Assembly: GCA_001661515.1 (NCBI GenBank)
Contig: LUVW01000001.1
Location: forward strand, 700,582 to 764,581
Direction: 5' to 3'
Length of the DNA stretch: 64,000 nt
Source of the DNA: Capniomyces stellatus
Lineage: Eukaryota; Kickxellomycota; Harpellomycetes; Harpellales; Legeriomycetaceae
Every line of letters starts with the position of its first letter. Position 1 is the stretch's first letter. Of this stretch, positions 1-64,000 are shown piece after piece. The notes under the pieces were generated by a model, which was given only the letters and a program-made list of their open reading frames with translations, searched no databases and was not told the origin of the DNA. The position numbers were made by a program, and so were the translations under genes.

Positions 1-2571
1 CCACATAAAGCCTAGCAGAGAGGCGTGAGCTATATCAAGAGACTGGAGTTTGATAGGTGGGCGTGACTATAGCTACTTTGGCCGGCTCAAATCTACAATG
101 ACTCTGATCAACCTTGGTGCTCCAACTGCATACCCTTTTCTTTCTGTTTGCACATCACAGTAGGCTGCCCATTCGCAAAAATACCGTATTTTCTTTATTG
201 TGTTTTACCAGCATGTTTTTCGTAGCTTATATCAGTGAGCCTTTATTTGTTTTCTTATGGCTATATTTCAGTACTCATTCGCTATTTCAACACTCACTTG
301 TCATTTCAATAACATCCAACACCAATGAGCTTTTTCCAGAACGTGTTTATGTTCTTTTTAGAATGACAAAAGCGCAATTACAAATGTATCCAGGTTTTTT
401 TTTCTGGGTTCAAGAGTGCTTTGGAAAAATTGAACCTTGAAAAGGACAAAGCGAGTCGGTTGGTTTGTTGCCAACAGCAAGAAAGTGTATAAACAATAAC
501 ACTTACATTCATTGGACAACGGTATATAATCAATATGGAAATACCATTGCAATACTATTTGCCATTAACAGCACTGCCAATTACTTTGGAGACAGTCAGT
601 AAATAATACCTGTTTGGGTTTTGCAAAACCCACATAGTTAACAGGGCTATGTTTCATATAAAGCCTGGAATAGCAATGTCGGATTTGTGTTTATATCACT
701 CACTATAGCTTCATAAAAGCCCACCTTGTGGCTTCAATGATAACAATAGAACTCAACTTGTTGTAAAAAAAAGCTTGGTTCAAAAACACTTGGCCACGGT
801 ATTTATACAGGTATATATTAATCGAGCAGTCTAGGTATTTGACACTCTCTTCCAACCAAAACTATACCGTTTATTTTTATTATATTATACCATGTTTTGT
901 TGATACTATTGATTTTATTGCCACAGGAATAGTAAGACAGCGCAATTCTAGATTATACAAAGGAACTAAGCACTATAAAATCCAGAATAAAACCCCCAAT
1001 CTTGTTTACCAAGTCTAGTGTATATCAGTACTGATTGGTTTTACACACAATTCACCGATAGCAGGCAGCTTCTCCAATCAAATGTACACTATGACCAGGT
1101 TTATGCGTTTTGGCAGTTAAGGCTGGCATTAGAATAGCACTGAGAATCAAAAATAACCTGACTGTCGAGATAAAGAGAACACTGCGAACTAATAAAATGT
1201 CAAAAGTCCAATCACAATATAGGTGTATCCCTTTTGAAACATTCCGCTTATTGCCAGTATTTTTTTTACCTAGTTGAGTGTATATGATGTAGTCAGTAAT
1301 ATCTCAACAGCAAAAGAATTGCTATGAATATTCTAGAAATCAGACACTATCTCTTGTTATTCAGCCAAAAACATTGTTTTATAATAGCGGTAAATTCTTT
1401 GCTAGCAGGAGCTGTCTGACAATGGTCTATTTAGTCAGCAGGTACAGTTTGCTTAAACGTAATGCTATAATATTGGCGAAGAGAGGGGGGAGAGAGGGGA
1501 GAAAGCTTGTAGAATTTTTAAGTAAAGAAATTTGAAATTTATGTACATATGTGAAGCTAATGTACCAATAGTACATGCTATAACACTACTTTTATAATCA
1601 GTTCAATTCTAAATTGAGTAATGTTTATATGCAGATTGACCTTCTGTCAAATGGAAGGAAAAGAAACAAATTAGATTTGCTGTTTATCCAATAAAATAGC
1701 AGAAAATTAGGAGGGAAAAGAAAACTAGGCGAGTAAGGTTTATGCGGTTTGGCAGCAACTAAAAGCACTGGAAAAATGTAAATAGTGACCTTAATCGAGC
1801 CTACTATAGGACAAACCAAAATAGAATAGTGAGAATTGTTAGAGTTGTATAACCTAAAACCAGGAAACCTATAACATAATTCACTTTTCCAAGTTTGGAA
1901 TTCCTCGCTTGCTCTTTTTTTTTTCTGTTACTGAAATTGGGTTTTATTTTTACTTTATTCTCATTTTCAGTTCATTTTTAGGGTTTAAAACTAGCCAAGA
2001 AATAGCAAGGTTAAGCGACTCCCAATTTTAATGCTACAGATTTTCTGTTAATTAGGCTGATCTAAATTTGGATATAAAAGCCCCATCAAGTCACGTTTTG
2101 CACTTGAGAGTTTCAGTAGAAATAGTCTTCTCAAAAACACTTAAATTGTCGAGTACAGTCATAAGCTCAGCAAAATAAAACTATAGCAGTAAATTTAAGT
2201 TTTGGATCAGAGAGGAGCTGTAAAAGGAAAAAAAGATAAAGAGGCAACAGCGAGCCATAATTTGTTTTTGTTCTTGTTTTTGTTCTTCTGATAAACCAAA
2301 GATATAGATACCGTGTATACTCCATTTTTTTCTTTCTATTTTAGGCATGCTTTGAGTGCAGCCTCAATGAGTTATAGCCATAGGTATCCAGTGTATTTAA
2401 GTGAATCCAAATTCAATAAGGACAACATCAGATAGCCTTGAAATTCGAAAATAGCAAAGTGAAGGTCTACCTCCCAAGTTTCCATTTGAGCGATAGACAA
2501 TAGTAACTAAAACAACAGTGATAGCAAAGCGAGTTACGTGGTAAAAGCCAATAGGGAGTAAAGAAAAAAGA
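1..2571. other. Gene-poor left end of window
   Basis: I see no gene I can support here. The stretch is AT-rich and holds only short open frames, without recognisable motifs, on both strands. The last few hundred bases should contain the promoter and 5' leader of the kinase that starts at 2572. A short purine tract of AG and G runs lies near 1478-1502. An unrecognised intron-rich gene cannot be excluded by eye. Confidence 0.5.
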
Positions 2572-4164
2572 ATGAAGGTAGTTGCGCAGGAGTGTTTGAA
2601 AGTAAACAGGATCGAGACGGATATCAGCGAAGAAAAGCACAAGGAGGATGGATTTGTATACCATGGAATTGACATAGAGGTCTCAAAAACAAAAAACAAG
2701 TACTACAATTTCTACGATCTGTCAGAAAAGACGGCTGATGACTTTGAGGAAAGCGGGTTGTCATCGCCAGCCTATGATGACACATACGTTTTTGACCTGG
2801 AGCTGTCGCCAAATATACAAGTTAATGTGGAGTCAGAGCAGGAAGAGGAGCATCTGATTCAGCAAAAACCAGTAGTTGAGGGGAGCAGCCTGGCAAAGAA
2901 GAAGTTTAGTTTAGGGTTTATGAGGAATGTCAAGAAACCAAAAAACAAACAGCAAGTTGGCATTCACTTTAAGTTTGGACATGGTCATAGTATGAGCTTA
3001 GACGAGTCAGAGCTGATAAAAAAGGGAAAAGACGAGGGTTGCAGCGGTGCACACCGTCCAGGTGCTGGGCTACTAGGACCCGGTTTTGGCCACTATCATA
3101 ATTTGAGAAAAAAGAAGGATAGTGATAAAAGCGCAGAGCCGGAGCCGTATACAAACACCAAGGGGGTAAGCAGGTCGCACGGCACCAAAGTAGACAGAAA
3201 TATTGCAACAAGCATGAGGGACAAGTATGGCGTAGTTAGGGGCAGTAGTGTGGGAAAGGGTACAACGGCTGTTGTTAAAGTTGCACACAAATCCTACAAA
3301 GGAAGAGATAGGTTATATGCAGTCAAAAAGTACACAAAGAGAAACAAATACGAGACTGAGCGCGAGTACATGAAGAGATTGACCAGCGAGTTCTGTATTG
3401 GGTCGATGATGAACGATGTCAACGTAATACACACAATCGACTTGATTAAAGACAAGGATGGGAATTGGTGCCAAGTAATGGACTATTGTCCTGGTGGAGA
3501 TCTTTTGAATGTGTTGAAGGACGGTACAATGCGAGATATAGAAAAGAATTGCTGTTTCAAGCAGATGCTATCAGGCGTTCGGTATCTGCATTCAATGGGC
3601 GTTGCACACCGTGACATCAAGCCAGACAACTTGTTGATAGATAGCAACTCGGTACTAAAGATAACGGACTTTGGAATCTCAGAGGTGTTCTACTTGGCTT
3701 GGCAGAACACAATTCAAATGTCTAATGGCTGTGCGGGGTCGGGGCCTTATATAGCACCCGAATGTTACAACAAATCCAGAAGATATGAGGCAAGTAAAAC
3801 TGACATTTGGTCATGTGGGATTGTGTACCTGGTGATGATTAATGGGTCGTTTCCTTGGAGGTGTGCAGATCCCACTGACCCGGAATTTTCCAAGTTCCTA
3901 AAGAGGTATGAAACACAAGGAACACAGCCTTTATTCAACAACATCCACCCACAGGCTAGAGATATAATAAGCAGGATGTTAAGCGTCGATCCAGAAAACA
4001 GGCCAAAGATAGAAGACATCCTTGAGGATGAATGGGCGAAGTCTATCGAGGTGTGCTCAGCTGGTAGCAATACAATAACGGGTCCACATTGCCATTTTGG
4101 CTTGGACTACCTGAAGAAGAAATATACTAAAGCCGATCTGAGCGGCCAAGAACCGTGTAAATAG
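2572..4164 (+). CDS. HAL4/HAL5-type Ser/Thr protein kinase
   Basis: Intronless 530-aa protein kinase. The first 215 residues are low-complexity, acidic then basic (KKPKNKQ), as in fungal NPR/HAL kinases, which tune nutrient and ion transporters at the plasma membrane. The kinase domain covers about residues 219-492: glycine loop GSSVGKGTTA (224-233), ATP lysine in YAVKKY (K252), HRDIKPDN catalytic loop (H346-R347-D348), DFG 366-368, and activation-loop end GSGPYIAPE close to the GSxPY(I/V)APE of HAL kinases. All catalytic residues are present, so it should be active. The ATG at 2572 is preceded by an A-rich leader. A hexamer array follows the stop at 4201-4230. Kinase identity is clear; the HAL4/HAL5 subgroup rests on motif resemblance and a search would settle it. 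Confidence 0.87.
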   Translation: MKVVAQECLKVNRIETDISEEKHKEDGFVYHGIDIEVSKTKNKYYNFYDLSEKTADDFEESGLSSPAYDDTYVFDLELSPNIQVNVESEQEEEHLIQQKPVVEGSSLAKKKFSLGFMRNVKKPKNKQQVGIHFKFGHGHSMSLDESELIKKGKDEGCSGAHRPGAGLLGPGFGHYHNLRKKKDSDKSAEPEPYTNTKGVSRSHGTKVDRNIATSMRDKYGVVRGSSVGKGTTAVVKVAHKSYKGRDRLYAVKKYTKRNKYETEREYMKRLTSEFCIGSMMNDVNVIHTIDLIKDKDGNWCQVMDYCPGGDLLNVLKDGTMRDIEKNCCFKQMLSGVRYLHSMGVAHRDIKPDNLLIDSNSVLKITDFGISEVFYLAWQNTIQMSNGCAGSGPYIAPECYNKSRRYEASKTDIWSCGIVYLVMINGSFPWRCADPTDPEFSKFLKRYETQGTQPLFNNIHPQARDIISRMLSVDPENRPKIEDILEDEWAKSIEVCSAGSNTITGPHCHFGLDYLKKKYTKADLSGQEPCK

Positions 4165-5595
4165 TCATAACCAATCAAATAGTTTATATTTTAGTTTATA
4201 TTTTAGTTTTAGTTTTAGTTTTAGTTTTAGCCAGTGCTAGTGCTAGTGTACTAGTATGCTAGTATCAATACTTTCTTTTACAGAAAGTTTAGTACTGTTT
4301 TTGTAATCTTGATAATCGACAAATAATTATTTGAAACATCAATCACTGCCTGGCAAAGCAGATCGTTTTGGCCATGGGTTTACAAAATACTATCTAAAAA
4401 CCAAAGCATTCAAGACTACCTTTTAGCCACCAGTAAGCCACGCCAATAAGAACCTATAATACATCCAGCACGTGGTAGTCAAATTTAGAATCTGAGCTTA
4501 CGTTTAAATTAAGAAACAGATTATCTGTCTTTTTCTTGGTTTTAACAAGCGTTATTCAGTTGTCATAAACATGGACAACAAATATAATATATATTGCGTT
4601 GACCATAGTTATATTATACTCAGTTTATTCTCAACAATAAACTCATCTTGGTTAACATCAGTAAGTCCATACTATTGATTAATTGAAACCAAACATTGCT
4701 TGAACCGAATTAAACACAAGAAGGTTATAACTTTCAAACTCGCCTTTTAAAAATAAACATCATTATAAAGCTATCAAGTAAAACTAAAATTCGGATCTAA
4801 ATTGACCAAGTGGAATGTAAATTTAATACCTTTAGTAGAAACGTGTCTAGATCGAGACTGCTATTTCAAATCAATCGTGGCTTTTAAAAGCGCGGTATCT
4901 TTGGCATGTAATGAAACTGGCCATCAGGTATAGGTTTTTACGTATAAAGATGTAATAAAAAAAACAAAAAAAAGTTTTAAAAAAAACAAGAAAGGTAAAT
5001 AACACGGCTTGATTTGGATCAAAGGGCGGGAGCTAAATCAAGTTCAAAATAGTAACCAACATTTCAATAATAAAAAAAGCAGTTACCAGCCTACCAGTTC
5101 AGCAACAAAATCGAGTGGGAAAAAAAAAAGATTTGTTGTTCTGGATTAGTTAATCTCGCATCACAATAACTGAGTGTGCCCAGTAGCATTCCAGTGTAAA
5201 TAAATATTTTAGATTCGTGACTTGAAATAAAAATAAAATATCCGCGAATTTACGTTTTGGTCAAGTGGGTCAATCGTTAAGAATGCTGCAAAAGTGTAAA
5301 AAGAATGGAGATGAAACTCGATGAATAAAAGGTAAAAATAAAGTTTGTAATAGTACTAACGCGATGTTAATCAGTGTACAATAAAATTAACTGAAAGAGG
5401 GAAAAAAAAGTGTAAAATTGAACAATAGAATATAATAAACGATAAAAGCCCGTAATATACATATTCAAAGCAGTAGAAACAGAGTCAAAACCGACAGCAA
5501 CAACAAGAACGATAGTAGCAACAAAAAACCGCAAAACAACACAACACAAAAGTAAAAGCAAACGTAAACGTAAAATTAAAGGGCTGAGCAATAAA
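4165..5595. other. Intergenic, kinase 3' side to asparaginase 5' side
   Basis: No gene seen. It contains the TTTTAG array just after the kinase stop, a patch of CTAGT-type short repeats (about 4231-4266), many A tracts, and presumably the promoter of the asparaginase gene starting at 5596. The last 150 bases are A-rich, as a fungal 5' leader often is. Confidence 0.6.
4201..4230. repeat. TTTTAG hexamer array (5 copies)
   Basis: Five perfect tandem copies of TTTTAG begin 36 bases after the stop of the HAL-type kinase, probably within its 3' UTR. It is one of several hexamer arrays in the window. Confidence 0.9.
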
Positions 5596-8500
5596 ATGAA
5601 TAAAATTAATGTGGCAGATAGCGACTTGCACTACAGCGATTCAGCTCAATTTCGTGAAATTTACGAGTCGAGATTTGGAAACGAAACTTTGGGTACTTTA
5701 CAAATGCCTTATATATACGTGTTAAAGATATTAGCATAGTTCTGCTGTTGTTGGTTGAATAAAGTAGAGGTCAGGTTTGTTTTCTAATATCATTTGGATT
5801 GGAAATAAAAATTGTGAAAAAAAAACAGGAGTGTCAAAAGTGTTGATAATATACACGGGAGGAACAATTGGCATGGTAAACAGTAGTGACAGTGGGTATA
5901 GGCCAGTCGATGGGTTTCTTTCGCAGTATTTAAAAAGCCAACAGAGGTTTCACGATAAAGACGGGTTCGATGAGTATATTCAGCAACGAGCTATGAACAA
6001 TTTATCCATGGCAGAAACAGAAGCAGGGGAAAGTGGTCACAGAGCACGCACAAGCAGCTTGTTTAAAGAAACCAAAGAGGACTCGGCAGAAGAGGAGGGA
6101 TTAGGCGAGTGGCTTATAACTCCAAAAATGATCCATGGAAAAAGAATAAAGTTAGTAACACCCAGCACTTTGCTTTACAGTTCCAAAAAAGGACACACAT
6201 ATATACAGAGATGGCATTAAAAAACAAAACTAGAGTAAAAAAATAAAGATATCGTATGCAAGGTTGAGCTAGAAAGTGTCATTTGGCTTTTGCCCAAGCG
6301 ATGAAAAGAAAAATAACAACCAGTGGCTAGATGAAAACATCACCCAAAGGGGATGCCAACTGTTTGAAAGGTGTTGCATTAACACGTTTTATTTTCTAAT
6401 AACAGGTATAGAATTCAGTCGTATACACCGTTGCTGGACTCGTGCAACATTGGAATGGATGGTTAGTAGCAGTTTACCTTTGTGTTTGTAATTCGGTTTA
6501 GACTAAAGGATTTGCCATTGTTATGGTGTTTATTAAGGATTTGTGGATTTAATGACTTTATAGACTGGACAAAGATAGTTTCAGATATTGAAAAGTCGTA
6601 TTACAAATACGATGCGTTTATCGTGTTGCATGGTAAGCACGGTTTATATATATATATTGCATGAAATATCACTGTTGTAAAGCAACAGCAGCAGCAAAGG
6701 TGAAGCTGAGCTATAAACGGCATTGTATTAATATAGGAACTGACACGATGGCGTACACAGCTGGAGCTTTGAGTTTTATGCTGAATAACTTGGGGAAAAC
6801 GGTGATAATAACGGGTTCGCAGGTCCCAATATCAGAAGTTCGTAACGATGCAGTTGAAAATTTGCTTGGTGCTCTGATAATAGCGGGCCATTATGTCATT
6901 CCAGAAGTTACGCTGTACTTTAATAACAACTTGTTTAGAGGCAATAGAACGTCCAAAGTCGACGCCATGAACTTTGCGGCGTTCGACAGTCCAAATCTGG
7001 CACCACTGGTGCAGGTTGGTGTTAATATAGGTACTTGCGACTCTATCCGCTATAAATTAGCATTAAAAATTGAATAATATATGGTTTACATGTCTGATGG
7101 CTTAAATCGGGTTGAACTGACCTTTGTGCGTGTGTTTTCTCATTTATTAAAATATAAAACAGAGATAAATTGGCCACTGGTATTCAGACCAAACGCGATA
7201 GCAAAGTTTGGAGTGCAAAAGGTTATGGACCCAAATGTAGGGACTTTGCGGCTTTTTCCAGGAATTACAAAAGCGTCTATAAGGTCTTTTTTGGCGCCAC
7301 CATTAAAGGGAGTTGTTCTTGAGACATTTGGGAGCGGGAATATACCAACTAGAAATAGTGACATCCTAGACATGTTAAAGGAGGCTAGCGACCGAGGAGT
7401 TGTGGTGGTGAATGTAACACAGTGCCAAAAGGGAAATGTTGTTGATTTGTACGAAACAGCGCGAGGGTTGGCTGAGAGTGGGGTTGTAGCAGGTGGTGAT
7501 ATGACTTCTGAGGTAAAAAGAAGGATGTTTTAAATATATTGAATTAAACTTTGTACTTATGTATTTATGTATGTATGTACGTGTTTATTTACGTGACTAT
7601 TTATGTGGTTATTAACGGGTTGAATGGGACAAAAAATGGTGGTAAATTAGTGTGCACTGACAAAACTGAGCTATTTGATTGGGAGTGGGTACAGTCCAGA
7701 AAAAATACGAATGCTTATGTCCCGATCATTGAGAGGAGAAATAACGCACATTAGAGCGTCCCAACCCACTGTTAGCACCGATCCCAAAGTTCGAGCAGCA
7801 ACATTTGTCCAGTACATATCACACGAGATCATCAACAAGAAGCGCAATACTGATAAGTTTATAGTGGAGACGCAGGAATTAGAGGATGAAGATGGTCATG
7901 ACAACTTATCTGGAGTTGGGAACTTGGAGATCAATGATCAACGCGGACTGGGTCTCAGCACAAGCCAGAATCCAGAACCAGGTAAACTATCTCAAAGCAG
8001 CAACGGTGCTAAGTCAGATTCAGACAGTGCAATTTATATTAAAAGCAGTGTGTCTAAGCCTAGTTCCGAGATGGACACGAAGGTATCATTTAAAAGCACC
8101 GGTGGTGATTTGGAGCCATCCAAAGATGCGCTACTCCCAACTCGTGGGGAGAATTTGAGGCTCAATTCCCAAAAACTGTCGCCCAACACAGCCAGTTCGG
8201 TTAATAATTCTCCAAACTCAAACATTTATGTCAATGCTAAAAAAGCCATAATTTCAGAACAAGAGCGATCTTCGATCTACAGATCATTCTTCCCGGTATT
8301 GCTATGCGCAGCAGCATCCACAAACGACGTAGTGGGGATGCACATGTTGAATACTGCAGCTGAAAACCGGTTGGAGACGACTTGCTATGATTACAACGGA
8401 AAAACGCCACTGGTAAGATCTACGCCGTTGTTTTATATTTTGGTGGCTTTTTTTTTGGGTAGATGGTATTTTTAATGAAACGAGATTAACGGCAGCATAA

Positions 8501-9323
8501 ATGACTGTATAAACTACACGGGAAAACTAGCACTGCGCTGCTAGAGGTGGGAATTTGCAGTCGGCTAGATGGCTGCTAAAAAACGGCGCCAGTGTCCATG
8601 TTTTGGACAGCTCAGGACACACGCCGCTATTTGAGTCAGTAACCTCAAGGCGCGCTGACCTTGTGTCTTTGATGATGCAGGCAGGCTCTCATTTTTCCGA
8701 CTCGGAGTATCCAGACCTAATGCATATCATTAACATGTAAGCCAACCCCTAAAACCTATATTTATGCGACCCACTCGTATCTCTTGTTTTTTTTTTATTG
8801 AAATTTTCTACTCGTATTTCTTAGTTTGTGTTTATTTGAACTTACTGTTGGTTCTACGATTAATTTTTTTCTGAACAAATGACTACACGCCTTGATCTAG
8901 TGCTATAAGCCGAAGTGACATTGAGTTTATCAAAATTGTCGTGTTGGCAAAGCTTGACATCAACCGTTCGGATTTTGAGGGCAGAACGCCGCTGCATCTG
9001 GTAAGTACAATATCCAAATTCCGACCAACTGGTTGTATTGATTTACAGAAATATGGGCTAAATAAAAGCTTTTTTTTCACTCTGCTTTTATAACTGCGAC
9101 TTAGGCCGTACAATACAACCAGATCGACATAGTAAACTATCTGATTGGCCTTAAGAACATAAACGTTTACTCGCTAGACAAGCTAGACAGAGAGCCATTT
9201 GATATATCGGTACTTGTAGTTTCTAGATACAAAAGCATCAATTTCCTAGCCGATTCAGAGGAAGCTAACGATGCTTACAGAATCAACGAGATTTTGGCTT
9301 TGTCTACAGGAAGAGTTCATTGA
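5596..9323 (+). CDS. Cytosolic L-asparaginase with C-terminal ankyrin repeats
   Basis: Hydrolyses L-asparagine to aspartate and ammonia. Ten exons: 5596-5692, 5829-6150, 6406-6461, 6564-6632, 6737-7030, 7163-7512, 7651-8412, 8531-8736, 8901-9000, 9105-9323. They total 2,475 nt, closing in frame at 824 aa. Bacterial-type asparaginase signatures are complete: YTGGTIGM with T45, HGTDTM with T183-D184, ITGSQVPI, and [11 protein letters not shown] with K255. No signal peptide is visible, so it is probably cytosolic. A Ser-rich linker of about 190 residues follows. Ankyrin-like repeats then run from about 610 to the C-terminus ([36 protein letters not shown]). This matches the animal/fungal asparaginase-ankyrin (ASPG-like) architecture. 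The ATG at 5596 is required because exon 1 ends in phase 1, exactly fitting exon 2. It is tail-to-tail with HIS4. Confidence 0.9.
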
Positions 9324-9344
9324 ATGAAGAGTGGGGAGCGAAGT

Positions 9345-9399
9345 GGGGGGGGGGGGGGGGGGNNNNNNNGGGGGGGGGGGGGGGGGGGGGGGGGGGGGG
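9345..9399. repeat. Poly-G tract containing seven N
   Basis: An uninterrupted G run is broken by N at 9363-9369, so the true length is unknown. It starts about 22 bases after the asparaginase stop codon. It could be a real homopolymer or a sequencing/scaffolding artefact. A second, shorter G run of 12 lies at 63622-63633. Confidence 0.85.
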
Positions 9400-9860
9400 C
9401 TCTAAAATGCCCCTACTTTAACCACTTTCACTTAACCGTTCACTGCAGCTCTTGTATTTTCAGAGATCAAAGCAGCTATAGTCTGAATATTATGTTTTTA
9501 TGTTAAAGGTGTACTCACTAGTCCAACGATTGTGAGGGTTAAGGTTGATGTGTAGCATTTATTTATATCAAGCTAAATGAAAAAAAAAGTTCTAAACTAA
9601 TATTTGCTGGAGCGTAAAGTGAACAAAATAAAATAAACTTTTTGCTGGGCTGACAGGGATGGTGAGTTTCCTGTTTGTTAGGATAATTAAAACGAGACAA
9701 TACTATCCATATCATTAGCGGGGTTTACATGGATTGTGTTTTTTAACCAGTTGAAAAATAAAACATTTGATGAGATAATAATAATAGTAAGCTACTATTA
9801 TAAAAACCCAAAGTCAAACCCCATAGTAATGACAATGGGGAAGTGAAAGTGTGAGTAAAA

Positions 9861-9886
9861 AAGAAAGAAAGAAAGAAAGAAAGAAA
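9861..9886. repeat. AAAG tetramer array
   Basis: Six or so tandem copies of a GAAA/AAAG unit lie about 17 bases beyond the HIS4 stop codon, probably in its 3' UTR. Confidence 0.85.
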
Positions 9887-9902
9887 AAAAATAGAAAAAA
9901 AA

Positions 9903-12557
9903 TTATTCGAGTCTGATTGCAACAGCATTTCTGTGAGCTTCAAGACCCTCAGCCTCAGCCAAGGCCATAACAGTTGGGGCGAGGGCATCGAGACCATCTT
10001 TAGAAAGCTCCTGGCTTGTTATGAACTTTTGGAAGCTATTGGTGTTGACGCCAGAGTACATTCTGCTGAATCCATACGTAGGCAGGGTGTGGTTAGTTCC
10101 GCTGGCATAGTCGCCGCATGATTCAGGAGAGTAGTGGCCAACAAAGATGGATCCAGCGTTCATTACGTCTTTGACGACGGAGTTTGGATTATCGATTTGC
10201 AGGATGAGGTGCTCTGGAGCGTAGTTGTTTGAGAACGAGATAGCTTCGTCCATGCTGGAGCACCGCAACGTGTACGACTTTGAAATTGAGTGTCTGACTA
10301 TGTCGCATCTTGGCAGTCTGAGAGCCTGTTCGTGGATCTGGGCTTCAATAGCAGCTATTTGGGGGTCGTCAAGGCCAACAGTCAGCAAAACAACCTGACT
10401 ATCTGGCCCATGCTCAGCTTGAGAGAGCAGGTCGCTTGCAACAAATTTAGGATTTGACGACTCATCAGCAACCACCAACACCTCGGAAGGCCCAGCTGGC
10501 ATGTCGATCGACACCATGGCAAACGTGTCGTTCTGCACCATCATCTTTGCAGCGGTTACGTACTGGTTTCCTGGCCCACAGATCTTGTCTACCTTTGGGA
10601 CTGTTTCTGTACCATACGCAAGTGCTGCTACGGCCTGCGCGCCGCCTGCCATCACAATGGCACTCGCATTGACCAGGCTTGCCACATAAATCACCTCGCT
10701 TGCTACTGTTCCTTGTTTGTTTGGCGGGGTGGCTAGTATTATCTGCTTGCAGCCGGCTACCTGGGCTGGGACTCCCAGCATCAAGGCTGATGAGGGCAGC
10801 ACCGCTGTTCCACCAGGAACGTACAGCCCCACTCTTTCTATTGGCCTGCTAAACCTTGAACACACTACCCCTGGCATTGTTTCTACTACCAGTGGGTCTG
10901 ATAGCTGCGCTTCGTGGAACTTCCTGATGTTTTTGTAGGCCTGGTCAATCGCCTCTTTGACGTTGGCGGCTATCTCAGGAACCTTGAACGGCGCCCTCAT
11001 CACTACAGTCTCCATTTTAACCCGGTCAAACTTTTCGCTGAATTCCAGAATCGCCGCATCTCCTCGGGCGCGCACTGCATCTACAATAGGCTTTACCCGG
11101 TCCAGGATCTCCGCACTGTCGATGATTGGCCGGTTAATAAGCTCCTCCATTTCCATCTTGCTCAGCTTCTCGCTGTCAAATCTCCTCATTCTGATCTGTT
11201 CTGGATGCACACTTGGCCCGCTAACATGGCCCAGCCAGGTGCTCAGCTCGCTTTTTGAGTCTACCTGTAGCTTGATCTTTTTGTTCTCACCAACCTTCTC
11301 CGCCCACTTTGCTTTGCTGTCTCCAGTTCTTCGAACCAGTTTCTTGTGTTTCAGGTGCAAATTTTGCTTCACATCGCTCAGCTTCGCCCCGCTGCTCACG
11401 CATTTCACAAGCGCAAAGTATATCAAGTCTGCTGCCTCCCAAGCAACGTCCTTTTTCTCCACCGCATCTCCCAGCTCCTCTGCCTCCTCCATCAGCTTAG
11501 CCTTCAGCAGCTCTCCGTCATTGAACAGTCTGCTGGTGTACGACCCTGCTGGTGCGCTTTCTTTGCGACTCTCAAGCACCCTACTTAGCCTGTCAATCGC
11601 CCCTCTATGGTCCCCAACAACCCCATCAAAGCATGTCCACGTGTTGTTGTGGCAGAACCCTTTTCCACTTTGCCCAACTACAAGCCTCAACAAGTCTGAA
11701 TCGCAATCAACTGAAATCTGCCTTAGCTTCTGCACTGCTCCCGATGTTTTACCCTTATGCCACAGTCCGCGCTTTCTTGACTGGTATACACCTTCTTGTA
11801 TCCTAATCGCCTCGCATATACTCTCTTTGCTCGAGTATCCAACCCCCAGACACTTGCCATCTTCATCCTCAACAACCGTCGTGTACAACCCATCAGGCCG
11901 ATCTGTTTGTAGCCGACTTGCCACTATGAATCCCTCCGATACATCTATCTTTTTGCTGCTATCTGCTGAGCTCTCTACTGGCACGTTAGACATTTCTTGC
12001 GCATCAACAGCTACTTCTGCCCCATCGCCAGCCACCTTTCTAATTAGATCAATACCGCTCAATTCCATTCCGCTCAGCAGCCCATTGCTCACATTAACTA
12101 CAACCAGCCTTTCCCCACCCTCTTCAACCAATTCTCTTTTAAATTCCTTCACCAATTCTTTTAATTTCCCCGACTCGATCTCTCCCTGGCTCAAATTATT
12201 AACCAGCAACACACTCACCAATTCGCTTTTGAACACTCCCCCACTTTTCAATAATTCATACTCTTCAATGTTTTCAACCCTCAACCCCAACCTTCCAGCT
12301 GGGATCTTTTCACCTTCAAGCTCTGCTGCCAACCGCTCTACATCTTTACTGCCCAAAATCGCCAAGTCCAACCCTTTATTTAGAATATCCACGGTTTGGC
12401 TAACCGAATCCACCCTATCGAAGTTTACCCAACAGCCATCTTCGAATTCTGCCTTCAAGAGCCCTACAGCCTCTTTATATATTCTATTCGGAAGAATCGA
12501 GACTGCCTTTAGAACCTCTTTGTCTTGCTCTGTTCCATCAATAATTGGGATAAACAT
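9903..12557 (-). CDS. HIS4: Trifunctional histidine biosynthesis protein His4
   Basis: Intronless 884-aa enzyme for three steps of histidine synthesis. Residues 1-205 match the His4-type N-terminal region. Phosphoribosyl-AMP cyclohydrolase is about 215-311: [13 protein letters not shown] (261-273), metal-binding DCDSD (284-288), zinc Cys/His in FCHNNTWTC. Phosphoribosyl-ATP pyrophosphohydrolase is about 317-410, with the acidic helix [10 protein letters not shown]. Histidinol dehydrogenase is about 450-880: [32 protein letters not shown] (zinc-binding Q/H), APEHLI (catalytic Glu-His, E782-H783), [12 protein letters not shown]. The order cyclohydrolase, pyrophosphohydrolase, dehydrogenase is the fungal HIS4 fusion. 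All domains look intact. The stop lies 579 bases from the convergent asparaginase gene. Upstream is a TTTCAA array. I found no perfect TGACTCA Gcn4-type site close to the start. Confidence 0.97.
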
Positions 12558-12594
12558 TTTATTATTGTTGTTGTACTTTTCAGCTTTTACTCGG

Positions 12595-12626
12595 TCTCAA
12601 TTTCAATTTCAGTTTCAATTTCAATT
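12595..12626. repeat. TTTCAA hexamer array upstream of HIS4
   Basis: Five imperfect copies of TTTCAA (one with G for A) lie 38-70 bases before the HIS4 start codon, so they are probably in its 5' leader or core promoter. Confidence 0.8.
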
Positions 12627-13452
12627 TTCACTATTTTTTTTCCAACTGATCTGATTCTACCCTCTTGAAGTTAATTCTTGTTCTACTATTTTTATCACTT
12701 GCCCTTGAATCTCTTTAATTCTTGGAATTCTCGAATTTTTTTTTTTTGGCTATTTTGTTGGACTGTTCGGCCTTTTTCATTTTATAACGCTACTATTTTT
12801 TATTGTTCATATAACTTTTTTTTATTTTATCTTATTGTACTTTTTTCATATATATTTTTTGCACTATTGTTGTTGATTGGCCAATAGTATTCAATCGATT
12901 AAGGATATTGTCCCAAGATATAAAGATTAGCTTTTTAATTAGTAATAACTATAAATCCGGACTGCGTTTATACACGCCTGTAGGATGGATCCTTTCCTGT
13001 TATCACTTTGATTACATTATTGAAATTGGCAAAATATTCTGCACTAATTTGGTGTTGTAATGATGATTCACTACAATCACTAAGCTTGTGAAAACGTAAG
13101 ACTCATTGGACTAACCCTATAATTCCAAATGCGGACCAACTATAGTGGGTAAAATAATCGCTACACTAAACTCAACTCCCCGGTTTAAGATCGGAAACAA
13201 ATAAGTTTAAAACAGAAAAAGGGATTAAAGCTGCAGATACCGTAACAAATGTTGGTTTGGAGGTATATTTGCGAAAGATGTAATTCAGCTACAATATCCA
13301 AAACACTACATGCTACGCAAAGCAATTATTATGATGGCGATTAAAAAATACCATGACTGAAAATATCACAACTGAAAATAGTGTTGGATAGCATGAATAA
13401 ATTTACGATTTTAAAAACTGCCATTTGAAAAGCCACAATTTCCAAAATTTAG

Positions 13453-13476
13453 AAATGTGAAAATGTGAAAATGTGA
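13453..13476. repeat. AAATGTGA x3
   Basis: Three perfect tandem copies of an 8-bp unit in the HIS4/RRM intergenic region. No function can be read from it. Confidence 0.8.
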
Positions 13477-14494
13477 AAATTTTAGCCAAAAGTAATAATT
13501 AGCTTCTTAATATCAATAAAAAGGAAAAAGTAAAAATTTGCTAGTCGAGTGGGCAAATCCAATTCGACGGACTAAAAGCCAGTAAAAAATAAGAAGGTTT
13601 GTTTGTGAGCAGATCATTAGCATGGATCGTAGGAGGGCAGTATTAAAGTGTGTCATACTGGGTTGTTTGGCTACAAGCTAGGCTGGCGATAATTTAATTG
13701 TAAATAGTTAGGCGGAATCGGGTTTAAATAGCCAAGATATATAAACAAAAGCGCATAATTGCAAGAAAGAACAAAAAAAAATGGTATTAGAAACGAAGTC
13801 TACAAAATACAATTTGATGGAGTACCATTAGTATTACTTGCATAACTATTATTTATTATTATTAGCATTATTGCTTTTATTTATTTGTTTTTTTTTGCCA
13901 GTGTGTAACACGTCAACGAAAAAAAAACATAGTATTAGCATCAACGAATGAGACGCTTAATGCAAGAATAAAGTAAACACAAACACTGAAAGGAAAAAAA
14001 AAGGAAAGAGAACATTGCAATAGTGATGTAAAGGGAGATTTGAAGGCAAATTAGATGTAGTTGAGAATAAAATGGGGTTTGCTTAATTAAAACGAACAAA
14101 AATAACAATAAAGATCCCAGAACTCTAGATGAAATATTTGTAATATTAAATTATCTAATTTAGCAAATAAAAACAACTTTCTATTAAACAAAATCAAGAA
14201 CAATAAAAGAGTCGACTAAAAAAGCAAACGAGCAATAAAAATCTTGGTTGTATTGTAAAATCAAGTCAGTTGAAGTTTCTACACTTGAACGTCAGAAAAT
14301 TAGAAAAGTCGATATAAAAAGAAAGCCGGGCTGTACCAAATAAACGTCGGAGCTAATAAACAAACGGAGAAAGCGAGAACCTTGTTTCAAGAGTCAGTAA
14401 AGAGTAAAAATAACGAAAAAAAAGTCGAAACAAAAAGTGGGGAAAATCTAAAGCAACAATAAAGAGAGAAAGTAGAGGAACAGAATCACGAGTA

Positions 14495-17400
14495 ATGTCT
14501 ACATATGCAGATTCGGCACCTTACAATAAGGAGAAGGTTGTAGGTAATGAAGAAAAAGAGGTTGTTCGCACAAGAGGGAGAAGAGTTGATTCTTTTTTGG
14601 CTGAGGTAAACGTCAAAAACACAAAGTTTGAAACAAACCCACAAAGAGCGGATAAAGAGGAGGCAAAAAAACCCAGTATAAATGACAGGCTTGGAGTCGC
14701 TAATGTGGGTAAGAGCAAAGGCACAAAGAATGCGGGAAAGGCTAATAACGAAGAATTGGTCAGAGAAATGGGCGTGTTGATGAAAAACCAAGCGAATAAA
14801 ATAAATGCCACAATAAATAGGGGAAATGAAGACAACAAAAGAGTAGGAGTGAACATAAGCGTCAATAGCGGTGACAATAATAATAATAATAATAATAAGA
14901 CCAGTGGGGAAATGGGCAATAGCAACGAAAATGCAAATTTAAGGTTGCAAAAGCAAGCCCAAACCCAAGGCCAAACTCAAACCCAAGGCCAAACTCAAAC
15001 CCAAGGCCAAACTCAAACCCAAGGCCAAACTCAAGCCCGAGGCCAAACTCAACACCAAGGCCAAGCTCAAGCTCAGGACCAGACTAAAGCTCAGAGCCAG
15101 GTTCAAGGTCAAGATCAAGGACAAGTAAATAAAGAAAAAGTCAAAGTGAAAGCACAAGCCGAGAGCAGAAACATCAGCGGAAACAGTGCGAGTAATAGCG
15201 TCAATGTTAACACCATTAAAGACAATAAAGGGTGCGGTGGTGAGAATGAAGGCAACGATGGACCGGATGTCAGTAGTTTGCAGGAAGAAATGGTAACTTA
15301 CAAGGAGTTTGAAAAGAAAACATTGTACTTTTGGAATGTATGCAAGGAAGGAGTTGAGATTCTGCCAAAGGTCTTGAAGGCGGTAAAAGCGATAAAGTAA
15401 TACATCTATTAAGCTTACAATTTAAAGATTATATTCAAATATAGTTATGGTTTAGAAAGTTGAGCGGTAGTTGACGAATTTGTTGTTTGTTTTGATTAAA
15501 ATGATAATTTACGTGTTATTAGGGTGAACGTTGATCCTAGCGATGGCGAGGAATTCAGCGGAGACATATTGTTCAAGACCAGAGAACAGACAGAAAAGGC
15601 TTTTGCTTTTTTAAACAACCAAAAGCTGGCGCAAGAAAGTAAGAAACAGATGATAGTTTCGACAAAAAAGGGAGTTATAATACGCAAACCGATGACAAAC
15701 TCGATCAAGGTGGGTCAGTTGGTTGGTAGTACGGATGAAAACAGTTTGTATGACTTTTTAAGGGTGGCAGGGCCGATATACTCGATTCAAATTATCAGGG
15801 GGGTGGATTATCTAGCGTTCAATGATGGGAGCCAGGTAATCGTCAACAAGAAGAGTACAGGTGAAAATGAGATCGAAGGTGCTTTGGATAAAGGAGAATC
15901 TATTTATAGCTGCAAAGGAAAAGCGTATGTACAATATTATGGATCTGAAAGCACGGATATCGCGGTGCAGGAGCTAACATACGGAACATACAAAGACCAG
16001 TTGGTGGGACTGAAGATTATTGGGATCAGGAGAAATTCAAACGCGTTGCTCGGATCAGAAGGCAATAAAGTGGTGCATAGTAAAAAAGAAAGCGGATATG
16101 AGCAGATAAACTGCACGGATGTATCAAATAAAAATGGGAGAACCCCGGCAGATGAAGACCAAAAACCAAATCCAGAACCAAATCCAAAATCAAATCTAAA
16201 AGTTGGCACTGGCCACCCAATCACCAACACAGAAGATACATCAACATCAACATCAACATCGACATCGACATCGACATCAACAGCAACAGCAACAGCAACA
16301 GGTAAAGCGAAAGCACCAGGGACATATTCACCAATAGCACGGATAATTCCTGGAAAATTATTTATTTCGAATTTAGCAGAAACAGTGTCCCACTCAGAGC
16401 TATTCCAGCTGTTTAAGCCATTTGGGTACATACACAGCGCAAGAGTAACGATAGATCCAAAAACAGGGAGATCAAAGGGTGTGGGATTCGTCCAGTTTGG
16501 AAATCCAGAGGATTCGTTGGCAGCAATGAAGGCGTTGGTTGGGATAGAGTTAAAAGGAACCGAGATTTCAATCTGCCAATTTGAATATTTTGGCAAGACT
16601 GTCAAGCAAGAGAGCAAGGTACATAGCACCGCCAAAAATGGAGCCAAACTGTTGGATGCTGAGTGCGATTTGCGTGATGAAAACGATACTAGCTATGATG
16701 GCGCCAAAAACATCAGCATTGGTAGCGGTGGCAGAGTGGGAGGTGATACTAGCATCAAAACCAATGTTCTGGACCCAATATCCGAGTCGGTGCTGCAAAA
16801 CCTGTCGCAGTATGCAAGAACAGAGTTACTGGCGCAAAAGCTAATATACGAGATCAACAACAATCCCCTGATTAGCGTAAACGTAGATGGATCACTTAAT
16901 GCAATAGGAAACAAACGGGTGCCTTTGGTCATTTCCAGGTTGATAAACAGGCCGCTACCAGAGGTAATTGGAATGCTTGACGACCCAGAGGTACTGAATT
17001 CCGAGTTTAGGAGAGTGGCAAAAATGACGAAAACGGTTGATCCAGACAACCTGCAAAGTGCAGCAAATGTACAAAACGTACAGTTGCAGATTGTTAGGGA
17101 TGTTTGGGCGCGAGTACTTGGAGAGGAGAAGATCCACGAAAGCTACGAAGGAATGTACCAGCTCAGTGGTATTGGCTCAAACCACATCGATATGGACAAC
17201 GAATCTGGCTATGATCATGACTATGACCATGACTATGACGACACCAATGATGGTACCGATGCTGGAGTTGAGGGTGGTGTATTAAACAAGCAGTACATGT
17301 TAGCAAGCAGCATAGACAACAATACAAGTACTGGTGAAAGTAAGCGAGTGTCTTTTGGTTTGTTAAAGACGAGGGCAGATTTGAGTATAAACACGGAAAC

Positions 17401-18004
17401 GACTGGTTTGGAAAGTTTGCAAAATTCCAAGAGAATGAGTTTAAACAGCAACAATAGTGGTGGGAGCAGCAGTGCGGGGCTGAGCGCAGGAACAACCTCA
17501 ACCTCAGCCACAGGTGGGAGTAGTGGGTTAGGTGTTGGAATCACAATTAAAGATTACGACAGTGCAACAGAGGATTACATTGAAATGTTGATGACCAAAA
17601 CCGAAATAGAGAGGAAACAAAAACTGGGCTCAAGGTTATTTCCAATGATTAAAGTAAGTTTTTTAAAGCGTCCTTTTTCTTTACTTTGTTAAAGTCGTAT
17701 CAGCATAGCACATGTATTTTAAGCGTTGATTTTCTATTTCCATTTCCATTCCTATTTCTATTTGTTTGGTATAAAGTAAATAACAGCTATGATTGTATTA
17801 ACGTGTCATTCCTTTTTTTTTAAACCTTTCTCGCCCGCTTTTTTTCTTTAGGGCCTTGGATTTAGCAACCCGACAAAAGTCACAGTGTGGATTTTAGATA
17901 ACATGATTGGTGATTTAAGGAAATTGGCCTACACAATGAACGACGAGAAGGTTCTTCGATCTTTGGCTGCTGATGTTTCTGAAACAATAGAGTCCAACTC
18001 ATAG
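14495..18004 (+). CDS. RRM/MLLE RNA-binding protein, Rrm4-like
   Basis: Exons 14495-15396, 15523-17653, 17852-18004; 1,061 aa. Residues 1-270 are charged and disordered with a Q/T/G-rich tandem (about 155-210, QTQTQG units). Then come a degenerate RRM1 that spans the first intron (TLYFWNV at about 276, GDILFKT), a degenerate RRM2 (about 361-471, interrupted), and a canonical RRM3 (about 577-660: RNP2 KLFISNL, RNP1 GRSKGVGFVQF). A helical MLLE-like segment (about 733-804, IGMLDDPEVL) follows. A second one sits at the extreme C-terminus (about 995-1061: KQKLGSRLFPMI, KVTVWILDNM), resembling the PABP C-terminal domain. Three RRMs followed by multiple C-terminal MLLE domains is the architecture of Rrm4, which carries mRNA on endosomes in filamentous fungi. 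MLLE domains bind PAM2 peptides; the Pan3 in this window has one. A divergent poly(A)-binding protein is the main alternative. Confidence 0.75.
14955..15120 (+). repeat. Coding 18-bp tandem (QTQTQG)
   Basis: Near-perfect 18-bp units coding QTQTQG, three to four good copies followed by decayed ones, lie in exon 1 of the RRM/MLLE gene. They form a Gln-rich disordered segment. Confidence 0.85.
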
Positions 18005-18376
18005 CCCCAACTGACTGTGTCCATTCAGCCTCTCCCGTACAACATCAATGGCTCTTCTAGTACCGTCCTCTTTTTTTTCTCCATTCACTCAGACTCGTTT
18101 TTTTTTGTTTTTTTTTTGAATTATATACTGAGCAGGGGGAAGTGAGGGTAATCGATTCCAGCATCACACACAGCTTACTTGGGCTATCTTATTAAATAGC
18201 CATTTGCTTTACTTGTCTATATACTTGTTTTGCCCGTTTACATATATATATTTTTTACTTGATTATAATAACATGAAAATAAATGAACCACAAGCTAGTA
18301 TTTATATTGCAGTAGCTGTTGTTGTATAAATGATGGTTGAAAAAAAGTGTTTCTGCGTTGAGCAATATACTTGTTG
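18005..18376. other. Convergent intergenic, RRM/MLLE gene and OTU gene
   Basis: A 372-base shared 3' region with several T tracts and AATAAA-like AT-rich words. Both genes end here. Nothing else seen. Confidence 0.7.
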
Positions 18377-19621
18377 TCACTGCTTTTTAACGCGCACACA
18401 ATTATAATGCTCGCCAAGGCCATAGGCGTGTTTATGGAATGAAAGCAGAATGCAGTTGTCAAACCCGTTGTTGCTACCAGAGTTTGGCTGTGGGTTAGTA
18501 GTGCTACTTGAAAACTCGCTTCCGATGACTAGGGGTTGCGTGTTGGTTGCGGAAAACACAAATATCGTTTTTTCAAGCTGCTTTGACAACGCCATAAGTT
18601 CAAACTGACCGCCCCATAACGCAGTGTTCTTGATCTCCTCGATATGTCTGTTGAATCCTGCCTCATCGTAGCAATCACCCGTGCTTTCATCAACCATAAA
18701 CGGCATAAAATCGTCCTTGTTCTCCTGTATGTACAGCGCCGCCAGCTTCCTAAGCTTTGCAACCATTTCGGGATTTGGATCAATGTCGCCCAAGGACTTT
18801 ATTATCGAATTATACATGCAATGACCATCCGCCTTAACCTGTGCAATCTCCAAACCCCTAATGTCCAGTATCAACCGAATCTGTTCATCCTCCTGCTTCT
18901 GGTAATCCACAGACTCTGTCGCTTCTAACTCTGCCTCCCTTTGCATCTGCTCGAGCTCCTGCTGCTTCCGAAGCTGCAAATGTGTATTGATTTATATATT
19001 TATATTGATCACACTGCATACGCCCAAACCTAAAGCTCTAGCTCACGTTTATTTACGCAAAGAAAAATTTAGACACAGAATCAAAGTATAAACAGCAGCT
19101 TGCCTTCCGCTGCTTCTGTCGCTGCTTGCCACCGCCTTTCCCCCCACCAATTTCAAGCGATTCTATTTGGTCAGCCACCTTTTCAACACCATTCTCTGTA
19201 GAATCCTCGATTCCTTCGGGCCCCTTGCTTGAATTATCGCCTTTCTCCATCGAGTCTGGCCCGTTTACGGTACTTTCCTGCATCTAAATAAACAAGTTTT
19301 ATTTTATTTTATTTTGTTTGATTTGGCACTTGCTTCAAATATTTTGGTTATCAATCGAATTGCTTTTACTTTACTCTTGTATTCATTTTACTGCTTCAGT
19401 AGTATTAGAAATTAGCACATTACTTTTTTATTTTGCCCATTTAGCTTCAATTCTTGTGCATGGCGAGCTTGTAGCTCACTTTCCAGCTTTGCGATCTCGT
19501 CAAGCGCTTCCTTCTTTTTCTTCTTGTCGTTCTTTGCTATTTTCTTCAGTGCTGTTGTTTGCCCAACCAACAATTTGGTTTCTTTTCTGTGTCTACTCTC
19601 CAACTCCTCTAACGTTTCCAT
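18377..19621 (-). CDS. OTU2: OTU-domain deubiquitinase, OTUD6/Otu2 type
   Basis: Exons in transcript order: 19621-19424, 19283-19104, 18973-18377; 324 aa in frame. Residues 1-66 form a charged coiled coil (ESRHRKETKLL, KNDKKKKKEALDEI), followed by the glycine/lysine linker GGGKGGGKQRQKQRK, both typical of OTUD6. The OTU domain runs from about 165 to the end: VKADGHCMYNSI holds catalytic Cys178; ALWGGQFELMAL and HAYGLGEHYNCV hold catalytic His315. The family removes ubiquitin and in yeast and human associates with ribosomes. Intron 1 is GT-AG. The second intron has no usable GT in phase 0, but AAG|GCAAGC gives a perfect in-phase GC-AG intron (18974-19103) that joins QRK to LRKQQEL. It lies 493 bases from U1-C on the same strand, with no overlap. 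Confidence 0.9.
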
Positions 19622-20114
19622 TCTTTTTATACTTGAAGTTGTTGTCTTTTTAATTTACTAATGCGACGTTTCAAACCAAAGGTAAAATAGTTCCAGTTGC
19701 ATAGTTCTGGAAATTAATAGCGTGAGCCATAATTTTTTTTTTTGAATTTTTTTAGGTTATAAGAATTTCGTTTAACATGGGCTAAATGAGAACTTAATCA
19801 CACATTATTTCGCGTAATTTTAAGGCGAATTTATTGCTAATAAGATACTCGATCTAACCAGTAGCTATCAGCTTCAACAAGAAACTACTTGAGTCATTAG
19901 GGTTTATATGTAAATATTGGACAATTACCATTAACATAAAGTAAGAAACAAGACACCAGTGTATAAATTAAACAGAAAAAAGCTTGTCCGGCTTTACACG
20001 AAACAGATACAATAAAGCTTTTTTAAAAAAAGATAAAAAAAATAAAGAGTAAAAAAAACAAAAAAAACAAAATCCTCCTCCGCCTGGTAAAGCATTCTAA
20101 ATAGTTTGGATCCG
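19622..20114. other. Intergenic, U1-C to OTU gene
   Basis: A 493-base AT-rich gap between two minus-strand genes: 3' end of U1-C and promoter of the OTU gene. Long A tracts around 20020-20070. No further gene seen. Confidence 0.65.
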
Positions 20115-21328
20115 TTATTTGTTATGGTCTGGTTCCTGTTGGGCCTGGACCGCTAAACCACCTTCGTCCTGGTTGGCCGAGTCATGAGCCTTTTCAGCCG
20201 ACTGTTCACGATCCACCTCGATGTCTTCACTCAATCCCTGGTTGGGTTGAGATGGTGGTGAGCCGTTGCTATTTTGGGATTGTTGTGGTGATAGTAATGC
20301 TGGTGGCGGTGTTGACATAGCCATTTGGATAGGTGGAGGGGGTCTATTCAACAGATGTGGTGGCAATGGCGGAGGTGGGCCAGGTGGAGTTGCTATGAAA
20401 TGACCTTTGTTCTGGTGCAGTTGCTGGTGCATGTGTGGAGGCAATGGAGCTGCGCTGTTTGAATGATCAAACTGGCCAGGTGGAGGCGTCAATACGTTTC
20501 CGCCAGCAGACTGGAGTGGAAGTGGTGGTGGCCCTGGCGGAAACTGGCCTGGCCGCATTAAACCTCCGTGATTTAAGCCTTGGCTCATATTTAGTGGTGG
20601 TGGCGGCATTTGCGGAGGACGTTGCGGGTAGAAAGGCATGCCGGTTGGCTGTGCGCCACTGCCATTGTTAGGAAACCCGCGATGGCCGAACTGTGAGTTT
20701 GGGGGTGGGCCTCCCCCGCCAAGCTGCGACTGTATTGGGTAGCCAGGCCTTTGGAACTGCTGCTGGTGGAACCCAGGCCCGCTATAAAAACCAGGCTGGA
20801 ATCCTTGGCCACCACCCCGGCTGCCAAAGTCTCCTGTTTGGCTGGGCCCTATACCCTCATACGCTTTTGTGAGCTGGTTGATGATATCCTGTGTCTTGTC
20901 TTGCGATAGCTCTAAGTGTGCAATACGTATAACGATCGTTTGGTATTTTTCCCTTTTTCCCTTTTTTAATTTTATTGTTATTCTTTACTTTAATGCTGCT
21001 GCTGGTTTATATGCTCAATATACAATATACACATTGTGTTTATTTGTCATCATCAGCCCGCACACGGATATATGTGTGGTTTTAGTTACCTCTATAGTAA
21101 GACGTCACCGAATTTGTATGCTTCCATCCCGAATTATGAGCTCTTCGCACCGATGAGGAATCGTGGGTCAAAAAAATATCGCAGTAATCTATGCCAAAAA
21201 CACATTGCTGTCGTATTAGCACTATTATAAAATCTACATTCTATTCAGATCAAATAAATCGCGCTTTATTTCCTACATTATACATGACCTTGCAAGGGGT
21301 TTTACTTACCACAGTAGTACTTTGGCAT
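20115..21328 (-). CDS. YHC1: U1 snRNP protein C (U1-C/Yhc1)
   Basis: Exons in transcript order: 21328-21310 (19 nt), 21188-21090, 20911-20115; 304 aa. The N-terminus reads [19 protein letters not shown] and carries the U1-C zinc finger: C6, C9, H24 and H30 ([10 protein letters not shown]), followed by [20 protein letters not shown] and LTKAYEG, the family's helix after the finger. The protein helps U1 snRNP recognise 5' splice sites. The rest (about 65-304) is Pro/Gly/Met/Gln-rich, as in other U1-C proteins, but ends with an acidic tail ([14 protein letters not shown]). The short first exon encodes only six residues and one base; all three phases agree (1, 1). The start ATG is fixed by the conserved MPKYYC. 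The evidence is direct and strong. Confidence 0.94.
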
Positions 21329-22245
21329 TGTCTATCTGCTTTTATTTTTATCTATCGGCTTGCTTAGTCGAGTAAGCGTGTTCGTACTTTATTAACCAAG
21401 TAGGTTGCTTTTTAAAGCTCCGTTAATTTCTCTAGTTTATAGGAATCTTGAAGATAATGTAACTACAGGTCCTCCCGCTTTTCTCTTTATATAAAAGAGT
21501 GTCGAATGAACGTATTTCTGTCTCTTAACCACTTGCTGAGTAGCCCCGAATTATTTTATTTTATTTTATTCTATTCTACTGAATTAGTTCCGATTTACTA
21601 TTATTGTTGCCAATGCTCTTCGTTTTTATTTTTTAATCCAGCCAGATTGACTAACTGTGTACTATATATACATATACAATAATCAGAAAATAACAGTGAT
21701 ATCTAATTCGATAACAGTAAATAAGCACGCTTGGTGACTTTTGAACACCGTTTTATGTTTTTATATTTTAAAAGTGAATCCAAGAAAGTAATATTATTAG
21801 CCTAGCTTTTTTTTTTTTTTTTTCAACTTTACAATATTTTGAGCAATTTCAATTTTATTTCAAGAAAGTTTGGTTGGTTTTTTTTTGCTTTTTACAGTAA
21901 ATTTTGTCCAGTGTTATTATTTGATATTATTTTATACTCTAGCATTGAATCACATATTGCATTTGCTTTGAAACTAGCTGGTGCCCGATACTACTACTAC
22001 TATCTTATATTAACTGATCTTCGGTAGTCCTATAAATACACTTTTAAGCAATGATTTATTCATCCAAACCCGTCAAAGTGGTTTGCTCCATTATGGTTGA
22101 TTGAAAAAATTTCACACATGTATTACAAAAGCAAAAAAGACTAGGCTAAAAACAAATTCTTTGACAAAAAAAATAAAAAAATAACGCAACTCCAGAACAG
22201 CTCAATACCAAGTCGCGCATCTGATCCAGCAGCTTCTTTCACTGC
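21329..22245. other. Intergenic, Crt10-like gene to U1-C
   Basis: About 0.9 kb, AT-rich, with a T run near 21810 and a TTTTA run near 21555. It should contain the U1-C promoter and the 3' end of the Crt10-like gene. No coding stretch can be supported. Confidence 0.6.
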
Positions 22246-25200
22246 TTACAATCTGCTCCCAACCACCCTTTCACTGTATATTTCAAAGCACTTCAGTTCA
22301 GAATCCTTGTACAGAAGGTACACCAATATCCTAAATTCAAAGCGCCCACACGATTCCAATTTCAAACAAGACATCCCAACCACCGGCGATGTGTTTTGCA
22401 CTCTGCTGTAGCCACCAGCTGTGCCGGCCACAGCTTCCGGCTCAAACTTGGGAAAAGTCGAGTCCAAAACCAACTTGAATTTTTCTACCCCATCGGCATA
22501 CACAATTCTATTTATATGTAGTTTGCATATTTAGCACGTGACACAATTCAAACATTTTTTGTCTTTAAAATAAAATACTTTGTGGCATTTAAGCCTTAAT
22601 ATCTTATATTCATTCTTAATGGCCGCTTAACCACCATGCATCATTACCTTTGCGGTCTTATTATCGCCGCCGTCCCACTTTGTGAAGCAACCAGCACAAA
22701 CCCCATTTCAGAAAAATCCTCCATGAAGCACAGCCGGTCAAACTGTGCAAGGTGCTCGTAACTATACATGCTGTTTCTATTTGCTACTCTCTCGACACAA
22801 TCCACTATGTGCCCCCGGGTATTCCCTGTATCAATCAGATACACATGGCTCTTTGACGCATACATCAAAAACATATTCTTATTCTTAATTTTTGCCTGAT
22901 CTACCACATTGCACCCAATCACGTTAAACCTTGATCTATACCCGTCTGCTTCTTCATCCACCTGGTCTATCTCTTCATTCTCCGTCTCCATTTGCAATAG
23001 GTACATGCTTCTATCGCTATCATTGCCCATTTCTCTGCCACTATCCAGCCGCATACTGAAAAAGTCGTTTAGTTGTTGTAGCTGGGCCAGTCTTATGCCT
23101 AGATTCCTTCGTCTCAGTTCCACCTCCCTCCCCTCAGCTCCTCCCCCTTCATCTGGCCTTCCACCTGCCTGTCCCCTTGACTCCAACTCGGCATCAAGCA
23201 TCTGTTGTCTAAGCTGGTCTAAAAATCTTCGTATTTGATCTTGCGGCATACCATTTGTACCATTTCCCCCGTTTGCGGCCACCAGCCCTGGGCGCTCAAT
23301 CGGTGATGCAACCGCATCTAACATTATCACTTCATCCGCATCAAACGCACTCGAATTTTCAATATTCCAATCTATTTCCGCCTCCTCAACATTGTTAGTA
23401 TCAAACAGGTCCGAGTAGTTTTGTGCATATAAATCCGAGTCGTAACCTGATGATGTACTATAATATTCTGATGCTGAATAAGTACCATCCATTGATTCGC
23501 CACCGCTACTCCCACGCTGCTGCTGCTGCTCACCTCCGGCTCTTTCTCGAGAAACTGTTTCCCCTCCATTCCTAGCCACTTCCGTCTGCAGACCCACTTG
23601 TGTGTTTATATCAGCTCCAGCACTACCCATGTTGGGCACAGATGCAGGTGAGCCCGACAAATCCTCAACAGCTACAGACTCTGCCACATCCTCTCTCTCT
23701 ATTGGTCCCTCTACTGATCCCTCAATAGATCCCTCAATAGGTCCACTCGCTGACCCTAACTCAAGTGTCTCTGATTGACCCTCCCCACCCTCAAGTTCAG
23801 AGGAAGAGTTTGGTTGATACTCTATCTGAACAATGTTAACCTCTCTATCGCTGTTTGTCCCATTTCCCACATACTCTGAGTAATTATCCCCTCCATTCGA
23901 CAAGTCTGAGCTTGGGTGGTATCCAGCGCAATCGCTACCATCACTTTCATATCCTCTCCCGTTATAATAATTTGAATTCTCTCTATTCAAGCCTTCTTCA
24001 GCCATCACTTCTGAATCACTACTATTTAGCTCCTCACCATCACAACCACCTCCATGGCTTGCATCAGCGTTCCAGTCATCATTGTCAGGAATATTCATGC
24101 TTTCGTCATCCTCATCTTCTTCATCAATATTCTCATGGCCTGCATCAGCGTTCCAGCCATCATTATCATGGATCCACGAAACACCATCTTCGTCTTCTTC
24201 ATCGACATTCTCATGGCTTGCATCGGCGTTCCAGCCATTAATATCAGGAATATCCATGCTTTCGTCATCCTCATCTTCTTCATCAGTACCTCCATGGCCT
24301 GCATCAGCGTTCCAGCCATCATTATCATGGATCCACGAAACACCATCCTCATCTTCTTCATCAATATTCCCATAACCTGCACCAGAGTTCCAGTCGTTGG
24401 TGTCAGGAAACCAAATGTGTTCACCCTCCTCTCCGCTCACCTCGCTATCCTCTCTCCTAAATTCCCAAGGGTTGTCCCAACTTTCTTGGTCCTCGTGGTC
24501 AAAATCATCTTCATAAAGGTCATTAATGTTTGCTACAGTTGACATTCTTCCAGCCCCCCATAAATCGGCTTCCTCGTACACACTCTCATTCCAGCCATTT
24601 GTAGCACCTATTCCACGACCATCTTCACCGTTTGCGTTATCAGTGTTGTTTGCCACTAGTGTTCTTCCCTGCGACACAAGTTCATTTTCTTCATTACTCG
24701 GTTCTTGGTTTGGCACCGTTAAATTCCTTGTCATGATATTTCCGCCCTCCACAGAACCATTTCCTGTTTGTGTTTGTACATTTACATCCAAATGGCCTTG
24801 TTCCTGTGCGCTATATTCATTTGCAAGCTCAATGTTCCTAAGTATCAACCCTACTATTGATTCTCTTGAACTTGGCTCTAGGTCAAAACCTGAGTTCTGT
24901 TGGCTGCCTCTACTTACTGCTACCACCGGACTGTTTTCTTTTGACATTGTCACGTCAAATTTTGCGCAGTCAATAAACTTAACCGACCAGCCCCTAAATC
25001 ACAAACCCCAAAAAATAAGTTATTTAGCTTCAATAAAAAGATTTTTTACCTAGCCACCACATTACAATCTGCTTTGTATCCATACAAACGTGTAAAATAC
25101 ATCCAAATATGCGTTACCATTGTCTACCAACTCTTGCTACAAAAACAACATCTCCGCTCTTCGAATTGGTAACCCTGCATGTCCCATCTATGCTGCATGT

Positions 25201-26787
25201 GCTGAAATACTCCCCGTCTTTAGAAAACCCTACCGCAGGAATGTTATTGCTGTGTCCCTTAATCGAACACATGTTAAGCACTGCTATCACTGCCCCAAGT
25301 CTACTCGACTCGTCTATTTTCAATTCCAGCGTATACCCTATTATCCGCAAAACAACATTATATATTAATCCTTTTCAGAATATTTTCACCTTTTTTTCTT
25401 TTTGTTCATCTATATCAAATCGCTCTCATCCTGTCACAAATAACCACGCGTTTTTCTCACCTTCAAATCCCGAGTTGCTAAATTTACAATTGTCAAATCT
25501 GCTGGACTCAACACCAATAACTCGGTAATACGCACTTAAAATGGGATACAGCTCAATTAAAGAAACCCTATGCGAGTTTGAACTCACAGCAAGCATTCCG
25601 TACTTCATTTCCAAATCGCAGCCCCAAGACGAGTCCTGATTTCTAATTATTCAACCAATTATCGTTACCGCCAGCATAAAAACCGCTGTTTTTAATATAA
25701 AATGTACCATTAATAGATAGCTAGCCTATACCTACTTGAATATCAGCGGTGGTTTTGTCAAATATTCTATATCCCAAATCATCACAAACCCATTTTCGCA
25801 AACTGCTATTAAAACCTGTGTTCCACAATTCAACTCCCGCACCAACAAATGATTTATAACCGGCTATTGATTTTTTTAAACCACATGTTAGTTGCCACAG
25901 AATACGCATACACATACACACACCGCAATTAGAGTCATTATGATTGTGTTACTCCTATACTTATTAGGTGTTGCATATAATTACCAAGATGATATTAACT
26001 TACACTATCAACCTCCTGTGTTTCGGGAGAAGTTCTGGATACTTTGTCAACCAATCCTTTCGGTACAATCAATCTCAACAGTTCGTTTTTAGGCGGTCGG
26101 AAATAGTCGTCCATACTCAATACTATAATTTCAAACCCTGATGCTGGAATAACACATTTGTATATATATATATATATATATTAAATTCGAGTTAGTCCAA
26201 TATCCAAATCTCTAATATTTTCACTTTATTTGTGCTTTTACTTCTTTTTTGTTTTCTGCTGTCACTTCACCGAGCCAGCATGCCATTAAATGCTGCTACA
26301 TAACGAACAGGCACTACTTTCACCTTAACGCTGATCAGCAACAATATATTTATGTATTTATCTATGTATTTAGAGCTTACCGACAAACATTAGGCAAGTC
26401 GTTCCAACTTTACAAACCGACATCAAACTTAGTTTCTACAAAAAATAAAAGATGAAAATAAAAGGGAAATAGGCTTAGCGTAAACACACTGTTGACACAG
26501 TCTTTCATTATAGCAATGCAACGAGTTAAACATTGGCCTACTTACCCAAACCTCCAACTTTTTTACTGGGATACACCCTGCAAACACTTCGTTTACCTAA
26601 GGCATTTATAAAGTGACTGGTTATTTACAAGTACACAACATACGATCGACATGCAGTGTGGGCTATTTTTGTCGCCCCATTCTGCGTAGCCATGTAGATT
26701 TTAAAGAAAACAAGAAAGATCATTGTTGGAAAAAAAAATAAACGTGTGAATTCGTGTATATTTCCTTACAGTTATTTTGCTATCCAT
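22246..26787 (-). CDS. CRT10: Crt10-like WD40 protein with acidic repeat insert
   Basis: Nine exons in transcript order: 26787-26770, 26596-26546, 26435-26381, 26143-26004, 25863-25736, 25642-25461, 25337-25118, 24993-22648, 22507-22246. Total 3,402 nt, 1,133 aa, phases consistent throughout. Crt10-family landmarks appear in order: TCLMFVASGFEIIVLSMDD, SPVINHLLVREL, QVLIAVCENGFVMIWDIE, DSSWGCDLEMKYG then MLAVSSNSHRVSLIEL, IKGHSNNIPAVGFS, DGTCRVTNSKSGDVV, GRQWGWSVKF, then VLVASQSGTAAIIRPQR and a C-terminal SPVVGMSCLKLE strand. In yeast Crt10 regulates ribonucleotide-reductase genes. Between the two propeller halves lies a very acidic Ser/Asp/Glu-rich insert of roughly 600 residues, including WNADAGH...DEEDED tandems (about 456-590). 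The first exon codes only MDSKIT. The family call is good; conserved function is inference. Confidence 0.8.
24030..24425 (-). repeat. Alternating 78/81-bp coding tandem
   Basis: About four and a half units of 26 and 27 residues begin with WNADA(G/S)H and share DEEDED. They alternate between an A type (DGVSWIHDNDG) and a B type (DDESM(D/N)IPD), so the array looks like duplicated AB pairs inside the Crt10-like gene. Coordinates are approximate. Confidence 0.85.
26161..26181. repeat. TA dinucleotide run in Crt10-like intron
   Basis: About ten TA units lie between the branch site CTAAC and the 3' splice site of the intron 26144-26380. Confidence 0.85.
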
Positions 26788-27022
26788 TGGAACTTTTTTT
26801 ACGCTTTTAGTCTACCGCGCTTATGGTTTTTATACACCTACACCTGGTGCTGTGAAATCTTTCTGGTATTCGATCTGTATGCACCTTCGTGTCAAGTTGG
26901 GTTTTTTTTCTCTTCAATCGTTTCCTGTCTATAAATTTGTGTTTTAATATCCTTCGAATTACAATGGCAGCTCTCACTCTACATTGAAGCTCGGACTTTA
27001 AACAAACTATTGAGCCCACGCC

Positions 27023-27055
<33 letters not shown>

Positions 27056-28200
27056 CTCTGGAAATCCAACCTTTCGCCTTTTTATACTTTACTTTTAGGT
27101 TTTCGATATCGAATTTGTTGATCCTGTCTACACTTCCAATCAAATTTAAAAAGTACAAGCTTTACTTGCATTTATCTTTTCCTAGTAGCTACCTCGCTCT
27201 CTATGTCTTTATTTGCCTTTTTCTTGCTTTTATTTTGCTGTCGATTTTGCAATTCTTCTATCTATCTGTCTATCAATCAAGTGCCTGAGCCAAGTTATTT
27301 TTTGTTTAATTACAGTCGCTTTACGTGCACGCTCAAGATTCAATTCCCTTTCTATCCACACTAGATTTATACCGCCAGTCTTACCTTTTGATTTAATCTA
27401 CTTTCACTGTCCTGTGTTTTTTTTGTGCTGTTCCTGTCATTAATATTATCTGGAATTACATTAATCAATTCCAACTACGCTAGTCCTTAATTACATTAAA
27501 GTGCAAATTTTGGTCCTTGACTTTAAAAAATCAACCAAAGTACCATTGACTTGCGGGAATTATTAAGCAAGCTTTATTGTATTCAATACTTTCCGACATA
27601 CAAAGTTACTAAAAAGGCTTTTACTTTTGGGCAATAATAAACTCTTGATCCCGCTAGTTCCTCTATGCCTTCATATTCGCCATTCCAAGCTTTATCGCCT
27701 TTCGATTTAATTGGACTTTACAGAATTTAGCTGACCTCGATTATTATTATGCCACCCTATTCTGCCCCATTCGCATAATTTCCAGCTCCTTTTGAGAGCT
27801 TTATTTGTTCAGCATCCCTGAACTTTAATTACTGGGTTTAGTAACTTGGTGCTTAATGCTGCAATTGAAACGTTCCAACTTTGTGGATCAGGAAACACGA
27901 CCCATCTGTAGTATAGAAACAAGCAGTAACTAGTCTCACAGGTGGTAAAACTTTTTTTTAAAGTGCAGCCCAGAATTTATAAAAGTCTGCCGAAACTATA
28001 TCTAACGTTACTTTATTGTTTGCCCGTATTAAGCAAGTCGGATGTGTATAATTAAACCAATAAAAGAAATATTGCGCAGAAGGTATAGTAGGGCTTAAAA
28101 TAGTAGTAATATTAGGGTTTTCATTTGATTTTTTATAGTCTATTTACAGCAATTTTACAAAATTGTTCATCACGCCTTTACGTCCGACCTCTGTGCCGTA
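26788..28200. other. Intergenic, MMADHC gene to Crt10-like gene
   Basis: About 1.4 kb, AT-rich, with a TA run at about 27026-27054. It contains the promoter of the Crt10-like gene and the 3' end of the MMADHC-like gene. Open frames on the plus strand near 27010-27440 are hydrophobic T-rich translations without motifs, and I do not call them. Confidence 0.55.
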
Positions 28201-29235
28201 TCAAGTCGTACGCTTTTCCATGGATTTTAACACGGTATGCACCGTTTCTAGCGAGGCTGTCGTGAACGCTGTCGCGGGGTATACATGCGTACTCCACTCA
28301 GGGTGAGATAGCACGCTACACTGTCCAACATTTACCAATTGATACTTTAGTAGACTATGGCAACAGGGCACCTCTGGATATACTGTTGGGCCACTCCTAG
28401 TGAAAACCTACCAAATTAATGAGAAAAAAAAAGAAAATCGTTATTCTCGGTTTTGGGTGCACATACAAAGTACTGATGTTAGTGCGGGTGTAGCCTAAAC
28501 AGTTCCAATCCCACTCTCAACTTTTTGGTATATTGACAATTATTTTACAGTGGCTGTATATGCACAAGCTTGAAGTTCATTAAAGCAGCAATAATTAAGC
28601 ACTTACAGGTGTTCCTGATGCAGGACAGATTATATCCGCCCAATGTCCAAACTTTTTTATTTTTGCTACAAACTCTGCACCCCACTTGTAAAACTAGAAC
28701 AGTATTGATACATTTATGCGGTAGTGTGTTAGTATTTTAATAATTAAGGTTTGTTATTAGAGGTTTGAAAGTATTGTTGCTGGCATACTTTTATAGCAAC
28801 ATTTTTAATATGTACAATTGGCGCTCAGTGCTTTTATTAGGGCAACAGCAATAGCAACAATAACATTGGTTTAGTTAGAGCTTTGCTCCTAATTTAAAAT
28901 ACACTTACCAGCACTAGTTTTTCGTTTTTCTCTTCCTCAGACTCTTTGTCCCAAACTATCAAACTCGACTCTGTTTTTTGAAATGTGGGAATAATCAGCA
29001 CATTGTCTAATGACTCGTCTTTTAACTCGGGAAATACAAGTTTTATGTCTCGTTTGATGGATTTTGGACAGGTATGGACAGAGTACTGTAGACTACATTC
29101 TTTTTCCTGTACCACTGAACTCAGCTTGCTGAAAATACTAGACAACTCCAAGGCTGTATTCTTCACGTTGAAGGTTTGGTAATACGGCCCAAACAAAGGT
29201 GTGTTCTTGGATATTACCGCAGGGTTGCTTGACAT
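28201..29235 (-). CDS. MMADHC: MMADHC (cblD)-like cobalamin trafficking protein
   Basis: Exons in transcript order: 29235-28909, 28693-28607, 28407-28201; 206 aa, all phase 0. Family blocks seen: CSLQYSVHTCPKSIKRD, LVFPELKDE, IIPTFQKTES, FYKWGAEFVAKIKKFGHWAD then IICPASGTP (compare the (W/Y)ADFIDPxSGLP block of the family), and GQCSVLSHPEWSTHVYPATA then FTTASL near the end (compare CCKVxxHPxWGTxVFVG). In animals MMADHC hands vitamin B12 from MMACHC to methionine synthase and methylmalonyl-CoA mutase. The protein is shorter than human MMADHC; an upstream exon with a mitochondrial presequence could be missing, but the ATG at 29235 gives a plausible short N-terminus. B12 use is rare in fungi and mostly seen in early-diverging groups, so this gene informs lineage. 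Function is inferred from family. Confidence 0.85.
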
Positions 29236-30046
29236 TTTTATTTTTTTTATAGTTCTACACGTGTGTGTGTGTATTCCAGATCTCTCAATGTTCGCTGATT
29301 CGATGTTTGCCGTTGTAGCGTTACTTCTTTTTTTTAGTTTGCTTCTCGAGTCAGGTAATAGTAGGTTCTACCTTTGTTTTAGAATCGTGCTTAGATATTT
29401 CGTGTTTTTTTTTGAAATAAATATCAGGGAATAAGAGTAGTGTATATATAATGATTTATAAATAAAATTAGTACAGTCTAATCTCGTTGAAACAAACTAA
29501 AAAATAGTTTAAGCAGATGTCTAAAGCACCGCCTTTCTTCTATTAACTAACCGGGGGCTTTTCATAGTAAACCCTTCAAGTTAAGGGTTCTGAAATCAAC
29601 TTGCAAGAAAAGAAGAAAAAAAGGCATAATTTAATTAATACATTTCTTAACGTGGAAAATAAATGTACAAATGATTAAAAAAAAATCAAATTGACCAATA
29701 GCACGACATAACAGTTTTATATTAATAATTCAAACCGCTAAATTCTTCAATTCTGATTTGATCAGCCCTCATCTTGATTCGCAATGTCTTTTTTTTTGCT
29801 TGAAATTTCATCATTTCATTTTGCCATTTTAAGCTCGAATTGATCAAGCAGAATATATAGTGCGCATGAGTATTTGTCACAATAACTACAATAACACAAC
29901 ACAACATAACGCTAGATTTATTGCTCACAAATTTGAGCTAGTAAAAAAGCAATTGGTGAAATATTGAAGAAAAAAATAGGCAGGTGCTTTGTTATTTATT
30001 CAATTGGTTCGCTACTTTTCAAAATAAGTTGTCACCAAGGATTAAT

Positions 30047-30087
30047 TACAGTAACGGTAACAGTAACGGTAACAGTAACAGTAACGG
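30047..30087. repeat. GTAACG/GTAACA hexamer array
   Basis: Six to seven imperfect hexamers, with no supported gene across them. Confidence 0.85.
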
Positions 30088-31169
30088 CAATTTCGTTTCT
30101 AATGTGTTGGTAGAATCACACTGTATACTCACAATCATATTTATCGATTTGGCAAGGTTTTGGGCCATAAACGTTATTACTTTATTATTAAGCAACTCTT
30201 CACGGTTGGCCTAGTCAACATGACATTTTCAACCTGATCTCTTATTGTAATTGTAAATAGGATTAATAAACCAATTACCGAACCATTGCTATTTAATTGG
30301 CATTTGTTACTTATTGCAAACTAGCAATTTTAAGTGCTCATATCGATAACAACTAACCGGAACTCCAGTTTTACAGAGATTCGACATAGCAAGGGTTTCT
30401 ACCCACGGCTTAATTAATACACTTGGCGGCATTTTACTCTTTGGTACGCTATGCTTCCTAAAAACCATGCTCTTTTCTATAGCAATTTGTTTACGTATTT
30501 ATTATCTCTGTAGTTATCATACGCCCGTTTTTTTACTTTTAAAAATTTCGAGTTTTAATATTAAACGTCCCGAGTTTTATTTTGAAATATAACGCTGGCG
30601 CTAGCAGATTTTGTGGCTTTTGTAGTTGAGAGCTACGTTATATACTTTATTGAGCGCGGTTATTGAGTTTAGAGATCCAAGTTATTTCGGCAAAGCAACG
30701 AAATATCTAGCAAATTTGCTAATATTGAAGATCCAAATATAATAGACTTTTGGTCATACCAAATTATTCGGAAAAAGAAACGCTGTGTCAATAAAAACTG
30801 AAAAGAAAGTTTAGTTTAGACAAATCGACACGATTGTGAATCAGCCTCAATAGAATCACCGAACAATCATTTCGATGTAACCCTAAATAATCGAAACAAA
30901 ACAAAGAAAAGAAAAGCAAAACAAAGCAAAACTCCGGCTTTATCGTACAAGCTAATTTTATTTATTAAAACAACAAAGCTGCTTTAATAAGCATAGTCTA
31001 TTGTGACATTATTAACAATTTGGTTCTGAACCTGGTTTCTGCTTGGTCGTTAATTGCCCTTTGTTTTATTTTATTTTTCTTATTGATTTTTATTTTACAA
31101 TTAGCTTTGTTTTGTTTAGCCTCATGATGCATCGTTCCATATACAATGCCTTTGCTTGTGCTTCAGTTT

Positions 31170-31376
31170 TTACTTGAGGCAACATATTGCGCTATCCGGC
31201 CTTTCTAAAAGGCACTCTGTATTTAAGTCCAAAAAAAATGGACTTGGGTTGTCTGGCTGAGTCTCTTTCGGATTCTCAGAGGAATCTGCGCAGCGTTTAT
31301 CGACTTCCTGCCACATGGTGTTTATATAAACATTACAGCAAGTAGTATATAATGTGTTACTGCATATTCTGCCCAT
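31170..31376 (-). CDS. Possible small Cys-containing protein (uncertain)
   Basis: A 68-residue frame starting with ATG at 31376 contains seven cysteines, including two CC pairs, and ends ERPDSAICCLK. I recognise no family. It might be a single short gene or one exon of a larger one, because a GTAAAA donor-like site overlaps the stop codon. There is no signal peptide and no motif. It may equally be chance, since this gap holds no supported genes. Confidence 0.2.
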   Translation of the reverse strand: MGRICSNTLYTTCCNVYINTMWQEVDKRCADSSENPKETQPDNPSPFFLDLNTECLLERPDSAICCLK

Positions 31377-31440
31377 TTACTTATTGAGTTTTGGACTCTG
31401 TTTTCAAGCTAAAAAAGAGTTTGATCTGCCCAGACCTAGA

Positions 31441-31468
31441 TAATAATAATAATAATAATAATAATAAT
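31441..31468. repeat. AAT trinucleotide run
   Basis: Nine tandem TAA/AAT units in intergenic DNA. Confidence 0.9.
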
Positions 31469-32695
31469 CCTTGAAATTAAATAGTTTTGAAAACCCGGAA
31501 TAGCATTTTTTTTCTTTCTTTTTTTTGAAAGGTAATTGGAGCAATTATAGGATGTCATTATTTTAACTGGCATCAAACTCATCGTTGAACCCGATGTTGG
31601 TGTAAACAAATCAATCAGGCGAATAATCAGTTGTTGAAATAGAAAATAAATGATTTTAACTCGCTACCTCATCCAAACAGCATTTTAAAAGAAGTCAACC
31701 AAGAGACTCGAGGATTCAATGTGATATTCTTTAAAATGGTATTAGTTGAGGAAGTCCGTTCTAAGCTTTGTAAAGTATCTTTGAAACTAAAAAACCTACC
31801 AACTACAAAAACAAAGCTTCAATACTATACCAGAGGCCGAGTTTGCTAAAAGAAGAAAAAACAATGCAGCATTAGCTATTATAAATTTAAGTCAATGCTG
31901 TTTATTAGCGTTGAGATGTTTAATTGCTGCCACTAGTTATTTAAATAATTGGATAAAGCAACCTTAGCAATTATCAAAAAGATTGTGAGCAGCAATTCAA
32001 TTACCAAAGTGCAAGACCCGAAACTCCTTTGTTAAATTACACTCGAGTAAATTTAACTGGAAAAGTTTGTACAAGCTCCCAGGCCCAACTCCCAGCTCTA
32101 GTAGCCCTACTTTGTCTGTCATATTATCAGACCAGTTCCAGTTTTAATGATATTTATATCAATCATGTGATTGGAAGTTTGACCTGAATTTATAATAATA
32201 TTTAGCGTGCTTCTTTTGAAATGATGAAAGAAACAAGAATAAGATATGATTTGGTTTTAAAATAAAGCAATTTGGTTAGCAAAAAGAGTTGATAAAAGGA
32301 AGAAGAAAAATAACCTTGGCTCTTGGTAAAATAAAAAAGGGCAATATATAAAACTAATCCTTTGATGACAACTTATATTATTTTATTTCTTAATCAAAAC
32401 CCAGTGTTTTTTTTGTCATTTAGTGAATTGACATTGCGCTGCTAATATATATATATGCTATTTATTACTTTTCGTCAAGAAAATAACTAACTGTTTCAAT
32501 AAAGAGTTTAAAGACAACAATTTGCAAAAACGCAGATATAAGGAACACCGGCACTTATCACACTTTAACTTGAACTCAAAACTCAAAGTCAAAACTCAAA
32601 ACCAACATCAGGAAAACAAAACAGTGTCAGAACGAATAGCAAATATTGTTCGACATACAAGTTGACGAGACTGACAAAGTTCAGAGAGCATATTA

Positions 32696-34617
32696 ATGAC
32701 TGGTGTAGCTTTACTTTCTACCACAATGCTAATGAACACAATGACTTTTTTATTCTCAATACTAATTACAATGTACTACGCATCTGTCAGCGGTTCAATA
32801 GTGCTGCCGGTAAGTAAAAAAAAGGCTGGTTATGTTGTATATATATACGCTTACTTATTTGTTGTTTGGTTTTATATCGGTAAACAGAATGAGGAGGATA
32901 TATGCACAGCTTTGTATCTGGGAACTGGGCTAGCTCAATAACAAGTTCCGAATGAAATAATTGTTTACACGTGTAATTAATTGTAATGCGTATATATAAT
33001 GTATATATTATAGGATTCGAATATAACATTGTTTGTAAGTAGTTGCATGACAAACGGACTTTTTTTACCGCGTTATATATATATATAACTTAAACATAAA
33101 ACAAGAGCATGGAGTTGAATTCAGAAAGACAGAGTAAGAATAGGACAAAGAAAGAAGGGAAATTATGGGATCTAACTATATAAAAATGATATAAATAGGA
33201 TCAACGAGCGGCATTTGGGCCGGGAATAGATCCAAGTGGGATGACAGCTAAGCTGTTGATAGTAGGCGACACTATTTCTGGTGATAAATATGGCTGTAAG
33301 CCAATAAATCATAGACACAGTGAGGATGAAAAGTGGATTGCTCTGATCCAGCGGGGAAACTGTCCGTTCATTAACAAGGTTAGAAACATGCAGAATTATG
33401 GAGCCTCGGCTGTTATAATTGCCGACACAGTCTATAACATACCCGTTGTTATGTACGCGCCAGGTAAGCCCAAAAAAAGCATAGAAAAGCAAAGCAAAGC
33501 AAGGCTTTGGTATAAACGTGACATTTGTATTTATAAGGAGGAAAAAGAACCCAAAAGATGTGGTTTCTGACAGATTCTTTAATTTTGTTTGGTTTAGACA
33601 ACGCGTTCGACATAGAGATTTACTCTACATTTATTATAAAGGATGTTTACCAAGAGATAATTGAGGCGTCACGGGCTAAAGGTGGTAAACTCAACATTAG
33701 GCTGGTAGATAGCGACTTTCCTGAACCGTAAGTTAACCTAAGGCTTGGCAATTCTGGGTCTATGCTTAAACTATATGACCTTTTCAATACAAAAAAAAAT
33801 AGCTGTATAAATGCTTACGTGTATGCTTACGAGTTTACTAGTTATACCTACTAACACATTTAATTTTCTTAAATGGAAACAGCACGTTTTTGGAAGTCAT
33901 ACTCGTTGCGCTAGCGATACCCATCACGTTCTTTTTGCTCGGATTCTTTGCATATTGGATTCGCGATAGACAGCAGAAGATACGAGACCTGGCTCCACAT
34001 GACATAGTCTCTGGGCTTCCAATTCGGAAGTTTTGCATATCCAAGTTTAGCGAAGGCGATGACACAAAGTGCCCAATTTGTCTAGATGATTACACTGATA
34101 GTATTGAGTTGAGAGTACTTCCTTGCAGGCATGAGTATCATGTTGGATGTATAGGTACGCATTTCGCCAAACCATTAGTAAACTATGTTTATCTGTCTGT
34201 ACCGGTTGTCCGCTGCCCTTACTTTGGCACTGAGTAAGCCTATCGTAAGGGCGATAGAATCGGTTAATGTTTGACACTGAATAACTTTTGTGCTAAAACC
34301 TCTACACCAATTAGACCACTGGCTCACGACATTCAAGAAATACGTAAGTTGAGGGTGTGATCATAAAGTCATTTGTGCTCAGTAACAAGCAGGTTTTGAG
34401 CTCTCTAAGCTCTTGGCTCTGATCTTGAATTTCTACCTTTTCTTTTACTTTGCCTTTACTTGATCTAAACCGATCAACGGTACCTTTTTTTACATTTGAA
34501 CTGATGATGTAATGACTATTCGTGTTTGTTAAATAGTGCCCCGTTTGTAAATGCAATGTGTGTCCTTCAACTGAAAATACTGCCTTACTCAGCTCAGCTA
34601 CCGAAACACATGTATAA
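32696..34617 (+). CDS. PA-TM-RING E3 ubiquitin ligase (RNF13/RNF167 type)
   Basis: Seven exons: 32696-32809, 33014-33034 (21 nt), 33199-33463, 33598-33727, 33883-34154, 34315-34343, 34537-34617; 303 aa. An N-terminal hydrophobic signal peptide (about residues 7-30) leads into a protease-associated (PA) domain: AAFGPGIDPSGMTAKLLIVG, KWIALIQRGNCPFINKVRN, YGASAVIIADT. One transmembrane helix follows (about 180-203), then a RING-H2 finger with all ligands: C240, C243, C258, H260, H263, C266, C278, C281 (TKCPICLDDY, LPCRHEYHVGCIDHWL, CPVC). The PA domain should face the lumen and the RING the cytosol, as in endosomal/vacuolar ligases that ubiquitinate membrane cargo. The 21-nt exon supplies DSNITLF and is phase 0 on both sides. 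The C-terminal tail after the RING is short. Confidence 0.92.
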
Positions 34618-35451
34618 TACCGTCTCTAGACACTGTTGGCTTGAATATGTGGCCTTTTTACAATAGCTGCTTGCACTAACCTGTTATTTTATTCATATTT
34701 CCTTTCAACATTCTGTTTTTTTTTCCTCTTCCTATTTCTTGTTATTTCTATATTCTTTTGATACACACTTATATTTCCTTTGTCACACTATGTATTAAAT
34801 CTATACTCAAAAGATCATTTACTTTTTTTGTTTCTTACCCAATACTTTGGCTTTACTGTAAGCAACTTATAGCCGTTCTTTTATAATAATAACAATATGC
34901 GTAACTGCGCTTTTTTTTATTTAACGCTCGTTTGTTGGCCTTTCAACATTACTGGCTTTTTATTGATTGAAATTCATAGTGTTGTTACTTGGGGAGGCCA
35001 ACGATAGACGTTTTTAGTTTTAGTGATCTTTTCCGCATCTAAATCCAGTAAATACAATGTTGTGTTTTCAAGCAACTTGTCCATTTCTTAGCATATTGTT
35101 AAGATTTTCAGAAAAAGAAAACTGTAAATGTCTCCATTCGTTATTTTTACATTGAAACTAAATCGATTTAGGTTTTGGGAGATTTAGGTGATAATCCGAC
35201 CAAATTATTGGAAATCCAAACACTTTTTTGTTGTGTTGGAATTTGCTGTTTTGCTTTTATCTTTACTTTTACTTTACAACTGAAATACAACCTTGAGATT
35301 TGTCCGATTCGGCTATATTGCTACGCTATAGTAAGGAACACCTGTTTAGAGCCAATATTACTATCTTAAAGCCGGCCTCAGTAAAAACAATTGTCCTGTT
35401 TTACACTTGAACAAACAGACATATAATTATAAAGGAGCGAATTTTACCACA
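34618..35451. other. Intergenic, PA-TM-RING to OMA1
   Basis: About 0.8 kb, AT-rich, between two plus-strand genes. It is expected to carry the PA-TM-RING 3' UTR and the OMA1 promoter. Nothing else seen. Confidence 0.6.
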
Positions 35452-38400
35452 ATGTTTAAAAGTAAGTTTAAAGCACTACAACCCGATCAGCTCACGGTAG
35501 ACTACTTTGAATCACAAAATAGTTTTATATTCAAATCCTGAATCACACGGGAATTGGAACTATAGATTCACAGCCATACTGTATACCTCAAATTAACTGC
35601 TTTGCTTTGGTTTGCCTGTTTTTAGATATTATAAGCAGCCGATGCAAAAAGATAGTGGAGACAAGTGCTAAGCGGTACTATAACCGAGGAAGAAACGAGT
35701 ATAAACGATTTAAAAACACAGGTCGGTTTATTATGCCTGCTAATTAATACAAAGTGCTTTACCAAACCGCAAGTGTTGCAATCCGATTTGCATGCTTTAT
35801 GGTATACATATATTCATAAAGTTTTTTTTTTCTCAACTCTACGCACACTTATTAACGATCGATAGGCGAGCCATTTTACTCGACACAAGCATTCAAATAT
35901 ACAGCCGGTGGAATGAGCTTGGGCGGACTTATATACTACCACACACACACGGAGCTTGTCGAGTCTACAGGTAAAGCCACATCCAAAGCCTTTTTTCCTC
36001 TATGGTTAGGATTATTTCAGATGATTATAGTCCCACCGCTCCTGCTATATCATTGTGTCTTTTACCTATCTATTGTTGGCATGTAAAAAGGGTTAACGTT
36101 AGGTATTGGTTAAAAAAATAGAATATTTGTAAGGTGTCCTCATTTGTTGCGTTTTTTTTTTCTTCAACTCTTTGTACGGATTTAGGTAGAAAGAGATTTA
36201 TGTCTATCTCCCCTAAAAAAGAACAAGCGTATGCAGAAATTTCTTACCAACAAGTTTTAAACGAGGTAATCACAGTTCCTTTTTTTTTAGCCTAACGCGG
36301 TTTGACTAATAAACAGCTTGGTAAATGCTGATCACAGAAAGCCGGCATTCAAATAACGCTGTGTATATGTTGATGCATTGGGAAATTGCATATTTTAACG
36401 CGGTATTTTGTGTACAAATCCGAACAGTATGCAGGCAGAATACTTCCCAGAAACACGTCCGTAAGTATTTTGGTTTACGCTTACTTTTTTTTTTTGCTTG
36501 GTATGTGTAATTGCTATTCTTGGTTAAAGATGTTCTTTGATATCATCTAACTTTGGGATTTCTTGACTTTAAATTATATGTAAATGTCCATCACACAGCA
36601 ACAATTTTTTGTAGAGAGCGTCGCGAATAGGATAATCAAAGGTATTTTAACCCACTAATACAACATATACACTGGTAATTAATACACTTTGTTAACTACA
36701 AGGACAACGTGAGGTGGGCCAGAGTGTTTTATTGCAGCCCAGACTGTTGTTTTTTTTTTCACGTTTATATCAACTTACTTGCTTTATTTTATTGAAATTG
36801 ACATACCTACTTTTGCGCTTTGGATTTTGATAAACCCAAAGCTGCTGGAAAAGACCCTAAAGACTGGGAAATCCATGTAATCGACACTAATCAGGCCAAT
36901 GCCTTTGTGCTTCCCAACAGAAAGATATTTGTTTTCACAGTAAGTAACGAAACATACCTCGTTTGTTTTATAATTAAACTAGTGCATATTTATAACTGTA
37001 TTAATCAATTGACATAGGGAATATTACCTATTACTCAGAATAAGGATGGGCTGGCTGTTGTGTTGGGGCATGAGGTTAGCACATTTATTCTTTATATAAT
37101 ATTAATACAATATATTAACCAGGAAATTTTATCTCTTGCTAACTTTGATTACTTTTAAACACCCGACCTTTCTCCTGATACTTTTTTCGACTGCTTGTTT
37201 GATGTTTTTTCATGTTTTTATTATATGTTTTTTAATGTTTTTTTCAATGATTTTATTATATATTTTAGGTGGCCCATGTTCTGGCAAGGTATCACATCAA
37301 TAATTATTTATTTTTAGGCCTCCTTGTGGTGGTACTAGGAAAAACATTTTTTATGCCTTTACGCTGCAGTATGCGCGTTTTAGAGAATATCTGATACTGA
37401 ATTATATTTTTATTCTAAATTCTACCAGACATGGAGCTGAACAAATGTCAATGGCATCTTTTTTTTCATGGGTAAGAAACATCGTTGTGACATAAATCGT
37501 TGAGTCTTAAAATTAAATGTATTCGTTTGTTACAAGAGTCTAGGGAAACAGAGCTACAACAATAAGGTTGATGTTCCAATAAGAACCATATCTTTACTTT
37601 TCTATATATTTGTATGCCTGTATGTCTGATTTAATATTATTAGTTGCCTACAGTAATCTCGATTTTTGTTGACCCAATGATGGGCAATGCTACAAGGGCA
37701 TTGTCCACGTTGCTACTAACGCTTCCAAACAGCAGAACTTGTGAGAATGAAGCTGATCAAGTAAAATTTCAACCTTTTTAAAAAACAACATTGACTAACC
37801 AATACAACTCAAGACTTTTCTCCCATTTTATTTATCCAGCACTTTTGCTAACAGTTTCACAACTTGATAAACCATTTTAACTTGTAGATCGGGTAAACCT
37901 TTTTCATTTTTTACCATTTTTTTTACTTTCCTTTAGCTAACTGTCTTTGCATTTGGCTTGTAAATATTCCGTTTGATCGCCACAATGTATAATGCATTTA
38001 ATTAGGCTAATGCTGACCGCGAAGGCATGCTATGATCCAAGAGAGGCTGTCAGATTTTGGGATGTAAGTTAACTGCTCATTTGTGCTAATATAATTTACC
38101 CTATGTTTTATAACTTAGTCTAGTGGATATGTCAATTATAGCTTTATGATATACGCAACTGCTTGCGGTTCACCGCATCCTTAGGTTGCCAATATTTTAC
38201 TCTTATTTCTACGCTTTTTTACTGATATTTATAAATTTATTTTTGACAAATTCTAAACCCCAAACCAAACAGAGAATGAATAGAAATGAGGGTGGCGCTG
38301 CTGGTGTTGGTTTTTTGAGTACACACCCCTCAAGCTCGGACAGGATAGACAAGATATACGAGTTGATCCCATCTGCAGAGATGGTAGGCGAGTCCTCGGG

Positions 38401-38476
38401 ATGCCAAAACAGTAAGCTTGCTGATTCTCGAGTAACTATATACAACCTTGCTATTCCTGGAATCAGTTATTCATAG
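35452..38476 (+). CDS. OMA1: Mitochondrial inner-membrane metallopeptidase Oma1
   Basis: Fourteen exons: 35452-35461, 35626-35721, 35866-35970, 36186-36265, 36428-36460, 36617-36641, 36842-36939, 37018-37074, 37269-37288, 37429-37471, 37644-37760, 37888-37892 (5 nt), 38006-38063, 38273-38476. Total 951 nt, 316 aa. The N-terminus is basic and Arg-rich, like a mitochondrial presequence (SSRCKKIVETSAKRYYNRG). A Gly-rich hydrophobic segment GGMSLGGLIYYHTHTEL is followed by the Oma1 hallmark TGRKRFM. Then come WEIHVIDTNQANAFVLPNRK, zinc motif HEVAH (167-171), LPNSRTCENEADQIGL with the third zinc ligand in the ExEAD block, and ACYDPREAVRFWDRM then LSTHPSSSDRI. This M48-family stress protease degrades inner-membrane proteins and is about the size of yeast Oma1. 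Twelve conserved blocks fix the splice choices. Confidence 0.95.
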
Positions 38477-39424
38477 TCTTCTTTTTTTTATTGCTACTTT
38501 TGCTCGAAAAAACTAAATCGGTAGATGTACTTGGTCACAAGTTGGGATTTGACAAATTCTTTTAACAGTCTTGGCCAGTTGCAAAGGGATTTTTTTTAAA
38601 TCCTATTTTTCGACTGATTGCACGATTGGAGCTCGTAAAACCACATATTTTTATTAAAACTAAACTTTACAAAAGTACAATAAAACACTTACAACGACTA
38701 TTTGCAAGATATTTGTAAACCCTTAGCAAGAAGAATAAAATAAAATAAGCGAATACGTAAACATGCAAAATGCCTTATTACGCGGATGTCTCACACCTCT
38801 TTTCCCATCAAAATGACCAACTCTTTGTGTGTCGGTTGCTAGTTTATCAACATGCGTAAGAATAAGTCCTGGTATTTTTTTAAGCACCTATCTTCACAAC
38901 CTGTGGTGCACAGAGAGCCTGAGCCAAGCCAAAGCGCAGTCAGTTTAAAGATCCATAGACATGTATACAGGATGCATTCTAGCTTGTCCATATAAACTAT
39001 GTGGTACGATACAATGCATCATTCCTCATTACCCGCTATTCTATTTGTGCCTTTTCTGGTCTATTTTGTTTATGGCAACTTTAATTTGTAAGGCATAAGA
39101 TGTTGCGCACGTAACTTATACCCACTTGGATACTCATTTGGAAACTTGCTCAGAGCCTCCATAAAACAAATGTATATGATTTAGAAGCGTGTGGGAAAAT
39201 ATTGGATGTGGTGTATCTAATTAATATGTGTGGGGATAACGGGTGAGTGTAAACAACACCCTTGGGTACTAGTAAATTTAATTATAAACAAACGATGCTA
39301 AATATAAAGAAAAAAAACTTCTGGCCTGCTGCCTAGACATTATCATAGCCTGGAGCTGTACGTGGCGTCTCATTCCACGATTTTAGTAAGGTGGTTTTTT
39401 TTTCTGGAGTTTGGAGTTTGATGA
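38477..39424. other. Convergent intergenic
   Basis: About 0.95 kb shared 3' region between OMA1 (+) and the Thr/Pro-rich membrane protein (-). AT-rich; no gene seen. Confidence 0.6.
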
Positions 39425-40060
39425 TCAGCGTGAGCCAATGGTATAGCTATTCTCTGACTCTTCAAAGTCTAAATCAAAAAAGTATTTTTGTGACTTCTTT
39501 CTTCGGTAAACAAAGTATACAATGGCCGAAATAAACACAATCAAGGACATCGAAATTGATACTATAATGCTTTGGTTAAAATTGTCTGGTGTTTGCAATA
39601 TTGCCTTGGTTCCATCTGGCTTATCCAAATTACTAGGCAATTCTTGTGGTATGAATGTAGTAGGAGTGTTTTTAATCGTCACAATTGAAGTTATCTTAGG
39701 CTTTGATGTTTCTCTGGCTGTGTTTTCTTTTGTTGATGTTAAAGTTATCACTATTCTCCCATTACTAGTAGTTATAGTAGTTTTGAATTCGGTCTCTATA
39801 TCGGTTTCTGTTTCCGGCTCTTCTTTGGTGGTAGTCGGTTCTTCAGAGGTTGTGGTTGGCTTTTCTGGTGTTGTGGTTGTAGTCGGTTCTTCTGGTGTTG
39901 TAGTTGTAGTGGGTTTCTCTGGTGTTGTTGTTTCCTTCTCTGATGTGGTTGTCTTTTCCGTCGTTGTGGTTGGCTTTGTTGTTGACTCATTCTCTTCCTT
40001 ACCTTTATTGGGATCACTACCATCGCCATTATTCTTATCGTCTTGTCGCTTATGTTGCAT
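39425..40060 (-). CDS. Thr/Pro-rich single-pass membrane protein, mucin-like
   Basis: 211 residues from the ATG at 40060. Residues 26-85 are a low-complexity Thr/Pro/Glu stretch built from units such as TTTPEKPTTT and TTTPEEP, likely O-glycosylated if extracellular. A Thr-rich segment follows (to about 160), then a clear transmembrane helix (about 164-185), a basic stop-transfer YRRKKSQK and a short acidic tail ending in SYTIGSR. This is the layout of a type I cell-wall sensor or mucin-like surface protein. No signal peptide is present at this start. The N-terminus MQHKRQDD looks like sequence just after a signal peptide or Kex2-type KR site, so an upstream signal-peptide exon is likely but I could not identify it. 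The family is unknown. Confidence 0.6.
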   Translation of the reverse strand: MQHKRQDDKNNGDGSDPNKGKEENESTTKPTTTTEKTTTSEKETTTPEKPTTTTTPEEPTTTTTPEKPTTTSEEPTTTKEEPETETDIETEFKTTITTSNGRIVITLTSTKENTARETSKPKITSIVTIKNTPTTFIPQELPSNLDKPDGTKAILQTPDNFNQSIIVSISMSLIVFISAIVYFVYRRKKSQKYFFDLDFEESENSYTIGSR

Positions 40061-43000
40061 TTTATATTTGCTTATTGTATTTTCTTATCTTTAAATTGTG
40101 ATTAATTCCGGTTATATTTCTGGCATTTATAACTTCTTATTGCCAAAAAAAACAGTAATAACTAGGTGTCTTTTTCTTTATCCAAGCACTGCTTTTTTAC
40201 CAGTTTGCTAGCTGTTAAACTATAAAGAAAATAATCTCGAGTTAATAAGTATAATGTTGTCAAAAAAAACGTTGAAACTCTCTTTCTAACTCGCAAGTTA
40301 ATTCTTTATGATAAACTCTTGGTCATTATTCGAGCCTGGCTTTATTTCTTTTATTTCTTTTGTTTGACTGAAAATATTTATAGATCATTTATAATATTAT
40401 TCAACAAACTAATGATAATAACCCATTTTACATTTTATTGTTCGAAATTACTTATTTGGCTTTTCATTTGCTACGTATTATTTTTGATTGTAATTAGCGA
40501 ACATTTCAAAAGCTTAGGTTTTACAAACAACCGGCATGTTCTAAATTTCGACTATAACTGAGTGGCCAGAATCGCCTTATTTTTTAAGCTCTTGAAGTTT
40601 CTTGAAATTTATTAGCAGCTCTCAGTCAACCATTAGCCAGTATCTGAACGTTTAATTCGCCACTTGATTATTTGTTTTTTCTCGCTCTTTGTTATTAAGC
40701 GTTTATTCGGTTCGTTCGTTTTCTTATTTTTTTCCCACAAAGAACATAATTACTGCACACTAATTATTCCTAAGCAAGGTATCAACTTGGCAAATCCACA
40801 CCAAACAACGTTTTCACACTTTAACAACAATGTGAACTACTTGTTAGTAAATGTCACAAATCAGGTTGATATGAAGATAATAATAACAACGCAATTGCAC
40901 TTGAGCTGTATATTATCTGTTACATCTGCTGAATTGGCCTTAAAGCCGTTGGGAAGTTTAAAGTCAAAAAAATATAATGTACTGCAGTATTAGGCTCAAC
41001 AAGCTGCAAAGCATTATGACCACAAAGTATATCTTGTAATCCATAGCACCAAGTCCAGATATTACATTTAGTGTGGTTGCGCTATACTTGGGGTACTTGG
41101 TATTAAGGCGCCTGTCATTTTGTGAATGTGACAGTATCACAGCTACTCTGTATACAAGAGAAATATGAGCATATGATCCTAATAAACAAATATACCAGGT
41201 CTAAAAACCTACACCAAATCAGTAAATAAGCACCGGATTAATTTCTTAAGTTGAAATATACATACATTATAGTCATGTTGGCTCTCGCTCATTACCACCC
41301 CGACTGAACACATAAATGCGATGGCCCAAGGCCAATAGACTGGAATCTCTTGAATAAGATGTGTGTGTAGACTCCTTGATAAGACGTTTTGCTTAATGTA
41401 CTTGTTTACCTGCTAAACTTTAAGCCTTCCGTACTTTTTTTTTCCCATGAACAATTTGGTTGTTTAAAACCCCCGAATTTGAGAGGATACAACCAATAAC
41501 TGATGAAATTATTTGGCATAAACCTGAGTCAACCATTCTACCTAAATCAAAATATATCACATTACACAGTGCACAACTTTGATTTATTCCAAGAAATTAA
41601 AACTGCGTTGCTATTCGCGTTAAACTATGTGCAACGAATACTTTGCAAAGCAAGTTGTGTAGTAACTAAAAAATTGTGCAGTCAACTAAAAAACTGTGTA
41701 TAAAACCATGACCTATATTTACAATAAAAAAAAACACATAACCCAACAAAATTTTATTTAAAAAAAACTCATAGCCCATAGTTCTCAACCACCCATAAGT
41801 TTGTTCGGGGTATTATAATAACTATTTTTCCTCTTCCTTCAGTAAGCCGCGTTATTTTCACGAAACAGCGTGACTCTTTGAACCATGGCTAAGCTAAGTA
41901 TGCTAAAGATGTGTAAAATTTGATAACATTTCCAAACCCCAAAAAGTCCCAGGAAGAAACTCGATAAGATAAAATATTGACAAGCCAATATGAAGATATT
42001 GGCGTCAATTACCCAAATTTTCAAGATGCCAAGCTGTTATATTGTTTTCCACAGAGTATAAATAACCACATATTGTCAAAAACTCATCGCTAGTGTTGCC
42101 GCTACGAGTGATAAGTTGGGTTACTAGTGTAAGGCGGAATAACCCGAAATAAAAGATTTTGTTGTGTCAAGGTTGCCAGCTATTTGTATTTGAAAGGTAT
42201 ATTGGAGAATTGATTGCTAAATCAAATATTTGATCATTCAGTTAAAAAAACCAAGTATAAACGAGTTAACATAAACAGTAGGTTGGTAAATCTTTTGATT
42301 TTAAGGGCGCTGCTTCACTCTGTTGAGCTTATTCAAACGTGACTGCTTTTTTGTTTCAGCATTCTATTTCTCATCCATTTCTCGCTAATAATCAACTATA
42401 ATTGCTGCAAATTATTCGTAGAGTGGTAATCAAGCGCTAAATCAAGTGCAACTCGGACAAATAAACATCGCCCTTTTTTAGAACAGGAAAAGGAACAAAG
42501 TTACAACATTAACGACGGCTCTGTGCTGTGAAACTTTTTGTTATGGTGAATTAAACAAAGAGCAGAATTTGAATAAAAAACAAATTACTAGCTTTTTAGG
42601 GAGCTATGAAAAAGTGCTGACACAGCAAAAATCACTGATTAGCTTCAAAGAATGCCGAATGTTTGGTTTAAATGCAATTTGTAAACTGTCATACTTTTAT
42701 TCATTCAAAGAAAAAGGAAGTGAAAGTACAACCATACAACCATACAAGCACACACACATATATGTATTTGTATATGAATTTGGTCCCAACTTTTAGATTT
42801 AGTGTGAAAAATCTACAAACCTTAACATTTTCGGGGTTTTCCTTAGACTGCTGCTACTTTTATTGCCTATACACCAAAAGCGAATTGCGCGAATTATTAG
42901 CACTTCAAGCTTGCGTAATAAAAATTGCCAAAATGCTACTATCAACATCGAGTTTGCTTTTGAGCTTATTTATACACCTATCGCAGCAGAACTTTGGCAG

Positions 43001-43743
43001 AATTTGAGACCGAATATTTGGCTTAATAATATACTTTTAGCCTGAGTTCATAATGTTGATATTTGATTTCAAGAAATTTTTTAATGGCCTTTATTTATCA
43101 GTTTTATACTATTTGAATTCGGGATTGGAGCTGGAGGTTCAAAATTGATCACGTTTACATGTCTACTTTAACGTACCTTTGCGCTTGTATTTAATTATGA
43201 CAATAACAATGGTGATAGTAGCGGAGTATTGCAACTGATATATAACTTGGCCATATGAACCATTGGGAATAAGCTCGTGGTTGGAATAACGTGAGAAAGT
43301 GGTCTTGGTATTATGAAAATTCAAACAAAGCGTTGGGTATTCTACAAGTATATTTCTGGTGTAAAGTATGGTCATCTCATATATGGAACACTAAATAGCC
43401 GCTATTATAAAATCTAAAGGGCATAAATACAGAAATATAAAATCCAGGCAGGTAGATATATAATCAGATAAATCAGACACTCGGTACTTGAGGTATAAAT
43501 CGATGCTAAAGTGTCACATTTGGTATGCATTAATACGTACAACCCCAAAACTATAACCACAACAACTTTAAATATATTGGTTAAATAAGATACAAGCAGC
43601 GTAACGAGCAAATTCGGTATAACTAGTATTTGCGTCCAATATTGATTTATTATAAGTCAACCAAAGATAAGTACTGCACAAGGCATAAACCCTAGGAAAA
43701 CAAACATTTTGAACTTATATTGCGGAAACAAGATAACAAGGCC
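40061..43743. other. Long gap with unassigned open stretches
   Basis: About 3.7 kb without an identifiable gene. Plus-strand frames at 40741-40993, 41503-41703, 42552-42796 and 42788-43045 have more mixed amino-acid composition than chance AT-rich frames (for example FLGSYEKVLTQQKSLISFKE and AAELWQNLRPNIWLNN), but I recognise no family and could not join them convincingly. They could be exons of an unknown gene or relics. The right end should contain the promoter of the chitin-synthase-like gene. Confidence 0.45.
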
Positions 43744-46700
43744 ATGGATGTTGAGGTTGAAAAGTCTGGAAGTGAAGATAGGGATGGCGCAATAGCTCCA
43801 AGCGCGGCGAGTAGCAAGCATAAGCTAGAGCAGTTAGAAAATAAAAGTAAAAAAGGACAAGGGATGGAAACAAGGAGTAGAAAGGAGAGAAAGAAGGAGA
43901 AAAAGAATGAGAGAAAAGGCAAGTCAAAAATAGTCTCTGGGATCAACGTAAGCCAGATAAATACCGGGAAAGTTGGTGACAATGGAAAGGGGAATGAGCT
44001 TATAGGGCTTTTTAATGAAAGCGAAACAAATAAACTGCCAAACACCCACCATTTGGGTTTAAAAAACAGCTCCAAAGCGAATGAGCGATACACAGATGGG
44101 GAGTTTAGTGCAGTGTCAGTCGAAAACAGATTTTTTGATACGACCAAAAATCCAGGGGTGCAGGACTACGACTATGCCGATCATATAGCACACAACAGAA
44201 AGCTAGAAATTGAAATGGACAGGAGCTATAACCATATGCAGAGAATCATATTTAGTCCACAGCTAAAAGCGCTCCAACAGCTAAACATTATGTACACCGT
44301 CGATCTCGCTTCGGTTATACAGCCGGACTATATGCTAAGCAAAGTAGAAAGTGATTTACTTGTAAACACGCTGCCTCCCAGTACGATGAGTAGAAACAAC
44401 TGTGATAACCGCGTACCTAGCGGGGCTTTAAATGAAACCGATATAAACGGCTTTCAAATTCGAAATACGAATGGCAGCGGGTATGAAAACTCGATAACAA
44501 TTGAGAAAAAATCCATATTTTTTGACAATACGGTGCTGGGAATTGATGGAAATTCTGAAGAAGGCAATGTAGGCTATAAGAATGACAGCTTTGTTAAAGG
44601 AGACAAAGGAAATAGTGCTGGAAGAAGGTATCAGGTGGATGGTAAGGGTCAGGTTCGGACCAAAGGGTTAGCAGCAGGTGGGCCTGAACTTGGGAGTACT
44701 AAGAATAGGCAAGTAAAAAATGCCGGTGGTAAATTAGCTGGGGTGCTTGATAGGTATGGCGACGTTATGGTAACAAGGTCCAAGAACTTGGTAAAGCTGT
44801 TAGCAACAAAAGTTCAGAGTAAAAAAAACAAAGATGAATTAAACAAGGGCCGTGGCGTTAGAGATAGTATCGGTGCACCTAGTTTGGGGAATCTCACAGA
44901 AATTAGTTTTCAATATAGCAGATACAGTACGTTTAAAGATTTGTACCCGGATGATACGGGTGTCAAATACGGAACAGATGGTAAACACAAATCCAAACTG
45001 TCGATATTGTTTTCAGAAGGCATGAACCACATAAAGGAGTTTAAAGAGTACAATAAAAACAACAATTTTAAGGAGCTAATTGAATTTGGGGAGAAGTTTT
45101 TAAACGACAAGCAGGGTTTGGATATACTACCACCACAATTGAGCTTCGGTTATAAAAAAAAAAAGCACGGAGCTGATTACGATTATAGCAGTAGGTTTAT
45201 TCTGGGTGGTAATGAAAATATCGTTGTTCAGAGCCCAACAAGAAGCCTGGAGATATGTAGCAAAGAATTTGGCGAGGAAAGCGGTGAGGAACACAGTGTT
45301 AAAGGCTCTAAAGTCATGGAAGTAAAGGAAATGGCAAATAAAGAAGGTGATCATTTTTACAGCCCTGGAAAGATGCTAGTGACTAGAAATTATAAAGATA
45401 GTACTTTAGAAATAGACGAGATAGAACAAACCACCAGTGGTAAAAACAAGGCAAGCAACAGAACCAGTACAGATAAATCCAAAAACGCCAATCTTGACTC
45501 TGACACAATAGATGGCGGTAAAATCTGTGAAAATGAGCATGGCGAATGTAAGCAGAGTAAAAATTCAATATCCGAGCGCAATAGCAGTGCCATAAATCCA
45601 GAAGATGAAAGATATGAAGAAGGTTTGGGGCTTATATGTAGCGAAAATGTCTATGGAAACAGCTATGTGGTAAAAAGGACCAATACCAAAAAGGCCAGCG
45701 TATCAGCCAGCAGTAAAGACATTGATGAAATAACACCCAAGAATACCGAGTATGGGGCTGTATGCAAACAAAATGTATACCAACTTCCTCATGTGATAAG
45801 CAAAGGAAGCAGAGATATTATCATAATACCATCCAGCGAGGATTACGGTTACCTGGATAACGCAAGCCGATCTATATCTAGTTTATTTGATGATATATTT
45901 GCCAACAATAGGCACAAAAAATATAAAGATGCAGTCAAATCAGGAATTTTTGGGAGATCACAAGCATATCTACCCAATAGGCCAAACCACAGATATAAGC
46001 TAAAAAGCAGGCGGAGGAATAAAAAAAAGCCAAATTTGTATAGAAAAAACAATACAAGCAGATACATGGGTATATATAACGACATTTACACGGACAATAG
46101 CAAAATGTTTGGCGTGATTGTTGATGATGATGAAAGCTTGAGTGAATCGGACGCGAGCAAAGATACTCCAGAGCTTGACAAAATCTCGGACAGCAGAGTA
46201 CTGGTTGGAAGCAAAATACGTGTTGGTGCGGTAAAAAACAACAGCACTAGATATTTTTTAGAAGGCGGAAGTATGTATATATACACAAGCAGATTTAAGG
46301 GGTCCCAGAACAAAGGTATAAAAAGCCTGAAAGTTTTTCGAAACCATCTGAGAAAAATATATAGAAAGAGTAGAAAAGGTAGAAAACCAACACCAAAATC
46401 GCAGTTGAAGACGAAAGCAAGATTTAAACAAAAACCAGATTTAGGGTTTAAACTAGGAGCTGGCTTGAGGTTGGACAAATTTGTTCTGGATCCATCTAGA
46501 CGTGTGTCGAATAGAATAATCAAGAAAACGGCAAAATTGTTTAAAAGGATTGGCGTGGGCAACACCAGAAAGTCCATAATCATGAGTCATAAAAGTTTGA
46601 AACATAGCAATGGGCCACTGAACAATGGAATATGGAAGAAAAAAAGGAATACTAGTCGGAATAAACAGAAACTTGGAAAAATCAGTGTAAAGAAAGCCCT

Positions 46701-49700
46701 AGGTCTAGGCTATTTAAGCAAAAAACCAAATATAAATTCAACCCATATTGGCGTTTATCATGCTAATAACAGCGTCATTAATAGTCAGAGCTCCAACATC
46801 AAAATGTCCAATATTAATAATGGAAACACAATAGGCACCATCAGCCCATCATGGATAATATCATATATATTCAGTCTAATAGGATATTGTTTTGGTGTAC
46901 TGTCAGCAAAGGTAGGGTGTGTATTTCGTGGCGTTATGCGTGCTGTGGGTTTGAATAGCAGAGAGACGGATTCTGGTTCAGAAATAAACGAAAATAGATT
47001 CGGGGTGAAACAGAACGACACTCGCTCGACGGTTGATATGCTGATATTCTCGACTTTAACAACTTTGATGGTGGTGTTCTTAGTTGTATGGACTCTGTTG
47101 TTTACAAGCGGAATATGCTCGTATCACTCCGCATTTGTAGGAAATGATGTGAAGAATAAAGAGTACTTTAGTGGGCTGGGGGTTGTTAGCGATATCAACG
47201 AGGAAAGCAACCAGAAGTTATATTCCAAGTTGTATGACTACAGAGGCTGTGATGTATCAAACTCGCTTACGCCTTTCGACAGCTATTTAACAAACAGCAC
47301 CAAAGATATTCCACATAGCTTTTGCTTTGTCAACGAAAAATTAGGTAAAAACTGGCTAAATTTTCGAAAGTCGTGGATAGAAAAAAACATTTCTGGTGGA
47401 AACAAGACCAGCATCTATTCAGAGCCAAGCATTAACCTTTTAGAAGATGTAGATGAATTTAACAGCGCAAAAGTAGGTGAATACCGATACATTGTTAATA
47501 GGATTGACAAGCTAAAAGACTACCCTGGACACCTGGTGGTTATTAGAAACAAAGTGTACGATTTTGAAGAATATCTAAAATACGCGATAATAACCAAAGA
47601 AGAATCCGACTTGATTATAAAGAACTACAACAAAACAGAGGAGGCTGGTAAACCCAAGTTGGAGATGTCTGAAGCCTCAGGTGTGAACCATATTTACTCA
47701 AATTCACATCTTTTAAACATCACAAACAACTTTGTAAATCTAAGTATAGATAGGTCCTTTGTGTCCGCGAAATTTACAACTCTGATTATAAATTCAAAGG
47801 GCAGCGATATAACTAGCAAGTTTCATGAATTAGTCAAAAGTGTGGTATTTATTGATGGGGGAGTCAAGTATGACGATGGAAATGATGGCAAGCTTAATGC
47901 AAAGCTTACTATTGAGTGCCTTGACAAGCTATTTTACCGAGGACATATAAGCATAGTATGGGCTAAGCTCACCTGCAATGACGTGGTTTCTCTAGGTTGG
48001 GCTGTATTTATTCCTTTATTTGTGGGAATATTTATTAAGATTCTAACATACCAGATTATGTGCTGGCGTTGGCAAGGCAAATTCTATTTGTCTGGGAATT
48101 CAAAAGAGGGAGTAGCTACCATCAAACTTAAAAATGGTGTACAACCTAATAGTTGCAAGGAATCGAAAGATGTAGCTCTAAATAGACTAGATGACAGGGC
48201 TGGTGTGTTCTGGAGCACCTCTAAAAGCCTTTTTTTGAATTTGATTGGAATATTCAAGAGACTTGGCCCTAGAGATAACATCAATAGCTGTAGTGATGCG
48301 ACTAATGAATGCGCTGGATGTGGTGGGTGTAATGGATGTGGTCGATGTGGTCGAGATGACAGTTTAGTTATAGTAAATCAAAGTATTCAACATCCAAGCT
48401 CTGTAAATCAACACAACCAATCTAGTTCTGGCTGTTATCAATTGGAAAATAAATCATATTCACCTGGTTTAAACAACAAAAACGACATTCTTGGGTTAAC
48501 TGATATTTGCTCAAAAAACACTGCAAAGAACTACGAAAACAAATATCCCGGTGCGGTTCAATCGACCAACGGAATAAAGGATCTTAACTCGGTAATGAAT
48601 CACGCAACACAAAACTCAGAGGTATACATAACACCAACACTTATATCCAATATGCAAAAGAAAACGCCTATTAAAGCGCTAAAGAGAACCAACAAAGAGA
48701 TTGTCTTGGTTGCAATACTCTGTTTAAAAGAATCTTTCAATGCGTTGACAAAAAATTTTCAAGCCATTGCAAAGTCGTCATATCCCAGCTCTAAGAAAGC
48801 TATAATACTAGTAATTGATGGAGATCAGGAAACTTTGAAAAATGCCCTAAACGTGGTTTCTTATATGGGGACTGCACCATCACCAAAGATTTATGGAACG
48901 CAAGGGACGACTATTAGGGCCCTAGACGAGGAATCTAGCATTGGGCTTAGCTCATCCAGCATTTTCAATAACGATGGATATAGCAGTGAAGGCTATCTGC
49001 TTGCCAGTGTATACTCCGGCACTTATGAGTGTGGTATAAATAGAATCCCGTACATCATTGTTTCAAAAGAGACGTACCAAGGACATGTAGACTCACTGAT
49101 GCTTATAACAGGAATATTTAGAGGTGTTAATTGTGTTAAAACTGAATATGAATTTGAGCCTGAATATGGTAACTCAGATGGCCTCAGAAACAGCAGAAAG
49201 TTCACATCACCATTGCAATGTGACCCATTGCAAAGCACATGCAATTTTAAAGGGAATATAAATCTAGATTGTTCTACTCTTACCGGTTTAAAACTGGAAG
49301 TAGAATGTCATGAAGGGAATAAAGCTGGAACTGGAAATACCCGCAATGCAAAAGATAATCTTGATGTTATTGCTGATAATAGAATACTGTCGACTGAGAA
49401 TTTCACTGATCTGTATAGCAAACCATGCTTTACCAAAGATAGCAACAGAAATGAAACTGGCTCGCAAGTTATTAATAACCAAGACATCAAGCAAAACCAA
49501 AATCAAAACCAAAATCAAAACCAAAATCAAAACCAAAACCAAAACCAAAACCAAAACCAAAATCAAAATCAAAATCAAAATCAAAATCTGCAAAAAAAAC
49601 ACACATCTAATCAATACCACAAATACAAGGACAGTAAAAGGAGAAATGATAGTAAAAAAAGCAGATCAAAGCAAAATAAAGCCAAGGAAAACCCAACTCT

Positions 49701-51372
49701 GTTTTTGGAGGATGAAATAGACCATTGTTTCAGTCAGCTGGGAATTCCTCTAAATCATTTCAGCTACTTGATGTTTTTAGACCCCGAAATTGTTGTTGAA
49801 AGCTACGCCATTGAGGCTATGGTGCATCGTATGCAGAGAGATAGGAACGTAATGGCTTTACAGGGGTCTTTGTCGGCCTTAAACAGGCTAGAATCCGTAG
49901 GGCTGATGATGCAATCCTTTGAAATATTTCTAAGATATAAAGTCGATGCCTCTATTGAGTGTTTATTTGGCTGTCCGTGCTTTAAAGTTCTGGGCTTTAC
50001 TATGTATAGAATCTGGTTTGATCAAGGTAATACAAGTAGAGATTTGAGCGACACTGAAGTGATGAAGAGCTCTGAAATCTCTAACAATAGCAACATCGGA
50101 AACATTGCTGACGAAATCGACATCAGTAGAAAAATCCAGTTTATTGGGAGCTTGGATTTAGGTTCCAACTTAAAAAAATATTTGAAGCCAACACTTCACA
50201 ACAGACATTTGTGGTGGCAGACAGGAGACTCTTTCTTGGCACTTTTACTTGTAAAGAGCTTTCCTGTTGCAAAGTGGGACTATATTCCGATATCTACGGC
50301 CTATTTATACCTGACACCTAATATATCATACATTGATATTATCGAACGACAATGGTTCAAGACCACTTTGCACATAAATCTCGAGCTGATTGATATACAT
50401 AAAGATAAGATTTCGACTGCTTTAATTTATCCTGTACTCAGAATCATTGGTATGTTCCTTGGTACGTGTATTGTTCCGTTCATCTTTCTGCAGATTATTC
50501 TAGCCTTTCTAAAAATTGCGCAATTCCCCTTGGTTGTTTGCCAATGTCTGGGAAGTCTGATAGTCCTTACAAGTGTTGTACTGATTGCGTCAGGGACACG
50601 TAAATCGGTTATACATATGATTGTTTACTTGTTTATTGGACTACCCTTTTACTACGTTTGGATTGCATTAAGTGCCCTCTTCACTATGAACTATGTTTGG
50701 ATAAGTTCTGACCGCCTGGGTAGATTCAAATATATTAATCACAAGTTGACCGCCGAAACTCAAAGCAAGTCTGGAAGCTCTGATCGGCAAAACAGCATTA
50801 ACCATAGTACGTACATGCACCCAAGTATGAGTTACAATAGCGCGGACAATAGTAGCAATAGTAGGGCCAGCGCTGTTATTGGTGGTAGCAATAACAACAG
50901 CCGAACTTACAACCGGAATAGGAGCACCGTAGCCAATACACAATCGGGAATTTTCAACAAAGCAAGCCAAAGCAGTCATGTTGGTATGCATTCTATCAGC
51001 CAAAGCAGGCAATTGGATCTTTTTGGGTATCCAAGCAATAGAAATACAAGCAACTCGATGTTTGTGCCTACTAATACAAACTCGTACTATAGCCAAAAGA
51101 TTGTGAGACACTCTAGTATAAAGACCCCAGAAAGAGTATTGAGTTCGAAGCGTTATCCACACTACGACATAAATAACTCGCTTTTTAGCATTGGTCATGG
51201 CCCCTACGCCCCTAGTTTCAGCGAATACGGCAGATTCATCACCTCCAAAGCCACCAACAGCAAAGCCAAAAGAACCAGCCTTTCAACTAAACGTAGCAAA
51301 CTTATAGCCAACGTATATAGAAACAAAAGCGATCCAAGTCCCACAAAAAAAAAAGACATGACTAGCCCGTAA
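43744..51372 (+). CDS. Giant degenerate chitin-synthase-like GT2 membrane protein
   Basis: Intronless, 2,542 aa from the first ATG at 43744. Residues 1-1095 are low-complexity, K/R/S/N-rich and basic. Then: transmembrane segment about 1100-1128; cytochrome-b5-like block LVVIRNKVYDFEEYL (about 1264), as in class IV/V/VII chitin synthases; second transmembrane segment about 1417-1440; a Cys/Gly patch (CAGCGGCNGCGRCGR); a GT2-like region from about 1652 (EIVLVAILCLKESFNALTKN, ILVIDGD). Class signatures are recognisable but altered: GKRDS is QGHVDS (1779-1783), DADT is DPEI (2013-2016), EDRYL is TGDSF (2160-2164), QRRRW is ERQWF (2201-2205). SFEIFLRYKVDASIECLFG matches the class block before CLPG. 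An NQ-repeat insert (about 1918-1949) lies inside the catalytic region. Five or so C-terminal membrane helices and a Ser/Asn-rich tail follow. It descends from chitin synthase, but is probably not a normal one. Confidence 0.8.
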   Translation: MDVEVEKSGSEDRDGAIAPSAASSKHKLEQLENKSKKGQGMETRSRKERKKEKKNERKGKSKIVSGINVSQINTGKVGDNGKGNELIGLFNESETNKLPNTHHLGLKNSSKANERYTDGEFSAVSVENRFFDTTKNPGVQDYDYADHIAHNRKLEIEMDRSYNHMQRIIFSPQLKALQQLNIMYTVDLASVIQPDYMLSKVESDLLVNTLPPSTMSRNNCDNRVPSGALNETDINGFQIRNTNGSGYENSITIEKKSIFFDNTVLGIDGNSEEGNVGYKNDSFVKGDKGNSAGRRYQVDGKGQVRTKGLAAGGPELGSTKNRQVKNAGGKLAGVLDRYGDVMVTRSKNLVKLLATKVQSKKNKDELNKGRGVRDSIGAPSLGNLTEISFQYSRYSTFKDLYPDDTGVKYGTDGKHKSKLSILFSEGMNHIKEFKEYNKNNNFKELIEFGEKFLNDKQGLDILPPQLSFGYKKKKHGADYDYSSRFILGGNENIVVQSPTRSLEICSKEFGEESGEEHSVKGSKVMEVKEMANKEGDHFYSPGKMLVTRNYKDSTLEIDEIEQTTSGKNKASNRTSTDKSKNANLDSDTIDGGKICENEHGECKQSKNSISERNSSAINPEDERYEEGLGLICSENVYGNSYVVKRTNTKKASVSASSKDIDEITPKNTEYGAVCKQNVYQLPHVISKGSRDIIIIPSSEDYGYLDNASRSISSLFDDIFANNRHKKYKDAVKSGIFGRSQAYLPNRPNHRYKLKSRRRNKKKPNLYRKNNTSRYMGIYNDIYTDNSKMFGVIVDDDESLSESDASKDTPELDKISDSRVLVGSKIRVGAVKNNSTRYFLEGGSMYIYTSRFKGSQNKGIKSLKVFRNHLRKIYRKSRKGRKPTPKSQLKTKARFKQKPDLGFKLGAGLRLDKFVLDPSRRVSNRIIKKTAKLFKRIGVGNTRKSIIMSHKSLKHSNGPLNNGIWKKKRNTSRNKQKLGKISVKKALGLGYLSKKPNINSTHIGVYHANNSVINSQSSNIKMSNINNGNTIGTISPSWIISYIFSLIGYCFGVLSAKVGCVFRGVMRAVGLNSRETDSGSEINENRFGVKQNDTRSTVDMLIFSTLTTLMVVFLVVWTLLFTSGICSYHSAFVGNDVKNKEYFSGLGVVSDINEESNQKLYSKLYDYRGCDVSNSLTPFDSYLTNSTKDIPHSFCFVNEKLGKNWLNFRKSWIEKNISGGNKTSIYSEPSINLLEDVDEFNSAKVGEYRYIVNRIDKLKDYPGHLVVIRNKVYDFEEYLKYAIITKEESDLIIKNYNKTEEAGKPKLEMSEASGVNHIYSNSHLLNITNNFVNLSIDRSFVSAKFTTLIINSKGSDITSKFHELVKSVVFIDGGVKYDDGNDGKLNAKLTIECLDKLFYRGHISIVWAKLTCNDVVSLGWAVFIPLFVGIFIKILTYQIMCWRWQGKFYLSGNSKEGVATIKLKNGVQPNSCKESKDVALNRLDDRAGVFWSTSKSLFLNLIGIFKRLGPRDNINSCSDATNECAGCGGCNGCGRCGRDDSLVIVNQSIQHPSSVNQHNQSSSGCYQLENKSYSPGLNNKNDILGLTDICSKNTAKNYENKYPGAVQSTNGIKDLNSVMNHATQNSEVYITPTLISNMQKKTPIKALKRTNKEIVLVAILCLKESFNALTKNFQAIAKSSYPSSKKAIILVIDGDQETLKNALNVVSYMGTAPSPKIYGTQGTTIRALDEESSIGLSSSSIFNNDGYSSEGYLLASVYSGTYECGINRIPYIIVSKETYQGHVDSLMLITGIFRGVNCVKTEYEFEPEYGNSDGLRNSRKFTSPLQCDPLQSTCNFKGNINLDCSTLTGLKLEVECHEGNKAGTGNTRNAKDNLDVIADNRILSTENFTDLYSKPCFTKDSNRNETGSQVINNQDIKQNQNQNQNQNQNQNQNQNQNQNQNQNQNQNQNLQKKHTSNQYHKYKDSKRRNDSKKSRSKQNKAKENPTLFLEDEIDHCFSQLGIPLNHFSYLMFLDPEIVVESYAIEAMVHRMQRDRNVMALQGSLSALNRLESVGLMMQSFEIFLRYKVDASIECLFGCPCFKVLGFTMYRIWFDQGNTSRDLSDTEVMKSSEISNNSNIGNIADEIDISRKIQFIGSLDLGSNLKKYLKPTLHNRHLWWQTGDSFLALLLVKSFPVAKWDYIPISTAYLYLTPNISYIDIIERQWFKTTLHINLELIDIHKDKISTALIYPVLRIIGMFLGTCIVPFIFLQIILAFLKIAQFPLVVCQCLGSLIVLTSVVLIASGTRKSVIHMIVYLFIGLPFYYVWIALSALFTMNYVWISSDRLGRFKYINHKLTAETQSKSGSSDRQNSINHSTYMHPSMSYNSADNSSNSRASAVIGGSNNNSRTYNRNRSTVANTQSGIFNKASQSSHVGMHSISQSRQLDLFGYPSNRNTSNSMFVPTNTNSYYSQKIVRHSSIKTPERVLSSKRYPHYDINNSLFSIGHGPYAPSFSEYGRFITSKATNSKAKRTSLSTKRSKLIANVYRNKSDPSPTKKKDMTSP
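48301..48357 (+). repeat. Coding Cys/Gly-rich short repeat
   Basis: TGTGGT-type units code for a CxGCGGCNGCGRCGR patch in the linker before the GT2 region of the chitin-synthase-like protein. Confidence 0.75.
49495..49590 (+). repeat. CCAAAA/TCAAAA hexamer array coding (NQ)n
   Basis: About sixteen AACCAA/AATCAA hexamers code an uninterrupted Asn-Gln tract inside the GT2-like region of the chitin-synthase-like protein. The same hexamer family occurs in an intron of the CDK gene at 57389-57468. Confidence 0.9.
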
Positions 51373-52124
51373 TAAACCCACAAATGCCACACTACCATTA
51401 AGTTTTAGAAACCATGCCTTTGGTTTTTGAATATCATCTCTGTTGGATTTTTTTTATTGAGGTATATTTTTTTTAAATAGAGCGTGTAAATTTTGTCAAT
51501 AAAAGAATTTAAAAAAAGCATACCTGTTGAAACTTTCTTTGTGAAGCATGTCTGTTAAAAATTTATATACAAAAAAAAAAATGAAATTAAAGGAATTGAA
51601 AAAAAAACTTCTTTCAACTTGTATAAAATATCAAGACTTTCATATTTTTTCTCTCTAAAGCATGCAATGTTTTTAGTTGGACAGTGATTTGACGTCTAAC
51701 TTGGTGTGCACAAATATCCTATCTTTTAGGGTATGGAGTAATAAGATCGACTCACTTTCTTTTTTTTTTATATTGACGATATTGACGATCTTTTAGTATT
51801 AGTTATTTAGTGAATTGTTGATGGAAACCCCATTAATTTGCTGGGTAAAAATAAAAAGCAGTGATCTAAAAGATAAGTTCCAAAAATTCTACCTGTATGG
51901 TTAAAAGAAAGTACTAAAAGAACATTTACTGTAAATATTTTTATTATAAATAATAGGCAGTATGGCAGTAATAAACTTTATTTTGTGAGACCATTCAGAT
52001 ATACACCAAGCGTATACTCGGTGATGACATGTGGATGCGGCTAATATAACATGAGCTGGGTATACATAGAAACAATTGTTTTAGCTTAATGGTTACTCAA
52101 TCGATGCTTGGCTCATTGGTGGTT
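51373..52124. other. Convergent intergenic
   Basis: About 0.75 kb shared 3' region between the chitin-synthase-like gene (+) and the secreted Cys-rich gene (-). Several A tracts; no gene seen. Confidence 0.65.
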
Positions 52125-53842
52125 CTACTTTCTAGTTGTGTTTTTGGCCACAAGACTTTTATTTTTGCTTTTTTTAAACCTGACAACTCTAGTTCGGAAT
52201 TTCACCAACGTTCTACGGTTTATCTGAGATACTGTCCCAAGTTTAACTGTATGAGTTCCTAACAATTTATTAACTCTGTCTGTTGGAGCTGTAGCCAAGG
52301 CATTTTTGGTAATCAATGTTCCGGTCTTAGTTGGCATCACAGGAGTGGGCTTGAGATCTAAATTTGATTGTAAAAATTGGTTAGGCCAAGCATTTCCAAA
52401 TGAAAAAATAGATAACAATGCATTCTTTTTTACATCCTCATAAAAGCCAAAATCTACTCTCATGGCTTGGTTGTGTATAGCTTGTGTACGCCAATAGTGC
52501 AAACGCAACATTAGAACCATACCTTTACTTCCCAGAGACAAAAAAGATGCTAAAAAACCAACCCCAATGGGGTTTTGGGTCTTTGGCACATTAAGAGGCA
52601 TTGTTAGCTGTTTGGCTGCTGGAAGGCTGGTAGTAGTCATACCACCGCTTGGAGTGCTAATTTTGGCCTGTGTATGCGCTAATTTTTCAGATATGTTTTT
52701 TTTTCATGTAAGTACGAGTCTATTTATTTTCTATAGGACGCGATATACTACTAAGAAGTGGCTCAGCCTGTTTATAGCTGTCATGATTATAATTGACACG
52801 CACTATTACTAACTTACTTTTTCCATCAATTTTACCAACAGCTGTGTTTGCTACCGTGTATAGTTGTTATTATACCAATGCGGTTAGTAATTAAGACAAT
52901 TTATGCATACAATTTTACTGGGGTGTATAGGTGTTTGAGTGCTGAAACAAAGGAATTTCTACTAGTATTAAGTACACTTACTGAGTTTTTCATGTCTTAT
53001 TGCAGCTGGAACAACTAAAGGCGGATTTCCCGACTCTTTGCTCTTACCATTATTTAACGAGTTAGCTGTACCTTTTAGCCCTGCACTTTTTACTATCCCA
53101 CCGGCTGTGGCATTTTGTCTCAGATTGCTTACTCTCTCTGCTACTAATTGGGTGATGTTGCCTTTGGTCAATGGGATAACTACCTTGTCGTCTTTTGTGA
53201 TCTTATAGTTACCTAGGAAAATTAAAAAGCCACTTTCAGATTAAATACATAAGATTTAAAAGCTGGAAATCGACAAAAATAGTTAAGCCAAGTACTGGAA
53301 TGTCAGTTAAGCAACTTTACATTACCTTTTCCAAAGTATTTTGGTAGAACATTTCTAATTCTCGTCAACAACCTTGTAAACGCAGAGCTGTTCTTTGTGG
53401 GCGGTGGTATTAAACCGGATCGAAGGTTAGAGTTCAGATTGGTAATCGAGTTTGATTTAGGTAGCGTACCCGATGTAATTATTGTGGTGGTTGCTGGTTT
53501 AGTCGCTGGTATTTTGCACTTCTTTTTATGTTTGCATTTGTTATTGCATTTTTGGCTTACTGCGCATTTTTTTGAGCAGCGGTTTGACATTCGCTTCAAA
53601 CACTTCTTTACGCATTTGCTAGCACAGCCCTTTTTGCTGACCTTTGCGCACTGTTTAGCGCAATATTTTTTAAACCTCTTTTCAACCAAACACCTGTATG
53701 GGGTTTTAATACCTTTGATGCAGTTTTTAGAACCCACATTTATATCAATCTCGACTTTAACACAGTCTCCAGGGTATGCATAGGTTCCCTGCAATCCTGC
53801 ACAGACCAAGGAGGTGAAAAGTTGTATATATCCTATTTTCAT
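52125..53842 (-). CDS. Secreted Cys/Lys-rich protein, unknown family
   Basis: Exons in transcript order: 53842-53326, 53212-52982, 52850-52818 (33 nt), 52678-52125; 444 aa, phases 1, 1, 1. A clear signal peptide (MKIGYIQLFTSLVCAGLQG...YA) is followed by a domain of 13 cysteines within residues 27-109. Many are spaced C-x3-C in a lysine-rich background (YCAKQCAKVSKKGCASKCVK, CNNKCKHKKKC). The remainder is basic, Ser/Thr/Asn-rich and without a transmembrane helix: PATKPATTTIITSGT, then a folded-looking stretch around LHYWRTQAIHNQAMRVDFGF and a basic C-terminus (KFRTRVVRFKKSKNKS). I recognise no family. It may be a secreted wall or host-facing protein, but nothing in the sequence fixes a function. 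The short third exon and the exact acceptor of exon 4 are the least certain parts. Confidence 0.72.
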
Positions 53843-56031
53843 TTTTATACTTGTATAAGACTATCTAGAATTCTAAAAGGTTGCTAGCTCGGTATATCTG
53901 TGTGGTGTATAGAAGATATTATATATGTTTAGAAATAAGAGTAGAGATGTAAAGTTGATATCAAGCTGAAATTGATATTTGGAGTTTTAGTGGCTTTTAA
54001 CTTATTTAGAATTTAAAAAGCACCAAAAATAATAATAGTTCTAAAGTGTATTGTATCTGTGCTAACAGTAATAATACTTTCCAGATCGATACTTGTGTTT
54101 ATAACCACTATACTTTGCTTTTGCTTTTGCTTTTGCTTTTGAAAACCTGGACTTAATTTATGCGTTTTAGACATTTTGGATGTTTCAATATATGATCAGC
54201 ACTAAGCGCCTTGTAAGCCAATGCACGAATGCTCAAAAGCTTATCAAATACAAGCTAGTCCCTGTTTCACTTTTAGTCTAACTGATTCTCCTATGGGTTA
54301 CATCTAGTTATGATGTTTGATCTACAACTTGGGACTTGGGACCTTTTAATTAATCGATTCCAGTTGATATTCTATTAATATTAATAGAACTCCCCCCCCC
54401 ACTTCATTGATAATTATATTTTTGTTTGAAAATTTTGAAATGTTCTATTTCTACCAACGGCCCGTTTTCCAAAACCTTCTTTTTCAACACTTCAAGAGGC
54501 ATTTTTTTCTTCTAACTGGCGCCTGTTTCCATCAAATGAGCAAGGGTTTGGTTATAACACACATATCAACTGTCGGTTTTAATGAAATTATGTATCTAGC
54601 TGCAAACACTGAAAGCTGAGATTTAATTAAAAGTGATAAATTAATAAAAAAGCAGATAAGTTAAAGCGAAAAGGTGTACGTTTAAGTCGTTATATCCATT
54701 TAATCTAGCCACTAAATTGCACTTGAATCGATCAATCCTAATTTACTTTGAGCAAGGTTCCAGAACTGTAATTGAAAAAAGCAAGGTTCCAGAATGCCAT
54801 TAATTAACACAAAACTACGAATTGATCTACTAAACATAATCTTAATAATAGTCAGATAGCATGGCTATCAAATATGAAGGTTCGATAAGGAAACTGGGTT
54901 AGGGCAAACATAGTAAAGATATAAATAGAATCTGGAGCTACGGTAATATACAAGCTAATAAATAAATGCGCAGAGTTGTAATTCATACTATATTGGAGTT
55001 TAGCAGTAAGAGGGTCAAGTTTAAAATAAACGAGTAAATCAACATAACAGTTCAGTTACAACCAGACAAGTAATAATAGTTTAGGTTATACACCAATAAT
55101 CTATGAATGTTGAATCATACATATTATTGCTAAAATAAAGTAGACACAAACTGCAACCTACTAGTCGGTTTATAGTTATGAATCCGCTTCACAGCATGAG
55201 TCTGCCTATGTCTTGTATTGATCTACAACTCAAGCAGCCCCAAGTTTTTTTTTTTTTACTTTGCAAAAAAAAACATATTCTTTTCTTTTGTTAAAAGAAA
55301 TAAAAGCAAAGTAAATTACTGTATTTTTAGAATGTAACATTGAGAGCTGACCCAGAAAAACCAGTTAGCAGTGTTGAAGGGAGTTGGCTTCAACTTAAAC
55401 AAAAGCAAGTCGAAGTAGCAAACCAAATATACAGTATGTATATGTAATTATTCTACAGTTTTATGTTTTGGCCCACCAGCCTCCTACTCTGTATTCTGTA
55501 TTCTGTATTCTGTATTCTGTATTCTGTATTCTGTATTCTGTATTCTGTATTCGGTGTGTGTAATAGTTATAATATATTGCAAAAACACTTGTCTTTTTTT
55601 ATTTCCAGTGAAACAATGCGTGTTCTTATAACCATGAAAGAACCAAAACTAGATCCGATTTACCGTTAAATGAAGTACACTTCCATTTAAATATTCTATG
55701 CTTCTAAATTTCAAATAAACAAATAAATGTGTTAATACTTTTACTCCAATAATTCGTATAGTTGGCTGCTAATTTTCCATAAAGCAAGCGGAAAATAAAA
55801 TTAAGTTCAAACCAAAAACATTTACTCAAAAATTCAATAAAAGCTAAATAAAAACATTCACTCTTGACCTTTTTTTTAAAGGTTACCGGCAAATCGAAAC
55901 CAACGAAAAAAGAATAATTCACGCACAAGCAATAAATTAAAAAGTGCAACTATGAAATTAAAGCTATAGTGACTGGTTAAACCCTTCTTGAACAAATAAA
56001 CGAAATCAACAATAATTAAGCTAGTAGATTA
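53843..56031. other. Divergent intergenic with a heptamer array
   Basis: About 2.2 kb. It contains a TTTTGC-type run (about 54114-54140), a run of nine C (54392-54400) and a nine-copy TCTGTAT array (55488-55550). Two open stretches (55179-55244 and 55331-55434) could be exons of a small gene joined in phase 0, but I could not complete or identify it. The promoter of the CDK gene should be at the right edge. Confidence 0.5.
55488..55550. repeat. TCTGTAT heptamer array (9 copies)
   Basis: Nine perfect tandem copies of a 7-bp unit, either intergenic or in an intron of a weakly supported small gene. Confidence 0.95.
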
Positions 56032-58478
56032 ATGGATTTAAACGGACTTAATAAAGAAGAAATAGGGTACATAAAGTCATGCAGGAACATTGAAGAATTC
56101 AAAAAGTTAAATAGAATCGGACAAGGATCCTATGGGATTGTTTAGTAAATACACCCAAACACTTATTAATCGGCATAACGGAAGTTTGAAATGTTAGCGA
56201 GCATAAAGACTTTTGTAGAAGATGAATAAAAATATAGAAATAATGGCAACAGTAGGGCAAAACACAAGGAAACAAGTAGGATATATGCGATAAAGAGAAT
56301 AGAGACACGAAATTCCTCGGAATTTGGTGTTCCCATGCACAGTCTGCGAGAAATAATGTTATTAAAACAATTGAAACACCTGAATATCGTCCGTGTTGAG
56401 CACATATTGTATGGATCAGGATTTGACCAAATATTTATGGCGATGGAGTATTGTGAACAGGTAAACGCAAATAAACGCAAACAATTGTCAGAACAACACG
56501 CGGCATGCTAAACTTTTAGGGTTTGATGTTCCAGGTCAGACACTGCAAATGTCAACCAGAACATAAAAATCATAACACAAAAGAATCGCTGCGAGCATGT
56601 ATATGTACGCGTTGGCCTGTGTGTGCTTTAGAAAATAAGACTCGGAAGTTAAGGGCGTATAAAGACCTTTTAAATTTTACTATTGGTTTTGTTTGATTCT
56701 GGTTGTAGGATTTGGGGATTTTACTTGATTATATGAAGAAGCCGTTCTCGTTTCCAGAGGGTAAGAATGATTGTGTAAATAAAAGACAGGTAGTCCGATT
56801 AGAAGGGGGATAGATATGTAAGATCGACTAACAGCCAAGTTAACTGCAAAAAAAAACATAGTCAAGTGTTTAATGAAACAACTTCTTGAGGGGATCGGGT
56901 ATTTACATAGAAACAATGTCATTCATAGGTAAAACACAAAAGTAAATTAATGAAATAGGCATAAAGAAGCTGGTCTATAAACCCTGTCAATGCCGTGTAT
57001 TGACTGCGTCCCTGCCCTTTAAAATGCGATGTAGAGATTTAAAGCTGTCAAACCTGCTATTAACGTCGGAGGGAGTGCTAAAGATAGGTGAGATGAATGT
57101 ATTATAGTTACAAATGTATTTGAACACAAATAGATGTAGATGAAAAGTAGCTTTTCGTATGTTTAAAATACATCAATGTACATGTACTTGTTTATAAAAC
57201 GACTATGAAAGCTGATTTCGGTCTTGCGCGGAATTTTTTTGAGGGAAAAAACACAGAGTTGACACCAGGAGTTGTTACATTGTGGTACAGATCGCCCGAG
57301 TTGCTATTCGGGTGTAGTGGGTATACAGAATCAGTTGACATGTGGTAACTAAATGGATAAAGCTTGTATAAAATATTGAATGTCCTTCAAAACCAAAACC
57401 AAAACCAAAACCAAAACCAAAACCAAAACCAAAACCAAAACCAAAACCAAAACTAAAACTAAAACTAAACATTCAATGTTAAGCACCAAATATTAAATGA
57501 TACGTATATCAAACAAATCGCCTGGAACAATAGGTCTGCTGGATGCATATTTGGAGAGTTTTTGTGCCACAAACCATTTATAGCAGGCAGCACAGAGCTT
57601 GAGCAAGTAAGGTTGATTGTTGAGCTTATTGGAACACCAAGTACCGAGGAAGTGGAAAAGTACTTGGGTTGCAACGAAAAAGACATAAAGAAATCAGACA
57701 ACCTAGTATTGAGATTTATCGAGAAACTACCAAAACAAAGGTAATTGTTTATAATTTGAACATAGCCAATCGACAGGCATTTATGCGTAATCTAAAGCGC
57801 ATTTTTATGATATGTAGGTATAACAAAATAAGCGCCAAAGTGCCTTATGCCACAGACCAAGCTGTAAATATGCTTGAGATGCTTTTAAAATATAACCACG
57901 AGACGAGGTTAACAGCGGCTGAGGCATTAAAACACGAGTATTTTAGCGAAAGGCCACGAGGTATGAAAAAGCTTATTATTCCATTGCGTATTATAAACAT
58001 AGACACCAGTATACCACCTCAGGTAGTATTTGGTTGTGCTTAAAGAAAGATATAAAGACAAATAAATAACAAATAAATGAAAAACCAACTATACACAGCT
58101 GTTGAAAGATGGCTTCTGCCGACATTCCCCGAACTAAGAAACCATAACCAAGAGGCTGTATACGAGAATAACCAAGACCATTTGGAAGCAGGAAAAGGTG
58201 TCAAACAACACGAAATTCTAGAACGAAGCCAGGACAGCCAGAGCGTAAAAGTTGAAACGGAAATTGAAAAAAAATCAGGTCTAGGCCTAAACCCAAAACC
58301 AAATAATGGCAAACATGGCATGTACGAATTTGAATTTGATGTTCATGAACTGGTACCGTTTGAGAGTAAATCTCACAAAAACAGTAAAAGGCAAAAACAA
58401 GATAGTAAAAGAAAAGATAAAACCAAGACCAAGACCAAGACCAAGACTAAAAAAGTAAAAAGAGAAAAGACTCGGTAA
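56032..58478 (+). CDS. Cyclin-dependent kinase, CDK10-like
   Basis: Nine exons: 56032-56144, 56253-56460, 56709-56760, 56862-56928, 57035-57087, 57212-57344, 57534-57740, 57818-57960, 58099-58478; 451 aa. Kinase landmarks: [28 protein letters not shown] with ATP lysine K52, VPMHSLREI in the cyclin-binding helix position, [18 protein letters not shown] (D148), ADFGLAR (166-168), [16 protein letters not shown] in the T-loop, [13 protein letters not shown], and [12 protein letters not shown]. The kinase end reads [20 protein letters not shown] then LRN, which resembles the CDK10 tail (LMPTFPHHRN). The helix VPMHSLREI also recalls PITSLRE of CDK11. All catalytic residues are present. The C-terminal 80 residues are Lys-rich (KTKTKTKTK), likely nuclear targeting. 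Intron 57345-57533 carries an AAAACC array flanked by a 9-bp inverted repeat. CDK10 is favoured over CDK11 by the LIVxLxGTP block. Confidence 0.92.
57389..57468. repeat. AAAACC/AAAACT hexamer array in CDK intron
   Basis: About thirteen tandem hexamers, the last few changed to AAAACT, inside intron 57345-57533. The array is bracketed by a 9-bp inverted repeat, ATTGAATGT at 57375-57383 and ACATTCAAT at 57469-57477, so the intron RNA could fold into a hairpin with the array in the loop. Confidence 0.9.
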
Positions 58479-58922
58479 TAACTGTTGGAAGAAATAATCA
58501 AAAACGAGGAAAGAGAAAAATAGCAGTTTATCACTGGATTTGTTTAAATAAGTTGACTTGGGCAGGCATAGCCACGACAAAAATAAATCACGTTGAAACT
58601 TATATCTTTTCTTTATATTTCTTTACTATTATTACTGATATTGATTTGCAGTTTCTTAACAATGCATATCTTTGGTAAAATAAAAAGAAATAAAAAAAAG
58701 AGCAGAAATATTGTAATGTGCGTTTCCATAGTGTGTATTAGGAACTTTCCTTTCTTGCTTTATTATTAAATAAATTTGCAGTAAAATATAGTAATTATAT
58801 AAACAGCATATGGCAGAAAACAAAACAAATGAACATTGGCGTTAATGGATAAGAAGATAATGTAAAATATTTTCATACATACGATAGCATCGCGGCTCAA
58901 ACGGGGAGTATACGTAAATTTA
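58479..58922. other. Convergent intergenic, CDK and PAN3
   Basis: A 444-base shared 3' region, AT-rich with AATAAA-like words. No gene seen. Confidence 0.7.
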
Positions 58923-61900
58923 CTAGGATATCAACTCGTTGTATGCAGCCTCGATGCATTGCTTGATACTTTGGTAGGTGACAACTAAACAGGTTTTCTC
59001 GTCAACAGAAGTCAACAAAATATGTTCAGAGGAACCGGCGTCCAGCTTGTTTAAATTTGAAATGACATGAGCCATATCAACAACAGGCTGCAACCCGCCT
59101 TCGTTGACTTGATGGAACACATGCCCAAAAAACAAAGTGATCAAATACCTATCCCCAGTTTCAGCCCATCGACTATCGTTCCTCAAACCTGGTCTCCCGA
59201 TTATAAAATTAAGCTTCGATAGGACCCTGAATAGCCTCCCATTTTCGAGCTCAGTTGCCAAGCCTCTCTCTATATCATCCAACCGGCTACATTTTTATAA
59301 ATTTATTGATGTTTTTCGCTGTTCAGTTCCATGCTCATACAATTAAATAAATACATTAACAAAAATCAATGCTTTTGTGCCATAAAAATATTTATATTTA
59401 TACGCGTATATTACTTTAACGAGTCGTCATATTCGCTCAGTAATCGGTGACTATGCGAAGCTAGTAATGCGTCCACATTAACGTCGACGTTTGATATCAG
59501 TAATGATACTAGCTGAACCAACTCGGGCGAATATCCTAGCTGTATGGTCGAAATACACTCTCCAATCGAGTTTTGTGGGTTCATGTTTTTTGACAACAGC
59601 GATAAAAACATAAGTCCGACACTGATAAAATCCTTTTGCTAATCCCAGCGTTAAGAAGAAGAAAAAAATTAGATCTGAAAAATGAAATAAGTAGGTAAAA
59701 TGGAAAACAACCACCAATAAACTCTGGATTGTTGGCAAGAATAAGCGCATGCGTCGATATTTATCCTTTATTCTGTCCTTTGCTTTTAATTTTGACACGT
59801 TTTACACAACTATATTATGTTTTACCTGAAGCTCCTTTACTATGTTTGGTGGATGCTGAAAGAGTATTTGACTGAGTCCCACCCACCCAATCCGAACCCT
59901 ACAAATAGTGTCAAAACAACGCCCAAAAATCGTTTATCGTTTTAAAATTTCGCCTTTTGCTCGCTTTAGTTTAATATTAAAAAAAAAGCATCAGCAGCAG
60001 CATCACTTTGGTAGTTATTTGTTGGCCTACCTGTTTGTGCTCTGCAGCAATACCGTAAACGGGTCCAAAATGTTTTGACAAAGTCCGTTCAAGTGAATAG
60101 CTTTCAACCCTGACAGAATCTGGATTATCAAACACCAAGCTTGGTTCTCTGTCATATTTCCTGGCGCCCCCACGTACAAGTCATGCCCCAAGTTAGTTGA
60201 ACATGGGTAATAGTCATACACCAAGCACAATGCTATAAAAATAAAATAAAAGATAACCCGATTTGAGATATTAGCCTAATAAAACTACTTTTGGAACCAC
60301 TTTGACTACTTTTGGAATTGAGCTTGTAAACAATAGACATAAAAAAAATACTGAGTGTATTACAGCTATCTCCAAATGAATGCGTAGTAAAAGCTTCGTG
60401 TATTCGAACTATGCTCGGATGCTGTATTTTCACCAATACATCCATGGCAACTAATGACTTTACCGATAACGATCTGCAATCTAGTTCAACACATTAGCAA
60501 AACATTAGCAAAACATCACTTTACATAAACATATTTAATATATGTACATCTATACTGGAAATAATATAAAAGTTAACCCCAATATAAACATACCATGGAC
60601 TCTGTGCAGGCAGTAGGTTTTACCGTCAACATTAGAAAGTGCCTTATAGAATGATGCCTTTAACCCTTGCGTCTCCAAACCATAATTTGGGCCTGGAGAC
60701 TCGATAGGCGTTAATGACATGTAATGATGAATGTTTTTGGGGACGTTATTGTCTATCTCGGTGTATAAACCATAAATATCTTATTAGTACATTGTTTCTG
60801 TTTTATAAGTTAAAAAGTATGCACCAACATCCCTCACTCAATTCCAAGCAGCATTTTCTCAAACGTTCGCTAAACGCTTCAAAATATTACCTATAAAACT
60901 TGACCGCAACATGTTCTCTTTCTGAAGCCTATTCCTAAGCTCCTTCTTGATAAAGAAATCATCAATCGTCCTTTGATATGGCTTAAGAGTCTATTAATAA
61001 GTGATCAAAATAAATATATGCATCCACAGCATCGATCAAGCATAAATAACATGTGCCCTATCTGCCGTATATTTATATCTGTATGCATTGTATTTGTGTT
61101 GGCTTTACCTTAGCCTCGTTCAGTGGAGAGTTTGTGTAGCTTTCGGTCTATATTTATTTTTTAAAAGCCTTTGCTTTATTTACTCGATTGGATGACAACT
61201 TAACAGTGTAAAAAGTTCTCCCTTTCATTTACATACCTGATATGGATTTTTACTATTGAATCTGCTGTCTTGTCCTGTCACTGCTGGGTTATCCGCCATT
61301 GTGTACGAGGAACTACTTTATTCACGCATCGCTTGTCATTTAATTTCAACATTACCGCCTTTTTTATTAGGATTTAGCACCAATTCTAATGTTCAGTTTC
61401 AATAACATATCTGTAGACTATATACTAACACCAAACAAACTTACTTGTTATCGGTGGCATCCACTTTCCCTATTTTTGTCAAAAGCACAACAATTAATTA
61501 GTAAAAGACAAAATGCAAGCCCAGTATAAGTCTTATTCGTTTTTCATTTCTTTTCTTTTTGGTTACACTACTCTTTACTCTCAAAATAAATCCACATGAT
61601 GTTTTTTATGTCTCTTAAAAAGTCAAAAGCTACAAATTCAGTATACAAGAAGCACCTTATTTACCTTGGTACACACCAGTATTTTCAAATTGTTTTTGTT
61701 TTATTAGCGATAGTTTTGAAAAGGTGTTTTCAACCACTGCTCTATTGCTTACTTCGGCTCCCAACGGTGGGAAATCTTTGTTGTTAACAATTGTTTTTTT
61801 CGTTTTTGATGGCTCGAAGGCTGCGCTAGCCGCGTTTAGTTTTGACTTGCTATGTTGTTACAATTAGTTCTTGTTTAAAATACACACATTTAATCAATTG

Positions 61901-62142
61901 ATTGTCAAAGTAAAAGTACAGTGCTGCATGTCCACTTAAGTGTAAACGTGACGTTTATAAAGCTCAGTTTAGTCTTTCATCTCTTCATCTCACTCTTCTT
62001 TTACATTCCCTGTTCAATGTATTCTACCTTTGGTTTGGGGATGGGGTGGTGTGGTGTGGTGTGGTGTGGTATTGGATGTGTTTACCATGCTGAATCTGGT
62101 ATATTTGAAATTAAATAATTAATACACAACTTACCTGCTCAT
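58923..62142 (-). CDS. PAN3: PAN2-PAN3 deadenylase subunit Pan3, with PAM2 motif
   Basis: Twelve exons in transcript order: 62142-62135 (8 nt), 61849-61665, 61469-61445, 61312-61237, 61147-61109, 60990-60891, 60779-60594, 60480-60364, 60232-60031, 59898-59826, 59638-59415, 59286-58923. Total 1,599 nt, 532 aa, all phases agree. The N-terminus MSSKSKLNAASAAFEP fits the PAM2 consensus (L-N-x5-F-x-P) that binds the MLLE domain of poly(A)-binding protein. Pan3 pseudokinase blocks follow: PYQRTIDDFFIKKELRNRLQ, SLTPIESPGPNYG, DGKTYCLHRVH, IVRIHEAFTTHSFGDSS, LCLVYDYYP, LKAIHLNGL, RIGWVGLSQIL. The C-terminal knob is ATELENGRLFRVLSKLNFI then WAETGDRYLITLF, HQVNEGG, NLNKLDAGSSEHILLTSVDE. The N-terminal CCCH zinc finger of many fungal Pan3 proteins is not in this model. 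It recruits Pan2 to trim poly(A) tails. Confidence 0.93.
62045..62070. repeat. GGTGT pentamer run in PAN3 intron 1
   Basis: Five GGTGT units lie inside the long first intron of PAN3 (61850-62134). Confidence 0.85.
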
Positions 62143-64000
62143 TTTAATTTATTAATCGTGCTGGTCCTAGGCCCCGATTGTTATACTCAGCTTGTACTGA
62201 CGCTTTAAATGTGCAAAATGATAAAACAGCGTGTCAGCAAAGTTAATTTACTTATTTATTGATGGAATTACTCGGCTTTTTTTTTTTTTTACTGGAATTA
62301 CTACATCTTTCTATTGGAATTTTATTATGTTTTTATTTACTATAAAACTAACATTTGTTTTTCAACACTTTATTGTCTCTTAATTTAAATTGCTATTTGT
62401 TACAGCAAAAAATGTAGAAGCACTACTTGAATTAAAATCTGATAGAACTTCAATAAAGCTAAATGTTGATTGCCAACTGAATGTATACAAATATTCGGGA
62501 CTTGGTTTAGCTGTACTTGCCCATTAGTAAAGAAGTAATTAAAATGCAGAATAATCGTGTAAAATAGCTCAATCTCTTAACAGTCACAACTATACACACT
62601 GTCTTTTGGCTTTATTGTGCCGAGAAACTTGGGATAAAACACAGCCCTAGTGCATACTTAAGGTGAGTCCTCCCCCCTCTCTCATGCACGCAAACCTATA
62701 CTACTGCTGGGTAACAGTGGTGTTCATACTAGACATGTTGTAGACAAAATCACGTTTAACTCTGATCCCTATACAAACAACTACTATGACATACGACCAG
62801 ACTATCAGTCATACTTTTTTTTTGTTAATCAGTTTTAAGAAAGAGTCGGGTTTATTTAAACTTTTACAATTATTGATACCTCAATCAGTAACTTTTTTTA
62901 TTTATTTTTTATTTACTGAAGTACTGATGTATATTTTTGAATTTTTGACTGGTACTTTGATTGCCTGATCTATTAAAGTATATTAGTGAAGCTGGTAGTA
63001 AGCTCTTGGTGATTTAAAGATTACTTTTTGTGAAAAAGAGTTTTCCATTTCAAAACTAACAGCGTAAAGAAAGCTTGCTAGTTTTTTCGCTTTGGATATT
63101 GTGGTTCAAAATTGCACTGCTGATTTTCCTGAAGGAGCCTGCCTTATCTCGATTATTCAGCGAGATATTGTTATTTATATTTCCCACATCACAGTTTGCT
63201 TTAAATGATGGTAAAATATTCAGAGGGGATTATCGGAGGCCAATAAGACCATAAAATAGCTGTAAATTCAATATAGCTCGACAATTGATGGTTGGTGTGA
63301 CAGTTTTAGTGATGTTTCTGTAAAATCTCGTTGTTTTTATCAAAGTTACATTTCTCTATATAGATCCAAAGTTCAACAATTAATTGAATCGGGTTAAATT
63401 ATTGATAATTCACAGATTTTGGTCAGCCTGAAAAAGCCTTAAAACATTAGCAAAATAAATTGGGTCAGTATATAATGAGAATTGCCAACATTCGACTAGG
63501 AATTAACACTGATTTAGAGAAATGTATAGGTGCCACTTATTTATTCGGATTCTCGTTTAATTTATCAGTTTTAAGGCTGCACTGTAAAAACGATGGAGAA
63601 GGGATTACCACAAAATTCTTAGGGGGGGGGGGGAGAAGAATATTCTTGTTGAAAAGATGGTATTTATTCTTTTGATTCATTCTGAGCTATCTCGAGCAGA
63701 GTGATGGTGTGTAGAACACCCGCCCATTTAAAATTACATGGTCATAGTATCAGCATGCTCTAAAAGCAAATGTGACCTGAATAGATAGTAACTTGAAACC
63801 TCAATCAAAAATATGCAAAATCTGAACTATTTGATAATAAAGTTAAGAACCAAGTTATGAAGTATCAGATTGGAAAACCTAAATGATACACACACGCTCA
63901 ATTAGTAATCCGGTTTCACTATTATAAACACATGAAACTTTTGTTTAAAAAAGGTATCACATCTAGTCATGTTACTACTTAGCACAAAATGTTTTATAGG
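62143..64000. other. Right end of window, no supported gene
   Basis: About 1.9 kb of AT-rich DNA with the PAN3 promoter at its left edge and a run of 12 G at 63622-63633. A 40-codon stretch at 62408-62527 after a CAG acceptor-like site reads like part of an ankyrin repeat (NVEALLELKSDRTSIKLNVD), but stands alone. The plus-strand frame at 63460-63675 crosses the G run and shows no motif. Confidence 0.5.

Follow-up and report, generated by a model that had tools for sequence, protein, structure and literature searches.

A giant chitin-synthase relative with altered signature motifs appears to be a maintained gene of Capniomyces stellatus, a gut symbiont of a stonefly (PMC4974312). The gene lies in the window, the 64,000-nucleotide stretch of DNA analysed here (GC 37.3%), and was compared with the rest of the genome (24.51 Mb searched, 59 contigs). 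Its Pfam match and order of parts support descent from a division-2 chitin synthase, selection seems to have constrained the frame through most of its divergence, and efficient chitin synthesis is predicted to be lost. Our leading reading is that of a maintained single-copy division-2 descendant which would not polymerise chitin efficiently and would work as a membrane pseudoenzyme or as a partner subunit; taken as a whole, it falls somewhat short of an even chance.

Family membership and order of parts

At E ≤ 1 the giant protein matches a single Pfam family, Chitin_synth_2 (PF03142; 4e-20, 72.4 bits against a gathering cut-off of 27), with the best stretch at residues 1999–2095, as expected of the chitin-synthase descendant that the first-pass annotation had proposed. 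None of the other Pfam GT2 families is matched, an NCBIfam search with the protein gave no match, and a PDB sequence search with the protein alone returned just weak matches to an unrelated enzyme (best E 0.28). The profile of 91 canonical catalytic cores described below aligns with three collinear stretches, for a total of 85.9 bits. Hydropathy and alignment to the paralogues give the division-2 order of parts: extension, membrane segments, presumed lumenal region, GT2 region and C-terminal membrane segments (Table 1). By hydropathy and homology, the protein is probably sited in a membrane with the GT-A domain on the cytosolic side.

Table 1. Parts of the giant gene and its product, with positions in the window
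Feature	Residues	Position	Strand	Remarks
Whole ORF	1–2542	43744..51372	+	2,542 aa and stop; one exon as read; ATG at 43744, stop ends at 51372
N-terminal extension, K/N/S-rich	1–1036	43744..46851	+	no Pfam domain at E ≤ 1
Two hydrophobic segments	1037–1061 and 1095–1128	46852..47127	+	hydropathy, paralogue alignment; place of the canonical N-terminal membrane segments
Presumed lumenal region	1124–1408	47113..47967	+	weak similarity to chitin-synthase lumenal domains
Hydrophobic segment	1411–1441	47974..48066	+	hydropathy, alignment; precedes the catalytic region
GT2 part 1	1652–1693	48697..48822	+	CYSEG to CLKES; DG kept, D1692 = first Asp of D,D,D
GT2 part 2	1754–1796	49003..49131	+	YSGTY; GKRDS to GHVDS
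Low-complexity stretch, 200 residues	1797–1996	49132..49731	+	replaces 17 canonical columns
GT2 part 3, ungapped	1997–2090	49732..50013	+	DADT to DPEI, CGET to QGSL, QVFEY to QSFEI, CLPG to FKVL
GT2 part 4, ungapped	2149–2218	50188..50397	+	EDR to GDS, QRRRW to IERQW
C-terminal hydrophobic segments	within 2225–2315	50416..50688	+	hydropathy, alignment; SWG to VWI next, at 2318–2320
S/N-rich C-terminal tail	2331–2542	50734..51369	+	without DEK_C

The layout of a class IV/V/VII enzyme with a cytochrome b5 part, as first described, survives in the order of parts and not in the class assignment. Segment order, lumenal region, GT2 region and three aspartates are shared with the division-2 chitin synthases of classes IV, V and VII, among them two paralogues (L012 and L013) and protein P0003 of Smittium culicis, to which the giant protein is 23–24% identical over the aligned part; the alignment is ungapped over blocks of 94 and 70 residues. 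In contrast to these enzymes it adds the 1,036-residue extension and has no myosin head, no DEK_C and no Cyt-b5 or CHS4 domain above threshold. The myosin head and DEK_C, traits of classes V and VII, are both absent from its Pfam matches, as is CHS4, and Cyt-b5 reaches 15.6 bits, under the cut-off of 23.7. The cytochrome-b5-like part is faint. Against a profile built from 79 chitin-synthase lumenal regions the protein scores 10.5 bits (6.2 for its best single domain), and 200 shuffles reach no more than 4.5 (3.9). The WREK motif is missing at the N-terminal membrane segments.

Class assignment was attempted and failed. Class profiles, a rough guide because the groups differ in size, score 73.9 bits for V/VII, 69.9 for IV, 54.9 for the L019 type, 48.9 for L011 and 47.0 for the L014 type, and the tree leaves the protein on a saturated branch. 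The tree has 44 rows and 267 columns (32 database rows, nine paralogues, two division-1 rows and the giant protein). It sets the giant protein on the division-2 side, outside every starred set, at the end of a branch of about 10 changes per column, where the median branch has 0.074; the highest identity to any row is 29% over the 267 columns. Since the division-1 rows are badly aligned, the main grounds for placing it in division 2 are the Pfam match and the part order. The fold model made from the sequence without relatives is poor (pLDDT 35.4), and a putative GT-A fold gains support just when relatives are supplied to the prediction.

The extension is as long as first claimed, more than 1,000 residues, although its pronounced basic character is limited to about residues 751–1050. 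Nothing like it was found elsewhere in the genome by a protein search in which 19 of 25 candidates were scored. That it could be a degenerate myosin motor is not supported: the score is −0.9 bits, 27 rows score higher and shuffles reach 5.6.

Signature motifs and the low-complexity stretch

The reference for the motifs is a set of 91 canonical cores out of 129 sequences (120 database matches and the nine paralogues). The database rows are the best 120 of 5,139 profile matches, a choice that favours ordinary enzymes; 38 sequences were dropped for lacking one of two anchor patterns or for a core outside 380–650 residues, and this choice by anchors overstates how well the first and last motif are conserved. 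A position counts as invariant when 98% or more of the 91 cores conserve it and the giant protein is aligned there. Motif names and roles follow the available part of a review (PMC12653383).

The statement that all signature motifs are altered goes too far: eight of nine are changed, DG alone is intact, and key residues persist inside several of the others. The first-pass annotation was right that GKRDS is changed, but G, D and S remain. DADT is replaced as described, with its first Asp (D2013) retained and a Glu (E2015) standing for the second Asp of DxD. Where GDS has taken the place of EDR, the donor-binding Glu has become Gly and the general-base Asp (D2162) is still there. With D1692, the D,D,D of the processive GT2 signature is therefore complete. 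The Gln and Glu of QxxEY are retained, and the Pro of the gate loop (CLPG, VLPGA) is Val. QRRRW had been read as ERQWF; the ungapped register gives IERQW instead, which retains the middle Arg (R2202) and the Trp (W2204), while Gln has become Ile and the last Arg Gln, and QXXRW is no longer present. MAFFT did not align the GHVDS piece, whose register was therefore set by hand; that of VWI was hand-placed beyond the profile match, and MAFFT yields the same pairing with a gap. The remaining seven registers sit in stretches aligned by the profile itself.

The motifs have fared no differently from the rest of the domain. Invariants are kept at 13 of 31 motif positions and 23 of 61 others (Fisher p = 0.82), 36 of 92 overall (39%), with 56 changed, whereas the lowest canonical row, L011, keeps 95.7%. 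Acidic invariants (Asp, Glu) are kept at 9 of 14 positions against 27 of 78 for the others (p = 0.07), and by simple arithmetic the odds of keeping all three aspartates at 39% retention are about 0.06. By these counts the whole domain has diverged without the active site being singled out, and acidic residues are favoured slightly at best. Such domain-wide divergence tempers the pseudoenzyme reading, under which motif loss would be expected first, as well as that of a changed specificity.

Mutants of distant relatives indicate what the changes may have cost. In Phytophthora sojae Chs1, as far as the available text of the study goes (PMC9556331), activity disappears when the first two signature aspartates or the general base D496 are mutated, and the giant protein has counterparts of all three. 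The same text reports a loss of about 95% of activity in E495A, complete loss in P454A and great impairment in R536A and W539A, together with a contact of R538 to the diphosphate; the counterparts in the giant protein are Gly, Val, Glu, an intact Trp and Gln, respectively. In NodC, according to the accessible portion of that report, alanine at the Q(Q/R)XRW residues inactivates the enzyme, with the Arg of this motif predicted as the residue that binds the diphosphate (PMC4132801). By analogy with these single-residue mutants, efficient chitin synthesis is predicted to be lost.

A working chitin synthase with an alternative active site is accordingly very improbable. The catalytic aspartates and the acceptor Trp would be in place for it and the predicted fold would be compatible, but the gate proline, the EDR Glu and the Gln and Arg of QRRRW are reported to be necessary in other enzymes, and EDRXL and QRRRW are well conserved in all the classes covered by the available part of a survey (PMC4734345). 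An active GT2 with a changed output is unlikely but carries more weight. In such an enzyme D1692, D2013/E2015 and D2162 would carry out transfer and, with the gate proline and the QxxRW helix missing, the products would be short oligomers or would involve another donor or acceptor. Against it, the protein lacks the EDR Glu and the diphosphate-binding Arg, and such losses cripple those relatives that have been studied; the survival of all three aspartates is weak evidence, given the chance computed above; and Chitin_synth_2 is the one GT2 family of Pfam that is matched. Against loss of polymerisation, the leading reading, a dead enzyme would not need the three aspartates, the acceptor-side Trp or the somewhat better retention of acidic invariants, and the even spread of losses between motifs and other positions also speaks against it.

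The (NQ)n tract reported inside the catalytic region is real: (NQ)15 occupies 49495–49584 (residues 1918–1947), within the 200-residue stretch between the GKRDS and DADT positions. Shorter expansions also occur in the protein, with 60 residues for 46 columns and 58 for 28. As a special feature of this gene the tract does not hold up, since similar tracts lie in open frames at eight further places in the genome (C57, C56, C32, C15, C58, C21, C45 and C18); low-complexity insertion seems to be general in Capniomyces stellatus. An in-frame intron over the NQ stretch is not supported, as no GTAAG, GTGAG, GTATG or GTAAA donor occurs between residues 1791 and 1962.

That the odd motifs are an artefact of a wrong gene model, an assembly error or an unspliced intron is the least probable of the explanations, with hardly any chance of being right. 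The probable source assembly is Illumina-based (PMC4974312), (NQ)n repeats can be mis-sized, and there are unknown bases elsewhere, namely a run in locus L009 of the same genome and seven N in the rest of the window. The frame itself has no N, however, and the changes fall inside the ungapped blocks; the 200-residue stretch reads through and shows none of the four donor types between residues 1791 and 1962, and the eleven paralogues of the same assembly have QRRRW and EDR.

Maintenance of the frame

There are no internal stops in the 2,542 codons, and a neutral simulation indicates how seldom this would happen by drift. A canonical core of 473 codons was taken to four divergences, with 100 runs at each, and stayed open in none of the 100 runs at any of them. 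Drift to 80% identity with the start gave at least one stop in all 100 runs, and drift to 29% gave at least 14 stops in each of 100. The real 29% identity includes change on the other lineage; the runs to 80% and 60% are the more cautious yardstick, and their outcome is no different. The absence of stops in the real frame, against stops in every simulation, argues for constraint through most of the divergence, and is compatible with a recent loss of function. The claim that an uninterrupted frame of 7.6 kb means a maintained gene is thus upheld.

Codon use is less like that of an ordinary chitin synthase. Scored with the codon use of the paralogues, frame 1 is highest of all six frames in every one of the 13 blocks (200 codons or fewer each), a lead partly owed to the stop penalty on the other five. 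With synonymous choice alone, the giant gene compared with the paralogues scores negative in 11 of 13 blocks. Its GC3 is 0.39 against 0.46–0.75 in the nine chitin-synthase paralogues, and its codon use is nearer the background than that of any of them. This hints at low or stage-limited expression.

A strongly relaxed or recently dead gene, without present function, is improbable on balance. The saturated branch, the background-like codon use with its suggestion of low expression, and the failure to find an orthologue in limited searches would all suit it. The intact codons, in the face of simulations that never stayed open, are against it, as are the paralogue-like part order and the retention of 36 of 92 invariants when the consensus is matched at just 23 of 141 variable positions (less than 90% conserved). 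The paralogue-unlike codon choice, which may mean little expression, is likewise a point against the leading reading.

Relatives and possible roles

A search of the genome with PF03142 gave 14 matches: nine division-2 genes at about 540–900 bits (one of them, on C13, in two stretches), two division-1 loci, and the giant gene with two matches. The division-1 loci, on C48 and C21, have QRRRW in their translations and are the only two loci matched by PF01644. QRRRW and EDR are present in all eleven of these ordinary chitin synthases. The giant gene is the sole divergent copy seen, with 19 of 25 candidates scored and room for weak copies to remain. Searching with the giant protein gave 19 matches: the gene itself, ten at ordinary loci (eight genes) and eight of NQ low complexity. 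Its identity to the nine division-2 paralogues is 19–23%. The best listed database matches of these paralogues are mostly from Harpellales and other Kickxellomycotina (Smittium, Furculomyces, Coemansia); L019, among the matches listed, is 73% identical to a protein of Zancudomyces culisetae.

Orthologues of the giant protein were sought in several ways. With residues 1090–2330 none was found at E ≤ 0.001 among 7,978 candidates scored, where NQ words are suspected of swamping the search, and with residues 1995–2335 none at E ≤ 0.01 among 1,386. Both searches cover proteins of about 1,398–4,448 residues that share exact 5-residue words, a filter that shorter or fast-evolved orthologues would escape. 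A profile search with seven of the nine division-2 paralogues and the window piece showed no orthologue in the best 120 of 5,139 matches, and a tblastn search of plasmids with the giant protein gave no match.

L011 (G000:C13:417000-426500, 2858-7228, − strand), which is 35–38% identical to its nearest listed database matches, resembles the giant protein in belonging to division 2 and in its long branch (0.97), and differs in its retained invariants, QRRRW and EDR included. A sister relation between the two is not supported, as just 1 of 15 derived L011 residues is common to both. NodC and the hyaluronan synthases share the D,D,D, and the predicted GT-A core would be close to that of hyaluronan synthases; yet NodC, in the accessible text, keeps Q(Q/R)XRW (PMC4132801), and Pfam ties the giant protein to the chitin synthases with no match to NodC or hyaluronan synthases.

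Chitin-synthase-like proteins without QXXRW have been met before. In the available part of a large survey (PMC5122149) they appear as "class VIII" and are set aside as dubious; the giant protein resembles them as a family member without the motif. In what is available of PMC4734345, class VIII falls inside division I and, as in all classes, QRRRW is conserved. By comparison of descriptions alone, the giant protein, a division-2 descendant, is unlike a division-I class VIII. We take the class VIII of the two surveys to be one class, in which case they disagree on QRRRW. Since relatives lacking D,D,D,QXXRW are discarded by at least this large survey, in its available part (PMC5122149), maintained copies that are poor in these motifs could escape notice. 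Term searches of the open-access literature turned up no report of a pseudoenzyme or catalytically inactive chitin synthase among the titles listed.

Redundancy favours a loss of polymerisation, as nine division-2 and two division-1 ordinary enzymes are encoded in the same genome. Under the leading reading, the giant protein would keep its membrane position with a cytosolic GT-A domain and could serve the ordinary chitin synthases as a regulator or as a subunit that does not itself polymerise, possibly by hetero-oligomerising with them or by binding UDP-GlcNAc without processive transfer, and the long N-terminal tail could be an interaction or trafficking segment. The partner role is suggested by yeast Chs3, which is reported, in the part of the source available, to oligomerise through its N-terminal region (PMC5412288). 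A pseudo-chitin-synthase, kept through most of its divergence as a membrane-embedded, non-polymerising subunit or UDP-GlcNAc sensor regulating the active enzymes of this insect-gut symbiont, or else a GT2 that uses the same three aspartates to make some other short glycan, is a possible though doubtful joint account. If the giant protein does regulate or redirect active enzymes, it would stand out as an uncommon example of a pseudoenzyme at work in the synthesis of fungal walls. The protein is also a natural experiment that could separate the conserved residues required for fold and membrane insertion from those required for polymerisation.

Among the neighbouring frames examined there is no wall-synthesis cluster, and the neighbours offer no functional link. 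One is threonine-rich with a hydrophobic stretch near the C-terminus, and another has a protein-kinase match below the Pfam threshold. A small Cys/Lys-rich frame at window 53303–53860 (−) has, by eye, a signal-peptide-like start; its sub-threshold Pfam match to LELP1 is probably due to chance. Elsewhere in the genome, L018 (G000:C7:65500-74500, 1634-8434, + strand) encodes a chitin synthase of the myosin type whose myosin head covers profile positions 47–543 of 679, and the motor may be incomplete. A further low-complexity tract, a long TQGQ-type repeat, occurs in an open frame at window 14414–15400 (+).
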